Part shown: positions 1 to 64,000 of the stretch, one piece after another
How positions within the stretch are numbered: the stretch's first letter is position 1
Layout: the number at the start of each line of letters is the position of its first letter
Assembly: GCA_947172415.1 (NCBI GenBank)
Contig: OX359196.1
Coordinates: forward strand, 4,839,901-4,903,900
DNA: 64,000 bases
Direction of reading: 5' to 3'
Source: Chondrosia reniformis
Lineage: Eukaryota > Porifera > Demospongiae > Chondrillida > Chondrillidae
Translations under genes and position numbers: made by a program
The notes under the pieces: generated by a model
Seen by the model: only the letters and a program-made list of their open reading frames with translations
What the model was told of the DNA's origin: nothing
Databases searched by the model: none

Positions 1-20
1 GTCACAATCTTTGCAGTCTT

Positions 21-614
21 TTAGAGAATGCAAAGTAAGGTCAAACATACTTCAAATGTGTTTCTAATTTGGGTGTGGAGAAGAAATGGAATTAGAGGAG
101 ATTTGTTTCTTTCCAACAGGAACACTGCCACCACACTACCGCCTCTGAACTCCCTCTTGATGGCTTCGTTGATGACTGTGCAGTCTTCCTTTGGCAGACC
201 AATCTCTACAGCCGCCCTCTCTCTTCTTCTGTCTCCAAAGGCAGGAGTCCGAGACCCAGGGTAGGTGGATGGAATTGTGCTAGAGGAGGGCACAAAGACA
301 AGGTTCCTGTGGTTGAGCTGCGACAGAATAGCAAACTCTTCTCTACTCAGTCTAACGTCTGAAGTAGGTACACCAGACAGCGAGAGGCCCAGGGTAATCG
401 AAGGAGAAAACATTTCATGCCAGTCATCTGAAGGTTTGAAAATATGTCCAAAACAGTAGACCAGTCCTGCTAGGACTTTGATGCGAAAGGTTCCCTTAAA
501 GGTCTTTTGCTGTGAAAGAGCAATTCCAAGGTTAAGGTAGTACAATACGTCAGAATACTTAGAGTAATTAACGTGTTTCACACCAGAAACTTCTGACTTG
601 AGTTGCATGTACAA
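21..614 (-). CDS. Unrecognised coding exon, probable 3' end of a minus-strand gene
   Basis: A 197-codon open frame on the minus strand with ordinary amino-acid composition, ending in a stop at 21. I do not recognise a domain. The middle has an aliphatic/aromatic stretch (YYLNLGIAL, LAGLVYCFGHIF), and the C-terminal part is rich in charged residues (GDRRRERAAVEIGLPKEDC). No exact start can be chosen: the first ATG (606-604) may be internal, with an acceptor near it. It could be a later exon of the gene whose Tyr/Gly/Asn-rich exon lies at 1284-1765, but I could not match the phases, so an unseen exon would be needed. Confidence 0.4.
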   Translation of the reverse strand: MYMQLKSEVSGVKHVNYSKYSDVLYYLNLGIALSQQKTFKGTFRIKVLAGLVYCFGHIFKPSDDWHEMFSPSITLGLSLSGVPTSDVRLSREEFAILSQLNHRNLVFVPSSSTIPSTYPGSRTPAFGDRRRERAAVEIGLPKEDCTVINEAIKREFRGGSVVAVFLLERNKSPLIPFLLHTQIRNTFEVCLTLLCIL

Positions 615-1020
615 ACACGTATAATATGGTTCGCAAGAAACAAAGCATTAACCCTTTAGTTACCATATTTCGGTGAAAAATTAACATAAATCTGTCAACA
701 GATATTAAACATAAGTTTGTATCAGAAAATATACCTGCTACATATATATACATTGCATATATGTGACACTAAGACAAGAAATCATACTGTATTCATATTG
801 TATTTCATGGATGTGAACTAGATACATTACAATCCATGAACATTCTAAGCCAAAGGTAGTAAGGAAAACCATTCAATCATGTATATAAGGAACAATCATA
901 ACCTATGATTAACATACGTACCACATGTATGTACGTATAAACACATATGATATAAGTACGTGTGCAGATTATAGACAAATAGTGCCAAATGTTAAAAATA
1001 CACATCAAGTAAGGAGTTAC

Positions 1021-1204
1021 GATTCTCTCTCTCTCCCTCTCCTCTATCTTCCCCCTCTCTCTCCTCTATCTCCCCCCTCTCTCCTCCATCTTCCCCTAGC
1101 TCCCTCTCCTCTATCTTCTCCTCTCTCCCTCTCCTCTATCTTCTCCTCTCTCCCTCTCCTCTATCTTCTCCTCTCTCCCTCTCCTCTATCTTCTCCTCTC
1201 TCCC
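1021..1204. repeat. Polypyrimidine minisatellite
   Basis: Almost pure C/T tract made of units like CTCTCTCCCTCTCCTCTATCTTCTC, about 25-27 bp, repeated most regularly from about 1100 to 1204. It probably lies in an intron of a minus-strand gene, where it would read as a polypurine tract. Confidence 0.9.
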
Positions 1205-1283
1205 GATCTCCCATACATGCCATGCTAGCGCTACGCAGACGATGGATGGACTTACCCCGTTCTCACCCAATATACACACATAC

Positions 1284-1765
1284 GTATTTGGTAGCTTAGG
1301 TGATCTGAATAATCCACTTGTCATTTTGGGATGTTCAACGGGTTTTGGCGGTACTCTGTTATCCTGCGTTCTTATACTTTGGTTCTCTTCCCATCTAGAT
1401 CTAACGTGCTGTTTTCCAAGTCTATTGATATCGATAACGTGCTGATGGTCACCATGAGCTCTCGAAACGTTTGCATAGGGCGGATTCCAGGAGTACGTGG
1501 AAGGCCAATATTCTACTCTACTTCGGATACCTCCACTACTCTGGTACGTCGCCGCACTTCGGTACATTCCTCCATTACTATCGGCCTGGTACATTCCTCC
1601 ATTACTATTGGTCTTATATCCTCCATATGCATTTGACTGAAATGTTCCCCCGACGGACTGAGCTGTATTTCTTCCTGCGTACGTCCGTTTGTCTCTATTC
1701 CAATAAATCGGAGACAGTGAAGAGCTACTAGTTTGATTATAACAGGCATATCCATTTGCCTCCAT
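1284..1765 (-). CDS. Probable first coding exon of an unrecognised minus-strand gene
   Basis: From the ATG at 1765 the frame is open and rich in Tyr, Gly, Asn and Ser, with a short repeated motif (SNGGMYQADSNGGMY). It reaches a good donor (GTATGT) just left of 1284, leaving phase 2. The frame continues open past the donor into the polypyrimidine tract, but that extension (ERERGEDRGEGE) is only the complement of the repeat and is not counted. The low-complexity Tyr/Gly/Asn part resembles disordered RNA-binding or scaffold proteins, but no domain is visible. No family assignment is made. Confidence 0.4.
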
Positions 1766-1940
1766 ATGCATGATCAATCTAATGATGCGTGATTTTACGT
1801 GTAGGCTATATACGTTAACGTTTTATGTTTGTTAGTATCAGTTGTCCTAGAATATTTGCCTTCAATATCGCCAACTGCCCGTGTCCTTTGCATAGGGCAC
1901 GACGTGGACAGTGGATTGAGTGTCGGAGTTGCTTGAAAAG

Positions 1941-3627
1941 ATGACAAGCCTCAGTATTTCTGAAAGATTGGATCGGCAAAAGAAGTGGAGTAAGGCGATA
2001 ATATCCTTAGCGCCAGAATTGAGGACAAAACTTCATCCTTACGTGGAAGACATAGTCGTCAGGCTACGAGCAGAAAGAGGTCTTTCAGAGATCGAGGCGA
2101 TAACAATCACAAGTCAAGGTAATCCTATATACAAAGTTGACAAACTACTGGATTACATCAAAACGAAGGATCACTGGGTGCCCGAACTCTTCTGCTCTGT
2201 ACTGGATGAAATAGGTCAAGTTCTTTACTCGGACGCATTGAGGAGAAGGGCAGGTTTGTAATTGGATATTAATAAGTGAATGGATGGAGTGTTCTAAGTA
2301 CTATGTGTGTGAATTTGGTGATAGATGCAAATTCATAATATTTATTGTACTATTAATTCTCTTAACATAGTTGACCGGATTAGAAAGGTTCTACTGTTGA
2401 TAATAATGATTAATTCATTATGTGACATGACTGAAATCAATAAAAACAGCCCAAGCCAACCACAAGGGTTTAAATTAAATATTAATTTGTATTCTTAGGA
2501 TTCCCTGCTGAAGTGGGAGCTGTGGTTCTAGCCCTACCTACACCAAAAGGGGCTGTAGCTGCTGAGCAACTAGAAGAGGAGGAGCCAGTTGACATAATTG
2601 GTTAGAGCATGCACTCATTTACATCATAGCATCTTCACTGCATAAATGCCATTATTGTCAAGCATAAATATAAAAGATTACCCTTACAAGTGTGGCTGCT
2701 TGCTAGTGTGTTAGTATACCATATATAGCAGGAATTTTTGGCAGAGAATTTAATTTGGCAGATTGGCGGTTTTGAGAGTATTCAGCCATTAATATAATAC
2801 TTTCATCACCGATCTACACCGAACGTAGGAGAATAACTGTCTTGTCGGTGAAATTGTCAAATTAAAATCCACCGAATACCATAATTTGACCAATCCACCA
2901 AACATTCTTCTCACCAAAATATCTGACCATACAGTATATGATTAGAGAACTAATTATTTACTTAGTTGCTAGAAAAAAAGGAAACATGAATGCTATGATA
3001 CCATCAGCTCAGTGGCAGAGCACTGGTAGTCATAACCAGCTGTCCTGGGTTCAATTCCCAACAACTGCTTCTTTTGTGTTTTTACTTTTCCATGATGTTT
3101 GATAATGGTTGTGGTTTGTTTATCACTTTATATACAGTGAAACCCCTCTAAGCCAAACACCCTTGGGACCAACAAAAAGGTTTGGTTTAGAGAAGTTACA
3201 TTGTACTTACTGACCTTAAACAAGGCTGTGCTATATAATTAGTTGCAAAGTAAATAGGGACAATACATAACTGCTTTACATTACATGTATATACTTTGTA
3301 TATGTGCCTCCATTTTGTTTCTGTGTCCATATAGATCAGAAGCCCAAAGGGAGAGACATACTAAATGTTGTGGTACCTCGACTGAAGGCTACCTGGGAGA
3401 CGCTGGCCATTCAGTTGGAGGTTGCTGATCATGAGATTGATGCCATTCGTATGGATCATGAAATGGTTCGTGATAGATGCTATCAAGTCTTGAAGAATTG
3501 GCTAAATGGTGGAGGGAGAAAGCCGGTTACATGGAACACTTTATTGAAGGCTATAAGACTAGAAGGATTTGAGGACTTTGCGACTGATTTAGAACAGAAA
3601 ATTAAACAAAACAGAGAATTGTATTAG
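1941..3627 (+). CDS. CARD-linker-Death domain adaptor (CRADD/RAIDD-like layout)
   Basis: Three exons, 1941-2253, 2499-2600 and 3335-3627, join in frame through two phase-1 introns to give 235 residues. Exon 1 encodes a six-helix CARD-like fold (GLSEIEAITI followed by a helix ending LLDYIK, then a final LFCSVLDEIG helix). Exon 2 is a 34-residue acidic linker ending EEEEPVDII. Exon 3 is a Death domain: WETLAIQLEVADHEIDAI, a CYQVLKNWLN helix, and LLKAIRLEGFEDFATDL. CARD plus Death is the layout of the vertebrate adaptor CRADD, which links initiator caspases to death-domain partners. ATG 1941 is chosen because the upstream in-frame start is only GTG. The linker exon is homologous to the repeated linker exons at 27-31 kb. 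Orthology to CRADD is not claimed. Confidence 0.8.
2995..3080 (+). mobile_element. tRNA-derived SINE copy
   Basis: The sequence has a tRNA A box (GCTCAGTGGCAGAGCA), an anticodon-like stem-loop with CAT in the loop (CTGGTAGTCATAACCAG) and a B box (GGGTTCAATTCCC), but no acceptor-stem pairing. It sits in the second intron of the CARD-Death gene. Similar, more decayed copies occur near 29389, 31431 and 49870. Confidence 0.65.
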
Positions 3628-3775
3628 CTTTTTGTATTTTGTACGTACCTTACATAATTTGATTTGAAAAGTTTTATTTTATTTCGTGTTATTAGATAAA
3701 TTCGGTTACTTGACTCCTCCCTGCCTCGTGTGAGCACGTTCCGGTAGTTACTGTATTTTCTACAAGTGAGACAAA

Positions 3776-6700
3776 ATGAGTGAAATTCAGAAGAAACTGG
3801 AGGAACAATCTCATTTCAAAAAGGTTATCACGAAACACATTAATAAACTAACGATTAATTTGCACGATCAAGTAGTAGTAATCGTGAACGAGCTGGAATC
3901 TCGCGGAGGCCTCACGGCAATGGAAGCAGCCACTTTACACGGGCAACAAAATCCCGTCTATCAAACTAGGGACTTGTTAATGCTCCTGAAGAATAAGGAT
4001 GCCGAAAAAATTAGAATATTTCTGGACGTTCTAGCTGATGAGCAGATAGGAAAGAAAATATGGGCAGACTACTTGGAAGAGGAATACAAGAAGTGTAAGC
4101 AATTGTGACTAGCTGTCAAGTCTCGTGCACTTGGTTTTATTGGGGCGAGCCTTAGCGAGCCCCACCTAGTGCGTAGTATGGCTGGAAGCGCTATGTATGT
4201 ATGTATGTATATATGTCGCCGTACGTTCGCCCGGTAAATTTTTGCTGTGGTTGCCCGCTACAATTTTATGGCTCGGCGAACATGTCTGCCGCCCGCGATC
4301 GAGGTTTGGCATTTTCCCTGATTGACATCTACCTTTTCCACTTCACTGATTTTAACTTCTGCCTGCCCTTTCCCACTGTCTCTCCTCATTACTTCGAACT
4401 CTTTGTGAGGTGCCTCCTATACCTTGGAGTGGCTTGAGCCGACCATTTCAAAGCGTTGCTCTCCATCCTTGAACTGCACAGGTGTCTCTTTCACTTGCCA
4501 GTTCACGAGAGCCACTGCAGTACGAGTGGCCTGTGCACTCTGTGTGCATGACCAGCACATGTGACTTTCCACTGTGTGCATTCATCATTGCTTCTTTCAA
4601 TGCCACCCATTCAGCTTCAGCTAATTTTGCTCACCCTTTAACTATCCATGGTGCTAGCATGGCAGCCAGACATTGTGTGTCGCAGACACTGGCTGCACAG
4701 TACCACCACAGCATTGGCATGTGCAGTACTTAGCAAGGCTCGCCCCATAATGCTGTGCATTTGTCTAGTAGTTTATTGGGGCGAGCCTGAGCGAGCCCCA
4801 CACTTACGTGAAGTACGCCACCGCTGTCTGTATGTGTATATATATGTATGTATATATGTGCCGTACGTCATGCCGTATAGTTCTATTTACTCATTCACAA
4901 TGGCTGCCGCTAGCGAACCTCTGTAGACTAGCTGGTGCGGAAGGCTTCTGAGGAAAGAGGATGCGCACCAAACACGGCTAATCGACTACTGTGTTCAGGT
5001 GCTACGCTCAGAGGAAGGCAATGCGGGGAAGGCTACTTCGCATTCGCCCTCCTACAGTCTAAAACACGGCTAATCGCACCAAACACGGCTAACCGACTAC
5101 TGTGTTCGGGTGCTACACTCATAGGAAGGCAATTCGGGGAAGGCTACTTCGCATTCGCCCTCCTGCAGTCTAAAGCACGGCTAATCGACTACTGTGTTCA
5201 GGTGCTACGCTCAGAGGAAGGCAATGCAGGGAAGGCTACTTCGCATTCGCCCTCCTGCAGTCTAAAATACGGCTAATCGACTACTGTGTTCAGGTGCTAC
5301 GCTCAGAGGAAGGCAATGCAGGGAAGGCTACTTCGCATTCGCCCTCCTGCAGTCTAAAATACGGCTAATCGACTACTGTGTTCAGGTCCTACGCTCAGAG
5401 GAAGGCAATGCGGGGAAGGCTACTTCGCATTCGCCCTCCTGCAGTCTAAAACACGGCTAATCGCACCAAACACGGCTAACCGACTACTGTGTTCGGGTGC
5501 TACACTCATAGGAAGGCAATTCGGGGAAGGCTACTTCGCATTCGCCCTCCTGCAGTCTAAAATACGGCTAATCGACTACTGTGTTCAGGTGCTATGCTCG
5601 GAAAGGTATGCTCGCCCCCACGATGATGATCATCTGTCTAGTTATTTGGGGCGAGCCTTAGCGAGCCCCACCTAGTGCGTAGTATGGCTGGAAGCGCTAT
5701 GTATGTATATATGTCGCCGTACGTTCACCCGGTAAATTTTTGCTGTGGTTGCCCGCTACAATTTTATGGCTCGGCGAACATGTCTGCCGCCCGCGATCGA
5801 GGTTTGGCATTTTCCCTAGGCCTGCAGTGATGATCACTACATCCAACAACACGAAAGCAGCAGTCCAACCCTGCCCACCACCGATGACATACGCTGCGAA
5901 ATCAGGACGACAAGCGACTACTACAGCTATACGATTAACGTTATGCGCTGCAGTTTCATGCCACACTTCAAAGGACCGGCTGAAGCACAGTAATAGGGTG
6001 TACATTGCTCTTGCACGTAGGGATAGCGGGCATTGGGTGTCGCGCTTGGTTAGAGACGCACTTCAAAGGGGCTGACTGCAGCACAGCAATAGGGTGTAAA
6101 TTACAGGACGCACTTCAAAGGGGCTTATATATATGGCTCGACGAACATGTCTGCCGCCCGCGATCGAGGTTTGGCATTTTCCCTGCAGTGATGATCACTA
6201 CATCCAACACGAAAGCAGCAGTCCCACCCTGCCCACCACCACCACAGCATTGGCATGTGCAGCGCTTAGCAAGGCTCGCCCCATAATGCTGTGCATTTGT
6301 CTAGTTATTATTATTATTATTATTATTATTATACCTATGTGCACCATGTGCGAAATACACACTAGGGCTATATATATATACGTATGTACTGTGAATTGAA
6401 TTGTTATGTTATTATGTATAATAATTATTAGATGTTTGTTTTATATAATATAATAATGCTTACCCAAGTACAGCCCTGTGTCCCTAATCTTGTCATTAGT
6501 TCTACCTGGGTAGTTACATTGAAAATGAATATTTTTATATATAATTTTATAGTAAAAGAAGCAATAACAAGAGGTTCCACTAGTAATCAGGAATCAGTAG
6601 GTGCAGCATTGATCAGTGAGTTGAGTATGCATCAACCACTATATACCTCATGTGTGGGACCAGTTATGGTCATGTAGAAATGTATTCATAACCAGCATGC

Positions 6701-8121
6701 AAAATATTTGGCGACTCATGATCACACCCCATCGAATGCTTTTGATGCTAATTTGTGATGTAGTACTTTCTAATGTATATACACTCTTGAAGAATATTTA
6801 TTTGAAACCCTCAGTTCTGAGTTGTTAGTATTGCATGCAGTTGCATAAACAGTGATTGACAAAGTATATGTAATATATAGTTATACAATGGCACTTTGCG
6901 GTGTATGGGTTATATATATACATACATGCACAAGACCTGAGGTGAGTGCATGTATAATCGATACACCGCAAAGTGACATTGTATAACTGTCATACACTCC
7001 ACCCCTAGGATTTTCGGCGTTTACTGAATTATCGGTGGGATATCTATAATAAGAGGCCAAAGTGCCTCTTATTATAGTTATACAACAGTTGTTGAATATA
7101 ATTTGCCTTGGTTGCCCCAGCAACAGAGTGTATATGTGATATAATGTATAATGCAATGTACAATGCATATTGATATTTATACATTTATCTTTCCTCTTCT
7201 GTATAATATCCAGCTATGTCATGCCAGTCATCAGAACATAATGATATCAAGTTTATATTAATGACCGCCAACCCTACAGAGCAAGCTACTGTACGTCACT
7301 TCTTGGGGTCATCCTCTATAAAGCCAAGTGATACAATATTCCCGTATACCTACAAGACTGATCCTATCTTACGTAATGCCATAGGTGAGCCTATCAAAGC
7401 TGAAAGAGATTATGATACCTTCTCCATTGGAGGTCACAGAGGAATTCATGTCAGATGTGGGGAGATTGGTAGTGGTGGTAAAATAGGCTCTCTTGTCACT
7501 ACAGCAAACATCTTGGAAATCGCCAGACAAAGAAAATGGCCTTTGCAAATGGTCTTCTGTGTTGGGTGTTGCGGTTGCAGTTCTGACAAGACCAACCTCC
7601 GTGGGTATGTATTGCTGACCAGACACCTTGAAGATTATAATCGAGGGAAAATGCAAGATCATGATCAATTGCATCGAGTGCCAGAACCATACGAGATGAG
7701 TGGAACCTGGAAGGGGTATATGGAGGAGAAAGCTATCACTTGTCCAGATGGAGCAGCTGTATATAATGAGATTAAATATGAAAATCCAGAAGCCATTCTT
7801 TCTGGAGACTTTGTGGTGAAAGACAATACCCAAGCAGAGGAAATTCGAGGCAAGAGAAAATGTGTTGGAATTGAAATGGAAGGAAAAGGCATTGCAGAAG
7901 CTTTCACTATATTCTCCACATACCTTCCACTTTCTCAAGATAGCTTCCTTGTTGTTAAAGGTGTATCCGACTATGCTGGTTCAGATAAGTCGAAGCCAGC
8001 AAAGGCCAACTGGTTTGGAAAGGACACTGAATCACCTGTTTCTGATGATGAGAGGCAAAGGATAGCAACCATTCAAGCTACAGCTCTAGTTTGCCGTACC
8101 ATTGCTAAGAAGATGGATTGA
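3776..8121 (+). CDS. CARD-linker-nucleoside phosphorylase protein
   Basis: Proposed exons 3776-4094, 6553-6600 and 7214-8121, all joined in phase 1 (about 424 residues). Exon 1 encodes a CARD-like helical domain (GGLTAMEAATLHGQQNPVY, then a DLLMLLKNKD helix) and stops at a GTAAGC donor; read-through would hit a stop nine bases later. The last exon is a complete PNP_UDP/MTAN-type phosphorylase domain: KFILMTANPTEQATV at its start, glycine-rich strands (CGEIGSGGKIG, VFCVGCCG), the ribose-binding GIEMEGKG motif and the SDYAG motif with the catalytic-type Asp. The key residues are kept, so nucleoside or nucleotide cleavage is possible. The small middle exon has a weak donor (GTGCAG), so the joining of CARD to phosphorylase is likely but not certain. 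A 3.1-kb intron holds three transposon-like elements. Confidence 0.7.
4142..4746. mobile_element. Terminal-inverted-repeat element, copy I
   Basis: It begins GGGGCGAGCCTT and ends with the exact inverse AAGGCTCGCCCC, within a larger palindromic head (GGGGCGAGCCTTAGCGAGCCCC). No transposase frame is seen, so it is a non-autonomous DNA element. It lies in the intron of the CARD-phosphorylase gene. Its head matches copy III. Confidence 0.75.
4778..5619. mobile_element. Terminal-inverted-repeat element, copy II, filled with tandem repeats
   Basis: Same GGGGCGAGCCT head as copy I and a matching CTCGCCCC end. The body (about 4977-5600) is a tandem array of roughly 100-120-bp units, each with ACTACTGTGTTCAGGTGCTA, GAGGAAGGCAATGCGGGGAA and CTTCGCATTCGCCCTCCTGC, in about six copies, two of them with a short extra insert (CACCAAACACGGCTAAC). 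The short open frames here are by-products of the repeat. Confidence 0.75.
5648..6282. mobile_element. Terminal-inverted-repeat element, copy III
   Basis: Head GGGGCGAGCCTTAGC and tail AGCAAGGCTCGCCCC as in copy I, with the same GTCGCCGTACGTTC and GCCGCCCGCGATCGAGG segments. The latter segment occurs twice inside, so the element has an internal duplication. It is followed by a (TTA)n run at 6305-6332. Each element of this trio is preceded or followed by a TGTCTAGT-type flank. Confidence 0.75.
6881..6986. repeat. Small hairpin element (MITE-like)
   Basis: Arms of about 26 bp (TTATACAATGGCACTTTGCGG and its near-perfect inverse ending TTGTATAA) flank an 54-bp loop. The same hairpin occurs at 30988-31094 in the second segment, so it predates the duplication. 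Confidence 0.8.
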
Positions 8122-8388
8122 AATTAACATTTTCTAAATAGCTAATTTACTCTAGAGACGGAAGATGGATAGACATTTATAGTTAAAGTTACTGTAGTGA
8201 GAGATCAAACCTGTTTACATATGCAATTATATATTCATGATTGCTGTATAAGTTTAATAAAGGATACATATATAATGTACGTATATGCAAAATTAATATA
8301 TAACGCTGAATATACTATGTATATATTATGACAAAGTTAATAAGTTTTAATGCACACAATTCAGTTTTAATATTGCATCCAGCCTCAA

Positions 8389-8994
8389 TCAGGCTGGGGT
8401 TTTGCAGTCCTTCAGAAATGAGAAGCCTTTAGGTGGTCGCCCTTTTGTAGGCTGACAGCCATGGTAAATTTGAAAAATTTGCTCCCTTTGAATGCGCACA
8501 GCATACATGATATAGTATGAGGAGAGTAGTTGAGCGGTAGGTTTTGGAGATTTATTATTACATTCGATCCAGTTGTACCTATTTCTTGAATAGAAATATA
8601 TGCTCCGTTCTTCTATACGTTTCTGATATTTCTTAAAGATCCCTTGCTCAGCCTCTAATTCAGTCCTCAGCATCTTCAATTCTGTATCATTTATCATCAA
8701 AATATGGTTCATTTTAACTGATCGAAATGCTTGACAAAAGGATACGAGATCTAGACTTTCATTATGGAAATCAAATTTTGAATGCGCCCCTAAATTACAG
8801 ATGTGGTTACTGTAGTATTTCTGTGAGATGACATCTTTGGGTTTGCTGTTGATGTTACCAATACACATTGGTATGAAAGTTGATTTATTAGATTCTTGTA
8901 TCTTTAATTCCCCTATATATACAGAATATGATGGAGAATTATATAGTGTTACATTGCTATAATAGAATGTGAGCATATTGAGAGTCAGCAACAC
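8389..8994 (-). CDS. Unknown minus-strand ORF, copy 1
   Basis: A 201-codon frame convergent with the phosphorylase gene. I do not recognise it. It has a Cys/His-containing segment (SNHICNLGAHSKFDFHN), a charged helix (LEAEQGIFKKYQKRIEE) and a basic tail. Copy 2 at 33113-33592 keeps the frame for the last 159 codons, but most differences change amino acids and the N-terminal part is shifted by a 4-base deletion there. The conserved start is therefore more likely the internal Met of MCIGNINSK, or an upstream exon is missing. It could equally be a relic of an element. Confidence 0.35.
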   Translation of the reverse strand: MLLTLNMLTFYYSNVTLYNSPSYSVYIGELKIQESNKSTFIPMCIGNINSKPKDVISQKYYSNHICNLGAHSKFDFHNESLDLVSFCQAFRSVKMNHILMINDTELKMLRTELEAEQGIFKKYQKRIEERSIYFYSRNRYNWIECNNKSPKPTAQLLSSYYIMYAVRIQREQIFQIYHGCQPTKGRPPKGFSFLKDCKTPA

Positions 8995-9796
8995 TTATTG
9001 AAATCAGAGTAATTGTATTATGTTTCAACCCAGAGGATTTATTGGTGATAAATACATTGATCCACTGATTGTTAAATTCAAAAACAAATATTCCCTACCA
9101 TACTATACTCCTATACCATACTGTATATATTATACATATAATTATATACAATTCAAACTCACTAGCATTTGGGAGTAATGATGCAGTAGCCATGCATATG
9201 GCAAGTACAAGGAAAAACAGAGTCTTACAGTACATTGGGAATACCAATATACCTTACAATCATACACCGTCTATACTGTTACCTATGTTGATCCGATTTG
9301 CTATATACGTACATATATATACAACCTCGCAATTGCATGAATTTGAAAATGAATTTGTTTTTTGCTAAAATACTTAAAGTTATTGTATATACGTACATAT
9401 ATACATCTATTGTTAAATTGTACAATGCATAATGAATAACTGTTCATATTCAAATTCAAATTTCAATATTAACAGAAATGAAAAGCTATACAGCTTTATG
9501 TACATTATTACCACACTATGACATTAATATGACAACCAAGACTTAGTATATATATTTAATAGCTAAATTAATAATACCATACGTATATATATCATATAGT
9601 GCATGACTGATCATAACTGGAAACTATTATTGGCTAAAAATTGTATAATTAATCAAATTTGTAATCTTGCTAATGACAAACACTCAGTCTCATAAGCTTA
9701 CTGCTCAGCCCATACTTGGAACTCCATATACAAATTCACTTTTCTTTCATTACCATAAACCAATAGTATAGCCTAAAAAGTATATATGTGACTTAT
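8995..9796. other. AT-rich intergenic stretch, no gene seen
   Basis: TA-rich sequence with many ATATAC/TACGTA runs. It is shared, with small indels, with 33600-34520 in the second segment. No splice-compatible open frame is seen. Confidence 0.6.
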
Positions 9797-10328
9797 AATA
9801 AGCAAATAATCACTGGAATGTATTATGCCAAACCAGCCAAGTGATTGCAGTCTAGCTGATCTTGGCTGGAGGACCGAAAGATCCAGTGATTATGTATATC
9901 ATCATAGCCTTTAATTGTACATATATGACTCAGTGCAATTAAATCCCTTAGTTCATTATGAGCGCTCAGTTTCATCTAGATTGTAGCCTTCACCTTTACT
10001 TATTATGAAACCACAAGTGTTTCACCTGCATGTAGTTGATTAATAAGTGAAGGCAGTCATCCAAACTTACCATCATTGAAGTGTATCACACTGATGAGCC
10101 CAAATGAGGGAGAAACAGCTGTCTGTGGATGAATTTTTCCATCTTGGGAGGCAATCACTGGTTGCCATTTTAATAGGACTTTGGTCCCCAGCCAAGATTA
10201 GACTGTGGTCACTTAGCTGGTTTGGCATAATAAGTTCCAGCCAAGATTAGACTGGTCACTTGGCTGGTTTGGCATAATAGGTTCCAGCCAAGATTAGACT
10301 GTGATCACTTGGTTGGTATTTGCTTATC
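9797..10328. mobile_element. Inverted-repeat element with triplicated right end, copy 1
   Basis: The left arm (ATAAGCAAAT... CCAAACCAGCCAAGTGA ... ATCTTGGCTGG) recurs inverted at the right, where a unit of about 50 bp (CCAGCCAAGATTAGACTG ... CTGGTTTGGCATAATA) is present three times. No transposase frame. A second copy of the whole element is at 34521-35060. Confidence 0.8.
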
Positions 10329-10528
10329 ATCACAGCCTTTGCACGGGGCTCAGCGTAATTACCTCCCATAGTTCAATGTAACTTACATATATTATATTAA
10401 TTTCACCATTTTCTGATTAAGAACAAGGCAACAGTAGTTCTCCAAGGCTCAATTTTATACCTGTTAATGTTATATATTCATGTTATTAAATATAGTTTGC
10501 AATTTGAAATGGTCAGCTTTTTATTTTC

Positions 10529-11330
10529 AATCAATATCATGATTAGAGTGCACCGCACCAACAGGTGCTAGGACATTACAAAAGTCCAATGTAGCACTAA
10601 AAAATATAGTTTGTTCACATCACAGGCCAAATCTGGCACACCACATTGCACTGATATAGTTTAAAATAGAATAGTTGGTGCATACCATTGATAGAATAAA
10701 TGCAGTCTGCTTCTCAAGACACTGTCCTTGGAAACCATCATACTGGCTGACTTGCTTCATCAGGGGCCGTCTCACGATGTCCCAAGCATGGCAACACAGC
10801 ATCCAGTGGCAGACATCTTCCACTTCTCCACTATTGCATTCCTTGCATAGCCTCTCTTCCCTCACCACTCCTTTCCACCTTCCCACTTCTATCTGGAATG
10901 CCACTGTACCTCCCCTTAACTTCATCATCATATTCCTGTCTCTCTTCCTTCCCAAAACTGCACAACTTGACTCACCCTCAAGGGCTGCATTTCATTCAGC
11001 ATCCCTAGCTTCGGCCTCTCCTCCATCTCCTTCTGCCACCTGTATCTAACCTCCCTCCAGACAATACTTGATAGCATATCTCTAATCTCTGGCTCACTAA
11101 GGTCCTTTATGGCATTTCCATCCATACCTTGCCACCCAAACTCAACAAAACATTTAGCCATATTCTTTACCCATATTCCCTTGCCACACTCCACTGCCTG
11201 TCTTGCTATCTTCCTTAACAACCTTCCCTTGTACATCTCACTTGTCAAAACCTTCAACCAGAACCTCACACAACGCATCTTCACCTCCCACACAACAGGT
11301 ATAAGGCCCTAATTTCAAATAACAAGGATA
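10529..11330 (-). mobile_element. 5'-truncated LINE (non-LTR retrotransposon) fragment
   Basis: Two overlapping minus-strand frames (11293-10928 and 10955-10620) in different phases resemble the C-terminal end of LINE ORF2: LRGGTVAFQIEVGRWKG, then a zinc-knuckle-like C-x2-C-x8-C-x-H-x3-CC pattern (LCKECNSGEVEDVCHWMLCC). The phase break shows it is dead. The second segment reads straight through at about 35266-35285 without this sequence, which gives the insertion limits and shows it arrived after the duplication or was lost from copy 2. Confidence 0.75.
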
Positions 11331-11769
11331 CCTTATATATAAATATATAAATTTGTTATGGTGAATAGGTACATTCAAATTTAAAAGAGAACTAGAATAA
11401 AAATAGAAAACTATATTGTAGCATATAAATGTGTGCATACTGTATACATGAAACCAACTATATAAGCATAACATAATATTCGTAATGTATATAGAATAAA
11501 TACCACCATAAAATATATTTATGATATCTACCGCACTCAACTTTGGGAACTCTGCATTGCGTTATATTTTACCTTGTAAGTAGCATCTAATATGTAGTAT
11601 ACATGGTAAGCCGAAGCTCTGGGGAAATTCCCTAAAAGTAAACGTAACCACCTAACGTCATCCCCATTTTCTTAGAAGGGTAAATGATGTTTCCTCGAAA
11701 AATATCTGAGATATTTGTGTATTTGGTAACAAAGATACTCACCGCTTGTATATAGTCTATACTAGTGTA
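11331..11769. other. Upstream region of the H-Y-E PARP-like gene
   Basis: AT-rich 5' flank, also present at 35285-35700. From about 11610 to the ATG the two copies look identical. No convincing core promoter element can be named. Confidence 0.5.
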
Positions 11770-12402
11770 ATGGAGTTGTACTTGGAGGAGAACGCTAATA
11801 TCCAACAGGCTTTCTTAAGTACTTGGACGAAAAACCCTAACAACAAGCCGAGGAGTAGCGATGTCGCAGCCGTATTCCGAGTAGAAAATGATATATTAAA
11901 GAAGAACTTTGAACAATATTGTGTATCGTTAGGATCGTACGCTAACGTTGGATGGTATTATCATGGTACCGTACTTAGGTGTGACATTGTTGCCAATCAG
12001 AGGTGCTGTACCAATTCTTCGTGCAGTGTGTGTGGCGTGTGTCGTGAAGGCTTTAGTACTAGCAAAGTTCACTCGCACGTTAGCTATCAGAGATTTGGTC
12101 ATGCCTTTTACCTAGCCCCAAATTCATCCAAATGTCATGAGTATTCTGAGGGATACAATGGATACAGAGCTTTACTATACTGTCAAGTTGCAGTCGGCCG
12201 CGCCTATGAACCTCCAACTGATGATCCTTCACTGAGGCAGCCCCCTTTAGGCTATGATAGCATATATGGACGCAAGGGGGTACATCATGGAGGGATCGGG
12301 TCATTAAATTATGATGAGGTGGCAATCTATGGTGTATCAGAAGCAATACTACCAAAATATATCATCACATACATCAAGGATGGAACAAAGCTTTTGCTGT
12401 AA
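11770..12402 (+). CDS. PARP-like ADP-ribosyltransferase, H-Y-E type, copy 1
   Basis: A single-exon frame of 210 residues from ATG 11770. The PARP catalytic signature is clear: NFEQYCVSLGSYANVGWYYH leads into the donor-loop histidine (YYHGT); a Cys-rich insert follows (CCTNSSCSVCGVCREGF); then RFGHAFYLAPNSSK with the Tyr; and finally NYDEVAIYG with the Glu in the position of the PARP catalytic glutamate, closing with the LPKYIITY strand. The three key residues H, Y and E are all present, so NAD+-dependent mono- or poly-ADP-ribosylation is chemically plausible. The Cys insert and PPLGYDSIYG loop are typical of the stand-alone PARP-like proteins of many eukaryotes. Target and cell location are unknown; no signal or membrane segment is seen. 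Confidence 0.8.
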   Translation: MELYLEENANIQQAFLSTWTKNPNNKPRSSDVAAVFRVENDILKKNFEQYCVSLGSYANVGWYYHGTVLRCDIVANQRCCTNSSCSVCGVCREGFSTSKVHSHVSYQRFGHAFYLAPNSSKCHEYSEGYNGYRALLYCQVAVGRAYEPPTDDPSLRQPPLGYDSIYGRKGVHHGGIGSLNYDEVAIYGVSEAILPKYIITYIKDGTKLLL

Positions 12403-13152
12403 AACTATAAATATAAACACCTGCAGAAAACCTTTTTCATCATATTAGATTATTTATACATATATTAATATTAAGCATCAATTTGTATATATACACTAGT
12501 ATGTTAGTGTTATAGGGACTCATCATAGCTAATGTCCGATCAAATATTCTGTGATCCCACATGCACAATATCTAGTGGAGAACCTATTATATTAAGAATG
12601 ACCTTTTATATATAGTCCACCTGGTCTATAATACTGCATTCATGGCTATATATACATGCACGTATACAACGTTGTAGGGAAATTACATTATGAAACACTA
12701 TACATCTTCGTTTTCGTGAGTTGGCATTCTACGAATGGCTGAGTCATTGTCCAGAAAAAAACAGTTAAGAACGTTGAATTGAGCAACGACAGGACGATCA
12801 CATTAAAGAAAAGACTTTTCAAGCTTCAATGGAATCAGGTCTGCTTAATCATATAATATAAATATATAGACTGCACATCTAATACTTAATTCGCACATAT
12901 ATAGTCTATATGTATATTTATTATTCATTTTTAGGCAAATCTATAGAGTTGCATCCTGATATATATGCGATATTAAGACGCCCTTCTCTACTATAGATAC
13001 GTATATATATACATGCGCAAAAATACATTATGCATAATTTATTAGTCCTAAATTTTACACATGCACACATATGTATACGAGTCTCAAACTGTATATATGT
13101 ATTGCAGCTTCTATAATTACTTCTACTTTTAATTCTACTTTTTAAATATTAG
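12403..13152 (+). other. Spacer with a possible small upstream exon
   Basis: A short open stretch ending at 12838 (...ATGGAATCAG with a GT donor) is in the right phase (one base left over) to splice to the ART exon at 13153. Its left limit cannot be set and both forward frames are open over it, so it is only a candidate exon. The rest is AT-rich. All of 12332-13004 is missing from the second segment. Confidence 0.3.
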
Positions 13153-13595
13153 CTCTCAAACTTAAGAGTAGAGCTGAAGTAGATGCTTTCTTGGAAGCGT
13201 TTTCTGATTTAAAGGTCATCAAAATTACAGAGAACCCATCAGCAATGCCACCTAATGGAGCTCTCTTCCAAAAGTTTCAATCTGCTTGGAAAAAACTTCC
13301 TTCAGGTCAAAGGAATACAATATTAGCCTTTCATGGAACAGCTGACGGAAACATACAAAGTATATGTAACAATGGCTACGACCCAAGTAAAAGAAAGCGT
13401 CAAGCTAAAGGAGCTGGTGAATATTTTGCTGTGACTCCAGTTACTCCTAAAGGCTGCTCTAAAATCGGGAAAAAGATGTTACTGAATGAACTACTGTTAG
13501 GAAAAGAAGGAACGCATCACACTAAGCATGGAGATGTTGTAGTAATGAAATATCCAACTCACGATCTACCAAGATTCATAATTGAATTTCAGTAA
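13153..13595 (+). CDS. Short PARP-like catalytic exon, lysine-rich variant, copy 1
   Basis: Acceptor AG at 13151-13152, phase 1, stop at 13595 (about 148 codons). It has the family signatures: a lead-in (VIKITENPSAMPPNGALFQK), the HGT histidine (ILAFHGTADGNIQSICNNGY), the GAGEYFAV tyrosine, and HGDVVVMKYP with Asp at the expected Glu place. The loop before the Tyr is unusually basic (DPSKRKRQAKGAG), and the GYCHGGKK motif of its relatives is replaced by GCSKIGKK. I find no firm upstream exons, so this is either a small gene with an unseen 5' part or a stranded exon. The second segment has the same exon at 36408-36850. Confidence 0.55.
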
Positions 13596-14133
13596 TCTGC
13601 TCTCAGTGTATAGTGCATAAACTGTAGCCTGTTTGTGCCTCGTGCATGTATCAATTTTACACACGCGTTTTATTCTATAGTAATCCATGGCAATATTGTA
13701 TGCATCGAACTTCTACCAGTAAATTAGACAAAAATGTTAATCAGCAGAGGTTCACTGATGTGAAAAAATGATTTTTTCTAGGTTTGCAACCTGCTCATAG
13801 TACCGGTAAAGGATGAAGGCGAATTGCAAGTATTAACTGTGAACATACAATATACGGTACATGATAAGTATTGTCTTATACACATTCAGTATACGATTGG
13901 TTTATACAGACCGCGCCCCCCCCGTAAAGGGGAATCACCTGGGAAATTCCAGCAATTCAGGGTATCGGTAATAATTCCAAGAAGATGAATCACTGGGATA
14001 TTTCAAAACGATGAAATCTTAGCCTTTAGCGAGTGAAGAAAAGCCAACGAACCGACTTAAATCATTCCTGCGCTACTTCGATTTGATACGTAGTATCTAA
14101 CGGATCGAATATAGCGAACCACTTCATCAAACA
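13596..14133 (+). promoter_or_regulatory. Upstream region of cysteine-repeat ART gene 1
   Basis: Non-coding 538 bp between the lysine-rich ART exon and the next ATG, with a run of eight C at about 13917 (CGCGCCCCCCCCGTAAAGGGG). It appears identical to 36851-37388. Its position makes it the likely promoter and 5' UTR; no TATA-like element at a convincing distance can be singled out. Confidence 0.4.
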
Positions 14134-16993
14134 ATGAGTGACACACAACCTGTAAACGATTTCTTAGACCAAGATACCCTGTCAGAATCTGAGGACGTTG
14201 AGAATTTCATTTTGCAGGATGAAAATCACTATCTGGAAGAATCGTCCCAAGAATATGAAGAAGCATTACCTGTACAAGATATTGAAGAAAGATTATCTGT
14301 ACAAGATATTGAAGAAAGATTGTCTGTACAAGATACCGAAGAAAGATTGCCCGTACAAGATATTGAAGATGATGAAGGGTCCTTCTTCCAACCAGTAATA
14401 ACGCACCATTCACCAGGTCCGATAATGGATGATATCCTTGCCATTGAGTCAGCATCTGATGATGATGATGACCATGATATCACAGATGGCTACACTCTCC
14501 CCGAACCTTCCGCCCCATTTAATCAGGGCCCCAGGTCTCGTCACATCCCCTCACACCCTCAACATCAACCTCACCCTCTCAGTGATGAAGGTAGCACTCA
14601 GGTGGTTATTAGTTCCACATTTTCACCGGTAGACAGCCAGGGGGTTACTAGAGGGAGTTGTACTGTTGTAGATTGTACTTGCACACAGTATGGCAAGCAA
14701 CCACATGGAAACAAGTGTGGCAACTGTGGTCACTTTCCTGTAAAGCACATCTCCGTTAAACTGCCATTAAAGGATGATTCTCAACCAGCAGCTGGGCAGT
14801 ATACTGATCACTACAGTGGACAAACAATACAAACAAGCCAGTCATTAGTGGCTCAATCAAAAAACACCTCTCTAGCAGCTGCAGGTATGTAGCACATGCA
14901 AATACAAATGATTCATTTGAATACAATTTTGTAATCTCGTTATTAATTAGCTGAGTTACCAGGGTCAACCACAACTGCCAATAAGTGTGCAATCACTGAA
15001 TGTTATAATCCAAGATATGTTGACCCCTCAACTGGAGCACTGCACACGTGCTGTGGATACACACATGCTATGGAACATCAGAGAAGACAGGCCATTCAGT
15101 CTGGTCAGTTTGGAAGGCAACCAAATTGAATTCTCTAATAATCTAATACACCATTTTCCTACACGGTATATGCATATGTCTACTCTGTAATAAATTAAAA
15201 AAACCTATAGGAAGCTATAATACCTGGAGAGAGCTTTAGATGAAGATACAGGTTTCTTCTCTTCTTTGCTCCACTGAGCCCAACAACTATTTCTGGTAAT
15301 TCCACCCGTCATCAGTGACTCTAGATCTGGACTATTTTGATCATTTGTCAGTCCTTTGGTGAATCTATATACGTATACGTATGTATCACTCTACGGATGG
15401 GAATATACACTCATATTGTCTAATATATATATATATGTTATGTATTGCATCCATCCTCATACATATACGTAGGTCCAGTTCAAAAGGGAATTACTCACTG
15501 CCTACTGCCTGAGTGTTCCAATATTGTTTGGCCTTTCATGAATTACTGCTGTAAGACTCATGCTGACACGGGAAGGCAGCGTGGATTGATGCGTAAGTCC
15601 CTTGTATCTAAACTGTATATGGTGCATATTATATATATCTGAATGATGACAGTTGATTATAGTGGCTACAATACATGCTTTCTGCAGCTCCAATGCCAGA
15701 TCTAACAAATGTGGATACTTCTAGCAAAGACACCAACACATGTTGGTTTCCAACATGCTCTAAACAGAGATTTAAGGAGCCAAATGGGAGAATACATCTT
15801 TACTGTGGCAAAACACATGCTGATATGGCTAGAAAAGCCAATCTTAAAAGTAATCTCTTTATAACTGTAAACAAGACTGGGTTACGTACGTATGTGCAAT
15901 AAAAAAGCTTCCATCTTAAGAAAAAAGTTAATTACCAATTGTACTTCAAATCGTGTATTTTGAATCTTTTTCTAGTTCCAGATGCTGTGAAGTGCATAAT
16001 ACCAGGTTGTAACCAGCAGAAATACAGTAATGGCACTGTATCTCACCCATACTGTTCACAAACCTGTGCTGAAGAAGGGAAAAGAAGAGGGATTTTTCGT
16101 GAGCATTTCATCATTCACATACATTATTACTATAGTACAGCAACTTCTAACATTATAATCATAGCATACAGGGATTATTAAACTGTTTATCAATTGATGT
16201 TTCTTTAGCTCAAGCCGATAGTAAGGAGAATGAATGCTCCTTAGATGGCTGTAACAGGCCAAAATATAGAGAAGGTTCCATAACATTTGACTATTGTTCC
16301 AAGGAGCATGCAAACAAAGCAGGTATATGTTTCATTAGTATTATATACTTCATATGTGTACATATACGTATTAACTTTGCAACTTGTTTAAGCTGCATGC
16401 ATAGTTGTTCAAGTTTTTGAAGAAACCTATTCGTAAATTGCAAGTACAGTACACAAGTACTGTATATATATATTATATATTTTGTTTAATCTAGTCTTAT
16501 TAACACAGACCAGCCTGAACTTAATCTTTCTATTCCAACAGCTACAAATATTCTAAAGAGTAGAAGTGAAGTAGATGCTTTCCTGAAGCAGTATCCCATT
16601 TTGAAAGTCATCAGAATTACAGAGAACCCATCAGCAATGCCACCTAATGGAGCTCTCTTCCAAAAGTTTCAATCTGCTTGGAAACAACTTCCTTCGAATT
16701 CAGGTCAAAGGAATACAATATTAGCCTTTCATGGAACACCTGAAGGAAACATACAAAGTATATGTAACAATGGCTACGACCCAAGCAGACGTAAGGGTCA
16801 AGCATATGGAGCTGGTGAATATTTTGCTGTTTCTCCTGGCACACCTCTAGGATATTGCCATGGTGGTAAGAAGATATTGCTAAATGAACTGCTACTAGGT
16901 CAACATGGAACACATCACACTAGGCATGGAGACATTGTAGTAATGAAACACCCAGCTCATGATCTACCAAGATTTATCATTGAATTTCAATAA
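14134..16993 (+). CDS. Cysteine-repeat ADP-ribosyltransferase-like protein, gene 1
   Basis: Seven exons (14134-14884, 14951-15103, 15473-15592, 15688-15849, 15976-16098, 16209-16322, 16542-16993) join through six phase-1 introns into 624 residues. Exon 1 is acidic, with four 12-residue repeats (VQDIEERLS type, about residues 46-85) and an Asp run, then a Cys/His module (CTCTQYGKQPHGNKCGNCGH). Exons 2-6 each encode one repeat of the form C-x4-C ... Y/H-x-C/Y-C-x-x-T/E-H-A, likely a small zinc-binding unit. Exon 7 is the short PARP-like domain: FHGT, GAGEYFAVSP, HGDIVVM (H-Y-D triad). The dipeptide NS before GQRN is present, unlike in the 42867 and 25861 exons. No signal peptide or membrane segment is seen. 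A mono-ADP-ribosyltransferase or NAD+-binding role is inferred. Confidence 0.8.
14266..14370 (+). repeat. 36-bp coding repeat in exon 1
   Basis: Four adjacent near-copies of a 36-base unit (CTGTACAAGATATTGAAGAA plus 16 bases) encode the 12-residue acidic repeat. The same array is in gene 2 at 37521-37625; the paralogue at 48576 lacks it. Confidence 0.9.
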
Positions 16994-17218
16994 AGCTATT
17001 ATTTGTGCTTCAATGAAATATTTGACATCCTTTGTTTAGATTATTCTTTGCATGCGTATTACTATTTATAGAAATAGGAGACTTCAAATATGTACACATA
17101 TAAGCCATGTCAGTTATTAGAAATGATTATGTATGGATATATTTGCAATTTTAAATGTAATTAAATTGAGATGTAGAACCTTTCTAATCCAGTCACACAT
17201 ACGGGACCTACATTATCT
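16994..17218 (+). other. 3' flank of gene 1
   Basis: The sequence after the stop (GCTATTATTTGTGCTTCAAT...) is shared with the 3' flanks at 40245 and 43313, so the whole 3' end was duplicated with the catalytic exon. No further gene. Confidence 0.6.
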
Positions 17219-17813
17219 GGCCTCATTAGACAGGTGACCTCATTAGACAGGTGGCCTCATTAGACAGGTGGCCTCATTAGACAGGTGGCCTCATTAGACA
17301 GGTGACCTCATTAGACAGGTGGCCTCATTAGACAGGTGGCCTCATTAGACAGGTGGCCTCATTAGACAGGTGGCCTCATTAGACAGGTGGCCTCATTAGA
17401 CAGGTGGCCTCATTAGACAGGTGGCCTCATTAGACAGGTGGCCTCATTAGACAGGTGGCCTCATTAGACAGGTGGCCTCATTAGACAGGTGGCCTCATTA
17501 GACAGGTGGCCTCATTAGACAGGTGGCCTCATTAGACAGGTGGCCTCATTAGACAGGTGGCCTCATTAGACAGGTGACCTCATTAGACAGGTGACCTCAT
17601 TAGACAGGTGACCTCATTAGACAGGTGACCTCATTAGACAGGTGACCTCATTAGACAGGTGACCTCATTAGACAGGTGGCCTCATTAGACAGGTGACCTC
17701 ATTAGACAGGTGGCCTCATTAGACAGGTGGATGCATTAGACAGGTGGCCTCATTAGACAGGTGACCTCATTAGACAGGTGACCTCATTAGACAGGTGGCT
17801 TCATTAGACAGGT
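17219..17813. repeat. 17-bp minisatellite, about 35 copies
   Basis: Tandem array of CCTCATTAGACAGGTGG, with G/A variation at one site (GGTGG or GGTGA) and one ATGCATT variant. The 3' flanks of the paralogues carry just one such unit (about 40471 CTGCATTAGACAAGT and 43541 CTGCATTAGACAGGT), so the array grew from a single ancestral unit. Confidence 0.97.
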
Positions 17814-18969
17814 AAAGTATGTACATATGTACGTACATTGATAGCGCAAATTTTGTGGACACAATTTACGTAAGTGCCTATATACCTAAAACAAGTGACC
17901 TTCCTAGGGAGATGTTCATTATGGTTTCCTCAATAATCTTACAAGGAGCTGTATACATTGAATAGATACAATGTATTTATCCCGAAAGATATTTATAAAC
18001 ATGCAGAATGCATTGTTTTCCTTGTTTTATTATCTGGGAATCTAAATCTAAAGCTAATACTTAACCTGCATTTATATATGTACAGTACGTGATATTAGTT
18101 ATATATAATCTACATGTATATTTAATGTCCATACGCTCCATCAATGCTTAGAGATAGTACATGCCACACCTCATGATGGGGCAAGCCATGCATGTAGTGT
18201 GCCATGTAACCCTGTATACCAGTTCTTCCTAATCAGGAACCAGGGGTTATATCCTTTAGCCTGTGCATATTATGCAATAAGCTGGCGGAAGGCTGGGGTA
18301 GGCAGCAAACTTATACCGCTAAATATTAGGGGGTATAAAGTTGCCTAGCAACTCCCGCAATACGATATAGATTTTAAGGTGCAGGCAGGGCGAATAGGGA
18401 AATTGTAATAATTAAGCCCAGCTTTCTTAAGTCGATGTTTTGGAACCTATATGGTTTATCCACAAAGTTATGAATGACCAACTAATATGACATGGCAACA
18501 TATCAATTATGAGGTTAGAATTACAAATACCTTAAGGCCAATTGCGACCTATTACCTGGGCTTGACTACATGATAAGTCTGCCTGCACCTACATACATAA
18601 AATGAGTGCTTTGGAAAGATGAGGTACTACCGCATGCTGCCAAGAGGCACGACCCTTACTGAGAGGGGAGAGCTCCCCCAAAGCATGAAGAATTTAAACT
18701 GAATTACCTGTTTATGTCAGCTAAATGATGCTTCCAAACCAGTTTGCATAAATTGCTAAAGACTGGAATTTCAACATGGATAAATAAATAAATAAATAAG
18801 TAAATTGCTGACTGTATATATAGTAAATATTACAGTCATGAACAATTATTATAAAGTTGATAAAATGATTGTGCACCTGTCAGAATTATATGGGACTATG
18901 TATGTATATAGGATAATAAAATTGTTAATGATAATAATGATAAGCAATTAATGGTTGGGAACTGTGGGG

Positions 18970-19990
18970 TTAAGTGGCCAGTGCTGAAGAGACTGAAGCC
19001 AGTTCTTCCCTCGAAGTACGAATATAAAGTTGGTAGGCTGAGCTCTCCCAGCGTCCCAGCATCTTTATTTTGGAGTCTGAAATGCCAGCCTTGAGGGCCG
19101 TGGTGGCAGCACCAATCCGGAAACTATGCCCAGCATATAAGCTATCGTCTATACCTGTAGCTTTTAAAGCCTTTCTCAAGCAAAGGACAAGGCTTACTCT
19201 GGTCAAAGGTTTCTTATTTTGGAATAAAAATAGGGGGCCATTATGAGGACCACGAAACTGCAGGTATTTCATTAGGGCAGTGACTGGACATAAGGGTTTT
19301 CCAGTTTTTTTGCAAGTAAACTGTAACCCCTTTCCCGAAAGGGTCAGTTTTTGATTGTTTTATCTTCACAGCTAATGTGGAGACATTAGATGCAGATGAA
19401 ATACCTTTGGTGGAGCTAGCCGAAATGTCAGCTATAGACAAGTGCTGTGAACTATTATATGAGGTGTCTGAGGGAATAGTGAACTCGGCACACCTAAGAA
19501 AGCCAAAAAAACCTAAGCAGGCAGCAGCCCACAACATGTGATTATCTTGACTGGTGGTGTCCGTGCACCATACTTGCTTGAGTGCCAGTAGGATGGAAGG
19601 TGTGATGGGTAGACGACTTTTTTGATTAGAGCCATCAAAAGCCTTTACTCTTTTTATTCCTCTGAGAACTAACTCGACTTTAGGGGTGTGCAGACTAACT
19701 AAGGGGAGGCTAAGACTAATCAGTAGATTGCGAATAGCTGATAGGTAAAGTCTAATGGTAGAGATGGCGAGACCGTCTGTACCAAGTTGAGATATAAAGA
19801 GTAGAATCGTATGTTCAGAAGGCGGATAAGGTAAAAGATTATGAGAACTACAGAAAGATAGAAAGCGTTTTTGGCCTGAAGTGTAACATTTCTTGGTGTT
19901 GGAGGCTAGACCTTCTGAATAAAAGTGGAGAAAAGCATCCTCCACCTGCTTGAGGTCCAGTCTGGCCTTTCCTCTATTAGGAGTGCCCAA
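18970..19990 (-). pseudogene. Tyrosine recombinase of DIRS-like element (frameshifted)
   Basis: Two minus-strand frames, 19990-19241 and 19272-18970, together cover a phage-integrase-type recombinase. The first has an N-terminal core-binding part and the first catalytic Arg (FLRCAEFTIP). The second has the H-x-x-R motif (GHSFRIGAATTAL) and the nucleophile Tyr (SSAYQLYIR). The phase change lies near a run of seven A/T at about 19310, which suggests a one-base slip. The R...HxxR...Y set is present but split over two frames. Confidence 0.85.
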
Positions 19991-21651
19991 AGGGAGTCTG
20001 GGATAGGGCTCGGATCTTTGAAGATGTTTGAGACCTGGGGGCCGAGATTAGACAGTAAATTTCTTGATATACCATCCGCTACTGTATTATGAATGCCAGC
20101 AATATGTCTGGCAGATATTGTGAAGTGATATCAAGCAGCAAAGAATGACAAGCATCTGAGAAGATGCATGGCGATGCCCGAGGGTTCCTTTGAAGACCCT
20201 TTCCTGACAATTTCAACCACTGCCATATTGTCAATGTGAAATTGAACATGTTGGCCAGACCAATGTTTACCCCACATTGCGCACGCCAGGACCACCGGTA
20301 CCAGCTCCTTGGTCATGATGTTTATTGAGAGCCAATTGGCTGGCCACTGGCCTTGTAGCCAGAACCTGCCCCAGACAGCTCCACATCCAAAGTTACCTGA
20401 GGCATCGGTGAATACATTTTCCGATGGAATTAGTTGTTGGGTCAGTTGTAGGAATGAAATACCATTCCAGTGATCTACAAAAGTGACCCACCAGGCTAAG
20501 TCTGACCGGAATTCGGTATTCAGTCTAATGTGGTGATGTGAAACTTTTGTGACAGATAGGAGGTTTATCATGCGGCGCACAAAGGAACGACCTTGTGGCA
20601 CCACCTTGCAGGCAAATTGAAGAATGCCGATTAAGTGTTCTAGGTCCTTCCTAATACAGGACTTTCTGCTTTGCCAAATGGTAAGTTCCTGGCGCAGACG
20701 AGATAGTTTATCAATAGGCAGTTGAGCTTGGAGCTTCTCAGTGTCAATTTCAATGCCTAGAAAAATCAGCCTCTTGGATGGACCCTCAATCTTTTCTGTG
20801 GCTAATGGGACCCCCAGGTGCCCACACAGAGAAATCATTTTATCAAGGTGAAGCTGGCAATTTGGGGAGTCTGGGGGACCGACCACGAGAAAGTCATCCA
20901 AGTAATGGAGAAGATGAGGGATACCATCTTTTTGAAGTATCCACTCTAAGGCATCCGCATAGGCATTGAACAGCATGGGGGCTGACCTCAGGCCAAATGG
21001 AAGCTGGTTATCTAAGAATCCTTGATTTTTCCATTTCATACCCAAAAGGTGGCGATCTGAGGGATGAACAGGAATGATCCTGAAGGCAGAAGATATGTCA
21101 ATTTTTGCCAACAGTGCCGACCTTCCCAGAGAAAGTATGATGCGAGCAGCATCCTCGATAGAGGAATATGCCATACTAGCGTCAGCAGGATCTATTCCAT
21201 CATTGACGCTATGGCCATCAGGGTAAGAAAGGTCTACAATCAGATGCCATTTACTGGGTTTATTATGCTTAGGGATGACCCCAAAGCGGTTAAACCTGAC
21301 CGATGGAGGTAAATCTTTGGGGTTAAATGGGCCAGAAATGTTGCCCAACTTTAATTCTTCATCCAGATATTGCTGGACTACATCGGGGTGAGAGGTAGCA
21401 GACTGCATATTGGATTTTGCGGACTTGCTCGTAGACTTAGGGTTGAAACCTATCCTAACACCCTCTTTTAGGCCACTTAGCAGATGACTGACCCAGGTCT
21501 TGTTGGGGTGATCCTCTAATAAAGCTGACCAAGCCTCCACATGAAGTGGGGTCCTGATCAACAGAGAGGCCTTAGGTAAGGTAGGGGGGCTTACACCTGC
21601 TTGCTGAGTACACTGCAAGTGGAGAAAACGCGATGCCAACATAGGTGCCAC
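19909..21651 (-). pseudogene. Reverse transcriptase-RNase H of DIRS-like element (nonsense codon)
   Basis: A 506-codon minus-strand frame with RT motifs (LIVDLSYPDGHSVNDGI, the LLHYLDDFLVVGP active-site box with two Asp) and an RNase H start (VFTDASGNFGCGAVWG). A TGA at 20131 interrupts it; the same frame then continues with the conserved end ARHIAGIHNTVADGISRN and runs to about 19909, overlapping the recombinase frame. The overlap is usual in DIRS elements; the stop is a disabling change in this copy. Confidence 0.85.
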
Positions 21652-22170
21652 CCTCTGAGATGTGGGAATGACAGAATGACCTAGAATGTGGAAAAAATGG
21701 CTCTCCTAACCTGACGCTAGCGCAAAGCATCCCTAAACCATGCTCATATAGTTATTAAATTTCAATGGTCTTGCATGTGCATATATGCATGGGAGTGAAT
21801 AATAGCTTTATATAATATTACTATCATTATTAGAGTGCCCCTGCATATATACAATGAATGTAGAAAAGTGAAACAAAAGTGGTTAAGGGGCACATTAGAT
21901 ATACTTGGACCACCTCTATGTGGGTAAAGGCTACTGCTGAAAAGTGCCTACCCTGGCTACTATGGTTAGCAGCATTATATGGTGTTACGCCGGCATTATA
22001 TATAGCCATGCATACGTATATAAAAAACAATTTGCGACTTGTATGTATCTAGGATAAATCGCAATATATTGGAAACTCATATATAAGATGAATAAATAAA
22101 ACAGTAAATACTCAGAGTTGAGTTAGTGTTGGGCTGAATAAGCATGCACTGGATACTATATAATCCAGAG

Positions 22171-22870
22171 TTAAGCCTTCTTTTGCTGGCTGCCTGAGAG
22201 AGCTTTGGAGCCAGCTGCAGAAGGGCAAGTAGTAGCCCTATGCTGTGGGCTACGGCAGACTGAGCAGACATGGGTCAGCCTGCATGTCTTAAAGGGGCAA
22301 TAGTTGCCATCATTCCACTTGTCACAAGTGGGGGCCTTCCTCTTTTGAGGGGGATGATTAGCTGGTTGAGACGTGGTGGTGGTGGTGGCTTTAACTAGAC
22401 TAAGGGCCCACAGCTCTTGATCTAGCAGGCCCCACTTGAGAGATGGGTCGGCCACGACATTGGCTCTGAAAGAGCGCTCATATGCAGCCCAGGCTAAACT
22501 GGGATGGTCCCGTGCCAACCGGGCCACAGTGCCAACGAAGGTAAGTAGATCTCCCCCAAGATGAGGGTTGACCGAGAGAAGGGCCTGGCTATAAGTGCAA
22601 AATGCAAGCACCCAGTCGGTAAATTTTTCAATGGCTGGGGCTTTCTTTTTTTTCCTTCTGGGTAGAGGATTGAGTCCTGGATTTTTTCCGGAAGGAGTTC
22701 TGATAACTCCACATAGTGATTAGCTTTTATCTTCGAGAAGATGTCTGCTGGGATGGTTGGCAATCCCCCACTCAACACCAGCCCCACATTAATTTTCAGT
22801 GGATGGCTTGCTGCTGGTGGCTGGGTTGCCTTCTTTGATCTTAGATTCAGTGGAACCAGCCAGCAAATTG
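22171..22870 (-). pseudogene. Gag-like frame of DIRS-like element
   Basis: Two overlapping minus-strand frames. The left one (22611-22171) contains a Cys/His motif set (CDKWNDGNYCPFKTCRLTHV and CSVCRSPQHRATTC). The right one begins near 22870 and carries GGLPTIPADIFSKIKANHYV. They are out of phase at a run of eight A/T near 22650. Known DIRS gag proteins have a similar conserved central part and C-terminal zinc motifs. Confidence 0.7.
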
Positions 22871-22926
22871 ACTACAGGTTCAAAATCCTGAGTCTCATTA
22901 TTTTCATGGGTTACATCTGCAAAGTG

Positions 22927-24598
22927 AAATGAGCGTACAACACGTGAAGAGCCCATGCATGAGGTCACTCAACTATACGTGATAACATATGCATAGAATA
23001 GTGGATGAGGAATAGAAGTACCGTGCTGTATATCTGAGATATCAGCTTAATAGAGGTGGCCATCAAATTGGCCATATGCATGCCCCATGTATATAGCTGA
23101 GCCCACAGTGACATGACTGGGGACTCAAGGCATGACACTAAACTTGCTAAGAGCTCCCCAACTCAAGGCAAATAGCCCATATAGATAAATGATCAGGGCA
23201 CTGTCTCAGCCAAACCAGATTCCAGGCATGTCTGAACCAAGAGAACACTGACAAAGTGGGGCAATGTAGTTGGTCCGATTAATTTCACGACCATGCAAGG
23301 AACCACGTATCTGCCATGAGGAAACTAGCTCATGGCATGACATTAAAATCAGTGCCTAGGGCACATAGCCTCAAGGCAGCTATCGATAATGGCCTAATCA
23401 GAGGCCACCAAAATGTAATGTCTGAGCCCGGAGACTAAAATGCTCCAGACATGACAATAAAATCAGTGCCGAGGGGGTCATAGCCTCAAGACAGCTATCG
23501 ATAATGGCCAAAATAAGAGGCCCAAAAATGTAAAGTCTGTCCCTGGAGATGATGCTCCAGACATGACAATAAAATCAGTGCCAAGGGTTTATAGCCGCAA
23601 GGCAGCTATCGATAATGGCCCAAATAAGAGGCCCAAAAAATGTAATGTAATGTCTGAGCCTGGAGACTATATATGCTCCAGACACGACAATAAAATCAGT
23701 GCCGAGGGGTCATAGCCTCAAGGCAGCTATCGATAATGGCCAAAATAAGAGGCCCAAAAATGTAAAGTCTGAGCCTAGAGATGATGCTCCAGACATGACA
23801 ATAAAATCAGTGCCAAGGGGTCATTGCCTTGAGGCAGCTATAGATAATGGCCAAATAAGTGGCCATAAATGTAAATTTATGAGCCCACTTGAGGAGACTG
23901 ATGCTCAAGGCATAACAAGACTCGAAATGAATGTGGCTGACACTGATAAATGACAGCTGATAAGATGAAGCTGATAAGCTACCCATAACAAAACTTATGT
24001 TAGCCAAAGTTAGGAGATTCTGACTTAATGTTAATGGCCTCAGATAGTAAAGACCATGTAGTGTGACCCTTCATGTAAGAGTGAACGGTCAGAGAATTTA
24101 TCCTTGAATGGCTTTTCAACTTAAGCCTAGGGGCCGTACATGCTTGACTACATGACCATATAAGCGCCCCGTAAACGTATTATACTCGGCGGCCGCTATA
24201 CGTGCAGTAAGCATTGTGAACTAGCTAGCTCGATTACAGACGTGAACAACGCCACACACGGGCGCGTCCGTTTTACATAATACCCCCATTACGTACACTA
24301 CAGCCGAAGAAATTATAAACTGGGACGCGGGCAGTATATCAACGGATAACCGAAGCCTGAATAATAGATTCCGGCTGAACCTTGAACCGCCGCGAGGAGG
24401 AGTTTACGTTTACAACCGTAATGCAGATACGAGGGACTTACCGGCCGACTGAGGGACTTGAGACTTCTCCTGTTGCAAGACCGCGACCTGCTGGATTAGC
24501 GATGCCTGCGCCTTGCGCTGTTCTTCCAACCCTTCCTTTAGGGATTTGAGGGACTCTAATACTGCTGTGAGGTCGTTCGAGACCGGGGGAGTAGCCAT
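22927..24598 (-). pseudogene. Possible 5' exon and intron of the gag-like gene
   Basis: A minus-strand frame starts at ATG 24598 and encodes a coiled-coil-like segment (VLESLKSLKEGLEEQRKAQ). It reaches a GTAAGT donor near 24441. A good acceptor (TTTCACTTTGCAG) lies at about 22930-22942, just before gag-like sequence, and the join is open for about 40 codons before a phase error. An intron of about 1.5 kb in the element is therefore likely; it contains the tandem repeat below. Confidence 0.45.
23337..23870. repeat. Tandem repeat of about 110-125 bp, five units
   Basis: Each unit contains ACAATAAAATCAGTGCC, CATAGCCTCAAGGCAGCTAT, CGATAATGGCC and a GGAGATGATGCTCCAGACAT end. It lies in the non-coding part of the inserted element. 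Confidence 0.9.
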
Positions 24599-25172
24599 AG
24601 TTGTTCAAGACGACGGAAAAAGGAGGACAATTTTTCAACACTTGGAGCTAACGTTACGTTGCTAGGATGAATGACTTAGGTTACTAAGCGAGACCTAGCG
24701 GCTGTGCGCCTGCAGAGCTTTTTGAATGCATACATGACCAATGTTTGTAACTATTGTAAATACAACTCCTATTGCGCAATCGTAGATAATATGCATTATG
24801 CTATATATGCATATGTCTATACGTATATAGATAATCTGTAGATATACAATATACACATTGAGTAATACGCTCTGTTCATTAACTCTGTTTAACTTAAGGT
24901 TAAACCTCATATATAAGTTCTTCAGATGTGATCTTTGCATATAAGAGAATAAAAACCCAAACCAGACTAGGATGTCCATTTGGAAATTCCCTTGAACTTC
25001 TAAGGAAATTATGTGGTTTTAATAAGAAAAGCTAGCTAATGGGAAGTGTGTAAGATGGCTACCTGTGATCTCCTCAGGTTCCAAGTTCTTTATTTAAATG
25101 TACAGTATATGTATCTCTAAGTCAAAAGAGCCTAAAGTCTATCCTTGAAAAGGTGTCTTCTGCCTCTGTTGG

Positions 25173-26330
25173 TTGAAAGAGATGGAAGGATTTCTACTCT
25201 ATTCAAAGAATTCTCATTTTAGTCAAGTAGATTTAGAGAAAAGATACAAAGAGATTTACAAGAATCTATACTCATTGAAAGATTCTATTCACTTGGCTCA
25301 GGAAATTCTCACTTGGAAGAAGCCATTGTCATCCCTTATTCTGTATATAGGAATCCACTCAATCTTCTAGTGAGTAACAAACTTTATGTGTATATATAGC
25401 TTATAGTCATATATACCTTATTGTCATTATTTGCCTTATAATTATCATTTGACTCTGGATTTTATCATAGGTCATTGTGCTCCTGAGGAAACATGAGTGG
25501 GTGGGGTAAAACCTAGAATTAAATGATGATGACAATCAAAACTTTAAGATTAGTCATAAAGTCCTGTTATTTGGTTTCTATGATAGTTGTGTATCCGTCG
25601 GAGTAGGTGGAGGAGTGTCCATTTTGAGACTGGTATCTGTTCTACTGTTATATGACATTCTGAGAAGACTAAAGTTGCGTCTCACCTCTAGAAAACCATG
25701 TGTCTTTCTTTGTTATCTTTTATCTTGATTAACATGTACTACCCTACTGTCAATAGCTTTGTATTTCCTTGTTTAAGAGAGTGCCTATCTGAGAATGCTT
25801 CAAAGAATTTATTTTAATTTACTTATGGGTATGTATACACCCAATTTTCCATTTCAACAGATGCTGACATACTGAAGAGTATGCATGATGTAAAAGAATT
25901 CCTGAAGCAGTTTCCCATTTTGAAGGTCATCAACATTACAGAGAACTCATCAGCAATGCCACCTAATGGAGCTCTTTTCCAAACGTTCCACTCTGTTTGG
26001 AAGCAACTTCCTTCAGGTCAAAGGAATATACAATATTAGCCTTTCATGGAACAGCTGAAGTAAACATACAAAGTATATGTAACAATGGCTACGACCCAAG
26101 CAGACGTAAGGGTCAAGCTCTTGGACCTGGTGAATATTTTGCTGTTTCTCCTAACACACCTCTAGGATATTGTAGTGGTGGTAAGAAGATATTGCTAAAT
26201 GAACTGCTACTAGTTCAACATGGAACACATCACACTAGACAAGGAGACATTGTAGTAATGAAAAACCCAGCTCATGATCTACCAACTGAAGATTTATCAT
26301 TGAATTTGTTTAAATATTTGAATTACTTTT
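25173..26330 (+). pseudogene. Decayed copy of the reticulon-domain/ART gene
   Basis: Matches the gene at 44123-48347 in order. Exon 1 (about 25181-25369) is intact (EILTWKKPLSSLILYIGIHS). Exon 2 begins at about 25591 but is cut after LTSRKPC and joined to unrelated intron sequence. The catalytic exon starts at 25861 but has two extra bases in the GQRN-NT region (AGGAATATACAATATTAG) that bring in a stop, and the end of the domain is replaced (LPTEDLSLNLF instead of LPRFIIEF). Exons for the second membrane hairpin and the disordered region are missing. Confidence 0.85.
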
Positions 26331-26520
26331 TTATTAATGAAATAATGCTATATATATACTTTTGTGGTGCTATTGTTCAGTTAGTATATCAGTTATATAT
26401 ACTCACTCCATTAGCAAATTCTGGGGTATTCCCCCTAGAAATTCCAAGTATAATATGCATGTGGTTTTAAGTGGAAACAGTAATTTGTTGGAGAAGAAGA
26501 GATTCTGAAGTTTGAAGAAT

Positions 26521-28920
26521 ATGGGAAATAGTTCAAGCTCTGAATATAATGTATCCCAAGCTGAAAGTGAGCCAAACAGTACTAGTAATGGGGAGAGTAA
26601 GAAGAGATTTTCACAGGCAGATCTTACATAGCACATGCAACTACAAATGATTCATTTGAATATAATTTTTATCATCTTATTAATTAGCTGAGTTACAAGG
26701 ATCAACCACAAGTGCCAATAAGTGTGCAATCACTGAATGTTCTAATCCAAGATATGTTGACCCCTCAACTGGAGCACTGCACCTGTGCTGTGGATACACA
26801 CATGCTATGGAACATCAGAGAAGACAGGCCATTCAGTCTGGTCAGTTTGGGAGGCAATCCATATTGAATTCTCTAATAATCTAATACACCATTTTCCTAC
26901 ATGCTATATGCATATGTCTACTCTGTAATAAATTAACGAAGCTTTTCCATCGTTATTTATAAAGTTCAGGACACTTAAGCATTCTCAATCGTTAGTATTA
27001 CGAATATATATATTAAATCCCAACGATGCGGCCAAGTAGTTCGAGTTAATTCGGGGGGGCGGCAGCCCCACGAGTTTTTAAACTCGAAATACTTGTTTTA
27101 TATATAATTTTATAGTTACAGAAGCAACAACAAGAGGTTCCACTAGTAATCAGGAATCAAAAGGGGCTGTAGCTGCTAAACAACCAGAAAAGGAGGAGCC
27201 AGTTGATGTGATTGGTTAGAGCATGCACTCATTTACATCATAGCATCTTCACTACATATATGCCATTATTGTCAAGCACAAATATAAAAGGTTAGTGTAT
27301 ATAATATATAATACTTACCCAAGTACAGTCCTGTGTCCCTAATCTTGTCATTAGTTCTACCTGGGTAGCTGAAAATGAATATTTTTTTATATATAATTTT
27401 ATAGTTACAGAAGCAACAACAATCCATATTGAATTCTCTAATAATCTAATACACCATTTTCCTACATGCTATATGCATATGTCTACTCTGTAATAAATTA
27501 AAAAAGCCTATAGGGAACTATACCTGGAGAGAGCTTTAGATGAAGATACAGGTTTCTTCTCTTCTTTGCTCCACTGAGCCCAACAACTATTTCTGGTAAT
27601 TCCACCCGTCATCAGTGACTCTGGTCTATTTTGATCATTTGTCAGTCCTTTGGTGAATCTATATACGTATACGTATGTATCACTCTACGGATGGGAATAT
27701 ACACTCATATTGTCTAATATATATATATATATATATGTTATGTATTGCATCCATCCTCATACATATACGTAGGTCCAGTTCAAAAGGGAATTACTCACTG
27801 CCTACTGCCTGAGTGTTCCAAATTTGTTTGGCCTTTCAAGAATTACTGCTGTAAGACTCATGCTGACACGGGAAGGCAGCGTGGATTGATGCGTAAGTCC
27901 CTTGTATCTAAACTGTATATGGTGCATATTATATATATCTGAATGATGACAGTTGATTATAGTGGCTACAATACATGCTTTCTGCAGCTCCAATGCCAGA
28001 TCTAACAAATGTGGATACTTCTAGCAAAGACACCAACACATGTTGGTTTCCAACATGCTCTAAACAGAGATTTAAGGAGCCAAATGGGAGAATACATCTT
28101 TACTGTGGCAAAACACATGCTGATATGGCTAGAAAAGCCAATCTTAAAAGTAATCTCTTTATAACTGTAAAAAAGACTTGGTTACGTACGTATGTGCAAA
28201 AATGCAAACTGTATATGGTGCATATTATATATATCTGAATGATGTCAGTTGATTATAGTGGCTACAATACATGCTTTCTGCAGCTCCAATGCCAGATCTA
28301 ACAAATGTGGATACTTCTAGCAAAGACACCAACACATGTTGGTTTCCAACATGCTCTAAACAGAGATTTAAGGAGCCAAATGGGAGAATACATCTTTACT
28401 GTGGCAAAACACATGCTGATATGGCTAGAAAAGCCAATCTTAAAAGTAATCTCTTTATAACTGTAAAAAAGACTTGGTTACGTACATATGTGCAAAAATG
28501 CATCCATCTTAAGAAAAGTTAATTCAACAATGCCAATTGTACTTCAAATCATGTATTTTGAATCTTTTTCTAGTCCCGAAAGCTGTGAAGTGCATAATAC
28601 CAGGTTGTAACCAGCAGAAATATAGTGATGACACTGTATCTCACTCATACTGTTCACAAACCTGTGCTGAAGAAGGGAAAAGAAGAGGGATTTTTCGTGA
28701 GCATTACATCATTCACATACATTATTACTATAGTACAGCAACTTTTAACATCATAATCATAGCATACAGGGATTATTAAACTGTTTATTAATTGATGTTT
28801 CTTTAGCTCAAGCCGATAGTAAGGAGAGTGAATGCTCTTTAGATGGCTTTAACAGGCCAAAATATAGAGAAGGTTCCATAACATATAACTATTGTTCTAA
28901 GGGACATGCAAACAAAGCAG
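26521..28920 (+). pseudogene. Decayed copy of the MGNSSSS cysteine-repeat gene, with a duplicated exon
   Basis: Exon 1 (26521-26635) starts MGNSSSSEYNVSQAESEPN but is cut short and ends in a stop. Cysteine-repeat exons follow at 26688-26840, 27773-27892, 27988-28149, 28284-28445 (a second copy of the preceding exon with its intron), 28574-28696 and 28807-28920. The last has lost a repeat Cys (DGFNRP for DGCNRP) and its GT donor has become AT. No catalytic exon follows. A block with a linker exon is inserted at about 26930-27520. Confidence 0.85.
26932..27420. repeat. Dispersed block (copy 1) with one linker exon
   Basis: TTAACGAAGCTTTTCCATCG ... GCGGCAGCCCCACGAG followed by a linker exon (27116-27214) matches 29612-30066 almost base for base. 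It has been copied into the middle of the decayed cysteine-repeat gene. Confidence 0.85.
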
Positions 28921-29090
28921 ATATATGTTTCATTAGTATTATATACTTCATATGTGTACATATACGTATTAACTTTGCAACTTGTTTAAGCTGCATGCAT
29001 TGTTGTTCAAGTTTTTGAAGAAACCTATTCTTAAATTGCTCAATAACTCACCCACATGATGATTATCATCTGCCTAATCTATATTCTTAG

Positions 29091-30708
29091 AGTTCTCTAA
29101 AGAGGAAGGTGTTGCTCCAAAAGGTCCTGTAGCTGCCAAGCAGCCAGAAGAGGAAGAAACAGTTGACATGATTGGTTAGAGCATGCACTCATTTTCTCAT
29201 AGTATCACTACGTACATATATGCCATTATTGTCAAGTACAAGTTATATAAGAGAGATAGAGAGATTCTAAATACAAAGACCTTTCCAGTCACTTGCAGGA
29301 CTCTAATGCTGTACATGTGTTAGTATAAATGAATATAGAGAAACTAATTACTTACTTAGCTGTTAATGAAGAAATATATATGCTGTGGTAATTTTAACTC
29401 AGTAATAGAGCATTGGTGATCAGAACTAGCTGTCCTGGGTTCAATTTCCAACAATTGTTTCTTTCATATGATGTTCAAGCTAATAGAATAAAATCATTTA
29501 AAAGATGAAGTATAGCCATGTATAATACGAGTTCATACGCAACTATTGTAACACTTAATTTATACGTCAATACATCGATTTTGCAAATGGCGGCGTTCAG
29601 GAAGCTTTAGTTAACGAAGCTTTTCCATCGTTATTTATAAAGTTCAGGACACTTAAGCGTTCTCAATCGTTAGTATTACGAATATATATATTAAATCCCA
29701 ACGATGCGGCCAAGTAGTTCGAGTTAATTCGGGGGGCGGCAGCCCCACGAGTTTTTAAACTCGAAATACTTGTTTTATATATAATTTTATAGTTACAGAA
29801 GCAACAACAAGAGGTTCCACTAGTAATCAGGAATCAAAAGGGGCTGTAGCTGCTAAACAACCAGAAAAGGAGGAGCCAGTTGATGTGATTGGTTAGAGCA
29901 TGCACTCATTTACATCATAGCATCTTCACTACATATATGCCATTATTGTCAAGCACAAATATAAAAGGTTAGTGTATATAATATATAATACTTACCCAAG
30001 TACAGTCCTGTGTCCCTAATCTTGTCATTAGTTCTACCTGGGTAGCTGAAAATGAATATTTTTTTTATATATAATTTTATAGTTACAGAAGCAACAACAA
30101 GAGGTTCCACTAGTAATCAGGAATCAAAAGGGGCTGTAGCTGCTAAACAACCAGAAAAGGAGGAGCCAATTGATGTGATTGGTTAGAGCATGCACTCATT
30201 TACATTATAGCATCTTCACTACATATATGCCATTATTGTCAAGCACAAATATAAAAGGTTAGTGTATATAATATATAATACTTACCCAAGTACAGTCCTG
30301 TGTCCCTAATCTTGTCATTAGTTCTACCTGGGTAGCTGAAAATGAATATTTTTTTATATATAATTTTATAGTTACAGAAGCAACAACAAGAGGTTCCACT
30401 AGTAATCAGGAATCAAAAGGGGCTGTAGCTGCTAAACAACCAGAAAAGGAGGAGCCAATTGATGTGATTGGTTAGAGCATGCACTCATTTACATCATAGC
30501 ATCTTCACTACATATATGCCATTATTGTCAAGCACAAATATAAAAGGTTAGTGTATATAATATATAATACTTACCCAAGTACAGTCCTGTGTCCCTAATC
30601 TTGTCATTAGTTCTACCTGGGTAGCTGAAAATGAATATTTTTTTATATATAATTTTATAGTTACAGAAGTAACAACAAGAGGTACCACTAGTAATCAGGA
30701 ATCAGTAG
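29091..30708 (+). repeat. Array of 1-1 phase linker exons in about 287-bp tandem units
   Basis: Candidate exons at 29091-29174, 29793-29891, 30083-30181, 30372-30470 and 30661-30708 are flanked by AG and GT and are all multiples of three in phase 1. The last four sit in tandem units of about 287-290 bp that start TATATATAATTTTATAG. They encode near-identical Lys/Glu-rich linkers (KGAVAAKQPEKEEPVDVIG). The CARD-phosphorylase gene has a single equivalent (6553-6600). They would splice in phase to the phosphorylase exon at 31922. Confidence 0.75.
29385..29470 (+). mobile_element. Decayed tRNA-derived SINE copy
   Basis: AACTCAGTAATAGAGCATTG and CTGGGTTCAATTTCC match the A and B boxes of the copy at 2995. 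Further copies lie at 31427-31510 and, incomplete, at about 49870-49912. Confidence 0.6.
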
Positions 30709-30987
30709 GTGCAGCATTGATCTGTGAGTTGAGTATGCATCAACCACTATATACTGTGTGGGACCAGTTATGGTCATATAGAAATGTATTCATAACCAGC
30801 ATACAAAATATCTGGCGACTCATGATCACACCCCATCGAATGCTTTTGATGCTAATTTGTGATGTAGTACTTTCTAATGTATATGCACTCTTGAATATTG
30901 GGCAATATTTATTTGACACCCCTAGTTCTGAGTTGTTAGTATTGCATGCAGGTGCATAAACAGTGATTGACAAAGTATATGTAATAG

Positions 30988-31094
30988 TTATACAATGGCA
31001 CTTTGCGGTGTATGGGTTATATATATATGTACATGCACGAGACCCGAGGGTGAGTGCATGTATAATTTATACACCGCAAAGTGACATTGTATAA
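30988..31094. repeat. Small hairpin element, copy 2
   Basis: Same inverted arms as 6881-6986 (TTATACAATGGCACTTTGCGG and inverse). Confidence 0.8.
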
Positions 31095-31321
31095 CTGTCA
31101 TACACTCCACCCCTAGGCTTTTTGGCATTTACTGAATTATCGGTGGGATATCGCATTGTATAACTATAGTAAGATGCCAAAGTGCCTCTTATTATAGTTA
31201 TACAACAGTTGTTGAATATAATTTGCCTTGGTTGCCCCAGCAACGGAGTGTATATGTGATATAATGTATAATGCATATTGATATTTATACATTTATCTTT
31301 CATCTTCTGTATAATATCCAG

Positions 31322-31411
31322 CTATGTCATGCCAGCCATCAGAACATGATGATATCAAGTCTATATTAATGACCGCCAACCCTACAGAGCAAGCTACTGT
31401 GCGTCACTTCT
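31322..31411 (+). pseudogene. Truncated start of a phosphorylase exon
   Basis: After a CCAG acceptor the sequence encodes ATGTCATGCCAG... as in the 7214 exon, up to the codons for VRHFL, and then breaks into SINE sequence. A full-length exon follows 510 bp later. Confidence 0.85.
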
Positions 31412-31587
31412 TGAAGAAATGTCTATGCTGTGGTAATTTTAACTCAGTAGTAGAGCATTGGTGATCATAACTAGCTGTCCTGGGTTCAATTCCCAACAAT
31501 TGTTTCTTTCATATTTCCCCCTCTTCATGATGTTCAAGCTAATAGAATAAAATCATTTAAAAGATGAAGTTAGAAGTATAGCCAGTG

Positions 31588-31867
31588 TTGCAACAATGAA
31601 TAACACATCTGGAAAAAGTATCACAACAAGACAGTGATCATAAGAGATACAGCTTACCATACAGAAGTGGCATACTAAAATTTAAGTGGCATACACATCA
31701 CATCATCCTTATACTTCAGCTATCCATGGTGCGCCCAAAACACAGAAGTGAAGTGTATGGATAAGTAACTTAAATTTCAATATGCTACTTCTGTATGGTT
31801 AGCTGTATCTCTCATGATCACTGTCTTGTTTTGTTGCTTTTTTCAGATGTGTTATTCATTGTTGCAA
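31588..31867. mobile_element. Long-arm inverted-repeat element
   Basis: Arms of about 95-100 bp (TTGCAACAATGAATAACACA ... and the inverse ... GTGTTATTCATTGTTGCAA) face each other over a short centre. It lies between the truncated and complete phosphorylase exons. Confidence 0.85.
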
Positions 31868-31921
31868 TCCAGGTCGTTCCTACTTTTTTTATAGCAATTT
31901 TTATTTTGTTTTAATATATAG

Positions 31922-32817
31922 TTATGCAACATCAGCCACCAGAACATAATGATATCAAGTTTATATTAATGACCGCCAACCCTACAGAGCAAGCTACTGT
32001 GCGTCACTTCTTGGGGTCATCCTCTATAAAGCAAAGTGATACAATATTCCCATATACCTACAAGACTGATCCTATCTTATGTAAGGTCAAAGTTGAGCCT
32101 ATCAAAGATGAAGGAGATTATGATATCTTCTCCATTAATGGTCACAGAGGAATTCATGTCAGATGTGGGGAGATTGGTAGTGGTGGTAAAATAGGCTCTC
32201 ATGTCACTACAGCAAAAATCTTGGAAATCGCCAGACAAAGAAAATGGCCTTTGCAAGTGGTCTTCTGTGTTGGATGTTGCGGTTGCAGTTCTGACAAGAC
32301 CAACCTCTGTGGGTATGTATTGCTGACCAGTCACCTTGAAGATTATAATCGAGGGAAAATGCTACCAGATAAATTGCATCGAGTGCCACAACCATACGAG
32401 ATGAGTGGAACCTGGAAGGGGTATATGGAGGAGGAAGCTATCACTTGTCCAGATGAAACAGCTGAATATAATGAGATTAAATATGAAAATCCGGAAGCCA
32501 TTCTTTCTGGAGACTTTGTGGTGAAAGACAAAACCCAAGCAGAGGAAATTCGAGGCAAGAAAAAATTTGTTGGAATTGAAATGGAGGGAAAAGGCATTGC
32601 AGAAGCTTTCACTATATTCTCTAAACTTTCTTGTGATAGCTTCCTTGTTGTTAAAGGTGTGTCTGACTATGCTGGTTCAGAGAAGTCGGAGCCAGCAAAG
32701 GCCAACTGGTTTGGAAAGGACACTGAATTACCCGTTTCTGATGGTGAGAGGCAAAGGATAGCAACCATTCAAGCTACAGCTTTAGTTTGCCGTACCATTG
32801 CTAAGAAGATGCATTGA
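31922..32817 (+). CDS. Nucleoside phosphorylase-domain exon, gene 2
   Basis: A complete PNP_UDP/MTAN-type domain of about 297 residues, after a TATAG acceptor in phase 1. It keeps the ILMTANPTEQATV start, CGEIGSGGKIG, VFCVGCCGCSS, GIEMEGKGIAEAF and GVSDYAGS motifs. Compared with the 7214 exon it has scattered replacements and is three to four residues shorter after TIFS (TIFSKLSCDSF against TIFSTYLPLSQDSF), yet the frame is kept, which suggests recent or ongoing function. No CARD exon is found upstream; instead the linker array, and before it cysteine-repeat exons, precede it. ATG 31924 could serve as a start if it is expressed alone. Confidence 0.7.
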
Positions 32818-33112
32818 AATTAACATTTTCTATATAGCTAATTTACTCTAGAGATAGAAGATGGATAGACATTTATAGTTAAAGTTACTGTAGTGACAGA
32901 TCAAACCTGTTTACATATGCAACTATATTTGATAGGAGATTATGTATACATTTGTATATTCATGATTGCTGTATAAGTTTAATAAAGGATACATATATAA
33001 TGTACGTATATGCAAATTAATATATAACGCTGAATATACTATGTATATATTATGACAAAGTTAATAAGTTTTAATGCACACAATTCAGTTTTAATATTGC
33101 ATCCAGCCTCAA
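32818..33112. other. Convergent spacer
   Basis: AT-rich 3' flanks of the phosphorylase exon and the minus-strand ORF, with an AATAAA at about 32981. It matches 8122-8388. Confidence 0.5.
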
Positions 33113-33592
33113 TCAGGCTGGGGTTTTGCAGTCCTTCAGAAATGAGAAGCCTTCAGGTGGTCGCTCTTTTGTAGGCTTACAGCCATGGTAAATTTGAAAA
33201 ATTTGCTCCCTTTGAATGCGCACAGCATACATGATATAGTATGAGGAGAGTAGTTGAGCGGTAGGTTTTGGAGATTCATTATTACATTCGATCCAGTTGT
33301 ACCTATTTCTTGAATAGAAATATATGTTCCATTCTTCTATACGTTTTTGATATTTCTTAAAGATCCCTTGCTCAACCTCTAATTCAGTCCTCAACATCTT
33401 CAATTCTGTATCATTTATCATCAAAATATGGTTCATTTTAACTGATCGAAATGCTTGACAAAAGGATACGAGATCTAGACTTTCATTATGGAAATCAAAT
33501 TTTGAATGCGCCCCTAAATTACAGATGTGGTTATTGTAATATTTCTGTGAGATGACATCTTTGGGTTTGCTGTTGATGTTACCAATACACAT
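33113..33592 (-). CDS. Unknown minus-strand ORF, copy 2
   Basis: Counterpart of 8389-8994, open for 159 codons from MCIGNINSK to the stop. A TATA deletion upstream shifts the longer N-terminal frame of copy 1. About eight amino-acid differences are seen over 159 codons and few silent ones, a pattern closer to neutral drift than to strong constraint. Confidence 0.35.
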   Translation of the reverse strand: MCIGNINSKPKDVISQKYYNNHICNLGAHSKFDFHNESLDLVSFCQAFRSVKMNHILMINDTELKMLRTELEVEQGIFKKYQKRIEEWNIYFYSRNRYNWIECNNESPKPTAQLLSSYYIMYAVRIQREQIFQIYHGCKPTKERPPEGFSFLKDCKTPA

Positions 33593-34520
33593 TGGTATGA
33601 AAGTTGATTTATTAGATTCTTGTATCTTTAATTCCCCTATACAGAATATGATGGAGAATTATATAGTGTTACGTTGCAATAATAGAATGTGAGAGTCAGC
33701 AACACTTATTGAAATCAGAGTAATTGTATTATGTTTCAACCCAGAGGATTTATTGCTGATAAAAACATTGATCCACTGATTGTTAATTTCAAAAACAAAT
33801 ATTCCCTACCGTACTATACTCCTATACCATACTGTATCTATTATATGTATAATTACAATTCAAACTCACTAGCATTTGGGAGTAATGATGCAGTAGCCAT
33901 GCATATGGCAAGCACAAGGAAAAACAGAGTCTTACAGTACATTGGGAATACCAGGGATGTCAATATACCTTACAATCATACACCGTCTCTATACCGTTAC
34001 CTATTTTGATCCGATTTGCTATATATATATACAGCCTCGCAATTGTATGAATTTGAAAATGAAGTTATTGTATATACGTACATATATACATCTATTGTTA
34101 AATTGTACAATGCATAATGAATAACTGTTCGTATTCAAATTCAAATTTCAATATAAACAGAAATGAAAAGCTATATAACTTTATGTACATTGTTACCATA
34201 CTATGACATTAATATGACAACCAAGACTTAGTATATATATTTAATAGCTAAATTAATAATACCATACGTATATATATCATATAGTGCATGACTGATCATG
34301 ACTATAAACTATTATTGGCTAAAAATTGTATAATTAATCAAATCTGTCATCTTGCTAATGACAAACACTCATGATCAGTCTCATAAGCTTTCTGCCCAGC
34401 CCATACTTGGAACTCCATGCATTTATATACAAATTCACTTTTCTTTCATTAACATAAACCAATAGTATACGTATCTGGGGATATTTTAGCCTAAAAAGTA
34501 TATACAGTATGTAACTTATA
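33593..34520. other. AT-rich intergenic stretch, no gene seen
   Basis: Counterpart of 8995-9796 with small insertions and deletions. No splice-compatible frame. Confidence 0.6.
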
Positions 34521-35060
34521 ATAAGCAAATAATCACTGGAATGTATTACGCCAAACCAGCCCAGTGACCACAGTCTAGCTAATCTTGGCTGGAGGACCGA
34601 AAGTTCCAGTGATTATGTATATCATCATAGCCTTTAATTGTACATGTATGACTCAGTGCAATTAAATCCCTTAGTTCATTACGAGTGCTCAGTTTCGTCT
34701 AGATTGTAGCCTTCACCTTCACTTATAATGAAACCACAAGTGTTTCACCTGCATGTAGTTGATTAATAAGTGAAGGCAGTCATCCAAACTTACCATCATT
34801 GAAGTGTACCACACTGATGAGCCCAAATGAGGAAGAAACAGCTATCTGTGGTTCTTTGATGATTTGTTTCCATCTTGGGAGGCAATCACTGGTTGCCATT
34901 TTAATAGGACTTTGGTCCCCAGCCAAGATTAGACTGTGATCACTTAGCTGGTTTAGCGTAATAGGTTCCAGCCAAGATTAGACTGTGATCACTTGGTTGG
35001 TTTGGCATAATAGGTTCCGGCCAAGATTAGACTGTGATTACTTGGCTGGTATTTGCTTAT
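34521..35060. mobile_element. Inverted-repeat element with triplicated right end, copy 2
   Basis: Same arms and the same three right-end units as 9797-10328, with point differences. It was present before the segment duplicated. Confidence 0.8.
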
Positions 35061-35700
35061 CATCACAGCCTTTGCACGGGGCTCAGCGTAATTACCTCCC
35101 ATAGTTCAATGTAACTTACATATATTATATTAATTTCACCATATTCTGATTAAGAACAAGGCAACAGTATATAGTTCTCCATGGCTCAATTTTATACCTG
35201 TTAATGTTATATATTCATGTTATGAGTATATTTAAATATAGTTTGCACTTTGAAGTGATCAGCTTTTTATTTAAATTGTCTGGTATATATAAATTTGTTA
35301 TGGTGAATAGGTACATTCAAATTTAAAAGAGAACTAGAATAAAAATAAAAATAAACTATATTGTAGCATATAAATGTGTGCATACTGTATACATGAAACC
35401 AACTATATAAGCATAACATAATATTTGTAATGTATATAGCTAGACGGTCTATATAGATTATCTTTAAATACCACCATAAAATATATATATGATATCTACT
35501 GCACTCAACTTTGGGAACTAATATGTAGTATACATGGTAAGCTGAAGCTCTGGGGAAATTCCCTAAAAGTAAACGTAACCACCTAACGTCATCCCCATTT
35601 TCTTAGAAGGGTAAATGATGTTTCCTCGAAAAATATCTGAGATATTTGTGTATTTGGTAACAAAGATACTCACCGCTTGTATATAGTCTATACTAGTGTA
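35061..35700. other. Intergenic flank, lacks the LINE fragment
   Basis: It reads through the LINE insertion site at about 35266-35285 (CAGCTTTTTATTTAAATTGT) and then becomes the upstream flank of the truncated PARP-like gene, near-identical to 11610-11769 at its end. Confidence 0.6.
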
Positions 35701-36300
35701 ATGGAGTTGTACTTGGAGGAGAACGCTAATATCCAACAGGCTTTCTTAAGTACTTGGACGAAAAACCCTAACAACAAGCCGAGGAGTAGCGATGTCGCAG
35801 CCGTATTCCGAGTAGAAAATGATATATTAAAGAAGAACTTTGAACAATATTGTGTATCGTTAGGATCGTACGCTAACGTTGGATGGTATTATCATGGTAC
35901 CGTACTTAGGTGTGACATTGTTGCCAATCAGAGGTGCTGTACCAATTCTTCGTGCAGTGTGTGTGGCGTGTGTCGTGAAGGCTTTAGTACTAGCAAAGTT
36001 CACTCGCACGTTAGCTATCAGAGATTTGGTCATGCCTTTTACCTAGCCCCAAATTCATCCAAATGTCATGAGTATTCTGAGGGATACAATGGATACAGAG
36101 CTTTACTATACTGTCAAGTTGCAGTCGGCCGCGCCTATGAACCTCCAACTGATGATCCTTCACTGAGGCAGCCCCCTTTAGGCTATGATAGCATATATGG
36201 ACGCAAGGGGGTACATCATGGAGGGATCGGGTCATTAAATTATGATGAGGTGGCAATCTATATATACATGCGCAAAAATACATTATGCATAATTTATTAG
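35701..36300 (+). pseudogene. PARP-like H-Y-E gene, copy 2, C-terminally truncated
   Basis: Identical in translation to 11770-12402 as far as NYDEVAIY, just past the catalytic Glu. A deletion then joins it to sequence 0.67 kb downstream, giving the foreign tail IYMRKNTLCIIY and a stop. The final strand (AILPKYIITY in copy 1), which packs in the core of PARP catalytic domains, is lost. The product may be unstable or inactive, though H, Y and E remain. Confidence 0.85.
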
Positions 36301-36407
36301 TCCTAAATTTTACACATGCACACATATGTATACGAGTCTCAAACTGTATATATGTATTGCAGCTTCTATAATTACTTCTACTTTTAATTCTACTTTTTAA
36401 ATATTAG

Positions 36408-36850
36408 CTCTCAAACTTAAGAGTAGAGCTGAAGTAGATGCTTTCTTGGAAGCGTTTTCTGATTTAAAGGTCATCAAAATTACAGAGAACCCATCAGCAA
36501 TGCCACCTAATGGAGCTCTCTTCCAAAAGTTTCAATCTGCTTGGAAAAAACTTCCTTCAGGTCAAAGGAATACAATATTAGCCTTTCATGGAACAGCTGA
36601 CGGAAACATACAAAGTATATGTAACAATGGCTACGACCCAAGTAAAAGAAAGCGTCAAGCTAAAGGAGCTGGTGAATATTTTGCTGTGACTCCAGTTACT
36701 CCTAAAGGCTGCTCTAAAATCGGGAAAAAGATGTTACTGAATGAACTACTGTTAGGAAAAGAAGGAACGCATCACACTAAGCATGGAGATGTTGTAGTAA
36801 TGAAATATCCAACTCACGATCTACCAAGATTCATAATTGAATTTCAGTAA
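36408..36850 (+). CDS. Short PARP-like catalytic exon, lysine-rich variant, copy 2
   Basis: Same exon and acceptor as 13153-13595, with identical translation. The candidate upstream exon of copy 1 (ending 12838) is removed here by the 0.67-kb deletion, which leaves the exon only about 110 bp after the truncated PARP-like frame. A transcript running from the H-Y-E gene into this exon is conceivable but not supported by any donor I can see. Confidence 0.45.
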
Positions 36851-37388
36851 TCTGCTCTCAGTGTATAGTGCATAAACTGTAGCCTGTTTGTGCCTCGTGC
36901 ATGTATCAATTTTACACACGCGTTTTATTCTATAGTAATCCATGGCAATATTGTATGCATCGAACTTCTACCAGTAAATTAGACAAAAATGTTAATCAGC
37001 AGAGGTTCACTGATGTGAAAAAATGATTTTTTCTAGGTTTGCAACCTGCTCATAGTACCGGTAAAGGATGAAGGCGAATTGCAAGTATTAACTGTGAACA
37101 TACAATATACGGTACATGATAAGTATTGTCTTATACACATTCAGTATACGATTGGTTTATACAGACCGCGCCCCCCCCGTAAAGGGGAATCACCTGGGAA
37201 ATTCCAGCAATTCAGGGTATCGGTAATAATTCCAAGAAGATGAATCACTGGGATATTTCAAAACGATGAAATCTTAGCCTTTAGCGAGTGAAGAAAAGCC
37301 AACGAACCGACTTAAATCATTCCTGCGCTACTTCGATTTGATACGTAGTATCTAACGGATCGAATATAGCGAACCACTTCATCAAACA
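36851..37388 (+). promoter_or_regulatory. Upstream region of cysteine-repeat ART gene 2
   Basis: Same 538 bp as 13596-14133, including the C8 run. No difference noticed. Confidence 0.4.
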
Positions 37389-40244
37389 ATGAGTGACACA
37401 CAACCTGTAAACGATTTCTTAGACCAAGATACCCTGTCAGAATCTGAGGACGTTGAGAATTTCATTTTGCAGGATGAAAATCACTATCTGGAAGAATCGT
37501 CCCAAGAATATGAAGAAGCATTACCTGTACAAGATATTGAAGAAAGATTATCTGTACAAGATATTGAAGAAAGATTGTCTGTACAAGATACCGAAGAAAG
37601 ATTGCCCGTACAAGATATTGAAGATGATGAAGGGTCCTTCTTCCAACCAGTAATAACGCACCATTCACCAGGTCCGATAATGGATGATATCCTTGCCATT
37701 GAGTCAGCATCTGATGATGATGATGACCATGATATCACAGATGGCTACACTCTCCCCGAACCTTCCGCCCCATTTAATCAGGGCCCCAGGTCTCGTCACA
37801 TCCCCTCACACCCTCAACATCAACCTCACCCTCTCAGTGATGAAGGTAGCACTCAGGTGGTTATTAGTTCCACATTTTCACCGGTAGACAGCCAGGGGGT
37901 TACTAGAGGGAGTTGTACTGTTGTAGATTGTACTTGCACACAGTATGGCAAGCAACCACATGGAAACAAGTGTGGCAACTGTGGTCACTTTCCTGTAAAG
38001 CACATCTCCGTTAAACTGCCATTAAAGGATGATTCTCAACCAGCAGCTGGGCAGTATACTGATCACTACAGTGGACAAACAATACAAACAAGCCAGTCAT
38101 TAGTGGCTCAATCAAAAAACACCTCTCTAGCAGCTGCAGGTATGTAGCACATGCAAATACAAATGATTCATTTGAATACAATTTTGTAATCTCGTTATTA
38201 ATTAGCTGAGTTACCAGGGTCAACCACAACTGCCAATAAGTGTGCAATCACTGAATGTTATAATCCAAGATATGTTGACCCCTCAACTGGAGCACTGCAC
38301 ACGTGCTGTGGATACACACATGCTATGGAACATCAGAGAAGACAGGCCATTCAGTCTGGTCAGTTTGGAAGGCAACCAAATTGAATTCTCTAATAATCTA
38401 ATACACCATTTTCCTACACGGTATATGCATATGTCTACTCTGTAATAAATTAAAAAAACCTATAGGAAGCTATAATACCTGGAGAGAGCTTTAGATGAAG
38501 ATACAGGTTTCTTCTCTTCTTTGCTCCACTGAGCCCAACAACTATTTCTGGTAATTCCACCCGTCATCAGTGACTCTAGATCTGGACTATTTTGATCATT
38601 TGTCAGTCCTTTGGTGAATCTATATACGTATACGTATGTATCACTCTACGGATGGGAATATACACTCATATTGTCTAATATATATATATATGTTATGTAT
38701 TGCATCCATCCTCATACATATACGTAGGTCCAGTTCAAAAGGGAATTACTCACTGCCTACTGCCTGAGTGTTCCAATATTGTTTGGCCTTTCATGAATTA
38801 CTGCTGTAAGACTCATGCTGACACGGGAAGGCAGCGTGGATTGATGCGTAAGTCCCTTGTATCTAAACTGTATATGGTGCATATTATATATATCTGAATG
38901 ATGACAGTTGATTATAGTGGCTACAATACATGCTTTCTGCAGCTCCAATGCCAGATCTAACAAATGTGGATACTTCTAGCAAAGACACCAACACATGTTG
39001 GTTTCCAACATGCTCTAAACAGAGATTTAAGGAGCCAAATGGGAGAATACATCTTTACTGTGGCAAAACACATGCTGATATGGCTAGAAAAGCCAATCTT
39101 AAAAGTAATGTCTTTATAACTGTAAACAAGACTGGGTTACGTACGTATATATGTGCAATAAAAAAGCTTCCATCTTAAGAAAAAAGTTAATTACCAATTG
39201 TACTTCAAATCGTGTATTTTGAATCTTTTTCTAGTTCCAGATGCTGTGAAGTGCATAATACCAGGTTGTAACCAGCAGAAATACAGTGATGGCACTGTAT
39301 CTCACTCATACTGTTCAAAAACCTGTGCTGAAGAAGGGAAAAGAAGAGGGATTTTTCGTGAGCATTTCATCATTCACATACATTATTACTATAGTACAGC
39401 AACTTCTAACATTATAATCATAGCATACAGGGATTATTAAACTGTTTATTAATTGATGTTTCTTTAGCTCAAGCCGATAGTAAGGAGAATGAATGCTCCT
39501 TAGATGGCTGTAACAGGCCAAAATATAGAGAAGGTTCCATAACATTTGACTATTGTTCCAAGGAGCATGCAAACAAAGCAGGTATATGTTTCATTAGTAT
39601 TATATACTTCATATGTGTACATATATGTATTAACTTTGCAACTTGTTTAAGCTGCATGCATTGTTGTTCAAGTTTTTGAAGAAACCTATTCGTAAATTGC
39701 AAGTACAGTACACAAGTATATAAGTATATATTTTGTTTAATCTAGTCTTATTAACACAGACCAGCCTGAACTTAATCTTTCTATTCCAACAGCTACAAAT
39801 ATTCTAAAGAGTAGAAGTGAAGTAGATGCTTTCCTGAAGCAGTATCCCATTTTGAAAGTCATCAGAATTACAGAGAACCCATCAGCAATGCCACATAATG
39901 GAGCTCTCTTCCAAAAGTTTCAATCTGCTTGGAAACAACTTCCTTCGAATTCAGGTCAAAGGAATACAATATTAGCCTTTCATGGAACACCTGAAGGAAA
40001 CATACAAAGTATATGTAACAATGGCTACGACCCAAGCAGACGTAAGGGTCAAGCATATGGAGCTGGTGAATATTTTGCTGTTTCTCCTAGCACACCTCTA
40101 GGATATTGCCATGGTGGTAAAAAGATATTGCTAAATGAACTGCTACTAGGTCAACATGGAACACATCACACTAGGCATGGAGATATTGTAGTAATGAAAA
40201 ACCCAGCTCATGATCTACCAAGATTTATCATTGAATTTCAATAA
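37389..40244 (+). CDS. Cysteine-repeat ADP-ribosyltransferase-like protein, gene 2
   Basis: Exons 37389-38139, 38206-38358, 38728-38847, 38943-39104, 39235-39357, 39468-39581 and 39793-40244, all phase 1, giving 624 residues like gene 1. The first four exons encode the same protein as gene 1 by eye. Differences begin at 39110 and include repeat 5 (SDGTVSHSYCSKT against SNGTVSHPYCSQT), MPHNG for MPPNG, SPSTP for SPGTP, and MKNPAHD for MKHPAHD. The domains are as in gene 1: acidic repeats, a Cys/His module, five cysteine repeats and a catalytic exon with FHGT, GEYFA and HGDIVVM. No disabling change is seen, so both copies look able to work. Confidence 0.8.
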
Positions 40245-40865
40245 AGCTATTATTTGTGCTTCAATGAAATATTTGACATCTTTTGTTTAGATTATTTAAA
40301 TTGCTTGTGTAATACTATGTATTATTAGAAATAGCAGACTTCAACCACGTACACATATAAGCCATGTCATTTCTAATTATAAGAAATGATTATGTATGGA
40401 TATACTTGTATACTGTATTAAATTTAGATGTGGAGCCTTTCTAATCCAATCACATATGGGACCTATCTGGCTGCATTAGACAAGTAATTAGATTTACGTG
40501 ACATAAGTTCTTCAGATGTGATCGATATCTTTGCAAATGGACATCCTGTTCAGGTAGGGTAGTTACACAATACAGTTTGGTTTTGGTTCAATATGTAGAT
40601 TTTTAACCACACAATTGTTGGAAATTCCCTTGAACTTCTAAAGAAATTATGTGGTTTTAATAAGAAAAGCAAGCTGATTGGAAGTGTGTAAGATGGCTAC
40701 CTGTGACCTCCTCAGTTCCAAGTTCTTAGTTTAAATGTACAGTATATTTATTTCTAAATCAGAAGAGCCTAAAGTTTATCAAAAATTAAGATACCATCCT
40801 TGAAAAGGTGTCTTCTGCCTGTTAGTTACTAATTGATACTGTGAGGGAAGGAAATATACTCTCAC
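40245..40865. other. 3' flank and intron-like paralogous sequence
   Basis: It contains the shared ART 3' flank with a single minisatellite-type unit (about 40471) and then sequence homologous to 24912-25172 and 43860-44110. No independent gene. Confidence 0.55.
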
Positions 40866-40889
40866 ATGATATATATGTGTATTCAAAAA

Positions 40890-41560
40890 CTTCTTATTTT
40901 ATATAGTCAAATAGATTTAGAGAAAAGATATATAAGGAATCTATACTCATTGAATGTACTATTCACTTGGCTCAGGAATTCTCACTTGGAAGAAGCTATT
41001 GTCAGCCCTTATTCTGTATATACATACATAGTAATCCACTTAATCTTCTTAGTGAGAAAGTATATTAAACCTATAGCTTATAGTCATATATACCTTATTG
41101 TCATTATTTGGCCTATCTTTATCATTTGACTCTGGATTTTATCCTACCCATTAAGTCTCCTGAGGAACGCAATGATGCTTCAGTACCGTCACTGAGGAAA
41201 CATGAGTGGGTGGGGTAAAACCAAGAAATATATGTTGATGATATAAATTTTAAGATTAGTCTTAAAGTACTGTAGTTTTCATTATTTGGCTTCTATATCA
41301 GAGAGTACGGTAGTACTCTCTAAGTAGGGATGGCCCGAAAAAAAATGGATGCCGTATTCAATGTATTACGGGTTAACACCTTATAAGTAGGCAGCGAATG
41401 CGTTTTTACCTCTTTTCCTACTTCTCATTTCATTTTTTAAATGTTTTTATTTACTTGTATGATAGTTATGTATCCATCGGAGTATATACGTAGGTGGAGG
41501 AGTATCCATTTTGAGACTGTTATATGTTTACTGTTATATGACATCCTGAGAAGGTTGTTG
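40890..41560 (+). pseudogene. Decayed exons of a reticulon-type domain
   Basis: 40908-41050 matches exon 1 of the gene at 44123 but has several small deletions that break the frame (DLEKRY is recognisable, then the phase shifts). 41469-41555 matches the start of exon 2 with an insertion of eight bases (GTATATACGTAGG). This is the third, most decayed copy of the module. Confidence 0.8.
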
Positions 41561-41975
41561 TTTTTGCTACAAACATGTACGTACGCATGTAAGTACATGA
41601 CCTCCTTTGAATTCCTGAACAGTGTGGTATGGAAGATAATGATGTAACCTTAGGTTTTGTAATAAGCATAGCCCTGGTGGCTTAAACCAGCTGTTCAAGG
41701 TTCATTTCACAGCCATTGTCTCTCTTTCATGGTTACCCTGATTGAGAGAGGAAGAGGATAAGAAAGGAGAAGGAGAAACTCTTGTATCCTCATCCGAAGT
41801 GCCCACTATAGATTCCTTATAGACCTTCTACTCTAAAGTATGTTGAAAATGATTCATTAATTAAAATGTTGTGGTCCGTCTATCACTTAAACTATTCATT
41901 TTACATTTTAGAGAAGTCTCTGCAGTACATTTGACCTCCCTAATCCTGTGCCCCTATCAATGATAGGCCGCCCCT

Positions 41976-43312
41976 ATGGAATTCCCCACACCAGGCCAGT
42001 TTGCCTTCCCCAGGGGGAGCCTATGGAACATGCAGGCCGACTATTTCTCTAATTCCACTATCTGTTTGAGTCCTGCCACATATAGGACAATATCCTTTGA
42101 GTACATACAAACCTTACCATCTTCGCATCCTGTACACATCTTACATCAGCAGATTAATCCACCAATCAGAATGTCTCCTTCAGGGTTCCTCCCACTGCAG
42201 CTGATTCCCACGCAGGTGTCCCCTTTAATGGAAGTTCACCATCAAGCTTTTGGATACCCGATTAACCAGAACAGTCCTCATGTATTGTACTCTCCCATTT
42301 CTTACCCGATGTATCCTCCTCAGCTGAACCAGGGATCTCCTCTACCTTTTGCTGCCAGTAACTACCCTTCTCATTTGCAGATAGTGAAGCAGAATTACAA
42401 ACCGCCATCTTGCAGCACACAGACTGCTCCCAAAAGTATGTACAACACAACATACGTATACTAGTATACTGAAAGAAAAGTCTTAGAACAGTAGATTATA
42501 CATACTCACAACTATACCAATGTGCTAGAAGGCCTTTTCGGATAATACCACTCCTCATCAGTAGCACTGGGTATTCTAGAGTCGCTAAGTTACCAAATAC
42601 CCAGACTTTCGAAAGGGATTGGTCATCAAACAATAACCTAGCAACTCTACTACAACTACAATCTCTACATAATATACTAGTATATGCAGCCCGTCAGTCG
42701 TTGAAACACTTAACATGTCATTTTTACCGTGCATACACTGCAGGTCAAATTTTAGCTTCAATAGCTTTGTATTTCCTTGTTTAATACTGCCTATCTGAGA
42801 ATGCTTCAAAGAATTAATTGTAATTTACTTATGGGTATGTATACACCCAATTTTCCATTTCAACAGATGTTGACATACTGAAGAGTATGCACGATGTAAA
42901 AGAATTCCTGAAGCAGTTTCCCATTTTGAAGGTCATCAAAATTACAGAGAACCCATCAGCAATGCCACCCAATGGAGCTCTCTTCCAAAAGTTCCATTCT
43001 GCTTGGAAACAACTTCCTTCAGGTCAAAGGAATACAATATTAGCTTTTCATGGAACAGCTGAAGGAAACATACAAAGTATATGTAACAATGGCTACGACA
43101 AAGATAAAAGAAAGCATCAAGCTCATGGAGCTGGTGAATATTTTGCTGTTTCTCCTGGCAAATCTCTAGAATATTGCCATGGTGGTAAGAAGATATTGCT
43201 AAATGAACTGCTACTAGGTCAACATGGAACACATCACACTATGCAAGGAGACATTGTAGTAATGAAATACCCAGCTCATGATCTACCAAGATTTATCATT
43301 GAATTTCAATAA
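41976..43312 (+). CDS. Pro/Gln/Tyr-rich N-terminus plus short PARP-like domain
   Basis: Exons 41976-42435 and 42867-43312 join in phase 1 to give 301 residues. Exon 1 is low-complexity, rich in Pro, Ser, Gln and Tyr (SPISYPMYPPQLNQGSPLPF), probably disordered, and unlike the N-termini of the other family members. A stop lies shortly upstream in frame and ATG 41976 is the first Met, so it is a plausible start, though an acceptor (ATGATAG) just before it could mean an earlier exon. The catalytic exon has FHGTAEGNIQSIC, GAGEYFAVSPGK and QGDIVVMKYP, with a changed loop (DKDKRKHQAHGAG) and LEYCHGGKK. It lacks the NS dipeptide found in most relatives. Confidence 0.6.
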
Positions 43313-44122
43313 AGCTATTATTTGTGCTTCAATGAAATATTTGACATCTTTTGTTTAGATTATTCTTCGCATGCGTATTACTATTTATAGAAATAGGAGA
43401 CTTCGAATATGTACACATATAAGCTATGTCAATTATAAGAAATGATTATGTTTGGATATATTTGCAAATTTTAAATGTAATTAAATTGAGATGTAGAACC
43501 TTCTAATCCAGTCACACATACAGGGCCTACATTATCTGGCTGCATTAGACAGGTATTTAGATTTTCAAGTACGTACATTGATAGCGCAAATTTTGTGGAC
43601 ACAATTTACGTAATTGCCCATATACCTAAAACAAGTGACCTTCCTAGGGAGATGTTCATTATGGTTTCCTCTATAATCTTACAAGGAGCTGTATACATTG
43701 AATAGATACAATGTATTTATCCAGAAAGATATTTATAAACATGCAGAATGCATTGTTTTCCTTGTTTTATTATCTGGGAATCTAAATCTATAGCTAATAC
43801 TTAACCTGCATTTATATATGTACAGTACGTGATATTAGTTATATATAATCTTTATAAGTTCTTCAGATGTGATCTTTGTATATAAGAGAATAAAAACCCA
43901 AACCAGACTAGGATGTCCATTTGGAAATTCCCCTGACCTTCTAAGGAAATTATGTGGTTTTAATAAGAAAAGCTAGCTAATGGGAAGTGTGTAAGATGGC
44001 TACCTGTGATCTCCTCAGGTTCCAAGTTCTTAGTCTAAATGTACAGTATATGTATCTCTAAGTCAAAAGAGCCTAAAGTCTATCCTTGAAAAGGTGTCTT
44101 CTGCCTCTGTTGGTTGAAAGAG

Positions 44123-47100
44123 ATGGAAGGATTTCTACTCTCACATGACTATTCAAAGAATTCTCATTTTAGTCAAGTAGATTTAGAGAAAAGATACAAA
44201 GAGATTTACAAGAATCTATACTCATTAAAAGATTCTATTCACTTGGCTCAGGAAATTCTCACTTGGAAGAAGCCATTGTCATCCCTTATTCTGTATATAG
44301 GAATCCACTCAATCTTCTAGTGAGTAACAAACTTTATGTGTATATATAGCTTATAGTCATATATACCTTATTGTCATTATTTGGCCTATTATCATCATTT
44401 GACTCTGGATTCTATCCTACCCATATAACTCTCCTGAGGAAAGCAATGATGCTTCAGTACCATCCATTAGGCTGCTGAGGAAACATGAGTGGGTGGGGTA
44501 AAACCTAGAATTGAATGACATGATGATAATCAAAACTTTAAGATTAGTCATAAAGTCCTGTTATTTGGTTTCTATGATAGTTGTGTATCCATCGGAGTAG
44601 GTGGAGGAGTGTCCATTTTGAGACTCGTATCTGTTCTACTGTTATATGACATCCTGAGAAGACTAAAGTTGCGTCTCACCTCTAGAAAACCATGTGATCC
44701 AGTGATTGTGTCACTGGACCAGGCTCTATTGGAGTCAAGCAACCAGCACACATACGGCTCCCTCATTAGTTATACACACTTTAGCTTGCTGTTAGCTCAA
44801 GAATGGATGTGGATAGATGCTTCTCTTGTTAGGCTGAGGATGAGAGTAAGTGGGAATCCAAGGATTTGGCTACCTCTCATATTAATTTTCACTGGAATAC
44901 TAATTGCAGAGATGGCCAGATTTATCCCAGGCATTGTATTCAGCTATGCTGTAGGTATGTACTGTATTTGATATTTATATGGCAATTTCATTGGCTGTCA
45001 TTGTCATGTGAGTTTGTTTCTCCTCACTTTCAGTTGTTAGTGTGACTGTTTACCCATTTATTCGATGCTATCATTCCTTTGCTCTGTGGCCATTCACTCT
45101 CCACTTGTGCAAGGAAGTATACAGGAGCTTCATATACATTATAAAGAAAATTGGCTATTTGTTTGTTTTCAGTAAGTTACAAATCTCACTCTTACATCCA
45201 TTTACTGTTACAGCATATACTGTAGCATTTGTATGTGCATAGTATTCCATAGGCTGTCACTATCAAAGTTTTGCAGCTTCACACTTTCAGTTCACTCTTT
45301 AGCTCTGTGTCCATTCACTCACCACTCGTGCAAGGAAGTATACAGGAGCTCTATATACATTATACAGAGAATTGGACATTTATATGTATTCAGTAAGTCA
45401 AAAGTCACACTCTAATTTAACTTATCAAATGATTTACCATACATACGTATGTTCATAGTATATGGAAAGAAAAAGACCTTCTCTAGGAAACTTGCAGCTT
45501 TAAAAGAAAAGTGTTACCGCTCAATAAATGAGTACAAAAAGGCCATCCAGGGTTAGCAAGCCATATCATTTCTCTCATTGCATAAGAAACAAATAGAACC
45601 TCACATTAGTATACCACATGCGTGCATAGATGGGAGAGTGTGATAGCCAAGGTTAAATTAAACACATGTACAGCATTAATATTACAAATTTTGCCGTAAT
45701 ATACGCCTTAGGTAAGAATATTTTAATAGTACACACACACCATGTATTTCATATTAGTTTAGCTATATACTGTATGTTAAATTATACTGTCAGCTAATTA
45801 AAGGTACCCACTTGATTAATATTTTGAATATACGTATATATATACAATCTGCAGATGTTCTAAGGGCTCTAGATACTGAAATAGCTGGTAATAAAACAAC
45901 AGATACTGAAAAAGTTACAGATACACAGAGAATTTCAAAATTAAATATTACTCTGAAGACAACTAGATCTAATGTGGAAGAAGCTCAGACTGTTAGTAAT
46001 TATAAATTAACTGATACTTTTAGTAATATTCAGAGAGTAACTACAGAAACTGAGAATGTTCCTAGCAATTGTCGACCTAAGAAGTCTAGGGGATCTCACT
46101 CAGTGAAAACTCAATCGACTGCTGAATCTACCGATAGTGTCACTGTAGGCATTCAAAGGAAAGTTAATCAGAAAACTTCCAGGTCTAAGACTACCCCAAA
46201 CATCACTACATCTAGTGCAGAAGAAGTTGAGATTCAGGGTGATAAACCCTTAGATACTTGGGGAACCACTGTGGATCCTTGGAGACCAATTGTACATACT
46301 CAAAAAGCTACTACTGATAGTCTTCAAGTTTCTGGACCTCTGATTGCTAAGAAGAATACTAGGTGTGAAGATACTGAGAGAGATAAGAGATCTTCTTTTC
46401 TAGCCACTCATGCAGACACTCATGGCCTTTTTAAAGACACTCAAAGAACTACTATTGACAATTGGAGGCCTAGGGCTACTAAATCTAAAATTACTCAGGT
46501 ACCTACCACATTTCAACCTTTGAAAACTGCTACTGCATCTGCATACATTCAGAAAGGTAAAAGGTCAACAGATACTATTGAAAGTCATTTGGCAAAAGGT
46601 GTGTCTACATATACTGCCAGATCTACAAACATTTCTACAGACACTCAAAGAGCTACCATTGCAATAGACAATTCAAGAGTTTCCGAGCCTAGGCATACTT
46701 TGACTAAAAAGCCTAAATCCAGCAGATCACAATCTCCAGATGCTCCTATTTCTACTAGATATGTAGACACTCAAAGAGCTACTATTGACAATAGGAGGCC
46801 TAGGGCTACTGAATCTAAAATTACTGCACCTACCACATTTCAATCTTTGAAAACTGCTACTGCATCTGCATACACTCAGAAAGGTAAAAGGTCAACAGAT
46901 GTTGGGTATGCTGTTGGAAATCATTTGGCAGAAGGTGTGACTACTACCAGATCTACAAGCACTGGGAAAGCTGCTACAGACACTAAAAGAGCTACCATTG
47001 CAATAGACAATTTGAGAGTTTCCGAGCCTAGGCATACTTTGACTAAAAAACCTAAATCCAGCAGATCACAATCTCTAGATGCTCATATTTCTACTAGATA

Positions 47101-48347
47101 TGTAGACACTCAAAGAGCTAAAATTAAAATTGATTCCAGCGTACAAGGGGGACACAGCAAACAGTCACATGACATTTATGCTAATCCTGCTCATAAAGAC
47201 ATGGACTATAGCTACTCGAGAGGTTAGTTACATATTAACTGTCCATATACAGGCAATGTGTATATGTGTACGTATATTACAAGGCCAACCCAATACGTAT
47301 ATATACATCTTGTCTTTTACTATTATATGACTTTCTTTACGTACAGCTAAACCTAAAACACTCAGGCATGATCAAATGAGCACCACTGGCTGGACAGCTT
47401 TATCTAGTCACTTAATGACACTGCCAATGCTAAAGTTAATTTTCAGTATGTCCCTAAATTTGCATATTATATTTATGTGATTCGTGCATGTCACTATAAT
47501 AATGCACACAGTGCCAGCAGACTATAAGGAGCTGAAAAGTGAGTGTAAAAAAGTCTTTAATCATGCAAGCAAAGCAGATGTGTATAGATCAAGAAAGTAT
47601 ATGCATATATGTCAGTTTTAAACCAGTTGAGGAAGATCTAAAGATCGAAATGTCCTGGATATTGATTGTTTGTGAACTCCAGTGGCCGCACTATCCCTCA
47701 ATAACTCTTACCTTTCAGTTAAATATATGAAAAACAGAAGTTAATAACTGCACAATAATAATGCTAGTGATTATTCTGCATTAACTAGGGAGTATAATTA
47801 TGTAACAAGTTCAATACTACGTATGTTACATAAACACAAGAGTGGCCAATGGATATGGATACACCTGACTGATCTCATTTTTTTCATTTCAACAGATGTT
47901 GACATACTGAAGAGTATGCATGATGTAAAAGAATTCCTGAAGCAGTTTCCCATTTTGAAGGTCATCAAAATTACAGAGAACCCATCAGCAATGCCACCTA
48001 ATGGAGCTCTCTTCCAAATGTTCCATTCTGCTTGGAAACAACTTCCTTCGAATTCAGGTCAAAGGAATACAATATTAGCCTTTCATGGAACAGCTGAAGG
48101 AAACATACAAAGTATATGTAACAATGGCTATGACCCAAGCCGACGTAAGGGTCAAGCTCATGGAGCTGGTGAATATTTTGCTGTTTCTCCTAAAACACCT
48201 CTAGGATATTGCCGTGGTGGTAAGAAGATATTGCTAAATGAGCTGCTACTAGGTCAACATGGAACACATCACACTAGGCATGGAGACATTGTAGTAATGA
48301 AAAACCCAGCTCATGATCTACCAAGATTTATCATTGAATTTCAATAA
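44123..48347 (+). CDS. Reticulon-type (RETREG/FAM134-like) membrane domain fused to a PARP-like domain
   Basis: Eight exons join in frame: 44123-44319, 44581-44954, 45034-45171, 45291-45392, 45855-47222, 47347-47445, 47521-47538 and 47896-48347 (915 residues). Exons 1-2 match the reticulon-homology domain of reticulophagy regulators: LTWKKPLSSLILYIGIHSIF opens the first hairpin, and a GNPRIWLPLILIFTGI ... ARFIPGIVFSYAV second hairpin follows. Exons 3 and 4 are tandem copies of one exon (CKEVYRSFIYIIKKIGYLFV and CKEVYRSSIYIIQRIGHLYV). Exon 5 (456 codons) is Ser/Thr/Asp/Lys-rich with two long internal repeats and a DPWRPI motif of LIR type. Exon 7 is an 18-base microexon. Exon 8 is the ART domain (FHGT, GAGEYFAV, HGDIVVM). 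All introns after the first are phase 1. An ER-anchored ADP-ribosyltransferase-like protein is inferred; transcript evidence is needed to exclude two genes. Confidence 0.7.
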
Positions 48348-48575
48348 ATATTTGAATTACTTTTATTTATGATATAATGCTATATGTATATGTATATACT
48401 TTTGTGGTGCTATTGCTCATGATCAGTTAATATATCAATGTGCATGATGTCAGTCATACTAATATATAGCCAATTCTGGGGTATTCCCCCTAGGAATTCC
48501 AAGTATAATATGCATGTGGTTTTAAGTGGAAACAGTAATTTGTAGGAGAAGAAGAGATTCTGAAGTTGGAAGAAT

Positions 48576-51208
48576 ATGGGAAATAGTTCAAGCTCTAAAT
48601 ATAATGTATCCCAAGCTGAAAGTGAGCCAAACAGTACTGGTAATGGGGAGAGCAAGAAAAGATTGTCACAGACAGATCTAGACCCCACACAAAAGGTAAA
48701 TAACCACTCACAAAAGCCTCCCTCACTCATACAACAATGCATCTCATCTAATCAGGATCCCAGCTCTCATCCCAACCCCTCACATCTTCATCAGTCTCAC
48801 CCTCTCAGTGAAGAAGGTAGCACTCAGAAGGATATTAACCACGTCCTTTCATCAGTAGACAGCCAGGGGGTTGCTAGAGGGAGTTGTACTATGAATGATT
48901 GTACTTGCACACAGTATGGCAAGCAACCACATGGGAACAAGTGTGGCAACTGTGGTCACTTTCCTGTAAAGCACATCTCCGTTAAACTGCCATTAAAAGA
49001 TGATTCTCAACCAGCAGCTGGACAGTATACTGATCATTACAGTGGACAAACAACAAACAAGCCAGTGGTTCAATCAAAAAACACCTCTCCAGCAGGTACG
49101 TAACACATGCAAATACAAATGATTCATTTGAATACAGTTTTTATCATCTCATTAATTAGCTGAGTTACCAGGGTCAACCACAACTGCCAATAAGTGTGCA
49201 ATCACTGAATGTTCTAATCCAAGATATGCTGACCCCTCAACTGGAGCACTGCACATGTGCTGTGGATACACACATGCTATGGAACATCAGAGAAGACAGG
49301 CCATTCAGTCTGGTCAGTTTGGGAGGCAATCCATATTGATACATATACCAAATGAAATCACATGCAGCCTGTATGTATCACTCTATTTGTATAATATATA
49401 TGATATATGCTGGATTCCAACATACTTTGAATACAATATATATATATATTCACAGGTCCAGTTCAAAAGGGAATTACCCACTGCCTACTTCCTGAGTGTT
49501 CCAATATTGTTTGGCCTTTCATGAACTACTGTGGTAGCACTCATGCTGACTTGGGAAAACAGCATGGATTGATGCGTAAGTGCCGCCTAACATACGTACG
49601 TACATCAGAGGTTACCTGCATAGTTAATTACTGTATGCATATTATGTAATCAATGCAGCTCCTATACCAGTGATTGATGTATCCTTTAAAGATGATTCTG
49701 AGTGCCTACTTCCCATATGTAATAAAAAACGATATACAAATCAAGATGGAACTGAACATTTTTTCTGTGGAAGAACACACGGTGTATGGTTCCAAAAAGG
49801 TGGTTTAAAAGGTAATGGTTAAGAGATTTTACAGGGAAAATACAAATGTATATGAGGGGGGCATTGCTGTGGCAGTTGTAGCTCAGTGGCAGAGCAACTG
49901 GTGGTCATAACCAGTTTGATTATTACATCATTTATTCATATATCATAATAAGCCTGTACATATGCAGCTAGGCTCATCAATCATATTTTGCCTATATGCC
50001 ATTGAATAATTCATCATGTACCTTTAATAATCTTACAAATGTGTTGTAAAGTGTGCTTACATATATACAGTACATCTACGTATATAGTTCCTAGTAAATT
50101 CAAGTGCATCATTCCAACTTGTAAAAAGCCAAGAATGAAGACTGTTAAAAGATTTGACCAGCATTACTGTTCACAGAATCATATTGAAAAAGGGAGATCA
50201 TCAAATATTTTGCGTACGTAAGACCCTTTTAGCTCAGCATAAACTATACATGCATGCTTGGAATGATAGTATTATAGCCTTCTTGTATATTATAGCAAAA
50301 GCTGAGAGTGAAGATGATGTTTGTGCTATAAGTGGATGTGACAGAATGAGGGCTGAAGGTGCATATTGCAGCAAGGAACATAAACACGAAGATGGTAAGT
50401 ATACATGCATTTATTATTTATTTGATATCAGTAGACATTCTTTATATATACATCTAGTTACAAACACTATTATAATTAGTACACTTAAAAATTTTATACG
50501 GTATATATGTATACATACTTATATACTAAAAGGGAGCTAATTGTACTTCAGTCACTAGCTTGCAATTGTTTGGTATCTCCCAGTCGTTTCTGTGTTATAC
50601 TGATATCAATGTGGTAAATATGTGTGGTATATTTTTATACCGCATATACGTAAGTATGAGATAGAAATAATTACTCAATGCATGTAAGGCAATCAGTCCT
50701 ATCATGTATAACTAAATGTACTATTAAATCATGACATGCTATACATTCTTGTTAAGCTCAAAGGATTTTGACAAAGATGGAAGATGTCAACATGCTCTTG
50801 AAGCAGTTTAAGACCCTGAAGGTTAAAAATATTGAAGAGAATCCTAACGCAAGTCCACCTGATAAGAAACTGTTCAAGAAATTTCATGAAGCATGGAAAA
50901 AGCTATCTTCAGATCAGAGACAAACAGTTTTAGCATTTCACGGTACACCAGAGAAAAATATTAAGAGTATCTGTGATAACGGTTATGACAGCTCGAAACG
51001 ATGTATTCAAGCATATGGTGCAGGTGAATACTTTGCCACAGAGCCCTCCATTTCCATGGGTTACTGTTGCGCTGGCAAGAAGATGCTGCTAAATGAGCTT
51101 CTTCTTGGCTCTGAGAATGTGCACCACACTAAAGCTAATGGGGGCACTTACATCATCATGAAGGATCCCGCACACGAACTGCCAAGATTTGTGATTGAAT
51201 TTGAATGA
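48576..51208 (+). CDS. Putatively myristoylated cysteine-repeat ADP-ribosyltransferase-like protein
   Basis: Exons 48576-49095, 49160-49312, 49456-49575, 49659-49811, 50088-50213, 50296-50394 and 50757-51208, joined by six phase-1 introns into 540 residues. It begins MGNSSSSKYN, which fits the N-myristoylation rule (Gly2, Ser6), unlike the acidic start of the two genes to the left. A disordered Ser/Asn-rich stretch leads to the shared Cys/His module (CTCTQYGKQPHGNKCGNCGH), then five C-x4-C...C...H repeats, one per exon, more diverged than in genes 1 and 2. The catalytic exon is the most diverged of the family: LAFHGTPEKNIKSIC, GAGEYFATEP, but GGTYIIMKDP, with Thr where others have Asp and PARPs have Glu. 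It could therefore be a mono-transferase or a non-catalytic NAD+ binder. No breaks are seen. Confidence 0.82.
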
Positions 51209-51736
51209 GGCAATACCAATGTATTAATTTGGCATGCTCCATTCTACGTACTTTATAAACATACGTACTTGTTGATGTCAACCATGTTTTGAAGAAAATG
51301 GTAACTACTGGTGCTTTAGAGTTTTCATTTACATATGTAATCATGCAATTATAACACAAATCAAACAAGCAGTTCATTCTAGATAAATCTAAAAACAGTA
51401 GTTATAATCTCTAAATAATCATCTACATTAGGTACGTATGTACTGTACGTAATATAATATGTAGAAATCAAATATATACGTAATATCTCTAATACTTAGT
51501 TAGCTTTGTGTATACGTACAGTACATATGTGTGTATTTACTATATTGTGACAGCTTCAAGAGAGACGAATAATAATTGATTGAACAATGTTAATACTCCA
51601 CAAGACAAGTGTTAAACATATGCCTGTAAGTGGTCTTTCTGAGACAGCCGATTCATGCACACATAAACACATACGTATGTACACATGTACAACTACTTAC
51701 ATATTTACAAACAAGAAATTACGAAAAGTGATAAGT
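51209..51736. other. Convergent spacer
   Basis: AT-rich DNA between the stop of the plus-strand ART gene and the stop of the minus-strand membrane gene. It holds both 3' ends; no gene seen. Confidence 0.6.
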
Positions 51737-54700
51737 TCAGCAAGCACTCTCTTCAGAACTGGAACTGCTTTGACTAGCAACATACTCTCCATATTCTGCA
51801 GTATGTATTTCCTCATTGGACGTTGATGATACCTTCTCTTTCAACTCCATGGAGACTTGACTCAAGATTTTGGCATCACTTCTTTCACTACGTCGGTCCA
51901 GATTAATACTTCTTGCTCTAATAGTTATTAGAGGGCCCTCCTCCCTTCGTGAACGCCCAGGAACAATCTCTAGGAGAGGTTGAGCCCGTTCTGGATTTGT
52001 TTCCAATACAACACAACTGTGAATATATTAAAATGGATGGACATATAAAATGGAACAAGTTGTATATGTATACCAAATTTTTCACATCATCTAACTCTCT
52101 TTACCTTGGGTTAGTGATACTGGATGCTAGTTTTGCTCTAGCATACATTCTCTTCTTCTTGCGCCTTATAACAAGAGCTAGAAGTGTTCCTACAACTAAC
52201 AGTATAATCACCAAAACAAATGCTCCTACCAAGCATCCTACAATTATGTAAGTGATTTGATATGAAGCTTCTGTCGTAGTGATAGCTGGAGCTGGAGCTA
52301 GAGTTACTATTATCCTTTCACAAAGTGTGCCATTGAATCCTGCTGGACACTGGCATACCAGCTGGTTGGACTTCACAGAACAAGTGCCTCCATTTTGACA
52401 CCCGCAGAGGCCAGCTATATCAGCTGTGTATACAAACAAGATAAACATGTAATCACAAGACTGAATAAATAAATAATTATTTCATAGCTGAGGCAGGAAG
52501 TGGCTATAGGAATGCTGTAAACATCCTTTCTCTTTCTCATTATTACAAAAGGAAATAAATTTCCTTTTCTCATAACTACTAGTTCACTATACCACATCTT
52601 CATTGCTGTTAAACTATGGGGTGCCAAACGTGTCAAAATTACAAGTTTTCTCTGTTAAGGATATCATAAACAGACATTCAAACATCAATGTGTATCAACT
52701 ACCAGCTACCTCATGTTAAAGTCTTATTTTTAAGGATAGTCACATGGTGCCTCTGCCAGTCTGGAGATAATGAGGAACTGTCTTAAGAATAATGAGATGA
52801 TTGGATCTACACATTATTAATCCTCCACATGTACTGGAAATCACTAATTGTATCAGAATCCAGAAATATATTGATCTCTGACATACTGCCTATATAGTTT
52901 TCTCCACATATCACATATCACATATGAAAGGTTTACCTTCTCTTTGGCAGTTCAGACCAGTATACTTCAGACGACACGCACAAGTGTAAGATCCTTGGTA
53001 TCTGGAACACTTTCCACCATTTTTACATGGATTGATGTCACATCTTAGGGCAACTATACAGGAGTAGTAACATGCCACTTTAGTAAGACATGCCCATTGC
53101 TATATGTTCATTTCAGATAGCCGTCACATGCAGGGTATTATATTAATGACATTAATGACATTAAGTTATAACATCACTATTTACAGCCATACAATCACAT
53201 GGCAACTGCTTTTTTTCTCGGACTCCTTTTTGTAAACTGACAGTTACCAAAGTAAGAATGCATAGTTGTTAATTAACAATATATGTAACATGGAAAACAA
53301 CACAGACATATGGTCATTGCTATGTCACTTCAACTTGATGTTACTTCAGTTGTGTACAATTCTAATTTGTCAAATGTCTGTACCCAACTTGAAATGACAG
53401 CCTAATGAAGTGTTAATCACATTCATGCCAATGGTAATAGGATCAATCTTGATTATTGATATGAAACGTTTTGACAAGTAATTGACAAAGCTGCTAATAG
53501 GCAAACTGTCATTGTGAAAGATTTTGAATGCTGATGTAATATCGACAATTATCATTATTATATATTTACATGCATCATTTGATTACAGAGTCAAATCATT
53601 ATATTTTAAATTTAAGATCGGCCTTCAATCCTAAAAACTCCTATTTTTCATTATTTATTCACATAGCTTAGTTTGATCAGCTAGTTGAATTATTAGGATA
53701 AATCTTGTAAGCATCAGTAATAATATTACAGTAGTAAACAAGATTTGGACACTTCAATCAATTCTATTACCACCTTGTGTGCCACCTATATAAGGTACTG
53801 TACATATAGTATAAGATATTAGTGCACTGTACCTGGAGCTATATTGCAGGCAGCTCCCGTATAACCATCTGTGCATACACACACACCATCTGGTACACAT
53901 ATACCATGGCCGCATTCTGGATCACAGCGAACTGTTGAAAACAAGATGAAGTAATACTATGTATTCATGTATACAGTATATAGTATAATGAAAGAGTTTA
54001 TATTTATTTACTGAACATACAAGTAAAAGTGTTTCATGTTGAATAGTTTGAAACGCCATACTAAATATGAAAAGTTTTTCACGTTTCTACAAAATTACAA
54101 ACAGTTTCTCAGCTATGTACATATAAACAGCTAGTTTGGTGAAGATTTGTTCCGTTGTTAATTGTTATTTACCCACTTAATGTCAGAAATAGGTTCTCTT
54201 ATGAACTAATTGTACATCTGTCAATGCTACCTTTTATATCTACTGTATTTACTTAGTATGCATACTGTATATGTAAACATACATGTGGCCATTAATGTAC
54301 AGATGATCTATTACTATTAACAATGAAGCCTTTGAAACCTTCATTGACATAAGGAAGGTGTACTTGTAAGGATCTGTATAAACCTAACTCCTTTACCTTT
54401 TATCCATAACTCCTGATTTAATGCTTTTGTATTAAAGAGGGAAATTTATATTTGAAATTTACATTTTCCCCTATGTACGTATATGGTGTACGATACATAC
54501 ATACATACGTACGTATTTACGTACTTATTATACACTTGTATATACGTATATACATATATATACCTTTGGCTAGAGTATTGTAAATTCCAAGTTCCCTTTC
54601 AAGTTTAAGAGATATCATTCCCATTTCTATTTCTCCTGTTGCAGCTGTATCAAAGATACAGGCTGAGCTATTGTCACACTGCTCTACAGCTCTTGATTCA

Positions 54701-57700
54701 TTTAAAAATGAAACATTTGGAGACAAAATTGGATCAAAGCTTGGGATATTAATTCGGTCTAGAATTTCACTTGATTTGTGTCCAAATAAACTTTTGAAGA
54801 TTCCAGTCACCATCCCTAAACAATGAAAACACTCAAATAACCTGCACTGTTGTCTTACTGCAAAAAAATTGAATTACGTAAATGTACCGTGAAACTGTCT
54901 AATGTGGTCAGCTTGGGGCCAGCTAACTTGGCCTTCTTTGAGAGGTGGTTGCACTATATACACTGTCTATTATATATAGGATATTAGCTGAGACTTTAAG
55001 AGCTGACCATAATTCAGAGGTTAAACAGGTTTGACTAAATATTATGTAGCCCAAATTATCACTTGCTAACTACAATATATACAGCATATCCCTACTTAGA
55101 GAGTATATATTACCACATTCTCTGGTATACTACACCTGTACAATATATACATCAGATAAACAGTAAGAATTTTTAGGCTTCAAGAGAATCACAAAAATTC
55201 AATCACTGAGTTTTATCACCACGAGTGTATTTAAACTTCCCTTGCTTGCTACCATGAGTGTCGTATGAAGACAGGTTGTCATAGGTCACATACGTATTCA
55301 CCATAAAATTAAAAGGCTTCAACTCACAAGTTAGCCCAAATTGATAGTGAATGTTCTTGCTAGTAGTATTGAATGGCAAAGACTCATTGCTACCAAAGGG
55401 GACAAAGTCATCTTCTGTATTTCCATTGTAGTTTCCCAAGAGACCTTGAAGTCTTCCTGCAAATCCTTCAGGCAAGCTTACAAGAAGAGCTGATATGAAC
55501 CCTTTATCATGTCTAACTTCTATATAAGCTCCATTGAAGAAGAAGGCTTTTATTTCTTTTTTATTTTGCTTATTGACTAAGGTGACTCCATCAAAATCTT
55601 GCTCCTGTATTGCACCAAAGTTAACTCGCTTTTCTCTGACACTTGTGATAATTCCATCTGTAGTGGCCCTGAATACAATGTTCTCAGATTCCGTTGTCCT
55701 GACTGCTACTGCTAGGAGTACTGTTGCATCAACTCCATCTCTATAAGTCCCTAACTGCCCTTGCAGTTGAAAGCTTCCATCATTTGACTCAGCAAGGACA
55801 AATTCTCCTCTTCCATTGAATGTATACCTATGACCGTCCATTGTTATGAGATGAGGATCACCATATACAACACCTACATTCATACAAGTGGGCACATTTA
55901 TAATTTCTATTTATACAATAGCATTTCAATATGAGATCATATTACAAAGTTTAATCGATTAGGTACGTATATACAGTGAAAGTTACAGGACATATATATG
56001 TAGGTGTGTGTGCCAGTTAGGTACTCTACCTCCATTTCCTGTCCTAGTAGGTTCCAATTATTATCACCATAAATGTACAGTAAAGAGCTCAGGACTAAAG
56101 GTATATACCCCAATGCTCTTTTTAGTACTAACACTAAACAAACATGTTTATATCATGTGACCACATAATTTGCATAATAAAGGAAACAAGGAGGCGGGTA
56201 GTGAGACTTCAGTATGTACACATAGATAATCCTATAAGTTCATTTCCAGTGTAATTGCAACCATACCAGGCAAAGTGGGGAATATGTAGCCTTGTGTTAT
56301 CCTTGATTTTTCATTTTGAAATGAATGACTATCAAAAAAGGTTCCACAACTCGCCAAATTTCCCTTGCAACAATAGATGTAGGGAATAATGTCATTGAGG
56401 TAATGCGCAGATCGCTCCTTCCAGCTTACAATATGTACATTATCAACAGGAGATATACTGACCCAACCACCACCTGGTGGCTCAGTCAGGATTCTCCCTT
56501 TGTTGTCATAGCAACATTCTTGCTGAGGAGTGCTGTATGGGAAAATAATTGTGTGTATTATTATATAGAAACCATGAATACAATATGTATACAATAAGGA
56601 TAAATGCATATAAAAGTAGGAAAAGAGAGTATATGATTCCATTTGTAACACAACAATACATGTGCACACACCTGGCACGTTTGTAACATATACTGGTTCC
56701 GGAGTGAAAGAATGCTTTAGATTGGTTAAAGTAGACTGCATCCATAAATATTGGATGGTGTCTCTCTAGAAAGCCACTACCAGGTAGTTCTGCTATCACT
56801 GATGTAGGCGGACAGGACTGGACATCAACATGTACAGGTCTGATATTCTTATCCATCCAATTTAAACAAGCTCCACGAAGTTCACTTGAAACATCTGATT
56901 TTCCAGTATACAGGAAAGCAACACCGCTCCACAGTGCAAATAGATCTTTTAACTTGACATTAGTACTCCTTATTGACACTCGTAATACCACTGGAACAAC
57001 AAGGTGGCTGTCAGAAAGGTCTGGTATTAAAAGACTGGCCAATCCAACATTTGGGGCAGCAGATTGTAATGTGTAAGCCTGCACAAAGCGACTGTGATTA
57101 AAGTCATACTTAAAGATGTCAATATCAATAGTATACGTCCTGAAACCAAAATTGGCATTTGGGAGAATAACAGGTTTCCATCGTATCTTAAGTTCTTCTC
57201 CAGGCACCAGTAATAAGCTATCCTTGATAATTTCAACATCCGTATAATGTTCATGTGGAACTAAAGAGTTAGGAATGTATCATATGAATGTATGATACAC
57301 CAACTGCCAATACTGCACACAATATATGTTATAAGAAAGAAACAATTCAGCTAGGTATAGGAAAAAGTGGTTTAGACTGTTCTTTGTATGTTTCCTGATT
57401 CTTTGACTACCTGCCAATCATATACAGGAACTTTAGATTATCCAAGTAGATAATACTATTTCAAAAAACCTTAGTCACTTAGTCTGTGTGTGGATATATA
57501 TAATTTGCCTCCCACAACACATACAACTTCATAAACATACTGTATAGGAAACTGCTCTCCGCTGTATACAAAAGGCTTGAGTTTACATACAACTGCAGAA
57601 TGAATTCAACACTGCCTGCTTTACGAGCACCTGGTGCAGCACAAAGAATATGGCTGTCATTCAGATATACTCCACGGACAGGTCCTCCATTAAATATACA

Positions 57701-59622
57701 AACTGGCTGGTAGGATTGAAGTAGGCATGGCTTTGGAAGCAATTCAATGATCACAGGAGTACCTCCCAATTGAGAACCAGCTGACGGACTAAGAGATACT
57801 TCAGCTATAATTTGTGTATAAAATGCATATAAAAATGTAGTACATTAAGTCACAAGTTACAATGATAGATTCATTTATATTATACGTACGTACGTATATA
57901 TAGCACTGCAGTATATTACATACCTAGATCACAAAACTCTCCAAATCTACAAGGAGTGCAATGGCATACTAGTTTTCCTAATCTCAGTTTACAATCTCCA
58001 TCATTCAGACAAGGATTACTGGGACATTCCTTCACTTCTTCTTCTGAAAATAAATTTAACAGATATTGAAATACAAATAAATACATGCTGTCTTGAAATT
58101 GTGTTTATGCATATAGACTATACATTGACCCACGCTAGTACGTATGTATAATGAAACACATAGTACTAATAGTTATTATTATATAACAACTACATTTATT
58201 TTAGTGATGAGATTTTCAAATTCATGTCTATTATGTATATCCCTGCTTGATGCATGATCAAATATACATGCATACGTATTATGTTAATGAACTGAATTAT
58301 ATGTACATCACAGAATTCATGGAAAATACAGTTTTACGCTAAAATACATACATAGACTATACAATAATAGTTACTATAATCCAAAATTCAGTATAATTAC
58401 AAGCCACGAGAATGAGAACATAACATTCGGAGAACTTCTTATTATGTTCTTCATTGTAGTGAAACCTGTGTTAACAACTGTGTTCTGTAAATCACCTCTT
58501 TAACACAACCATTCCTCAGGTTAGAATTACACATACCACATATAATTATACTAAGTACATATATACATGCTATATATGACCATGCATTTTCAGAGCTAAT
58601 AGAAATTTGGAGTCAATTTTTGGTTAAAGAAATTCACTCACCATCCAATGGACAACTGCTGACATCAACTGCATCTGTTCTGAATATCCATTGGCCCTTA
58701 AGACCAGTGTTTCCTACCACTCTGGAAATGTTTATAATTTCATCACTAAGAGATCCAGGCAGCAAGAAGAAGCCATCACCATCACCAACATTGTATCCTG
58801 CAGCGGCTGGATTGCCACCTAGCCCATTTACACCTCGGTTACTGTCCCCAGTTGTCCATGTTATACCATTCTCGGCATAGTTTAATATTGCAACAGACTT
58901 TCCACCATCTGTAGCTACGACCAGCTGAAAGGAATTGGTCTACGCAAAGTAGGACATGAAATGCAAAACTAAAAGTGTACGTTTACTCTAATATACGTTG
59001 TACCTCTTTTAGTCCACTTACTTTATCTGAATGGGCTGCATAATATCCGACTCCGTCCCAGGTCACAATTAGTGCCCACATAGCGTAGAAGGTTCCTAGC
59101 AATGGAAGCTTAGCTAGGGTGTATGTGGTAATGTTATTCAGCAGGGCTTCATTCGTGTCCAGTGTAACTAAACGCCAGTACACCCTTCCAGCAGAAGTTA
59201 CGTCTACGTCGGCCCAGAAAGCAGCTACAAGTGGCGACCAAACGAACTGTCCACTGATTGGAAAAGGTTCGGCGCTGTATGGAGTAATGATACTGACACC
59301 TTTTTTCAGGAACGAAATATATCCGTTGTTATTTATCTGAAAAGTATTAATACTATATAGATTAATCGCAGGATAACAGTTATTTTTGCATGAATTATAA
59401 ACCTACATTAGCAAAGTTGTAGCTGTGACAGAAGAACGGATAAGGTGTAGGTAAGGTTGCAATCATAGAATCTGTCAGGAAGTCGTCTTGATTATCCGTA
59501 AATTCAACATCGCCCTGATCGGTTCCAAAGGGATACCCAAAAAAGTTGTTAAATGATAAGCCCTTCACTCCGCTTTGAAAGACTAACAAAGCAACAACGA
59601 ACACCAAACTAGCCAACCGCAT
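51737..59622 (-). CDS. NIDO-EGF-IPT-AMOP-VWD-EGF type I membrane protein (Mesh/MUC4-like)
   Basis: Thirteen exons on the minus strand join exactly (59622-59407, 59336-59022, 58924-58642, 58043-57924, 57804-57541, 57260-56672, 56532-56267, 55873-55328, 54815-54564, 53931-53833, 53053-52937, 52423-52105, 52016-51737) into 1221 residues. In order: signal peptide (LASLVFVVALLVFQSGVKG); NIDO domain over exons 1-3 (SPLVAAFWADVDV); an EGF-like repeat; an IPT-like exon; AMOP (CLNWMD ... QQECCYDNKGRIL); VWD (YGDPHLITMDGHRYTFNGRG ... GRLQGLLGNYNGNTEDDF); three EGF-like repeats; a single membrane helix (IIVGCLVGAFVLVIILLVVG) with RRKKKR stop-transfer; and a 100-residue Ser/Glu-rich tail. NIDO-AMOP-VWD is the core of Drosophila Mesh and vertebrate MUC4, cell-surface proteins of epithelia. 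Role inferred: adhesion, junction or surface barrier. Confidence 0.88.
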
Positions 59623-60011
59623 TTTCAGTTGGAAAAGCTACAACAGAGCACTACTTATAAGATTCTGGTGACGTCATAATAATACGTAATCTACTTTGTC
59701 ACTTCGATTTCAACTACCTTATAGAGCACTCTAGTAAATCGAAATTGTGTATATTAACTTCGAGTACAAAGTGAATATACTACTATAGGCGATTCACATT
59801 AATGTACTAAAAGAAATTAAAAGTTTATTTTTTCCAATGGAACTCTATCCTAAATATCCGAGAGAGCTAACTGCGTTCCTCAATGCTCATAACTATACAT
59901 TGCCAACTTGTCATGTCAGTCACAATGTATCATCACTCATGCATGGTAGTTTGAGTAATAAAAAGATTGGTCCACATTAAACGAACGTTAGCATGCCATC
60001 CATGTAGACAT
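59623..60011 (-). promoter_or_regulatory. Spacer between two minus-strand genes
   Basis: It contains the 5' flank of the membrane-protein gene and the 3' flank of NOC4L. A TATA-like AT-rich stretch exists but no element can be assigned with confidence. Confidence 0.35.
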
Positions 60012-63000
60012 TTACTTCATAAAAACATTGCCATCTTCCAATAGAAACAGTCCTTCCTGTGGTTTGAAGTTTAATGGGACTTCCTCCACATTCTTCTTAG
60101 CAGAAATTGTCTGGCCTAGTTCCTGTGCATAAGTACATAACAAGGATAAAAATATAAGATGATGCCATACTTTGGTTATTACATCATCAGTGATGCTATA
60201 TATCATTGAGAGAAAGCCAATCAAGTTTGGAAGTTCCCAGTCCTATGGAATAAGGCCTTATCTATATAATTTTTGTGACATAGTTGTTTGGTTTAGTCAA
60301 GTACGTAAAAGGACATATGAATATTAACTGGGCTCATTTCATTGGTGGATAATCAGAGATATTAATTTTCAACTTCATACATCAGTAAATAAATAAACAC
60401 TGCAACTGTAAATACATTTATTAAGAATTGCCAAGAAAAAAGGTACACAGATGTAGTTAAAACTCCCCTATAATGAAAAATGAAACTACAGCAGAAATTT
60501 ACTTTTCAAAACTTCAATTATCTGACCTTGACGATTAACTGAACAATACCTATTATTGTGCAATCGCCACTATGAGTACCACAGTGTTATTCAAGAACTT
60601 CTCTTGTATACAGCAAAGAAGTGAGCCATACAGACAGAAATCAGTTACTATATATCTTTCAGATGGTTCATCCTTTGTCTTTAAAACTAAAGATGAACCA
60701 TCCAAAAGATATGTTTGCAGCAGTTAGAGGAATACCTATCATCTAATTGGTTATTACTTTAGCAGACTGTAACCGACACAAAACTATGGTGGTCATCCCA
60801 CTATTCTTACTGTCCCATGACTATTATACAGCCTCACTGTCTTACACTAACCAATTAGGCACACTGACAAATAGGTGACAGCCCCATGAATGATATGAAT
60901 ATCATTAAGGTACATAGGAGGAGTATAACTTACAAGACTATGTACATTTCCAAGCCCCAGAAAGCAGCAAATAAAAATAGATATTTTGTGCAGGGCTGGG
61001 TATGGGACCAGATGTAACAAAAAGAGTTGTACGTACATACCTCCTCATAGCTCCAGTCCAGATGTTCACCTAAGGAATGTTCTGGTTTATTCAGCTGATC
61101 AAGTTTAAATAATGTTTTTGCCAGGTCAGCAACTTTAGGAACATAGTGAACCTTCAGGGTCTGTTATACAAATATTATGGCAAGTCAACATAGTCCAATA
61201 GAATGCATACACACATACATATGTACTTAAGGATATATTCCATCCTTCCCTAAAGAAATATTATTAACTGAAGAATAAGTGCATTATGCCTTAAATGATC
61301 ACACTTTCAGAATTCCTTATATACATATCATATCATATCATATGCATACATAGAAATATTGAAAATGATTTGGTGACATTGTGTATTTATTTGTTTTATA
61401 GATTTAGTTATAAGCTTCCATATTGATAGGTATATATGTATTAATAAATACACAATGTCACCAAATCATTTTCAATATTTCTATGTATGCATATGATTTA
61501 TAGGTACATATATATATGGCAATCATTGTTATATGACCTCTATTTCCCAAAGAAAACTCTCTGTAGCTTTACATTTCCTAGGATCAGGTTCTTCTGATAG
61601 GAAGACATCTTGTTTTGCTGAGGTGGTCATACCATTATTGTGAAGCATTGCTTTACACTTGGGGTGTCTCTTCATTAGATTGGACACCATTACAATCACT
61701 ACTACTGAACCTGGGAGGGGGTATCTTGGACAATAAATTAAGCTGTTACACTCTTGTAAAGAGCTATCTTACCATGTGGTGGTGCAGAAAGAGCCATTCT
61801 TGACAGTTTCTTTATAAATGCAGACACTAGATAGTGTGGCAAGTGTCTAAATCACAAGAGAATTGGGTAAGAATGGCAAAGTGGAGGAGACTCAGATCAC
61901 TTCAACATACGTACGTGGACAGCAAGAACATGTCTAAGAGGTACATGAATCTCTCCATATACTTTTCACTCAACACTCTTGGTTCCAGAAGTGCATACAG
62001 TCTGTTGTAGAAATCAGGATAGTCCCTACATAAGAGGTTGTACATAAGAGGTTGTGCAATATGTCTCAAGGAATATGAACATATGTCACAAACATTATGC
62101 CATGAAGCTCCAATATTGCACAATAACAAGAAAATGGTCCAGTGGAAAATGTCAATATGAAACTGTATTCTCATCCAAACCTCCTTAAGTAACAAGTTTA
62201 GGAAAGGAGCCAATTATATTTATCCTACCTCCTATACATGTCAATCAACCACATTGCAGAAAAATGGTGTTTCACATTATTCTATTTCACAAAGCATTTC
62301 AATCAGATAGTCAAGAAGGTCTAAAGTTGTAAGGTAATTTTAATTTGTGTGGGTGTATTTGCTTGTCTGAAATCTAATTGTTCAACTGTCAAATATATGT
62401 CTACTGCAAAATAGCATGGGGTATTGTATATAATGTACATATTTAAGGTAAGTCAGGGTATTCAATACCATCCAACTATCCTCCAGTGAAAGACTCTTCT
62501 AGTACACTGTTCCACTTACAGGTGGTACTTGTGCACTAAGACAAAGAGTCCATTTAGTGCTAGTATACTGACTACTCCTCCAGCGTTGCTGCAGCTCGTG
62601 AGGAAGTCTATTAGTCTTCTTGGGTCAGCCATGTGAGGCATCACATCATTGTGAAGAAACACCAGTACCTCCTTCAACATCCTGGAAGTTAACTTAAAAA
62701 GGAGAAATACCTGTATGTTACATCAGAACCTTGTAGCTTCCACTACTTACTGGTAGCTGTAAGAAGGTTAGCCAAGCATCTCCATATGACTTCTTTAAAT
62801 CCTTTAAAACAGAAAAAAGAATTTAAAAATGATACACAAGTATTAGAAATACTTTTAAACATATACAGTTTATACGTAGGTAGGTTAACATACAGAGGTG
62901 TGTACGTATGTATGCAAAATATTGAAATGATTTTATATGGCATTTCTACCCTATAACCAATACTTTACGTGTATGTATGTCTACCCTAAGTCATTGAACC

Positions 63001-64000
63001 AAGAAAATGGTGTTTTTGGTGATTCATAGGTACCTAAAAGTCTTCAACAGTAACAAAACTTACACTGCTAGCATATAAGAGGTTTAAAAACCACAGTGAC
63101 AATAATACAACATTGTAATGGCAAAATATGTTATAAACTACACATTAATATAGCAATCACATGCATATATACATACAAATGTCAATATACATACGTATGC
63201 ATAGTCTAGGGACTTTCAGTGGCTAAGACGGAAGACTCTGGTTAATTGGTTCTTAAAGTGCTTCTGTTTTACATACTGTGAGCCTTATATCAGATACTTG
63301 AACTTTTTTCCTTTGCTTCTTCTTCTTCCTCTTTGCTGGTGGAGTAACATCCTCTGAAAGATGACTGACACCATCCACCTCATCACTTCCCTCATCTACT
63401 AGACTGTCTGCCACTATTTCAACATCCAACAGTATATATAAATACAGCGACGTCAGACCATGAAACATGCATGCTGTTGTGTATATAAGTTCAGTTGAAG
63501 GAGCCATTTCTACTAGTTACGTACCTGCATCTCTTCACTATTTTTTGTGTATCTTAGTAATTCAATCATTGGTACCAAAATTGTGTATATAAGGCACCTA
63601 GATTTAGCACAGAGAGCCAAGGACTCACAAAAGAACAAAAAGAAGACAAAGATTCCCAGGGTCACTGATAAAGGGTGGAATTCCTAGAAACAGCTGTCTA
63701 CCCAGTAGAGAAGAAAAGTAGAAGGAGAAAACTCTTGTATCCTCATCATCCAAGGCTCTCACTAGGTTTAGTTCCCTATAGGTCTTTACTCTAATAAAGA
63801 TGTAAGAAAATGGTGTGTTAGATTATTCATGCAATACCTTGATTGTCTTCTGTGTTGCTGGTGTTGTGTGTAAGGTAGCTCATTTCTTCATTATTCCATC
63901 TAGCTCTCATCTTTAGTCTTATCCCGTTTAAAACTGAATATACATTTCTCACAAATAGATCTCCTTTCAGCTTTCCAGATCTCAAATGAGACAACTTGAC
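60012..64000 (-). CDS. NOC4L: NOC4L (nucleolar complex protein 4 homologue), 5' end outside the window
   Basis: Exons on the minus strand: up to 63838, 63413-63277, 62801-62751, 62692-62520, 62025-61915, 61846-61773, 61704-61538, 61160-61041 and 60122-60012, all joining in frame. Family hallmarks are clear: GGVVSILALNGLFVLVHKYH, LDYPDFYNRLYALLEP, LPHYLVSAFIKKLSRMALSA, then MKRHPKC, the acidic loop ending ATESFLWEIE, and the C-terminal VPLNFKPQEGLFLLEDG. NOC4L works with NOP14 in the nucleolus in maturation of the small ribosomal subunit. A lysine-rich insert (AKRKKKKQRKK) in the 63413-63277 exon may be a nuclear/nucleolar signal. The left limit of the exon ending at 63838 and everything 5' of it is beyond the window. 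No breaks are seen; this is an ordinary housekeeping gene. Confidence 0.93.
61337..61497. repeat. Perfect hairpin (MITE-like) in a NOC4L intron
   Basis: Arms of about 55 bp (ATCATATGCATACATAGAAA ... TTGTGTATTTATT and inverse) with a loop of about 50 bp. I saw no mismatch between the arms, so it is young or maintained. Confidence 0.9.

Follow-up and report, generated by a model that had tools for sequence, protein, structure and literature searches.

The window, a 64,000-nucleotide stretch of the genome of the sponge Chondrosia reniformis (C8:4839901-4903900), contains on its + strand an RHD of the RETREG/FAM134 type, a long disordered exon and a compact PARP (ART) domain, which can be read as a single frame. 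Fourteen chromosomes and a mitochondrial genome, 117.37 Mb in all, have been described for this species (PMC12181767), and our genome searches took in 117,379,552 bases in 15 contigs. The assembly, GCA_947172415.1, has Ensembl and BRAKER3 annotations, both made with the help of RNA data (PMC12181767), and 44123-48347 corresponds to C8:4,884,023-4,888,247 in it. Six predicted exons (44123-44319, 44581-44954, 45034-45171, 45291-45392, 45855-47222 and 47896-48347), when joined, give 2631 bases, 876 residues and a single terminal stop, which bears out the coordinates, the GT/AG junctions and the in-frame reading that an earlier, sequence-only reading had proposed for 44123-48347. The features are as follows.

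44123..44319, + strand: exon 1, with the start codon, the N-terminal stretch and the start of hairpin 1; open frame and GT donor
44581..44954, + strand: exon 2, with the remainder of hairpin 1, the linker and most of hairpin 2; the PF24456 match spans exons 1-3
45034..45171, + strand: exon 3, with the end of hairpin 2 and the stretch that follows; acceptor of a quality found once per 21333 bases
45291..45392, + strand: exon 4, optional, which duplicates the 3' part of exon 3 in tandem and has a length that is a multiple of three
45855..47222, + strand: exon 5, encoding a disordered linker that is rich in T/S/K/R and contains an internal repeat; phase 1 at both ends
47225..47227, + strand: TAG in frame, immediately after the exon 5 donor, which would end a PARP-less RETREG-like protein if that donor were unused
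47347..47406, + strand: candidate micro-exon with a good acceptor and a poor donor (CTA|GTCACT)
47347..47480, + strand: candidate alternative last exon, reached by splicing exon 5 to 47347 with no further splice and ending at TGA 47478-47480; acceptor of a quality found once per 800 bases
47502..47538, + strand: candidate micro-exon 7, or first coding exon of a stand-alone PARP, MHTVPADYKELK, phase 1
47896..48347, + strand: exon 8, the terminal exon, with the compact PARP (ART) domain

The earlier list had eight exons, of which these six hold. The other two, micro-exons 6 and 7, are weak and find no support as needed parts (at ~47512-47538 the donor, AAA|GTGAGT, is good and the acceptors are poor), and the frame is intact with or without them. 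Exon 4 is present as listed, with the correction that it duplicates the 3' part of exon 3. It is 84% identical to 45071-45192 over 122 bases, so that the stretch following the predicted second hairpin occurs twice.

The RHD, the linker and the PARP domain

Exons 1-3 match PF24456 (RHD_RETREG1-3) with an E of 2e-10 and 40.9 bits against a cut-off of 27, in a query with a surplus S where exons 1 and 2 join. By eye, the hydropathy profile has two main stretches of ~38-40 residues, plus a lesser peak where exons 3 and 4 meet, around residues 226-244. A RETREG-type gene also lies on C11, and its protein scores 59.8 bits against PF24456 and also matches Reticulon weakly. The RHD in the window is 45% identical to it over 207 aa, and together with the PF24456 match this upholds the earlier identification of a RETREG/FAM134-type domain. 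Even with E allowed to reach 1, the C11 protein had no match to PARP. An NCBIfam scan of the two RHDs returned no family, and the genome search gave a weak further RHD match on C13 (E 0.41).

The exons of the C11 gene are our own model rather than an annotation, and several candidate exon 4 donors exist there. In this comparison, exon 1 ends at the same place and in the same phase (2) in both genes, as does exon 2 (phase 1), and the phases run 2,1,1 in both. The third intron agrees by phase only, with an exon 3 of 138 bases in the window versus 114 in C11, and exon 4 has no counterpart in the C11 model. Since the two genes have introns in common, the RHD in the window is most likely derived from an intron-bearing copy of a RETREG gene and not from an mRNA. 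A protein-database search with the RHD found no relative at E 0.001 among 1791 candidates; as it also missed the RETREG proteins of every animal, this outcome reflects low sensitivity, a single divergent RHD being a weak query, and not absence.

Exon 5 lies within a stop-to-stop ORF of 489 codons, far beyond chance: in 60 simulated 64-kb sequences (Markov-1), no + strand ORF exceeded 162 codons, the longest seen. Rich in T, S, K and R, it contains an internal repeat with copies of 347 and 356 bases; its 456-codon frame is intact despite this 9-base difference in length. Between the repeat copies dN is 0.120 and dS 0.100 over 109 codons (dN/dS ~1.2), and no purifying selection is apparent. The genome search found no match to exon 5 besides its own locus. 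We rejected exon 5 as a canonical RETREG tail, there being no similarity to the tail of the C11 protein. It holds four [WFY]xx[LIV] cores, at residues 326, 413, 490 and 599, of which the LIR-like core at residue 326 (TDTFSNI) is the only one with three D/E/S/T residues immediately upstream.

The last exon matches PF00644 with an E of 5.3e-9 and 36.3 bits (cut-off 26.7), and PARP12/13/14/15/10 lead the listed matches to its predicted fold, at ~21-22% identity to PARP12 and PARP14. Its description as a PARP-like catalytic exon is thereby confirmed. The catalytic residues H64 and Y94 are found in 19 of 19 aligned rows. The third triad position was set through a HMMER alignment to PARP12, with what we take to be the PARP12 triad as the reference for placing the residue; it is I in 13 of the 19 rows, V in three and Y in three, and the RHD–PARP gene has H-Y-I by this alignment. 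Aspartate 131, a candidate for the third residue, was rejected after the PARP12 alignment. An H-Y-E triad is the rule for poly(ADP-ribose) polymerases, and a glutamate occupies the third position in none of the 19 rows. The domain would be a PARP12/PARP14-like mono-ADP-ribosyltransferase. The reading frame stops at ...PRFIIEFQ, where the PARP model has its final strand, with no C-terminal tail anchor beyond it. For NAD+ sensing on curved ER, which the sequence-only reading had raised, the catalytic fold is in place and nothing beyond the fold speaks in favour.

The PARP array and its relatives

This PARP subfamily has eight copies in the genome at E 0.001, and all lie within the window (nine matches, one copy being split by a frameshift). 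Three RHD sequences were picked up in the window (25.2, 40.8 and 44.1 kb), all of them followed by a PARP exon. The neighbouring genes and copies are listed below.

14101..16990, + strand: Cys/His-motif-PARP gene with no RHD, exons read by eye; its plan resembles that of the protein relative P0001
25182..26284, + strand: second RHD–PARP copy, with the RHD truncated in exon 2 and the PARP frameshifted
37356..40241, + strand: second copy of the Cys/His-motif-PARP gene, exons read by eye
40847..43309, + strand: third RHD–PARP copy, an RHD pseudogene and dispersed repeats, then an open PARP exon at 42863-43309
48564..51205, + strand: Cys/His-motif-PARP gene directly downstream of the RHD–PARP gene, exons read by eye

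The PARP copies behind Cys/His-motif exons are, by eye, those at 16.5, 39.8 and 50.8 kb, while those at 13.2 and 36.4 kb are preceded by another PARP exon at 11.7 and 35.6 kb. The segments 11710-13592 and 35641-36847 each have a PARP exon (PF00644, 48.7 bits for the first) followed by a compact PARP exon, a possible double-ART gene; over 144 codons, the compact exons at 13161 and 36416 do not differ. A large tandem duplication is visible here, 7207-17235 and 31915-40495, at a spacing of ~23-25 kb, in which ORFs and the PARP-PARP and Cys/His-PARP genes recur; one of its ORFs has a weak phosphorylase-superfamily match below the cut-off. On the minus strand, ORFs at 18973-22871 resemble a tyrosine-recombinase transposon by eye and occupy the place in the array where an RHD copy would otherwise follow a Cys/His-PARP gene. 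The gene at 48564-51205 may begin MGNSSSS, which by eye is N-myristoylation-like, and could encode a further membrane-tethered ART. Immune-type genes adjoin the PARP array at 1920-4105, where an ORF encodes a Death domain (PF00531, E 1.2e-10); upstream of it is a weak CARD match that stays below the cut-off at 19.4 bits, and the ORF downstream matches nothing in Pfam.

The RHD–PARP copy at 25 kb is recent, its exon 1 differing at one of 188 aligned bases plus a 9-base gap. In the copy at 40.8 kb, the ORF 41967-42461 was considered as its linker exon and rejected, as 41.56-42.45 kb matches a site on C1 at 80% and a high-copy repeat follows; 42467-42670 is a dispersed repeat of ~200 bases, found in more than 30 places among the 40 of 667 candidates that were scored. 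Over the first 60 alignment columns, identity to the PARP copy at 47.9 kb is 98% for the copies at 25.9 and 42.9 kb and 62-70% for the other five. The later parts of the copies are mosaic, as would be expected from gene conversion. A grouping of the RHD-linked PARP copies appears with support in the unrooted FastTree tree only (0.945), and the rooted IQ-TREE analysis gives it 32-38%.

We calculated dN/dS for the 21 pairs of the seven open PARP copies, leaving out the 25.9 kb pseudogene. The ratio is 0.26-0.66 in 14 pairs; the others are one identical pair and six that involve the 50.8 kb copy and have no usable dS. The highest value, 0.66, belongs to the 42.9 and 47.9 kb pair, both behind RHDs, so that constraint on these two appears weak.

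Protein searches gave 13 distinct relatives: the PARP region alone had two matches among 131 candidates, and a 386-residue RHD+PARP query had 12 among 5738, at 33-46% query cover, with PARP as the shared Pfam domain. No RHD was found in these 12. P0001 and P0005 have repeated N-terminal Cys/His motifs and a PARP that is 62-66% identical, and P0007, a predicted gene model from the sponge Halichondria panicea, has five WW domains and then the PARP module. In P0013 the PARP lies near the N terminus. A 339-aa protein of a second sponge, Oopsacas minuta (P0009), also a predicted gene model, has an Erv1/ALR oxidase domain apparently fused to the same module. This range of plans suggests that the compact PARP exon has been recruited repeatedly as a C-terminal module, the RHD being one more partner.

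One gene or two

We scored splice sites with generic weights, which may not suit this genome. The exon 8 acceptor is strong (one such site per 6400 bases) and the exon 5 acceptor poor (one per 64 bases); the exon 3 and exon 4 donors (one per 228) and the exon 2 acceptor (one per 131) are middling. The exon 5 donor, GAG|GTTAGT, has a T at +3 and stands two bases before the in-frame TAG. It is equalled or beaten by 67 of the 3504 GTs in the 64 kb, itself included, and is the only GT scoring above 1 in 47000-47240. All RHD donors from exon 2 onward are phase 1, as is the PARP acceptor. This agreement is weak evidence, since it is partly inherited from RETREG and has a chance of ~1/3 for the acceptor and ~1/3 for exon 5. 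An AATAAA lies at 45523, in the intron preceding exon 5, and a dispersed repeat of ~110-125 bases with 20 further matches lies at 47608-47732, in the intron before the PARP exon.

We favour, at a probability of roughly 0.56, the reading of 44123-48347 as one working, lineage-specific chimeric RHD–PARP gene. In its favour are the in-frame joining, the Pfam matches above curated cut-offs at both ends, the likeness of the RHD and its introns to the C11 gene, the exon 5 donor and exon 8 acceptor with neither AATAAA nor ATTAAA between them, the co-duplication of RHD and PARP, the PARP module behind other domains in two sponges and the H and Y kept in all 19 rows. Against it are the two broken RHD copies out of three, the poor exon 5 acceptor, the AATAAA at 45523, the stop beside the exon 5 donor and its T at +3, the exon 5 repeat and the RHD-linked PARP pair with their low constraint, the grouping of RHD-linked PARP copies that only one tree supports, the searches that found no RHD-bearing relative, and the alternative PARP first exon and RHD last exon that can be drawn on sequence grounds. 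Those last features would make up two neighbouring genes, an arrangement we regard as rather unlikely: a RETREG paralogue ending at the TAG just past exon 5, or via the good acceptor at 47347 at the TGA of the alternative last exon, and a stand-alone PARP starting at ATG 47502 and splicing from 47538 to 47896. The stand-alone PARP would have an in-frame ATG and a good phase 1 donor, the only one scoring above -0.5 in 47228-47880. The open PARP exon at 42863-43309 beside a dead RHD indicates that a PARP can persist without its RHD, and three of the 13 relatives (P0004, P0010 and P0012, which may be partial models) have no recognisable N-terminal domain by eye. Against two genes, neither AATAAA nor ATTAAA occurs within 47228-47895. 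A DNA search with 47223-47895 found no other copy except dispersed-repeat matches at ~47608-47732, which means that no second PARP turned up with the proposed first exon next to it, and in P0001, P0005, P0007 and P0009 the PARP is the C-terminal part behind other sequence.

Less probable again, in our judgement improbable, is that the single-frame fusion is a transient product of tandem duplication with no settled function. The decay of two of the three copies, the exon 5 repeat with its dN/dS near 1.2 and the confinement of exon 5 to this locus would all fit such a product, but the ratios below 1 in the 14 PARP pairs, the frame kept at every junction of the intact copy and the exon 5 frame preserved through a change in repeat length argue the other way.

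On the preferred reading of one chimeric gene, an ordinary RETREG gene would have been copied locally, with exons 1-3 and their introns retained, and this copy would have come to lie upstream of a compact PARP terminal exon, with a newly gained disordered exon joining the phase-1 RHD donor to the phase-1 PARP acceptor. If a single transcript is made, the protein would have a two-hairpin RHD in the ER membrane, ~490 mostly disordered residues and a PARP domain that, given the two-hairpin plan, would face cytosolic NAD+. The RHD may gather the putative enzyme where the ER is curved or fragmenting, with the linker providing reach, and the enzyme would add single ADP-ribose units to proteins on or near that membrane, much as PARP16 probably does through a different anchor. 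Such a protein would be an independent route to an ER-surface ART, implying that ADP-ribosylation there can be re-invented, and would offer a natural tool directing mono-ADP-ribosylation to curved ER.

More speculatively, the compact mono-ART exon might be a sponge-wide promiscuous C-terminal module, spread by phase-compatible exon shuffling to WW domains, ALR, Cys/His arrays, another PARP and the RHD, and here, beside a Death-domain gene, made into an ER-phagy-type receptor with built-in ADP-ribosylation that acts in innate defence or under ER stress. Should the remaining fused gene models prove correct too, the several different partners of the sponge ART module would make it a good example of a domain recruited time and again early in animals.

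Comparison with known systems

The sequence-only reading knew of no described protein joining an RHD to an ART, and a search for RHD, ADP-ribosyl and PARP together found no such fusion in the portion of the open-licence literature covered. The broader idea of a membrane-anchored sponge PARP is not new, as an Amphimedon 'PARP12-like' protein with an N-terminal transmembrane domain has been described (PMC4245714). Like the gene described here, it has a sponge PARP behind an N-terminal membrane segment; unlike it, it is described there in a passage that mentions no RHD.

The RETREG1-3/FAM134 ER-phagy receptors resemble the N-terminal part of the predicted protein, with an RHD whose two long hydrophobic stretches are judged by eye, corresponding introns and a disordered tail. 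They differ in that the tail here is an unrelated T/S/K/R-rich exon plus a PARP, with no clear LIR.

PARP16 is the best-known ER-anchored PARP and would be the nearest working analogue. It is an ER tail-anchored ART required in the unfolded protein response (PMC4245714). Its anchor is a C-terminal tail, in contrast to the N-terminal RHD here, and the predicted fold matches here are led by the PARP12 group instead. PARP12 and PARP14 themselves share only ~21-22% identity with this domain, which is compact at 150 residues, and the parts we scanned gave no match to CCCH, WWE or macrodomain. Members of the same PARP subfamily are the Cys/His-motif-PARP proteins (P0001, P0005 and the cluster neighbours), in which repeated Cys/His motifs take the place of the RHD. 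The Halichondria panicea WW-PARP and Oopsacas minuta ALR-PARP models likewise end in the same C-terminal PARP, with WW repeats or an Erv1/ALR domain standing where the Chondrosia gene has its RHD.
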